Virus record (IMG/VR): IMGVR_UViG_3300020470_002265
Location: 1 to 22,888 of that record
From: a virus
DNA: 22,888 nucleotides
Strand: one strand, 5' to 3'
Shown here: in pieces, positions 1 to 22,888 of the stretch
Layout of the letters: each line of letters opens with the position of its first letter
Position numbering within the stretch: position 1 is the first letter of the stretch
Translations under genes and position numbers: made by a program
Notes under the pieces: model-generated
The model's input: only the letters and a program-made list of their open reading frames with translations
What the model was told of the DNA's origin: nothing
Databases searched by the model: none

Positions 1-1144
1 TAGCTGAGAACGATGGGCAGATCAACGATACTCTTTGTCTTTTCCCATTAGTGTCGTGAAGAGATATGCCCGTCCCTCCTGCTGCAATGTTCACCACAAG
101 GACGTGTGTCTCATCACGTTGGAATTTGTCGATAGCCTCCTGCCTTTGTTCTGCTGACTGACCCCCCTCTACTCTATCGCATCCTAGATTCTGACAGAGT
201 GTCTGCACCGTGTCGGAGAAGTTTACGAATATAACTACGCTCTTACCCTCCAACACAAGATCCTCCGCCATGTCTACCAGATCAGTTATCTTAAATGACT
301 CCGCTAATTGGCGAGCACGGAGTATGTTTACCAGCATATAGTCGCTGTCCTCCACCGTCCCATTCTCGATATATTGCTCCACGATGTCCGGTGTGATGCC
401 CGCTTTCTTGTAAGCGGAACGTATCTTGGAAGCCTTACTAAACTCCACAGGTTCTGTGATTACTCTGTTTTCTTTGAACGAGTCTGGGAAGTCTTCGACT
501 GTAAGACGCTTTACGTTTTTCCCATACATCTCTGCCCTTATCGCAGGCAGGCACGACCGTTTAACAAGCTCCCATTTACCCCAGTCATTTTGCTGGCACC
601 CGTTACGTAACATCCAAGTGTACCAGTTATTCAAATCGTTTTCTGCTTTGTTTAAAGAGTGCAGCCCTAGCATGTACCCCAACGCCCTCATCTCGGTCGG
701 ATCCTCGGCTGCTGTAGCAGACATCCCATGCACTGAGTATCCCTGTTGGATCAGCGAGATCACAAGCTGCGCGTTCTGGGTGTATGGCCCTTTGCATTTA
801 TGGATTTCGTCTACCAAGACCAGAGTGTCTTCAGGCAACCGCCATTTCATTATCTTCTTGCCACTCTTCTTCATGTGGGGGGTTTTCCCAGTGCGGACCT
901 TTTCAAAGTTGTGGATGAACAACAGCTCGTCTACTTCGCATTCGTCCATCTCCATCCCCCACGCATGTATAACTGCCTTCGGACACAGAACCGCTACGGG
1001 GCGGTTAAGTTTCTTGGCCATCATGCAGGCTATGAGAGTTTTGCCTACGCCAGTATGTGATGTGTCGCAGGTGTTGTATCCGGCTTCTTGTTTCTGAACG
1101 AAGGAGTCAATGAGATCCTGTTGCCTTGGGTAAGGTGTTTTCAT
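1..1144 (-). CDS. SNF2/DEAD-like superfamily 2 helicase, C-terminus cut off by window edge
   Basis: This is a DNA-dependent ATPase/helicase of superfamily 2, probably acting in phage replication or recombination. The 381 residues visible hold the motifs in order: a PRQQ segment near the N-terminus, Walker A TGVGKT (about 31-36), motif Ia VLCPKAVIHAWG (about 52-63), Walker B VLVDEIH (DEIH about 112-115), motif III MSAT (about 141-144), a motif-IV-like strand VVIFVNF, motif V GGTGISLHD (about 356-364) and the beginning of motif VI at the edge. The start is the ATG at 1144-1142, which overlaps the TAA of the upstream gene by one base (TAATG), so translation is probably coupled. The reading frame stays open to position 1, so the gene runs out of the window. 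Very similar proteins occur next to replication genes in many tailed phages. The exact role, such as fork remodelling or recombination, is inferred. Confidence 0.92.
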   Translation of the reverse strand, partial: MKTPYPRQQDLIDSFVQKQEAGYNTCDTSHTGVGKTLIACMMAKKLNRPVAVLCPKAVIHAWGMEMDECEVDELLFIHNFEKVRTGKTPHMKKSGKKIMKWRLPEDTLVLVDEIHKCKGPYTQNAQLVISLIQQGYSVHGMSATAAEDPTEMRALGYMLGLHSLNKAENDLNNWYTWMLRNGCQQNDWGKWELVKRSCLPAIRAEMYGKNVKRLTVEDFPDSFKENRVITEPVEFSKASKIRSAYKKAGITPDIVEQYIENGTVEDSDYMLVNILRARQLAESFKITDLVDMAEDLVLEGKSVVIFVNFSDTVQTLCQNLGCDRVEGGQSAEQRQEAIDKFQRDETHVLVVNIAAGGTGISLHDTNGKRQRVSLICPSFSA

Positions 1145-1422
1145 TAGTGTATTGGGTTACTAAGCATGGCGTGCATCAAGACCATGCCTAGATGGTATTT
1201 TGTGGCTTTAAAACCACGGTAGACCTTTCGATGCCTGTGCGGGGTAATTATGACGATGTCACCATCGCCCGATTGACCTACAATAAATCCCAGCTCGATA
1301 GCTGGTTGGATCGCCTTCCAGTAAAAAGAAGGTTTTTCGGCAACAGGTATAGAGTGCCGTTCAAAGTATTGTTCTACATGTTCAGGTCTGGTGTAGTGCG
1401 GCATGAGTAGTGGCTTTACCAC
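1144..1422 (-). CDS. Hypothetical protein of about 92 aa between resolvase and helicase
   Basis: I do not recognise this protein. It is short, basic and aromatic-rich, with no signal peptide, membrane segment or known motif. The segment PHYTRPEHVEQYFERH looks like a short helix-forming N-terminal part, and the C-terminal half is rich in His, Arg and Lys (TPHRHRKVYRGFKATKYH), which would suit nucleic-acid binding; that is a guess from composition. Start choice: the frame is open from a TTG at 1485, but the GTG at 1422 has a purine-rich GGGAG six bases upstream, one of the few good Shine-Dalgarno sequences in this operon. An ATG at 1404 is a third option. Its TAA overlaps the ATG of the helicase gene, which suggests joint expression and perhaps a role beside the helicase or the resolvase. 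Confidence 0.6.
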   Translation of the reverse strand: MVKPLLMPHYTRPEHVEQYFERHSIPVAEKPSFYWKAIQPAIELGFIVGQSGDGDIVIITPHRHRKVYRGFKATKYHLGMVLMHAMLSNPIH

Positions 1423-1447
1423 AGGCCGCTCCCGAACACAATACAAT

Positions 1448-1936
1448 TCAGTTTTTTTCCTGACTGTTGCGGTAGTAGTGTGCAATCAAGAACGCATCAA
1501 TTATCCCATCGTGGGGTGTGCGGCACCTCTTATTCTTCAGCCAGTTTTCAGCAGGGGCCATGCGCTCCGCTGTATTTAAAGCAGCTATCTTGGTCATACC
1601 TTTGGGGATAAAACCCAGCATTTTCTTTTGCCATTTCTGCACACTAACTCGCGCAACGTCATACCCTTTACACTCAGCCATACCCAACAACTTACCAAAT
1701 GAGATAGCCATTGATCGGACGGCCTGTGAACTCTTTGCGTGCGCCAGTGGTTCTTCGATGGCTAAAACAAAAGGGGTGTTTAAGTCAGACAACCACTGAT
1801 TAACTTTTCGGATATCAATCTCTCGTTTCTTGCTACGATGTTGGCAGGGCATCGCAATCCTGTCGATAAGGCTACCGTCGAACCGCGCAATAGCGCACAG
1901 CCCTCCGTCTAGTCCATTATCAACACCAACGATCAT
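1448..1936 (-). CDS. RuvC-like Holliday junction resolvase
   Basis: This 162-aa protein has the pattern of the RuvC/RNase H-fold resolvases found in phages, which cut four-way DNA junctions during recombination or before packaging. Visible features are the first beta strand with a catalytic Asp (IVGVDNGLDGG, D6), a second acidic strand (VLAIEEP, E61), and a C-terminal PHDGIIDAFLIAHY with two Asp residues (about D143 and D147) in the place of the family's last catalytic acids. The length is close to cellular RuvC (about 170 aa). I chose the ATG at 1936 because it overlaps the upstream stop as ATGA and begins right at the first beta strand; the open frame continues to 1984 but would add an implausible tail. 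It lies in the same operon as the helicase, which supports a recombination or replication role. Confidence 0.85.
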   Translation of the reverse strand: MIVGVDNGLDGGLCAIARFDGSLIDRIAMPCQHRSKKREIDIRKVNQWLSDLNTPFVLAIEEPLAHAKSSQAVRSMAISFGKLLGMAECKGYDVARVSVQKWQKKMLGFIPKGMTKIAALNTAERMAPAENWLKNKRCRTPHDGIIDAFLIAHYYRNSQEKN

Positions 1937-2166
1937 TTCTGCGCCAACAGAAACTGGCTTGGCTGTTCTGCCACTGTAGCCCAACCAGATTGGTCTATGT
2001 CCGCTCTCATGCGGCCAATGTGTTTGCTCAGAGCAATCAGGGTGTTTTGATCGTCTGTTAATTCCCTATCTAATAGGTTAGCTCTGTCGAGCAACCAGTT
2101 CGCAAGTTCCCGACATTCGGAGGCGCACTTTTTTCTACGCACTTCTCTAACAATATTTATGTCCAT
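1933..2166 (-). CDS. Hypothetical 77-aa protein
   Basis: I do not recognise this family. The sequence is mostly predicted helix, with a basic N-terminus (REVRRKKCASECRELANWLL) and a second charged helix (ALSKHIGRMRADIDQ). There is no membrane segment or signal peptide. It begins with ATG three bases after the DUF1599-like gene ends, and its TGA overlaps the ATG of the resolvase gene by four bases (ATGA), so it is clearly part of the leftward operon. No Shine-Dalgarno is seen upstream, which fits translational coupling. Small helical proteins in such positions are often accessory replication factors or host-takeover proteins; nothing in the sequence chooses between these. Confidence 0.7.
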   Translation of the reverse strand: MDINIVREVRRKKCASECRELANWLLDRANLLDRELTDDQNTLIALSKHIGRMRADIDQSGWATVAEQPSQFLLAQK

Positions 2167-2169
2167 CGT

Positions 2170-2499
2170 TTACTGTTTCTTGGTTTCTGCTTCTTCTCGT
2201 AAGAGAGCTTTACAAAGGATTGCGTAATTAACGATATCGTCGCAGGCATCTTCTACTGACTCGTTTACCACCCGCAACTCACCGTCAGCTACGAATGAGC
2301 GAATCCGCATCAGCTTGTCTTGAACACGAAGCAGGAGTCCGGTTACAGGGTGCAGGCCCAGTGATCGGGATGCCTTGAAGTTCTCAAGTGCGTCGGTAGC
2401 TTCGGAACCCCCTGTGTAGTCAGAGTTTTTTTGACGCATTATGTCCTGCGCCAGCTTCGAGGTTTCTTCGTGGATTGCAAGGAGCTGCTCAGTGTTCAT
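2170..2499 (-). CDS. DUF1599/Nmad1-like (MazG-type, nucleotide-modification-associated) protein
   Basis: This all-helical 109-aa protein matches from memory the pattern of the phage DUF1599 family, also called nucleotide modification associated domain 1. The conserved elements are KNSDY followed by a glycine pair (about 24-31), a short LENFKAS segment, LLLRVQDKLMRIRSF in the middle, and a C-terminal acidic helix NESVEDACDDIVNYAILC whose ED and D residues resemble the metal-binding helix of MazG-like NTP pyrophosphohydrolases. A role in handling nucleotides, for example removing unwanted dNTPs or supporting base modification, is known for related folds and inferred here. The ATG overlaps the upstream stop by four bases (ATGA), and an AAAAGAA run before it is only a weak ribosome site. 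No base-modifying enzyme is visible in the window. Confidence 0.65.
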   Translation of the reverse strand: MNTEQLLAIHEETSKLAQDIMRQKNSDYTGGSEATDALENFKASRSLGLHPVTGLLLRVQDKLMRIRSFVADGELRVVNESVEDACDDIVNYAILCKALLREEAETKKQ

Positions 2500-2741
2500 T
2501 TCTTTTGGGGTAGACTAGGCATAGAGTCTTCTCGGATAAGGAAACCGTCTCCATCAGGAGAGACTTCAAGGCTCTCTCCTTTGATTAGTGTTTGGGCAAA
2601 GAAAACTTCCCTCCAGCTAGAGGGGATTACTCTGTAAAAGCGCCCTTTAACTTGTGTAACACGGTATGTAAACCTGTTCTCTCCAAGATCTTTGCGACGT
2701 AATACCAGAGGGTCTACAAGTGGTTGTCTCTGAGAAAACAT
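2496..2741 (-). CDS. Hypothetical 81-aa protein
   Basis: I do not recognise this protein. It looks largely beta-strand: alternating hydrophobic and polar residues run through FTYRVTQVKGRFYRVIPSSW and again through ESLEVSPDGDGFLIRED. This suggests a small barrel or SH3-like fold, but that is only an impression. There is no signal peptide or membrane segment. The ATG at 2741 follows the previous stop by six bases and has no clear Shine-Dalgarno; its TGA overlaps the next start (ATGA). Operon position is the only other evidence for its being a real gene, together with a clean frame and codon use like that of its neighbours. Confidence 0.68.
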   Translation of the reverse strand: MFSQRQPLVDPLVLRRKDLGENRFTYRVTQVKGRFYRVIPSSWREVFFAQTLIKGESLEVSPDGDGFLIREDSMPSLPQKK

Positions 2742-2747
2742 TGCCCA

Positions 2748-3023
2748 TTATGTTTTAAGGAATGCCGGAGCTGACTTACCTTTAGCATTTTTAGCAAGGT
2801 AGTCAATTAAATTGGAAGCTGCTTCTTTAGATATGTTCCAGCTATGAGACAGTATTGCTGCGGCTACAGGGTGGCTGTAACAAGATATAGGAGGTCCGTT
2901 AGGGTGGTATATAACTCCGATGTAAGCGTCTGATAATTCGCCCAACAAACTAAGAGTTAAGTGACCTTCCGTGTCTTCCGGCCCATCAAAATCTATACTA
3001 AATCTATCGTTCCACATCGCCAT
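2748..3023 (-). CDS. Hypothetical 91-aa protein overlapping the probable small terminase gene
   Basis: I do not recognise this protein. The N-terminal half is acidic and strand-like (FSIDFDGPEDTEGHLTLSLL), and the C-terminal half is helical, ending in a basic tail (LIDYLAKNAKGKSAPAFLKT). No motif, signal or membrane segment is visible. Its first ATG lies 20 bases inside the end of the upstream terS-like gene in another frame; a second ATG at 3017 would shorten the overlap. Both would give nearly the same product. The overlap with terS and the short gap to the next gene suggest a shared transcript, so a packaging or early function is possible but unproven. Confidence 0.65.
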   Translation of the reverse strand: MAMWNDRFSIDFDGPEDTEGHLTLSLLGELSDAYIGVIYHPNGPPISCYSHPVAAAILSHSWNISKEAASNLIDYLAKNAKGKSAPAFLKT

Positions 3024-3615
3024 CGCTGGGGTCCACGTCGATTATGGTTTTACCCTTCATCTTGTCCAGCGAGCCATCACCCTTATCAGCCTTTGAATTA
3101 TTAAGTATGGATATGTCTATCTGCATGCGACTTCCGCCGCCGCCTGTCTTGGCGTTCAAGCCAAGGTTTCTTCTGATAAGTTGATCTAATTCTGACATTT
3201 CGCGCACAGTCTTCGGCCCCTTAATGGACATCATGCTGTCGCGTAGAAGTTTAATTCCCGCCGCCGCGACGTAGTGTTGGTATTTATCGGCGGGGGAGTT
3301 TTGTGATTCAGCAATCTCCGCAAGGATTTTGTCTTCTTCTTTATTTGCGGCGAGCTTGGCGGCAGTTGCCGCCTCCTGTGTCATCTCTTCCAGATGAACT
3401 TCAAGGTCTTCCTTCAGCTTGTCTTTGTCGGTATCTTTGTCGGGCAGCTTAAAGCCTGCCCTTTTTGGGGGTAACCCCAATTTTCGGAACCATCTCCTCA
3501 CGGTCCCTTGGTGAACACCCAGCCTTCTGGCAATAGCAGCATTGGTCATCCCTTCTGCATTAAGTTTTAATGCTTCTTGGACTATTTCGTTATTCCCATC
3601 GTTCTTGCTTCCCAT
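3004..3615 (-). CDS. Probable terminase small subunit (HTH plus coiled-coil)
   Basis: The 203-aa product has the layout of many phage small terminase subunits, which bind the packaging site and hand DNA to the large subunit. Residues about 22-47 form a helix-turn-helix (MTNAAIARRLGVHQGTVRRW). A highly charged, Ala/Glu/Lys-rich stretch (about 60-108) could form the oligomerising coiled coil. A C-terminal part has TVREMSELDQLIRRNLGLN followed by a Gly-rich linker and a strand MQIDISIL, resembling C-terminal tails of small terminases. The HTH is clear; the assignment as TerS is inferred from this layout and from the divergent large terminase next door. The alternative is a phage transcription regulator. 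It is the first gene of the leftward operon, so it would be made together with replication genes, not with terL, which is unusual. Confidence 0.62.
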   Translation of the reverse strand: MGSKNDGNNEIVQEALKLNAEGMTNAAIARRLGVHQGTVRRWFRKLGLPPKRAGFKLPDKDTDKDKLKEDLEVHLEEMTQEAATAAKLAANKEEDKILAEIAESQNSPADKYQHYVAAAGIKLLRDSMMSIKGPKTVREMSELDQLIRRNLGLNAKTGGGGSRMQIDISILNNSKADKGDGSLDKMKGKTIIDVDPSDGDVER

Positions 3616-3648
3616 GCTATTAACAGTAAAGTTGAACCTGATTTAATC

Positions 3649-5436
3649 ATGCCTCCCGACCCAAATAAACGCAAGCGTGTTCTCGAACCACGTATCGACC
3701 CTAAAACAAAGAGGATGGATATTGGTGGTTTGTTAATCCCGCCAACAAGTTTAGTAACTGCGTTATTATATGGGTTTGCCCACCACCCAAAAATAATCGC
3801 GAAGGAGTACTATTTTTGGAGGTTGTGCGACGAACTCTGGAATCACGAGGATCTACCAGAGCCAATGATGATAAAGCATCCTTGGGCGGAACAGATGATT
3901 CGTGCAGCCTTGAAAAATAAATACCTGTCTATCGGCGGGTCAGCTTCGTCTGGGAAATCGCACACGATGGCTGCTTGGGGAATCATTAACTGGCTGTCAC
4001 AACCACGGGACACGCTGGTCTTAATGACTTCGACTACATTGCGAGAAGCGCGTAAGCGAATCTGGGGATCAGTCATGTCTTTGTTATCCGTGATTGAGGG
4101 AGCACCGATCAAGATTCGGGATTCAATCGGTAATGCGTCTTATGTAGATGAGCGAGACATCCTTATTGAGAGAGCTGGCTTGTCTCTTATCGCCGCTGAG
4201 AAAAGTAAAACCCGTGAAGCTGTTGGTAAGTTCATTGGTATTAAACAGAAACGTGTTTTGCTTATTGGCGATGAGCTATCCGAACTTTCAGAGGCGATTG
4301 TTAATGCAGGACTGACTAACTTATCTAAGAACCCGTTCTTCCAAATGATCGGGATGTCTAACCCGAACTCACGTTTCGATGCTTTTGGAGTGTGGTCAGA
4401 ACCGAAAAACGGGTGGGACTCTGTAGACATACAAACAGCCGACGAATGGGAGACCAAATGGGGCGGTAATTATCTACGCCTTGATGGGGAGCGCAGCCCC
4501 AATGTCCTTCTAGGGGAAGTCAAATACCCTTGGCTCCCTACTGCGGCCAAGCTGGAAGAAGACCGACTTCTGTTGGGGCCGGAATCTCGCGGCTATATGC
4601 GAATGGTTCGGGCTGTCTTTTTTGATAGCGATGAAACTACAGGGATTTATGGGGAATCCGAACTCACTAAAAGTGGGGCTATGGGTAAAGTTGAGTGGGA
4701 AAATAAACCTACTAAGGTTGCGGGTATTGACCCCGCATTTACTAATGGGGGCGACAGGACGATTCTTTCTATTGCCGAAGTAGGATACGCCAAAAATGGG
4801 CAATACGTTTTCCAGTTCACAGATGCGATCCATCTTAATGACGATGCGACAAACAAGGCTATTCCGCGAACTTACCAGATTGTTAAGCAGATTGTTGACC
4901 ACTGTAAGAGCAAGGGTGTTAGCCCTGAAAATGTGGCGGTTGACTCTACTGGTGCGGGTGCCCCGTTCTGCGATGTGTTAGCGGGCGAGTGGTCACCCAA
5001 TTTCATGCGCGTGACATTCGGGGGTAAGGCATCCGATAAGCGTGTTTCTATGAACAGTCAGCTCACAGGCGAGGAACTCTACACTAACCGTGTTTCTGAG
5101 TTATGGTTTGTAGGTAAAGAACTTATGCGGACGAAGCAGGTGTATGGAGTCAGTTCTGACCTTGCCCAAGAGATGTGCGCCCGCAATTACGACATGGTTA
5201 AAACTGGTTCCCTCAAGGTGAAGATTGAACCAAAACCCGATTTCAAAGCACGGTTTGGCAGGAGTCCCGACTTAGCGGATGCTGCGTTCCTTGCGTTAGA
5301 CTGTGCTCGTCAGCGTTTAGGATTGGTTGCCATCGACCCCCCAAAAGAGGGCGAGGAAGGAAAATTCAGGAAGCGGGTTACAATACAGTCTTTAGGGAAA
5401 GCTCTAGAAAATCCAGAGACCAGCATGATCTCTTAG
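3649..5436 (+). CDS. Terminase large subunit (ATPase and nuclease)
   Basis: This is the packaging motor of the phage: it uses ATP to pump DNA into the prohead and cuts concatemers. Counting from the ATG at 3649 (595 aa), the ATPase domain has a Walker A GSASSGKS (97-104) and a Walker B VLLIGDE (D208, E209). The RNase H-fold nuclease domain has its three acidic positions in GIDPAF (D361), VAVDSTGAG (D432) and DLADAAFLALD (D541/D544). The length is normal for phage TerL. The frame is open back to a TTG at 3577, but that start would lie inside the divergent terS-like gene; the ATG leaves a 33-bp intergenic region, although no Shine-Dalgarno precedes it. It is followed by a structured noncoding gap, so it may be transcribed separately from the virion genes downstream. 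Confidence 0.97.
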   Translation: MPPDPNKRKRVLEPRIDPKTKRMDIGGLLIPPTSLVTALLYGFAHHPKIIAKEYYFWRLCDELWNHEDLPEPMMIKHPWAEQMIRAALKNKYLSIGGSASSGKSHTMAAWGIINWLSQPRDTLVLMTSTTLREARKRIWGSVMSLLSVIEGAPIKIRDSIGNASYVDERDILIERAGLSLIAAEKSKTREAVGKFIGIKQKRVLLIGDELSELSEAIVNAGLTNLSKNPFFQMIGMSNPNSRFDAFGVWSEPKNGWDSVDIQTADEWETKWGGNYLRLDGERSPNVLLGEVKYPWLPTAAKLEEDRLLLGPESRGYMRMVRAVFFDSDETTGIYGESELTKSGAMGKVEWENKPTKVAGIDPAFTNGGDRTILSIAEVGYAKNGQYVFQFTDAIHLNDDATNKAIPRTYQIVKQIVDHCKSKGVSPENVAVDSTGAGAPFCDVLAGEWSPNFMRVTFGGKASDKRVSMNSQLTGEELYTNRVSELWFVGKELMRTKQVYGVSSDLAQEMCARNYDMVKTGSLKVKIEPKPDFKARFGRSPDLADAAFLALDCARQRLGLVAIDPPKEGEEGKFRKRVTIQSLGKALENPETSMIS

Positions 5437-5437
5437 C

Positions 5438-5510
5438 AAAAAGTCTTCTGTAAAACGCATGGGCATATTGGAGAGTCCAATGTGCCCACATGTATTAGAG
5501 AGGACTTTTT
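5438..5510 (+). terminator. Nested stem structure after terL, possible terminator or processing site
   Basis: Two bases after the terL stop, 5438-5449 (aaaaagtcttct) can pair with 5499-5510 (agaggacttttt) as a 12-bp stem with one U-G pair. Inside it, 5460-5472 (tgggcatattgga) pairs with 5476-5488 (tccaatgtgccca) as a 13-bp stem with one U-G pair and a three-base loop. The outer stem ends in five T residues, which could act as the U-tract of an intrinsic terminator, but the T-run does not directly follow the inner hairpin as in a textbook case. The sequence aaagtc at 5511-5516 could compete for the same T-rich strand. Confidence 0.45.
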
Positions 5511-5522
5511 AAAGTCGGTTTT

Positions 5523-5556
5523 GCAATTTGCGAAATCGCGCCATTTCGCAGATTGC
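5523..5556 (+). other. Second strong hairpin in the terL-downstream gap
   Basis: Positions 5523-5536 (gcaatttgcgaaat) and 5543-5556 (atttcgcagattgc) form a 14-bp stem with a six-base loop. The only imperfection is a U-G pair in plus-strand RNA. No T-run follows, so this is not a typical terminator. It could be an RNase processing site, the second half of a larger folded RNA, or a DNA site such as a packaging signal next to terL. The stem itself is plain in the sequence; the role is unknown. Confidence 0.5.
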
Positions 5557-5585
5557 TTGACGCCCCGTTAGCTCTATTGCTGGAA

Positions 5586-5614
5586 TTGACAGTAAGAGCC
5601 AATAAGGGTAGGCT
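5586..5614 (+). promoter_or_regulatory. Candidate sigma70-type promoter for the virion-protein genes
   Basis: A perfect -35 hexamer TTGACA (5586-5591) is followed after exactly 17 bases by TAGGCT (5609-5614), which keeps the three most important -10 positions (T, A and final T) but is otherwise weak. It lies between the hairpins and the ATG at 5636, leaving a leader of roughly 15 bases. The placement makes sense for driving the 5636-22711 block, but a chance match cannot be excluded. Confidence 0.4.
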
Positions 5615-5635
5615 ACTTTTTTATCTTTATAACGC

Positions 5636-7084
5636 ATGGCTAACGGAGACGAAGACGAGTTCAAAGACTTAGATTTTAAGGGAGCATTACTCAAATCCAT
5701 AGCAAGGCTACCAGAGACAGCCTTGCGGTCAGGAGGACACCCTGCGGCAAAATACCTACACCCGATGGCTCGTCAACTGCGTCGAGGCGCGGAGGCCGAA
5801 TCGAGTGCTGCCGAGCCGAAGAAGAGGGTCATGGAGGAGCGAGAGCGTAAAGAAGCTGACGACAAAAGGAAGCAAAACGTGAGGGTACTTCGGCCTCAAG
5901 GGACAGGTGCGACAGGACCGTCAGTTGGAGATATACTTGAAGGCACTGGTAAGTTTGTCACCGAAACAGTTCCAGAAGCAGGCAAAGCAGTAGGCACAGC
6001 AACTGTTGAGGCTTTCCAGCCTTCTGTAGTCCCCACAGGGCCTGTAGTTGATTTTGAATCGACCGTTCGGGAGCTAACCGAAGGTAAAGAAGACGGTGAA
6101 ACGTATGAGGAAATAGAGACCGACCTGATTAGGAGCACTGCTGGCGGGCGACCTGAAGATGATAGTGACGACTTTGCTCCTAAACCCAAGTTTTTTGGCC
6201 CTATGGGGAGGTCTGTAACAGGCCCCGCAAGCGACATTGCACCATATCAGCAAGAGGGGAAAGAGGCGGCAAGACTTAAAGCTTTCGGCCCGCCGCGAGA
6301 ACGAAAACAAAGCTTTTCACCAGAACGGCAAGAGGCGGCAAGACTTAAAGCTTACGGCGACCTTGCATTTGACAGTGATGGCGACGGGAAACTCAGCGTC
6401 TCTGAACGAGAAGATGCGCGAGCTTTTGAACGCCAAGAATTACTAAGGGGTTATAAAGAAAGCAAAGAAAGACACGACGCTAAACGAGCAGAAATTGAAG
6501 CGAGGATGGCACATAAAGCAAACCCCTTTGGCTTGGTTCCGGCTGCATCAACATTAGCAGCAGCTAAAAAAGCACTAGACAAAAAAACTACGGGGGAACC
6601 TGATGCGGATCCTCCCGAAAAAGAAAAGACCCCTCGCCAACTTGCTCGTGAAAGCATCAAAGGATTGCCCCTTGGAGGTTTGCGTTTACAAGATTTTGCG
6701 AATGAAGATTCGTTTATAGAAGCTGTTAAGAGGAAAAACGATCCTTCTAGAAGTGCCGCTCTGGGCGCTGGCAGTTCGTTGCGTCGCGCACCTGTCGAAC
6801 TAGGCACCAGATCTGGGGCGTTACGCCGCGCAGCTCGTGCTGCTCGCCGCTCAGGAGCTGCTGGACAAGCCAACCAATTATTTGGTGCGGCTGCTGCAGC
6901 AGGGATGAATGAACCCGGAGTTACTACTCAGGAACAGCGTGGCCGCATACTTGCAAAACAGGCTGAAGCTGCTGATGTAGCATCCCGAAGAGATAAACTA
7001 GAAAGTGACGCTATAGACGCAGCGCAGGACATTATAAATAGGCGCAAGAAACAAAATCAATCACCTACAGCACCTAACTACTGA
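5636..7084 (+). CDS. Putative internal virion protein with an EF-hand loop (482 aa)
   Basis: I do not recognise the whole protein. It is highly charged, rich in Ala, Arg, Glu and Lys, and mostly helical or disordered, without a signal peptide; such composition is common in phage internal or scaffold-like proteins. One element is clear: residues 246-257, DSDGDGKLSVSE, match the EF-hand calcium-binding loop with acids at positions 1, 3 and 5, Gly at 6, Leu at 8 and Glu at 12. Just before it, a segment EAARLKAFG recurs as EAARLKAYG 23 residues later, encoded by a 24-bp perfect direct repeat. A basic stretch of Arg and Ala (about 395-420) leads into an Ala-rich helix. The ATG at 5636 has no Shine-Dalgarno but lies shortly after a candidate promoter. 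It is followed four bases later by the 340-aa gene, so the two and the giant gene probably form one unit for internal virion or ejection proteins. Confidence 0.72.
   Translation: MANGDEDEFKDLDFKGALLKSIARLPETALRSGGHPAAKYLHPMARQLRRGAEAESSAAEPKKRVMEERERKEADDKRKQNVRVLRPQGTGATGPSVGDILEGTGKFVTETVPEAGKAVGTATVEAFQPSVVPTGPVVDFESTVRELTEGKEDGETYEEIETDLIRSTAGGRPEDDSDDFAPKPKFFGPMGRSVTGPASDIAPYQQEGKEAARLKAFGPPRERKQSFSPERQEAARLKAYGDLAFDSDGDGKLSVSEREDARAFERQELLRGYKESKERHDAKRAEIEARMAHKANPFGLVPAASTLAAAKKALDKKTTGEPDADPPEKEKTPRQLARESIKGLPLGGLRLQDFANEDSFIEAVKRKNDPSRSAALGAGSSLRRAPVELGTRSGALRRAARAARRSGAAGQANQLFGAAAAAGMNEPGVTTQEQRGRILAKQAEAADVASRRDKLESDAIDAAQDIINRRKKQNQSPTAPNY
6261..6353 (+). repeat. In-frame 24-bp direct repeat pair
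   Basis: The 24 bases at 6261-6284 recur exactly at 6330-6353, 69 bp (23 codons) later. Both copies encode EAARLKA in the same frame, with near-identical flanks (FG and YG). The perfect DNA identity suggests a recent duplication inside the gene. Confidence 0.85.
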
Positions 7085-7088
7085 AGCT

Positions 7089-8111
7089 ATGGCTCTTGAT
7101 TTTAATTCTGACATAGCCCCGCTTCGTTCGCAGTTTTTTCCTGTAAGTGGTATGCGAGCTTCTGAGTTCCGGCAGATACAGGGACTCCATGACGAGCTGG
7201 TGGCCCCAGCGCAACAACGCACCATGCAACTGCAAAACCAGATTATGGGGATGCAACAACAGGACATGGCTTATGAGAGAGCGCAGATTGAGTTAGGGAA
7301 CGCACGCCGAAGCGCCCAGCAGCAAACAGCAGCTTTGGAGATTGTCCCAGAAGTAACCGATAAGCTTACGGGGATTGTCAACAATCCCAGCAAAGATCCT
7401 TTCGACAGGGTAAAAGAAGTAAACGCTTTAGCTATGGGCTATTCCAGCACTTTAGCTCATAGCCCTGTTCTCCAGAATATGTTCCAGTCTGCCACTAATT
7501 CTATACAGGCAGACCACAATAAAGAAAGAGACACCCGAAGTCAGGAGAATCGGAAATGGGGCCTAGCTCATACGTTGAGTCAGATAGGCGCTGATGAATT
7601 GGTGGAGAAACATTTTGGTGATGGTTCAGGCGAGGTAGATTATCCGTCAGTATATAAAGATATGGCCAATCTTTTCAAAACGAGGCAGAGGGCCGCGCAG
7701 GACAAAGAAGAAAAGAAAGCGGAAGCCGCAGAAATCAAACGCTTCACAGACCAAAGACGACAAAATCTAAGAGCACATCAAAATGCTTTGCTTAGAATCG
7801 GGGCTGTTACTAAAGAATTTCTCCCTGAAACAGACGAAGACGGAAACATTATTACGGAAGGTAAAGACCCCGAAACCCCCCAAGACATTAACATTGATGA
7901 CTTGGACAGGTCCGTAATCGAGGAAATTATGCGGGATCTCAACAAGAATTTGGGTAGTGAAACCTTGGGTAAATTCTCTACCAGAGACCTATATAGTGCT
8001 GCGCTCAGAAGCATGAACAGAGAATTTCGCAGCCTTAATCCAGACCCTAGACCCAAAACCAGAAAAACCACTTCTGGCGATGTTTCAATTCGTGATCTAA
8101 TAAGCACCTGA
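7089..8111 (+). CDS. Putative coiled-coil internal virion protein (340 aa)
   Basis: I do not recognise a named family. The N-terminal third is rich in Gln and Met with long helical heptad-like stretches (QQRTMQLQNQIMGMQQQDMA, about 42-61, then ELGNARRSAQQQTAALEI). A second charged coiled coil lies near 200-235 (RQRAAQDKEEKKAEAAEIKR). The C-terminus is mixed charge and ends in a basic, Thr-rich tail. There is no signal peptide or membrane segment. Position between the EF-hand protein and the giant gene, with gaps of 4 and 35 bases, resembles the clusters in which podovirus-like phages encode their ejected internal proteins. The start ATG has no Shine-Dalgarno. A role as a partner or chaperone of the giant is plausible but inferred from context only. 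Confidence 0.72.
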   Translation: MALDFNSDIAPLRSQFFPVSGMRASEFRQIQGLHDELVAPAQQRTMQLQNQIMGMQQQDMAYERAQIELGNARRSAQQQTAALEIVPEVTDKLTGIVNNPSKDPFDRVKEVNALAMGYSSTLAHSPVLQNMFQSATNSIQADHNKERDTRSQENRKWGLAHTLSQIGADELVEKHFGDGSGEVDYPSVYKDMANLFKTRQRAAQDKEEKKAEAAEIKRFTDQRRQNLRAHQNALLRIGAVTKEFLPETDEDGNIITEGKDPETPQDINIDDLDRSVIEEIMRDLNKNLGSETLGKFSTRDLYSAALRSMNREFRSLNPDPRPKTRKTTSGDVSIRDLIST

Positions 8112-8146
8112 TAATCGCCTTTTAACAATCCACTATCACTTCAGCT

Positions 8147-11100
8147 ATGTCTGATTTAAAATTTCTTCTCGGAGAAGACGAGAATGAGAAGTCTCCCGTT
8201 GACGTAAAACCGTATTCTGAATGGGCGGTAGATAATACATACAACGACGCTATTGAAAGCAAAGTTGCCTATACTGATTATCTAAGGGAAAGCTTCATTG
8301 ATGCCAAGCAATACAATACCGAACTTGAATCGGAGATCAGAAACAACTTGGCGTTTTCCTTGGTGGAAGAAAAGTTAGCTGACCCCGAAGACACAGACTT
8401 TTTTGCTTCTTTGCATGAAGGCGTAGAACCTAGCTTCGATAGGAAAGTTAATCTTATCCAATCTAGCATTGGTTATGAAGATGATGATTGGAAAGCCTTA
8501 ACTCGCTATAAGGCATTAGCCAAAGTTATTGCTGAAGACCCCCGTGGTGGGGAGCAGGAAACGCGGGATAAGTTGATTGCGGCTAAGGCTAATCTAGAGC
8601 CTATAGTTGCTTCCCGTTTTGATGATGTCAAAAAAGCTATGGTGAATAGTGGGGAGTTAGCGTTCGCCACAGTCCTTGATGAAGAGGGTAATAAAAAGTT
8701 AATAGCAGGTAGCCGCGCCTCTGAGGTGGGGTTACTACAGGGCCTGAAAGAATCTAAAGACGGAGGAGTCACTCTTGCAGATGCTTATCTTGCACAACAA
8801 GAGCTGTCTAATGTCAAAGGAACAGAGATCCCTCTTTACCATTTTAAGCGGCTTAAAGAAGCCCACGACATGATCGTAGCACTGACCAAAGAAGATGAAT
8901 CTTTTGGTTATCAGGTAGAAGGGCACGCCAATAGACTTGCTCGTAGAGAACATGATCGCAACGACAGGTGGCAGTGGATGCTGAACTTTGTCAAAGGAGC
9001 TGTTGTTGAAGGGACTGGTCAGTTGATTGAAGCAGGTAAGGCTATTGTAAAAGGAGAGAACATCAAAGAATACGTTGCTGAGAGTGGTGTGGGTAAAGCC
9101 ATCGAGCGATCAGACAAAGTGTGGGGGGCAGGTAGTGCAGATATAACTGACAGCATTAAACACCTTGCTGAACGGCTGAATACCGCCGAAGGGGTTACCG
9201 CTGGCGAAGAGTTCTCTCTGGATGAAGTGCGAAAAGCTTACGCGCAGGCACTACTTACAAGTGCTAACAATAGAGGTAAGTTTGAGTTCCACGATGATGA
9301 TGACGAGCTTGGCAAAAACATCCGCACTTATGGATTTCTTGGACCCACTATCCACCCTAATGCAATGGCCAAGGAGTCTGTCTTCAATAAGATGCTGGAC
9401 TCTCGCCCAGACATAGACGACGAAACTAAAGAGGGTCTCCGACAATCAAGAACTGCTTGGCTAGATAATAATTTCCTAAATGTAAGCAAGCTTCTGCTGA
9501 GTTCAGGCAAAGCGGATATATGGCAGGATGCTTTGACCGAAGGAAGAATAGCCAGAAAGCAAAACCACGAGATCCTCGATGACTTCCTAGAAGACCCCGA
9601 TAACTTTAGCGAGTTTGCAGAAAGAGCCAAAGGCATAGGTTGGTCTATCCTAGATGCATTCACCTCAATGGTAGCGGCCATCCCTGCTATGGCTGGGAAT
9701 GAATTCGCCCAAGATGTTCTTGTTAAAACGACTGCCCGCAATCAGTTGCGGAGAGAAGTCGCTGGCCTGTTTGGGGAAGAGTTTGGTTTTTGGCAGGATG
9801 TTGGAGAAGCCATCGCCCCCCTTACTGTTGACCTTGCTGCTACCGCAGCTCTGGCTTTTGTAACAACTCCAGCAGCGGGAACGGGTGGAGCAGCTTATCT
9901 GGCTGCTAAACAAGGCGCTCGATTAACAGTGATGGGCTTTTTGAAAACGCTCACTTCTGGCGCTTTGCGTGTGACCGCAGAAGAAGGGGCAACAACGGTA
10001 GCCAAAAACCTCATAGCTCAAAAACTTATTAGGGAATCTGTGGCAGGCTCTGCCGAAAAAGGGGCGATGGCGGCTGTGAGAGCCTATAATAGTGCTTTGG
10101 CACACAAAATTGGAACCTCTTCTGCTGTGTTCCTTACCGCAGCTAATAGGTCTAGTGCGGCAACTTATGGCTCCATCTCTTACCAGTTGCAACAAACAAC
10201 AGACCTCAGTGATGAAGAGATACACGACAGAGCTTTAGGAGGCGCTTTAACTGCTGGCGCGATCACTGGTTTTGTAACTAGTGCTTTTAGTTTTATGGGG
10301 CGCGGCGGCATTGAAGATGCCCTTTTAAAAGGGATGTCTTTCAAGCAGGCCGTGTCTCTCGTGAAATCTATGGGGAATGTTAAAGGTCTCGGAAAAGGCC
10401 AAGTAGCAAGCAAAATTGCCGATGGCATTAACGAACAAATGCTTGCAAGTCTGACTGGATTAAAAGCAGCTAAGTATGGGGCGGCTAAAGCCATTTTCAG
10501 GGGCGCGTTTAATGAGTTTACGGAAGAAACTATTGATGAATTTTTGACGGGGATCGTACAAGACGCTGTTCTTAATGAAAACACACCCTTTATTGAGGCT
10601 GTTGGGCAGTCACTTTATGCTGGAGGAATTGGGGCTGTTCTCGGTTCTGGGTCTCCTGCTATCCAGAAAATTGGTGAGACGATAAAGACTGATCGTTTTT
10701 TACAATACGAAACTGCGGCCCGTATCGAACGAGATTTTGTTACTGGATTACAAGAAAGACTTGAATCGGTTGGTCTTCCTTTAGCTGGGCGGCAATTAAG
10801 CAATCTCCTCAGGACACCAGTACGCGAAAGAGAAGCATTTGTGTCGGGTATGATCCCCGGCGAAGAAACCGCAGCCCCCGACACAGAACAGGCTTGGTAT
10901 ACCAATTTTAGAGAGAAGTACGGGCAGCTTACCCCAATGGGCAGGGAGGAATCCCAGCAGGCCCGTGATTTTGCCGAAGACCGCGAGCAGATGATGCGAG
11001 ATCTCTCTGAGGCTAAAGAGTTCTTAACTCCAGAAACAAATAGCCTGCTTATTAGTGAGTTTGCTCTTCAGCAATCTTATCAGGAATTTGAAAAAGCGTA

Positions 11101-14100
11101 TGACTCTCTCGTCCCTGCCCCTGACGGAGTAATCACTGAAGAGCAAAAAAATCTTATAGACGAGTGGGAATCCAATAATTTCCCACTCCCCCCAGACAGA
11201 GAGCAGTGGAGAGCTGCTGTCAGAGCCAAGCTGCCAACCCTATACCCTGTGGGGGCAGCAAGAGCAGCAGAAGAGACGCCACCCCCGACCCCTCTGGAGG
11301 AGGAAGACGACACAGATCCTACTGAACTAATCCGTGTTTTAGATACAGCTTTAAGCACAGAAGAAGGACAACAAAAATTACAGGCAGAGGTTTCAAAAAT
11401 GAACCTCCCTTACTCTACAGATATCAATGGGCAGATGCTCATGGAATTTGAAGACATTGTTCCTGACAGTGTGCCAGATGCTGACCCCGTTGATGCGGGC
11501 GACGCTATGTCCTCTTTGTCCAGTCAAGCCACTAGAGAAATTTCCAGAAGGCTTGGTGCTGACCAGATGGAGCTTGTCGTTACCGAATCTGGTGAACATA
11601 TCTTAATAGATCCTCTTACTGATCGGGCGCAGGGCGTTATCCCTTACGCAGAAACAGCAGAACCCGACATAGAGGCCCCTTCAATTTCTGATTTTCCAGA
11701 ATTCGCGGAGGAAGTAGAGAAAGGAGACAGTGTTTTCTCTAGTCTGGAACAAGCGGATGCCTTTTTCAAATTAGCTGCGGAAGGATTTCCCGTCAGATTA
11801 TCACCCGCCCAAACTTATGGGCTACCACTTACTGGTAGTTACGCAGAGAAAGCGGACGCTCTGGCCAAATATTCTTATTCTTTCTACCCAGTAATCCCTG
11901 TTTCCAAACCAGATGGGGGAGAAAGCTGGAAGAGCACCAGAAAAAAAACTTACTTTGACCCTTATTCGTTAGAACGCAAAACAGACTCAAAGATGAGTGG
12001 TTTTGTGGATCGGAATGGTAGAGGAGTTTTTAATAACGATCCTGTTCTGATGGCGGAAATGTTGGCGCACGGCATCCCGATCCCTATTCCAGAAGGAGTA
12101 GAAAACATGAACCCTGCTATTGTGCCTTCGGCAGATGGGAAATGGGTTTCTGGAGTCCGTAAAGTTTCTTCCGATAGACAGCTTAAAGAATCGGCTGTTA
12201 CCCCATTAGAAAAATTCGGGGCTGTTGAACCCAACAACAACACTGGTCAGGCTTGGTGGGGGCTACCCTTTATTGATACACAGGATGTTACTGACGCAAA
12301 ACCTTTACCAGAAGGGTCTCGTTCATTAACCCAAGATGGGGGAGACAAAGTTCTGAGGGCGGATGACAAACATCACGCGACCATTGTTAATGATCTAGCT
12401 GTTTTCTCAGAAAACGTAAGTCGTAATCCCAGTGCTTACGCTTCTTATTTTAAAACTTACGGTGGCAATCAATTAGAAGGTAATTATAGGGAACAGGCTG
12501 TTTGGGCTGCGGTAGGAGAGTTCAAGGCATTAGCTCATCTATTTGAGTTCAGGCAATTTCTCTTGAGTGATGGCCCAGAGCTAACAGCCACTGTCAATAA
12601 TCGCAGGGTAGTAAACCCCGATAAAGTGTCCCGCGTTAATCGTGCTTTCAAATCGAGAGTTACAAGCCCTCCAGCAGAAACAAGAAAGCGGTTGGAGGAG
12701 TTTCTTCCGGCTCATTTGCATCGCGGCAAAACTAATAGAGATGTCACGATAGCCTTCATCAATGAGATGATCCTCAACAATTCTGATTTTGATGGGGACC
12801 AGATGCCTACCTTTTTAAGTATATTGGACCGCACTGTTGGGAGATATGTGTCTCAGCAGAGCAGTTCAAGTGATGTTGCTATTAGTAGGGGTATTCTAAG
12901 TCTAGATGAAGATGGCGTTCTTGATGAAGCCTCTATGGTTCAAGCTGAAGATATTGGGTCTCACCAAGCTGACATAGTTCCTTCCGTTGAACCTATTGGC
13001 CCACAAGTTTTTTCAGATACTACGCAAACAGCTATCCGCGATGCGGTGTCATTGATTGACCAAGATGAAGAACTTAAAGCGGCTTTAGTTGATCTAGCTC
13101 GCCAGTCTTTGTATGAGAATGCAACTGCCTCTGAAGTTTCAGAGTTGATGTCCACCCCCACTAGGGAGCTTTTAGCTCGCCTTGGTAGTTGGATGGAAAC
13201 AGGCAGTCATGCTGGACGATCCAATGTTCTGGAATTCACACACAATCTGGAACAACAGCAATTCCAATCAGGTCTCGACTTACGAAATGCTCTCGTTACC
13301 AGCGGGTTCCACTTGATTGAAGGGAACCCCGCTGATGATGCAGATTTTGTAGAACAAATCCGTTTTGCGCTTTCAACATCTCTCGGTGAAACAAAGTCTG
13401 TTCAATACGCTAAAAACTTTATCAACGCCATTGGTGAAGGGATGCGTATCAGGCGGCTATCTCGTTCGTATCTTACAAAACAACAGAGGGAAGCAGCCCA
13501 AGCTTCTAATGAAGCTGCTGTTAGCAGGCTAGGCTTGCAGGACGGCAACCCCGACACGGTTGTCAATGCACTGGAAACGATTTCAAAAACCAGCACAAAT
13601 AGAAGCCATAGATTGGTAGCGTCTCTGTTGCTAGAAGACCCTTACTTCATTCGTCAGGTAAGGTTCTCTATGATCTATACCCACGCTGATTTTGCTGGAG
13701 AATACACCCTGAGGAATAACGGAGTCCATAATGTGACTATCAATCTTGCGACTAGCAATGGTCGCGGTCTTGAGAATGTTCTTCTAGAAGAATATGTCCA
13801 CGCTTTCTTGGCCAGCACGATGGCCAAGGGCGAGAATCAATTAAGCAGTAGACAGTTGGCTGCTCGCCGCCGCCTTGAAAACTTGTATAAAGCAGCACGG
13901 GACTACTACTCTAAAAATTATATTGATAGCAATCCCTCAATGCGAAGCCCTGTGTTTGAAGCTGGGCTGGAAAATATAGACGAGTTTGTCACCAGTTTTC
14001 TGTTGTCTCCTGATTTTCAGAAATTTGTTAAGACTATGGAGCCGCCCAAAGGACAGCGCGGTTTCTTCAAGCGCATACTGGATGCTATGGTTTCTATGTT

Positions 14101-17100
14101 CCGCAAGGTTACGGGCAAAGAAGTCAAAGTTTATTCAGACGCTCTACAGGATATAGTAGAACTGAGCCGCACTACCTATCGGGGTGGAACTTCCCACCTT
14201 GGAACTTTTGTTGCTGAAGCAGCTCAAGAAGCTGTTGATGTAGAGCGACGAGCTACCTCTGATGTCAGAGAGAGCCGCCCCACTTTGGAAGTTACCCCGA
14301 CGAAAGACGACAAAGTTGCAATGGTAGATCCTGAGTGGCCCGCCGTTTTGGATGACTCAGTAGATCAAGATCAGGACTCTGAGAATCGTGACCGTGATCT
14401 GGCCACTATTAAAAGAGAAGCCCGACGAGAGTTAGCAGATTCTGGTTTGAGCGAAGAATTTTCAGACCTTATGGACTTTATGAAGGGGCGGGTTCCTTTT
14501 GGAGTTACCCTTAAAGTTGACTTTAACACGGTCGCGCCTGCTTATACCAAAGGAGGCGTCTTATACGTCAACCCCCTCAAGATCATGCAAGTGGTGGACG
14601 GCATGGACACTCTTGGTCAACGAGGATATGTAGACTCTATTATCCATGAGGAACTCGGCCACGTTGCTTCTTGGAATTCTCTTTCTGTCTCCGACATTAA
14701 CACAGTTGTAATGTCTCTTTCTGAGTCTGATTTTGCCAGTATTGCCAACGAGTATTACCAGACTCAGCGAGATAAAGATGATTCATCTACAAGAAGGAAT
14801 TCTTCTGACGCACTAGAAGCCAAACGAGAGAAGGTTCGCTTAGTGGAAGAAAAACTCCGCATGCGGTTGCAGAAAGTAACTCGCGGGTTCACCACAGAAG
14901 AAGACATCGCTTTCTGGAAAAGTGACCCCAGCTTGCTGGCTATCCTTAAAAGATATATCAGCGGCGTCATTAACAGGATTGTAGCAAACAGGCGTCTCAT
15001 AAGCGCATCTCATGGCTCTATAGATGCCTTGCTTGTCCCACTGGTTCACGAAATGCGGGCGATACAAGCTGGGTTTGGTAGGACACCAATCCTACAAAAT
15101 TTTGACCCCGACAACCCGTCTGCATCCGTTCAGGATTACCTTTCTGTCGCAAATGAAGATCTGTTTTCTGCCATAGCTGACGAACAAGACAAGTCGCAGA
15201 TGGTTGCTCTAGCCGCAACAGCAGGTTGGACCGCACAGGACATGTTTGAGAGTTTTCTTATAGAAAATAATATGCAGATGAAAGCTGGTGGCCCTTATTA
15301 TGGTGGGTACACCGAACAAATGCTCCCTGAGCTGCGTGAACAATTAACCAGAGCTAAAGAGCGTTTAGAAGAAAAGGATCTTCCCCCTGAAGTGGCTACG
15401 GCCTTGCGTGATTTATATTCAAAAATCGGGCTTGGTTTTCGAGTTGAGGAAGACGGATCACTGACCCCCTCTCGCATCCCCAACTTCGTCCAGACACAAC
15501 TTCAAGATAAGTTTATGGCGTGGATAGACGGCTTTCGGATCCCCACGGCTGAGTTAGCGGTACAGCTCCGAAAACCCTCAAGACAAGGTACCCTTCAATC
15601 AAGTGCAATTTCTAGACGCGCTGCGAGAGATTATAGAAGTGTTCGTCAAAACTTCGATACCTACTTCCCCGCTGATTTCCGAATCGGCTGGGGGGAAGAT
15701 TATGACATTAGCGAGTTAAGAAAATCGGTGGGGTATCTCGCAACTACCAGAAACCCCATGAGTATAGATGTGGGGAATACATGGGCGGGGGCTTTCGTAG
15801 ACTCGATACGTGGCGATACAGATGAAAAACGTGCTGCTATTCTTGCTGCTGGTGGGTGGGGGAATTTGGTCGGAGACGGCAACGTATCAACTGATAAATA
15901 CCACGACACAGGAATCTCTTACACCAAAGTCCTGCTACCAGAAGTCGTTGATTGGGATGCCGTGGCCCACCTTATCCCTGACCACCTGTTGGTGTTTGCT
16001 GCGGTTTCAAATCTTTTAGACAAAGCACCCATCTCTGTGCCTCAATCTATTAAAAATCGTCAAAGTCTTGCTAGGCATTTGCAGTGGGATAATAGCACTC
16101 AGACTATTCAGTTTGAACGACTCACATTCCCAGATCAAGAACCACCTAAACTTATAGGTGGGGTGTATGATGTTGATGACGACGCTAATGCTGAGTTAAA
16201 GAGGATGCTATTAAATCAGATAGGTACCAGAGCTAGGCTAGGGTCAAACCTCCCGAATATTAGTGGCGATAGTGCGGGTATGTACCTTATGACTATAGGC
16301 GGCTTAATGCAAAGTTTAGGTCTAACCGCAACCTTCGAGGCCGAGCAGGAGGGCCTTAGTTTTACAGAAGACCCAGACCACCCTACATATGTTGGGTTGA
16401 AAGATGATTATGAACCAAACGAAATAGAAAATATTGCACTGAATATAGAAGCGGCGGGCGCGACCACGGGTGGTCGTGTTGAATTATCAAACATATCTAT
16501 CCCTATATGGCCTGAGGATAGTGTTCAGACGGATGAACTCTATGAATTAGATCCGCATGCCGCGAGTTATTTCTATACCGATATCCTTGAGGGAAAGCGA
16601 AGTTTATCCTACGAGATGGTGCGGCCTGATGGCTCTAATGTTTCTTTTTCCCAAGCAGATAAAGACAACCTCCTACTTAGAGATACAACAGTCATTGGAT
16701 ACAGCTCTGTCGGAGTAGCTAATGACATTATTGCAGATAGTCCTTCCTATGCGCGGGAGGACGTAGCAGAAAAGATCAGGGGACGCATTGTAGAGACTTC
16801 AAAAAATCAGCTTAGATTCGCAAAAATAAAACTGCTCGCCTTAATCGCGAGTGGCGAGAGTTTAGAAACAGAAATACCTGTTACTTTTGGTTTACCTAAG
16901 CCGCCCCGCCTACCAAGGAACCTTCAAGGATGGACTAGAGGAGAGAGACTAATTTACGATTACGAAAATGTTCGCAATAGCCTGCTGAAGAATGGGTCTT
17001 CTTCTGAAGTATTTTCCTACGGTATGTATTATCCGGCTGGTACTCCTTCAGAGGACTATGACTTGGACGGGTCCACACCCTCACGTAAACCACTCCCTGA

Positions 17101-20100
17101 TGATCTAAATGTTGATCTAACAGTTAAGAATTTTTTAAACTCAGTCGTTAATTCTGCAAAAAGCATGCAATCCATAGACTCTCGCACCTTGGAGGCAGCG
17201 TGGGTTGAAAATGGTATTATTGAAAAAGACGAAGACGGCAACGTCGTGAAAGTACACTATGGAGATATTTGGATACCTGACGACCCACTGATGCGCCCCC
17301 GTGTTTCTAACCTGCTTGAGACAGTGACTGAATTTGAAAACGGTTACTTTTCACCTACTGGCGGTGGCATGGTGTGGGGCAACCGAATAGAGGCTAGAGG
17401 CAGCGGGGCTAGAGAAGCGGGCGACGAGAGCGCACATATACTTAAAAGCAGGAGCAGGGAGGGCGAAAAGAGAGACTGGTTTGACCCCTCAATAGGCGTG
17501 CCAGACATCACAAACACCACGCCCGTTCACTTGCCTCAGGAAGAAGAAGGGACTATCTCCATTTCAAACGATGTTTCGGAGTTCTCTGATTCACTGCTGG
17601 GGGACGCTTCCCCTTTCGATTCTCTTCTGGCAGCAAAAGGCCCAGTTGCACAAGTGTCACATACGCGGGCAAGACGAATAGAAAGATCAGGCTTTTCTCT
17701 CGTCGGAGAAATGGGGGAACCAATTTTACCTGTTGAGGTATCTGGATGGGGCCATGCATCCATCATGGGAACGGTAGACTCCTTCCACGAATTCAACAAC
17801 GCAGAACCAATAAGTCTAGCGGATCTGGGATCAGTAGATAGGAATAGCGATACAGGCCCTAGGGTCCAAAAAATCCTAAATGAACTTAGTGCAAACTTAT
17901 CTAATGACCAAAGGGTTGTGATGGCAGAGGTCAGAGGGGATTTTGTTACTATCAGAACCTACCCTATTTTCGATTCTATTGAAGAAGTGCAGGATGCTGT
18001 AGGTCCGTACAGCGACCCTACGGATATTATCGTGCCCGCAAGTAGTTACGAGTCTCTTGTAGATGACCAGACTAAAGAAAAGCTAAAGAATAAAGTAGTA
18101 GTTCAGGGGCAGTATATAAACATATCGATGTATCCCGGTTATTGGGACATCGACGCTATGTTCCCTAGTGGTAGCTTTACCGCAAATCAGGAAGGGCGAA
18201 CCAAAGGGTTGGGGGGTGGAGATACTACCGTATTTGCTGACAGGGGGAGCATATCTGGTAGCCTTGCTATGGAGGTCTTCTTTGCCCTTCAAGCCCGCAA
18301 AAAAGATCTAGGGATTACAGAGCTGACAACTACTTCGGCAGGATCATCCGCTAACATGAAAAGGCAGCATGATCTGGGTCGGGTAGGACTTCCCTCTTCA
18401 TTTAAACTGAGTGACGGAAGCAGGGTACGCCATGAGGTGCTCAAAGGTCCGACTGGGTTTCTATCTTGGTTCAATATGGGATTTGTCCCTGAGCATGAAG
18501 GTGATTTAAATAAAGCACTACAGCAGCGTTTCTACGGGGAGACCAGAGGAGATGGGATGGGACTCGCAGAGTCTGTTGATGTCGTTATCCAAACCCTACA
18601 GGTTTCCCAAACCCTAAAACAGCAGGAAGATCTCAGGGAGGAGATTCGAGAAGACATCAAAGATGCCGCTTCAAGGTTTAGGCGCACTTTAGAGCAAAAC
18701 GCTGCAAGCCTTCCGGCGGATAGCCAGTTTGTTACACTCTCTGAAGAAGAATGGAATGGTCTTCTGGCTGACTACCAGAGTAATACGTTGGATCTCACGG
18801 TTCGATCTTCCGAGCGGATGAAAACGCACGTATTAGGTAATTTTGATCGTCAACTATCGGCTCGTCTAGATGACGCAGTCGAGGAAGAAATGGAATATCG
18901 GCACACGCTTCAGAATATTTTTGTCAGACCAGAAGAACGTGTTGATTTAGAAGCAGCCCTTGAAGCTTTCAAAGCTGACCCCCAATCCCGCCAAAGCGGT
19001 GAGTTTCTTCGGCAAATAGAACAAAGGAATTGGGACGTTTTCTGGGGTCTTCATTCTCACGATAGAACGCCCGCAGAAAGGAAAGCTGCGTATAGATTTT
19101 TGAAGGCAAATATGATGGGCGGCAAATTTACGTTTGACCTTACTGAAAACAGCAGAAGCATGCAGGCTATCTCCGCAAAATTCCCTTACGCTAGGTATGT
19201 CAGGAACGCAGACAATGAGCGGATTATCAGTCAGGCCAATAAGATATATAGCCCACCCATTAAAAAACTTGAAGACGCTATAGCAACGTCATTGAAGTCT
19301 CGCCGCGACGACCCCCTTGACGAAACCCCCCATTCTGACGAATCAGCATATAAGGAAACGACCCAAGATATCGCTAGGTTGCAGGACATGTCACAACCAG
19401 AGATGGATTCTTTTGTTTCTGACAAAATGGGCAAGTTCCGTCGGGGTGAAGAAAACCTTTCAGACCTTAAACGCGAGCTGGTTGACGCTGCGGCAAAGGC
19501 AGCTAACGGCCATCTGCATGCTAATGGGATGGCTATTCCGCTGTTCACAAGTTCTTCTCCGGCCCCTTCTACTTCTCCGGCCTCTTCTACTTCTCCGTTG
19601 CCTGATGAGTTGTTTAAGAATTTTGTCCAACTTCTTGAGCTGCCTCTGTATGAAATCGGGGGGTATGAGGCTCCAAAAGGTTGGATTAACAAGTTGATTA
19701 AAGGGGATGTTGGCGAACCAGTTAAGCGTTTTATAAAGCATCGAGAAGAGTTCAACAGAGGGGCAGCTTTGTTAGTCAAAGCTTACAAGACTACACTGGA
19801 TAAACTTGTTGATGATTACTTCGGGGGTTGGGATAACACCCCTGAGGACATGCAAGACGTGATTGCTCACGCTCAGGGGTTTGTTGACGGCAATATTTTG
19901 AGTAGTGATGCAATCGCAGCCATTGATGCGGCACACGAAGCCCGCGTTGTGGCTATAGACAATGACCCAGACTTATCTTCTAAGAACAAAGTTATCGAGC
20001 GCAAAGCTTCCGCTCAACAAAGAGATACTGAGATAGAGGCCGCAGAAGATTCAGCTATTGCTGCGATAGAGGCTAGGACTAAAGCGGCCATGAAAGACTT

Positions 20101-22711
20101 GGAGAAAGCGGCCCCTAAACTGGCTTCTCACATTAGAGATATCAGGCACAAGCTCCTGAGGCCCATGCAGGAGAAGCTTATTGGCTCTGGCATTGGTTCT
20201 GGTCTCGCTGCACGGATCGACAAGACAGGCGGCATTTACATTACTCGTACTTACCAAGGATTTAATGATCCCACGTTCTTTGATCGTGTTCGGGAAGACC
20301 CTGAGTATGCAGATGTCAGGGAAGCAGCCATGAGTTATTTCACTAAATCCAAGTATGACCACTTGTATGACCAAGCCATAAACAAAGGCTTGTCTGATGC
20401 AGATGCTCGCAAGGAAGCAGAAGATGAAATGGCGCGGGCTGAAAGAAGGGCTGTCGCTACTGGTTGGAGCAGGTCATATGGTGAGGAACAGATGAAAATT
20501 TTCCTTTCTCGCTATGATGGCAAACCTACCAGACCAGACTCATTCAATGCTTCTGGGTTTCAGGTTATGGAGAAGAACCTGAAAAGAAGGAAAGATCTTC
20601 CGAAACCTATTCGGGATCTTCTTGGTGAGCTTGGGGTCAGAAGGGCAGGTGAACCGGGGGATGATACTGGAACAGATTTGATCTTACGCACCTTTTCCGC
20701 TGTGGCTACCTTGACAGCCCAGCAAGCATTCCTAAGCGATCTTGCCAAGGTGGGAGTAGAAACAGGGTTCCTTGTTGATGTTGAGACAATGAAGAATGAC
20801 CCCCAGTATTCAGACTGGGTGCCCCTTCGTGATGGAACTCTTTCTGAGAATGACCCTCTGAAGTATCTTTATGCCTCGCCTTCCTTGAAGGAAGCTCTCC
20901 AGCAGACGTTGCAACCATCTTTCTTTGTTCAGAATGCTACGACTTCGGAGCAATCGGTTGGGGCTTTAGCCAAGGTAGCCAGAAACCTCACTGGAAAATC
21001 TATGGCTATGAAAACCTTGGGGAGCGTAGGGTTCTTTCTACGAAACACTCTGGGCAACCTGTTGTTCTTCGGCCCAGCTCAGGGGTTTTACAGGATCGAC
21101 AAGATGCTCTCTAAGACGGTGTCTCATACTTGGTCTCGTCTTACAGACCCAGATAAGATGGATCTGTATTTAGCTGAATTGACAGGTCTGGGTATTGCCA
21201 TGAATTCTGTGAGATCAGGAATCATGCGCGAACTTCTTACTGGTCGCCTAACCCCTAAGGGAGTCTATGCTCAGGTTGAATCTTTAGTAGATGATATAGC
21301 TGTGCTGGGTCCGACAGCCAAGGGCGTTAAATTACTGGAGAAGAAGGCTATTGATTTGTCTGAAGCTCTTGATGATGCCTACAAGATTGCTTACTTCGAG
21401 AATGAACTTGGGGTTTTGAGGAAAGCTCATCAGTCGGAGCAGATGCTCCCTTCGGAGCAACGCAGCGTTATTGGCTCTATGTCTGACTACGGCCTAAAGC
21501 GAGAAGCTGCTCGTAAAGTTAAGATGACGGCACAGTCTTTGAGCGAAGCGCCTGAGGTCGTAACTAATCTTTCTCATTCTGGGTTTGGTCTTCTGTTCGC
21601 TCCGTTCCTCCGGTTCAAAACAGAAGTCCCCCGCATTGTCATCAATACCTACAAGCTTAGTTTTGACGAAATAGCCAGTGACAACGATGTTATCAGAGCG
21701 CGTGGTTTTCGTAGGTTTGCATCTATGACAGGTATGCTTGGTGTGGTATCTGCTGCTGGACCCGCTGTTTTGGCGGCAATGTCTGGTATTGGGGATGACG
21801 AAGATGAAGCCCTTCGGAAGTCGATGCCTATCTATCTACGAGGTCATTCCTTCTGGTGGGTTAGAGACAAAAAGACGAAGGAGTTACGATCAATGGATCT
21901 TACCTATATGAACCCGTTCAGCCTTTTGTCTGATCCCACTATGAGGGCGATGCACCATATGTTGAATGGTGACTTTGGAAAAGCCGCAAGCAGGTTCGCC
22001 ACTGGTCTAGTGTTTGATACTTATCTCGATGACCAGATTTTAGCTAGTTCTATTTCTGATGTTCTTAACAACAAGAACGAAACAACGGGGCGTTCAATCT
22101 GGATTCCTGAGGTAGACAACACAGGGAAGGTTCTTATCAAATCTCTAGGACATATATTAAAGGAAGCTTACGAACCTCGTACTCTTAATGACGCTATAGA
22201 TGCGGCCCAAGCTGTGGGAGGAGACTATTCTAAATGGAGTGACTCCCCCGTAGGCGAGCTTATGGATGGTGTTTGGCCCATAAAAGTCCATCAGGTTGAT
22301 TTAGAACAACAGTTTAGACGCTTCATACGCGACCACACTAAGCGTGTAAAAGAAGTTTCAGATAAGAAGTATCGGATCTTTTCAAAGAAGCCTATTGATA
22401 AAGACAACATTCGAGATCTTTACGAGGATGAAGTCGAAGGCAAACAATCTTTGAACGCTGAGTTGTTGCGAGTGTCTCGTGGTTTCGCTCGTCTTGGTTT
22501 AGACCATAAAACACAGTACCAGATGATGGTATCTCTGGGTGTAGGCAAAGAAAAAGCCCGCCTCATGTTTTTCAATGTCATGGACCGTCCCTCAATTAAC
22601 AAGAGGCTCGTTGAAGAACTCTATAAGAGAAACCTGCAACATAGGTTGGGGCCACTTATTCAACAGTATGAGACCTACCCACGGTATCTTTCTATAGAAC
22701 CTAAGGAATAG
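8147..22711 (+). CDS. Giant multidomain phage protein (4854 aa), probable ejected polyvalent protein
   Basis: A single uninterrupted frame encodes a protein of more than half a megadalton. Residues 1-480 are helical and charged. About 497-840 hold several Gly/Ala-rich hydrophobic segments that could insert in membranes. An acidic Pro-rich linker lies near 1035-1062. At 1544-1553 is NNSDFDGDQM, like the RNA polymerase beta-prime catalytic loop. Near 1881-1951 is a zincin-like region of the kind found in phage polyvalent proteins, but with EEYVH and no third ligand; near 2167-2172 is IHEELGH, a second such helix. Residues about 3310-3455 look GNAT-like (RTKGLG, R3351, and WFNMGFVPE). A Ser/Pro linker follows at about 3801-3820, then a coiled coil (about 3928-3990). 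The C-terminal module (about 4280-4854) has an FFLRNTLGN segment and hydrophobic helices. Family knowledge supports an injected virion protein; activity of any domain is unproven. Confidence 0.9.
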   Translation: MSDLKFLLGEDENEKSPVDVKPYSEWAVDNTYNDAIESKVAYTDYLRESFIDAKQYNTELESEIRNNLAFSLVEEKLADPEDTDFFASLHEGVEPSFDRKVNLIQSSIGYEDDDWKALTRYKALAKVIAEDPRGGEQETRDKLIAAKANLEPIVASRFDDVKKAMVNSGELAFATVLDEEGNKKLIAGSRASEVGLLQGLKESKDGGVTLADAYLAQQELSNVKGTEIPLYHFKRLKEAHDMIVALTKEDESFGYQVEGHANRLARREHDRNDRWQWMLNFVKGAVVEGTGQLIEAGKAIVKGENIKEYVAESGVGKAIERSDKVWGAGSADITDSIKHLAERLNTAEGVTAGEEFSLDEVRKAYAQALLTSANNRGKFEFHDDDDELGKNIRTYGFLGPTIHPNAMAKESVFNKMLDSRPDIDDETKEGLRQSRTAWLDNNFLNVSKLLLSSGKADIWQDALTEGRIARKQNHEILDDFLEDPDNFSEFAERAKGIGWSILDAFTSMVAAIPAMAGNEFAQDVLVKTTARNQLRREVAGLFGEEFGFWQDVGEAIAPLTVDLAATAALAFVTTPAAGTGGAAYLAAKQGARLTVMGFLKTLTSGALRVTAEEGATTVAKNLIAQKLIRESVAGSAEKGAMAAVRAYNSALAHKIGTSSAVFLTAANRSSAATYGSISYQLQQTTDLSDEEIHDRALGGALTAGAITGFVTSAFSFMGRGGIEDALLKGMSFKQAVSLVKSMGNVKGLGKGQVASKIADGINEQMLASLTGLKAAKYGAAKAIFRGAFNEFTEETIDEFLTGIVQDAVLNENTPFIEAVGQSLYAGGIGAVLGSGSPAIQKIGETIKTDRFLQYETAARIERDFVTGLQERLESVGLPLAGRQLSNLLRTPVREREAFVSGMIPGEETAAPDTEQAWYTNFREKYGQLTPMGREESQQARDFAEDREQMMRDLSEAKEFLTPETNSLLISEFALQQSYQEFEKAYDSLVPAPDGVITEEQKNLIDEWESNNFPLPPDREQWRAAVRAKLPTLYPVGAARAAEETPPPTPLEEEDDTDPTELIRVLDTALSTEEGQQKLQAEVSKMNLPYSTDINGQMLMEFEDIVPDSVPDADPVDAGDAMSSLSSQATREISRRLGADQMELVVTESGEHILIDPLTDRAQGVIPYAETAEPDIEAPSISDFPEFAEEVEKGDSVFSSLEQADAFFKLAAEGFPVRLSPAQTYGLPLTGSYAEKADALAKYSYSFYPVIPVSKPDGGESWKSTRKKTYFDPYSLERKTDSKMSGFVDRNGRGVFNNDPVLMAEMLAHGIPIPIPEGVENMNPAIVPSADGKWVSGVRKVSSDRQLKESAVTPLEKFGAVEPNNNTGQAWWGLPFIDTQDVTDAKPLPEGSRSLTQDGGDKVLRADDKHHATIVNDLAVFSENVSRNPSAYASYFKTYGGNQLEGNYREQAVWAAVGEFKALAHLFEFRQFLLSDGPELTATVNNRRVVNPDKVSRVNRAFKSRVTSPPAETRKRLEEFLPAHLHRGKTNRDVTIAFINEMILNNSDFDGDQMPTFLSILDRTVGRYVSQQSSSSDVAISRGILSLDEDGVLDEASMVQAEDIGSHQADIVPSVEPIGPQVFSDTTQTAIRDAVSLIDQDEELKAALVDLARQSLYENATASEVSELMSTPTRELLARLGSWMETGSHAGRSNVLEFTHNLEQQQFQSGLDLRNALVTSGFHLIEGNPADDADFVEQIRFALSTSLGETKSVQYAKNFINAIGEGMRIRRLSRSYLTKQQREAAQASNEAAVSRLGLQDGNPDTVVNALETISKTSTNRSHRLVASLLLEDPYFIRQVRFSMIYTHADFAGEYTLRNNGVHNVTINLATSNGRGLENVLLEEYVHAFLASTMAKGENQLSSRQLAARRRLENLYKAARDYYSKNYIDSNPSMRSPVFEAGLENIDEFVTSFLLSPDFQKFVKTMEPPKGQRGFFKRILDAMVSMFRKVTGKEVKVYSDALQDIVELSRTTYRGGTSHLGTFVAEAAQEAVDVERRATSDVRESRPTLEVTPTKDDKVAMVDPEWPAVLDDSVDQDQDSENRDRDLATIKREARRELADSGLSEEFSDLMDFMKGRVPFGVTLKVDFNTVAPAYTKGGVLYVNPLKIMQVVDGMDTLGQRGYVDSIIHEELGHVASWNSLSVSDINTVVMSLSESDFASIANEYYQTQRDKDDSSTRRNSSDALEAKREKVRLVEEKLRMRLQKVTRGFTTEEDIAFWKSDPSLLAILKRYISGVINRIVANRRLISASHGSIDALLVPLVHEMRAIQAGFGRTPILQNFDPDNPSASVQDYLSVANEDLFSAIADEQDKSQMVALAATAGWTAQDMFESFLIENNMQMKAGGPYYGGYTEQMLPELREQLTRAKERLEEKDLPPEVATALRDLYSKIGLGFRVEEDGSLTPSRIPNFVQTQLQDKFMAWIDGFRIPTAELAVQLRKPSRQGTLQSSAISRRAARDYRSVRQNFDTYFPADFRIGWGEDYDISELRKSVGYLATTRNPMSIDVGNTWAGAFVDSIRGDTDEKRAAILAAGGWGNLVGDGNVSTDKYHDTGISYTKVLLPEVVDWDAVAHLIPDHLLVFAAVSNLLDKAPISVPQSIKNRQSLARHLQWDNSTQTIQFERLTFPDQEPPKLIGGVYDVDDDANAELKRMLLNQIGTRARLGSNLPNISGDSAGMYLMTIGGLMQSLGLTATFEAEQEGLSFTEDPDHPTYVGLKDDYEPNEIENIALNIEAAGATTGGRVELSNISIPIWPEDSVQTDELYELDPHAASYFYTDILEGKRSLSYEMVRPDGSNVSFSQADKDNLLLRDTTVIGYSSVGVANDIIADSPSYAREDVAEKIRGRIVETSKNQLRFAKIKLLALIASGESLETEIPVTFGLPKPPRLPRNLQGWTRGERLIYDYENVRNSLLKNGSSSEVFSYGMYYPAGTPSEDYDLDGSTPSRKPLPDDLNVDLTVKNFLNSVVNSAKSMQSIDSRTLEAAWVENGIIEKDEDGNVVKVHYGDIWIPDDPLMRPRVSNLLETVTEFENGYFSPTGGGMVWGNRIEARGSGAREAGDESAHILKSRSREGEKRDWFDPSIGVPDITNTTPVHLPQEEEGTISISNDVSEFSDSLLGDASPFDSLLAAKGPVAQVSHTRARRIERSGFSLVGEMGEPILPVEVSGWGHASIMGTVDSFHEFNNAEPISLADLGSVDRNSDTGPRVQKILNELSANLSNDQRVVMAEVRGDFVTIRTYPIFDSIEEVQDAVGPYSDPTDIIVPASSYESLVDDQTKEKLKNKVVVQGQYINISMYPGYWDIDAMFPSGSFTANQEGRTKGLGGGDTTVFADRGSISGSLAMEVFFALQARKKDLGITELTTTSAGSSANMKRQHDLGRVGLPSSFKLSDGSRVRHEVLKGPTGFLSWFNMGFVPEHEGDLNKALQQRFYGETRGDGMGLAESVDVVIQTLQVSQTLKQQEDLREEIREDIKDAASRFRRTLEQNAASLPADSQFVTLSEEEWNGLLADYQSNTLDLTVRSSERMKTHVLGNFDRQLSARLDDAVEEEMEYRHTLQNIFVRPEERVDLEAALEAFKADPQSRQSGEFLRQIEQRNWDVFWGLHSHDRTPAERKAAYRFLKANMMGGKFTFDLTENSRSMQAISAKFPYARYVRNADNERIISQANKIYSPPIKKLEDAIATSLKSRRDDPLDETPHSDESAYKETTQDIARLQDMSQPEMDSFVSDKMGKFRRGEENLSDLKRELVDAAAKAANGHLHANGMAIPLFTSSSPAPSTSPASSTSPLPDELFKNFVQLLELPLYEIGGYEAPKGWINKLIKGDVGEPVKRFIKHREEFNRGAALLVKAYKTTLDKLVDDYFGGWDNTPEDMQDVIAHAQGFVDGNILSSDAIAAIDAAHEARVVAIDNDPDLSSKNKVIERKASAQQRDTEIEAAEDSAIAAIEARTKAAMKDLEKAAPKLASHIRDIRHKLLRPMQEKLIGSGIGSGLAARIDKTGGIYITRTYQGFNDPTFFDRVREDPEYADVREAAMSYFTKSKYDHLYDQAINKGLSDADARKEAEDEMARAERRAVATGWSRSYGEEQMKIFLSRYDGKPTRPDSFNASGFQVMEKNLKRRKDLPKPIRDLLGELGVRRAGEPGDDTGTDLILRTFSAVATLTAQQAFLSDLAKVGVETGFLVDVETMKNDPQYSDWVPLRDGTLSENDPLKYLYASPSLKEALQQTLQPSFFVQNATTSEQSVGALAKVARNLTGKSMAMKTLGSVGFFLRNTLGNLLFFGPAQGFYRIDKMLSKTVSHTWSRLTDPDKMDLYLAELTGLGIAMNSVRSGIMRELLTGRLTPKGVYAQVESLVDDIAVLGPTAKGVKLLEKKAIDLSEALDDAYKIAYFENELGVLRKAHQSEQMLPSEQRSVIGSMSDYGLKREAARKVKMTAQSLSEAPEVVTNLSHSGFGLLFAPFLRFKTEVPRIVINTYKLSFDEIASDNDVIRARGFRRFASMTGMLGVVSAAGPAVLAAMSGIGDDEDEALRKSMPIYLRGHSFWWVRDKKTKELRSMDLTYMNPFSLLSDPTMRAMHHMLNGDFGKAASRFATGLVFDTYLDDQILASSISDVLNNKNETTGRSIWIPEVDNTGKVLIKSLGHILKEAYEPRTLNDAIDAAQAVGGDYSKWSDSPVGELMDGVWPIKVHQVDLEQQFRRFIRDHTKRVKEVSDKKYRIFSKKPIDKDNIRDLYEDEVEGKQSLNAELLRVSRGFARLGLDHKTQYQMMVSLGVGKEKARLMFFNVMDRPSINKRLVEELYKRNLQHRLGPLIQQYETYPRYLSIEPKE
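12710..12850 (+). other. RNA polymerase beta-prime-like catalytic motif within the giant protein
   Basis: Residues 1524-1553 contain LHR (1524-1526) and then NSDFDGDQM (1545-1553). Cellular beta-prime subunits have NADFDGDQM, in which the three Asp residues hold the catalytic magnesium, preceded by a conserved LHR about 30 residues upstream; here the spacing is about 20 residues from LHR to the motif. Eight of nine residues agree. A calcium-binding repeat of the DxDGDxxPxxL kind is the main alternative. No partner double-psi barrel is obvious. Confidence 0.4.
13640..14140 (+). other. Degenerate zincin-like domain 1 within the giant protein
   Basis: Residues about 1830-2000 follow the layout of the metallopeptidase-like domain in phage polyvalent proteins: a strand with NVTINL, a helix VLLEEYVHAFLA, helices rich in Arg/Ala/Leu, and NIDEFVTSFLLSPDFQ. 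In active relatives the first helix is HExxH and the later segment has AE. Here the first His is Glu (E1881) and the later Glu is absent (T1949-S1950), so peptidase activity is unlikely in the usual form. Confidence 0.5.
14480..14860 (+). other. Zincin-like domain 2 within the giant protein
   Basis: Residues about 2112-2238 contain a strand GGVLYVNP, a helix DSIIHEELGHVASW (H2167 to H2172) and a following acidic helix. The two His residues are five apart, not four, so it is not a standard HExxH; the helix-correct reading is EELGH with Glu in the first ligand place. The overall look (strand, then helix ending GHxA) is like minimal zincins. Confidence 0.45.
18074..18511 (+). other. GNAT-like acetyltransferase region within the giant protein
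   Basis: Residues about 3310-3455 show the order expected of a GNAT fold: strands (VVVQGQYINISMYP), the acyl-CoA loop pattern R/Q-x-x-G-x-G as RTKGLG (3351-3356), a helix (SLAMEVFFALQARKKDLG), a strand ending in ITELTTTSAGSSAN, and a final GFLSWFNMGFVPE (from 3437) like the GNAT tail with GF. An insertion separates the last two parts. Substrate is unknown. Confidence 0.4.
19555..19596 (+). repeat. 18-bp tandem repeat coding a Ser/Pro linker
   Basis: The unit beginning ttctccggcc occurs at 19555, 19573 and, partly, 19591, with a period of 18 bp. It encodes SPAPST, SPASST and the start of another SP. It lies between two helical regions of the giant protein and looks like a flexible linker that can expand or shrink by slippage. 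Confidence 0.8.
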
Positions 22712-22718
22712 TTTCCCC

Positions 22719-22805
22719 ATGATTGATGACCCTGCTGTTACAGTAGTCTCGCTGTTAGTCTCTGTTGCTTTACTGGCTTTTGCCTTAAAACTTCTGGACA
22801 TCTAG
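22719..22805 (+). CDS. 28-aa single-pass membrane peptide
   Basis: A short frame from ATG 22719 to TAG 22803 encodes 28 residues: an acidic N-terminus MIDDP, one hydrophobic helix (VVSLLVSVALLAFALKL) and a short charged end LLDI. It follows the giant gene after seven bases, and an AAGGA lies about 13 bases upstream, farther than ideal. Size and layout fit a small phage membrane protein such as a pinholin-like or regulatory peptide. Because it is so short, the open frame alone is weak evidence; the membrane helix and the position before a lipoprotein-like gene are in its favour. Confidence 0.5.
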   Translation: MIDDPAVTVVSLLVSVALLAFALKLLDI

Positions 22806-22831
22806 TGGGCACTTTCTATAAAGGAACTCTT

Positions 22832-22888
22832 ATGAAATGGACCCTGTATCCAATGCTTGCAGCTTTCGCCCTGTTGGGCGTCTCCTGC
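22832..22888 (+). CDS. Start of a lipoprotein-like or secreted protein (cut off by window edge)
   Basis: Only 19 codons are visible: MKWTLYPMLAAFALLGVSC. This is a short positive N-terminus, a hydrophobic core and a Cys at position 19, as in lipoprotein signal peptides, although the lipobox LGVSC is not fully canonical (Gly at -3). An AAGGA seven bases before the ATG is the best ribosome site in the rightward block. Next to a small membrane peptide, an outer-membrane spanin lipoprotein is one option, but the rest of the gene is outside the window. Confidence 0.5.
   Translation, partial: MKWTLYPMLAAFALLGVSC

Follow-up and report, generated by a model that had tools for sequence, protein, structure and literature searches.

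A cysteine-free giant protein closing the late gene block of an uncultured phage: a probable ejection protein with a zincin domain homologous to that of N4 gp50 and an exchangeable cargo slot

Main finding

The giant gene described here most likely codes for a head-internal ejection protein of a short-tailed marine phage. The protein would be built on a chassis of the N4 gp50 type, without the polymerase and with an exchangeable cargo. The frame itself, its modular architecture, the homology of its first zincin-like domain to ejected proteins, the exclusion of cysteine and the gene order are shown directly. The window, i.e. the complete 22,888-nt stretch that was analysed, is an entire virus record and represents a phage genome fragment. 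The giant frame takes up 64% of this record, and about a quarter of the 60–66 kb records in relatives. All features with coordinates are collected in Table 1.

Table 1. Features of the window (amino acid positions refer to the giant protein)
Feature	Position	Strand	Remarks
DNA helicase	2..1144	-	truncated by the left end of the record; 10 Cys
RuvC-like Holliday junction resolvase	1448..1984	-	phrog_1770, E 1.6e-14
HTH protein	3004..3615	-	divergent from TerL
Terminase large subunit (TerL)	3577..5436	+	phrog_2, E 8e-16; 5 Cys
482-aa gene	5636..7084	+	no Cys; likely co-ejected partner (from place and Cys count)
340-aa gene	7089..8111	+	immediately 5' of the giant; no Cys; likely co-ejected partner
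Giant ORF	8147..22711	+	4854 aa, 538 kDa, pI 5.0; ATG start, no internal stop, no Cys
N module, aa 1-900	8147..10846	+	
Acidic linker of low conservation, aa 901-1189	10847..11713	+	D+E 22%, K+R 7% over aa 900-1190
M module, aa 1190-2366	11714..15244	+	predicted structure, pLDDT 75.5, pTM 0.44
DFDGD, proposed polymerase-like loop, aa 1547-1551	12785..12799	+	not conserved; all-helical surroundings
Zincin-like domain 1, aa ~1798-2014	13538..14188	+	EEYVH aa 1881-1885; third ligand candidate E1946
Zincin-like domain 2, aa ~2101-2330	14447..15136	+	EELGH aa 2168-2172; third ligand candidate E2235
Cargo slot, aa 2367-3799	15245..19543	+	no recognised domain
C module, aa 3800-4854	19544..22708	+	mainly alpha-helical; pLDDT 75.0, pTM 0.69
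18-bp tandem repeat, 2.4 copies	19554..19597	+	codes for a Ser/Pro/Ala linker, aa ~3803-3817, at the cargo/C boundary

The frame and its genomic context

The plus-strand genes of the window follow the order TerL, 482-aa gene, 340-aa gene and giant. The TTG start of TerL was taken mechanically from the ORF list, and the real start may lie further in. No tRNA genes were found in the window. When the whole giant was scanned against Pfam, PHROGs, NCBIfam and PADLOC, no match rose above chance.

The original prediction had described a single uninterrupted 14.6-kb gene, and this frame is real. In 200 first-order Markov simulations of the giant stretch, the longest stop-free run reached 218 codons (mean 130). 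GC at codon position 1 is 0.55–0.59 in every full bin of the giant, and codon-position GC is gene-like throughout. The window is one metagenomic record, which might point to an artefact of assembly or of frame, with genes fused or chimeric. This is refuted by 34 relatives from other IMG/VR records that have full-length single frames with the module order kept, and we give it practically no weight. Since every retrieved region carries one long frame, the size is a family trait and not an artefact.

Conserved modules in a family of giants

Scans of viral contigs yielded 4 loci for the middle of the protein, 14 for the N part and 80 (kept of 96) for the C part. Forty full giant regions were retrieved, which are a selection from 52 records plus some further records. 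Each region has one long frame, of 2,623–5,394 aa. The N and C modules of the window are common to 34 of these 40 giants (L102–L135; 3,250–5,394 aa), while the C part alone is common to the window and the remaining six (L136–L141). The M module was matched in all 31 relatives submitted (L103, L113 and L129 had been omitted as near-duplicates). The module limits come from BLAST of the window against its relatives (N, ~1–900; linker, ~900–1190; M, 1190–2366; C, 3800–4854). Thus, N, M and C are three conserved modules, with an exchangeable slot between M and C. Comparison with giants of related phages had been proposed along with the original prediction, and the 34 relatives have the same modules in the same order.

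The C module is present in 82 of 89 records tested, 75 of which had been found with the same C profile or are members of it (Y3 and phi18:3, see below). Among the other 14 records, the C module occurs in seven, and the seven without it have frames that are cut at the locus end. Searching 50,697 phage records by tblastn gave no match to the first half of the giant and matches in five records to the second half. No relatives were obtained from the viral contigs with the last 489 aa of the window protein alone or with the window cargo alone; alignment queries succeeded where the 489 aa had failed. A scan of a genome collection returned three loci, all on MAG contigs without host assignment.

The giant family closes the late gene block in uncultured, mostly marine phages, and the gene order from terminase to giant is conserved between the window and its relatives. 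The giant stands at the end of the structural block, after smaller Cys-free genes, which are called internal virion genes from their place and cysteine count only. A PHROGs search with ten late genes of G002 detected an endolysin and one weak virion-protein match, and nothing else; the portal and capsid genes of G002 are assigned by size and order only.

The M module and its tandem zincin-like domains

The original prediction had noted zincin-like helices. The AlphaFold2 model of M (30 sequences) consists of two tandem alpha/beta units, in each of which three strands are followed by the motif helix and, further on, by a helix bearing a conserved acidic residue, as is the order in zincins. In a sister group, the motif of zincin 1 is of the HELIH type.

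A zincin 1 profile (30 sequences) matched a single chain of the PDB, 9sfn_G (1337 aa, named "Internal virion protein"), with an E-value of 5.8e-8, and the alignment spans HEAVHA and the third-ligand helix. We equated this chain with LUZ19 gp37 because a 140-aa stretch of it matches LUZ19 gp37 and near relatives at 100% identity; LUZ19 gp37 is also 1337 aa long. By this profile match, homology links zincin 1 to the internal virion protein LUZ19 gp37.

The other link is to the giant virion RNA polymerase (vRNAP) of phage N4 (Schitoviridae). Residues 609–825 of the M model match the fold of N4 gp50 2134–2366 (9pnt and 9pnr) with Z 8.9 and 8.8, aligning 177 and 180 residues at 3.9–4.0 A, and the next match has Z 5.7. 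HHalign of M against C1 of six N4-like vRNAPs gave E 1.6e-9 (probability 96.3). With enlarged profiles and ten N4-likes, E was 5e-9 at a score of 81, and 15 block-shuffled controls scored at most 52.1. The C1 region of N4 gp50 (2124–2375) is described as having the conserved HExxH motif of zincins (PMC12633501). Homology of zincin 1 to N4 gp50 C1 is therefore firm, by profile and by fold. M also matches the start of N4 C2 (E 2.7e-5), and this sequence similarity suggests that N4 gp50 may have a second zincin-like repeat there.

The zincin-like helices of the original prediction are thus borne out as a fold by the model and by the N4 gp50 match, but the metal motif is altered. Both sites of the window read EExxH, the first zinc-binding histidine being replaced by Glu. 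Across 46 non-identical M sequences including the window, every readable site is either HExxH or EExxH. Both sites are readable in 37 of them (the remaining nine have a gap at one site), and these sequences, which are related by descent and do not count as independent events, fall into 17 with HExxH/EExxH, 14 with EExxH/EExxH (the class of the window), six with EExxH/HExxH and none with HExxH/HExxH. One HExxH site is present in 27 of the 46. Mere decay would not be expected to end in Glu in every case. Given EExxH at both sites, the zincins of the window are probably not ordinary peptidases, and cleavage of the giant by its own zincins is unlikely.

No RNA polymerase core

Multi-subunit RNA polymerases have a conserved NADFDGD loop in the double-psi barrel. 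On the strength of its DFDGD, the giant had been credited with a polymerase-like loop, a claim that does not hold. DFDGD occurs in 0 of 34 relatives. In an alignment of 14 close relatives (13 of which have residues at this position), NN...MPT is conserved and the acidic residues vary; one relative, L117, keeps FDGD without the first D, and the motif is in none of the other 12. The letters DFDGD were rejected as a criterion for RNA polymerase once the alignment showed that the motif is not kept. In the M model, they form part of a short helix, and the surrounding stretch is all alpha.

Domain searches agree. Rpb1 domain 2 was not found in the window or in the records of 14 relatives, and was detected in 14 of 14 control genomes. 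A search with PF00940 is uninformative, as none of its 14 controls was detected. A profile of the N4-type core, which recovers three of four held-out N4-likes, found no match in 8,721 ORF stretches of 147 loci, window included, and HHalign of N, M and C against the N4 polymerase core gave no match either. In the absence of a polymerase, the giant does not belong to the vRNAPs. One could still propose a virion RNA polymerase whose core has diverged beyond recognition, located for example in aa 1190–1790 or around DFDGD, on the basis of the chassis that the giant has in common with N4 gp50, and of the fact that limited comparison gave no fold match for aa 1190–1790. Against the four results just given, i.e. 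the unconserved motif, the missing Rpb1 domain, the N4-type core profile without matches and the HHalign comparison, we consider it highly improbable.

The N and C modules

The N module is Gly/Ala-rich, with weakly hydrophobic segments near aa 496–572 and 697–717 and a conserved TEETIDEF region (aa 792–799). Membrane-like segments had been part of the original prediction. The hydrophobic stretches exist but are weak, the best 21-residue Kyte-Doolittle mean in the giant being 1.60 (at aa 552).

Profiles were enlarged to 54 (N), 64 (M) and 77 (C) rows and were compared with ten N4-like vRNAPs. N matched the N4 NTD with E 2.9e-4 (score 47.3, probability 40; 15 block-shuffled controls at most 29.8), and C matched the end of N4 C2 with E 3.1e-3 (score 40.1, probability 10; 12 block-shuffled controls at most 28.1). 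In an earlier comparison with N4 alone, N had reached E 0.062 and C had given no match. The matches are collinear, with N, zincin and C in the same order along the chain. These profile scores are suggestive of a chassis that N and C share with N4 gp50.

The conserved C-terminal module of the original prediction stands, being shared with the relatives, with WPJ21803 of Pseudoalteromonas phage Y3 (tblastn E 2e-18) and with gp123 of Cellulophaga phage phi18:3 (tblastn E 4e-4), whose record annotation cites MS/MS proteomics. For Y3 and phi18:3, the HHalign E-values obtained with C are circular because both loci fed that profile, and the independent support is the tblastn result. The N module has no significant match to phi18:3 gp123.

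Structure prediction, likewise proposed at the outset, was run on M and C; it yielded the zincin fold for M, while the C model has no PDB match. Foldseek of the M and C models against the PDB gave no match at E 0.001 or better. The top VIA-align result for the C model was an unrelated helical protein (54 residues, Z 6.7) and was discarded, and N4 gp50 was not among the matches listed for this model in the PDB fold search. For N against the PDB, the matches listed were influenza HA2 chains only (best E 5e-4, to a coiled-coil-like stretch), which were taken as chance.

The cargo slot

Measured between alignment ends, the slot ranges from none to 2,017 aa in the relatives and is mostly 1,425–1,494 aa in the window. 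It is shorter than 60 aa in eight of 34 relatives, which retain the N-M-C frame; hence, the frame itself is what is needed. BLAST of the window cargo against 26 other cargo sequences gave no match. A weak match was found to one of eight groups of relatives' cargos only, between aa 3370–3459 and the short cargos of eight close relatives (E 6.7e-4). There is no match of the window cargo in the PDB. Exchange is visible among the relatives: L104 corresponds to L105 (97.6% across the 1,470 aa in common) with the addition of ~270 aa, which are 74% identical to the L106 cargo.

Pfam analysis of 26 cargos (window and 25 relatives) assigned DUF7178 in ten, ART-PolyVal in two, GNAT in two (one of them in L113) and a methyltransferase in one; none of these is in the window cargo. 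The GNAT-like region of the original prediction is not supported, there being no Pfam GNAT match in the window, including 17702–19540. The RTKGLG at aa 3351 of the giant resembles the CoA loop. Read as loads of one chassis, the cargo types would be a polymerase in the N4-likes, and ART, GNAT, methyltransferase, DUF7178 and unrecognised domains in the giants. The role of the cargo would be that of an effector.

Exclusion of cysteine

The giant has no cysteine in 4854 residues. From its own positional base composition, 72 TGY codons are expected, and 66 at the rate of the nine other genes of the window (25 in 1,852). The 482-aa and 340-aa genes have none either. All 34 close giants are free of cysteine (0 in 138,762 aa), and so are five of the six distant giants, the sixth having two. 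Cargo segments of the window and of 26 relatives, 27 in all and part of the same proteins, have none in 26,593 residues; captured domains have thus been purged of cysteine or chosen for lacking it. TerL, located in 30 of 34 relatives and partly cut in some, has 168 cysteines in 15,941 aa. Of the 75 frames that lie between TerL and the giant in these 30 relatives, 68 are without cysteine, and the frame adjoining the giant on its 5' side is Cys-free in every case.

Cysteine is likewise lacking in ten of ten N4-like vRNAPs, in N4 gp50–52, T7 gp15 and gp16, LUZ19 gp35–37, Y3 WPJ21802 and WPJ21803, and phi18:3 gp123. The internal virion protein T7 gp14 has a single cysteine, and P1 DarB, DdrB and DarA have nine, two and one, respectively. 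The T7 scaffold gp9 and the N4 MCP gp56 are Cys-free though not ejected; absence of cysteine is therefore not an exclusive mark of ejected proteins. The Cys-free state of the N4-like vRNAPs and the disulphide argument are already published (PMC3915230, citing Kazmierczak et al.; PMC4837373). In searches of the open-licence literature, no statement of a cysteine rule for RNAP-less giants or for cargo was found.

As an alternative, one could think of a giant outside the virion, either cytoplasmic or on the surface, such as a late host-takeover protein or an adhesin. This is very unlikely in view of the exclusion of cysteine as in known ejected proteins, the homology to two ejected proteins and the place in the late block.

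Comparison with known systems

(a) N4 gp50 and the giant are alike in several respects. Both are giant Cys-free single chains whose gene ends the late block, preceded by two small genes of known or probable ejection proteins; the C1 zincin is homologous, and the N- and C-terminal parts are collinear and weakly matching. Relatives of the giant have convergent replication genes downstream, a further likeness. The giant differs in being without the RNA polymerase core, in the ~600 aa of different sequence that precede zincin 1, in the second zincin-like domain that follows zincin 1, and in the altered metal motif of the window; the giants also differ by the large exchangeable cargo slot, with chains of up to 5,394 aa.

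(b) LUZ19 gp37, from the phiKMV group, is Cys-free and has the zincin 1 domain (HEAVHA and third-ligand helix). Its gene is the last of three internal virion genes, which resembles the place of the giant behind small genes. It is, however, only 1,337 aa long and has no N or C module match. A structural protein of the gp16 type, in which the giant forms the inner-membrane end of an ejection tunnel and the cargo is a spacer, would account for this gene place, with small Cys-free genes before it and the late block ending there, for the zincin in common with LUZ19 gp37 and for frames with near-zero cargo. We regard it as unlikely: no module matches T7 gp16 (E 0.27 to 0.61 for N, M and C) or T7 gp15, and cargos of up to 2,017 aa with matches to enzyme families exceed a spacer.

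(c) phi18:3 gp123 (1,935 aa), a virion protein by MS/MS annotation, shares Cys-freeness and the C module alone, with no M match and an N match that is not significant. In phage Y3, the C module is in WPJ21803. WPJ21802 and WPJ21803 are adjacent, Cys-free and together equivalent to 4,448 aa, but the protein is split in two genes, has no M or N match and carries recognised enzyme cargo (ddrB-ParB, LPD1, LPD5, ART-PolyVal, methyltransferase). The Y3 paper lists an ADP-ribosyltransferase ORF as an auxiliary metabolic gene (PMC11654794); this label fits approximately the first 130 residues of WPJ21803, and most of the chain is C module.

(d) Polyvalent proteins such as P1 DarB and DdrB are very large, injected and multi-domain, as is proposed for the giant (PMC5512222). 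They often exceed 2,000 aa (PMC5512222), and the giant has 4854 aa. DarB has no match to the modules of the giant, and DarB and DdrB have nine and two cysteines versus none. As for the HExxH zincin of polyvalent type, the window has the fold but EExxH at both sites. The original prediction had seen in the giant the signature of polyvalent proteins. Of this, the very large multi-module chain remains; disparate enzymes are recognised only in the cargos of relatives and in Y3. The giant resembles polyvalent proteins in design, with membership in the strict sense seen only in the relatives and Y3. One might go further and regard it as a polyvalent effector as understood by Iyer et al. 2017, first of all a collection of enzymes directed against the host, to which the ejection machinery is incidental. 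The Pfam families in the cargos speak for this, as does the Y3 neighbouring 3421-aa protein with its ddrB-ParB, LPD5, LPD1 and ART-PolyVal. Such an effector is possible but rather doubtful, considering that no library recognised an enzyme in the window and that the eight relatives with a near-empty slot have kept the frame.

Proposed mode of action

By analogy, the giant most likely works like an ejection protein of the N4 gp50/gp16 type. From its homologies, we infer that it is present in the particle and ejected. Entry into the host together with the DNA, as originally predicted, is most likely, given the homology to N4 gp50 and LUZ19 gp37, the MS/MS annotation of phi18:3 gp123 and the Cys-free gene set.

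In the model for N4, gp51 and gp52 form a channel, after which gp50 enters like beads on a string and regains its fold inside (PMC12633501). In the capsid, the giant chain would be stored beside two small ejection proteins, its domains loosely linked and each able to fold by itself. At adsorption, its two small Cys-free neighbours would, by analogy with N4, make the envelope channel. The giant would be threaded unfolded through the narrow tail and the periplasm, with or before the DNA, and would refold inside. Having no cysteine, the threaded chain would cross the oxidising periplasm without disulphides locking it. The N module, for which a membrane role is assumed, would probably remain at or in the inner membrane, and M and C would refold in the cytoplasm with the cargo between them. 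Through the slot, the phage would deliver varied effector domains, ready for use, right at the onset of infection.

Implications

The analysis links an orphan family of phage proteins of 3,250–5,394 aa, of which the window member has no Pfam, PHROGs or NCBIfam match, to the best-studied giant ejected protein. The tandem zincin sites, which are never both HExxH and of which the changed one is always EExxH, raise a new question on the role of these domains. It is tempting to speculate that the N4 vRNAP is just one way of loading an injectable chassis that is older and more widespread, composed of a membrane-end module, a zincin and a helical C module, with exchangeable Cys-purged cargo, and that a Cys-free run of late genes is a readable signature of proteins threaded by podophages; we hold this tentatively, as slightly short of an even chance. 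The cysteine rule would provide an inexpensive way to test for ejected proteins in uncultured phages. The delivery frame is separable from the delivered enzyme, and natural giants whose cargo is present, missing or exchanged show what passage requires. A natural way of bringing protein domains into bacteria is suggested by the cargo slot.

Giant protein modules and their relatives

Each of the two tandem zincin-like domains in the M module carries HExxH or EExxH at its metal site (46 aligned sequences, window included); HExxH at both sites together was found in none of the 37 sequences in which both could be read. The M profile also matches the start of domain C2 of N4 gp50, the ejected virion RNA polymerase (vRNAP), after residue 2376 (E 2.7e-5), and this sequence match suggests that a second, degenerate zincin-like repeat may be hidden there.

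Between M and C, the cargo of the near-identical giants L104 and L105 differs by the clean gain or loss of a single domain of ~270 aa, which is 74% identical to the cargo of L106. DUF7178 (PF23802) is common in this slot (10 of 26 cargos, e.g., L103, L111 and L130). The Vibrio phage 1.188.A vRNAP exceeds the nine other N4-like vRNAPs compared by some 460-730 aa, and this true vRNAP may carry a cargo insertion.

No obvious Shine-Dalgarno sequence precedes the giant's ATG (window 8114-8146). Three relatives (L155-L157) come from contigs binned into MAGs under the labels Porticoccaceae and Acidimicrobiaceae; Red Sea data are the source of one. These are probably misbinned phages, the bin labels not being a host assignment. 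In Pseudoalteromonas phage Y3, most of WPJ21803 is a C module of the ejection type, despite its annotation, and WPJ21802 and WPJ21803 together look like a giant split in two.

Features and their coordinates
Feature	Location	Remark
Metal site, zincin-like domain 1	Window giant aa 1881-1885	HExxH/EExxH position
Metal site, zincin-like domain 2	Window giant aa 2168-2172	HExxH/EExxH position
N4-like vRNAP, Vibrio phage 1.188.A	L152:233-12514	4,093 aa
Y3 WPJ21803	L006:17224-20307	Annotated as ADP-ribosyltransferase
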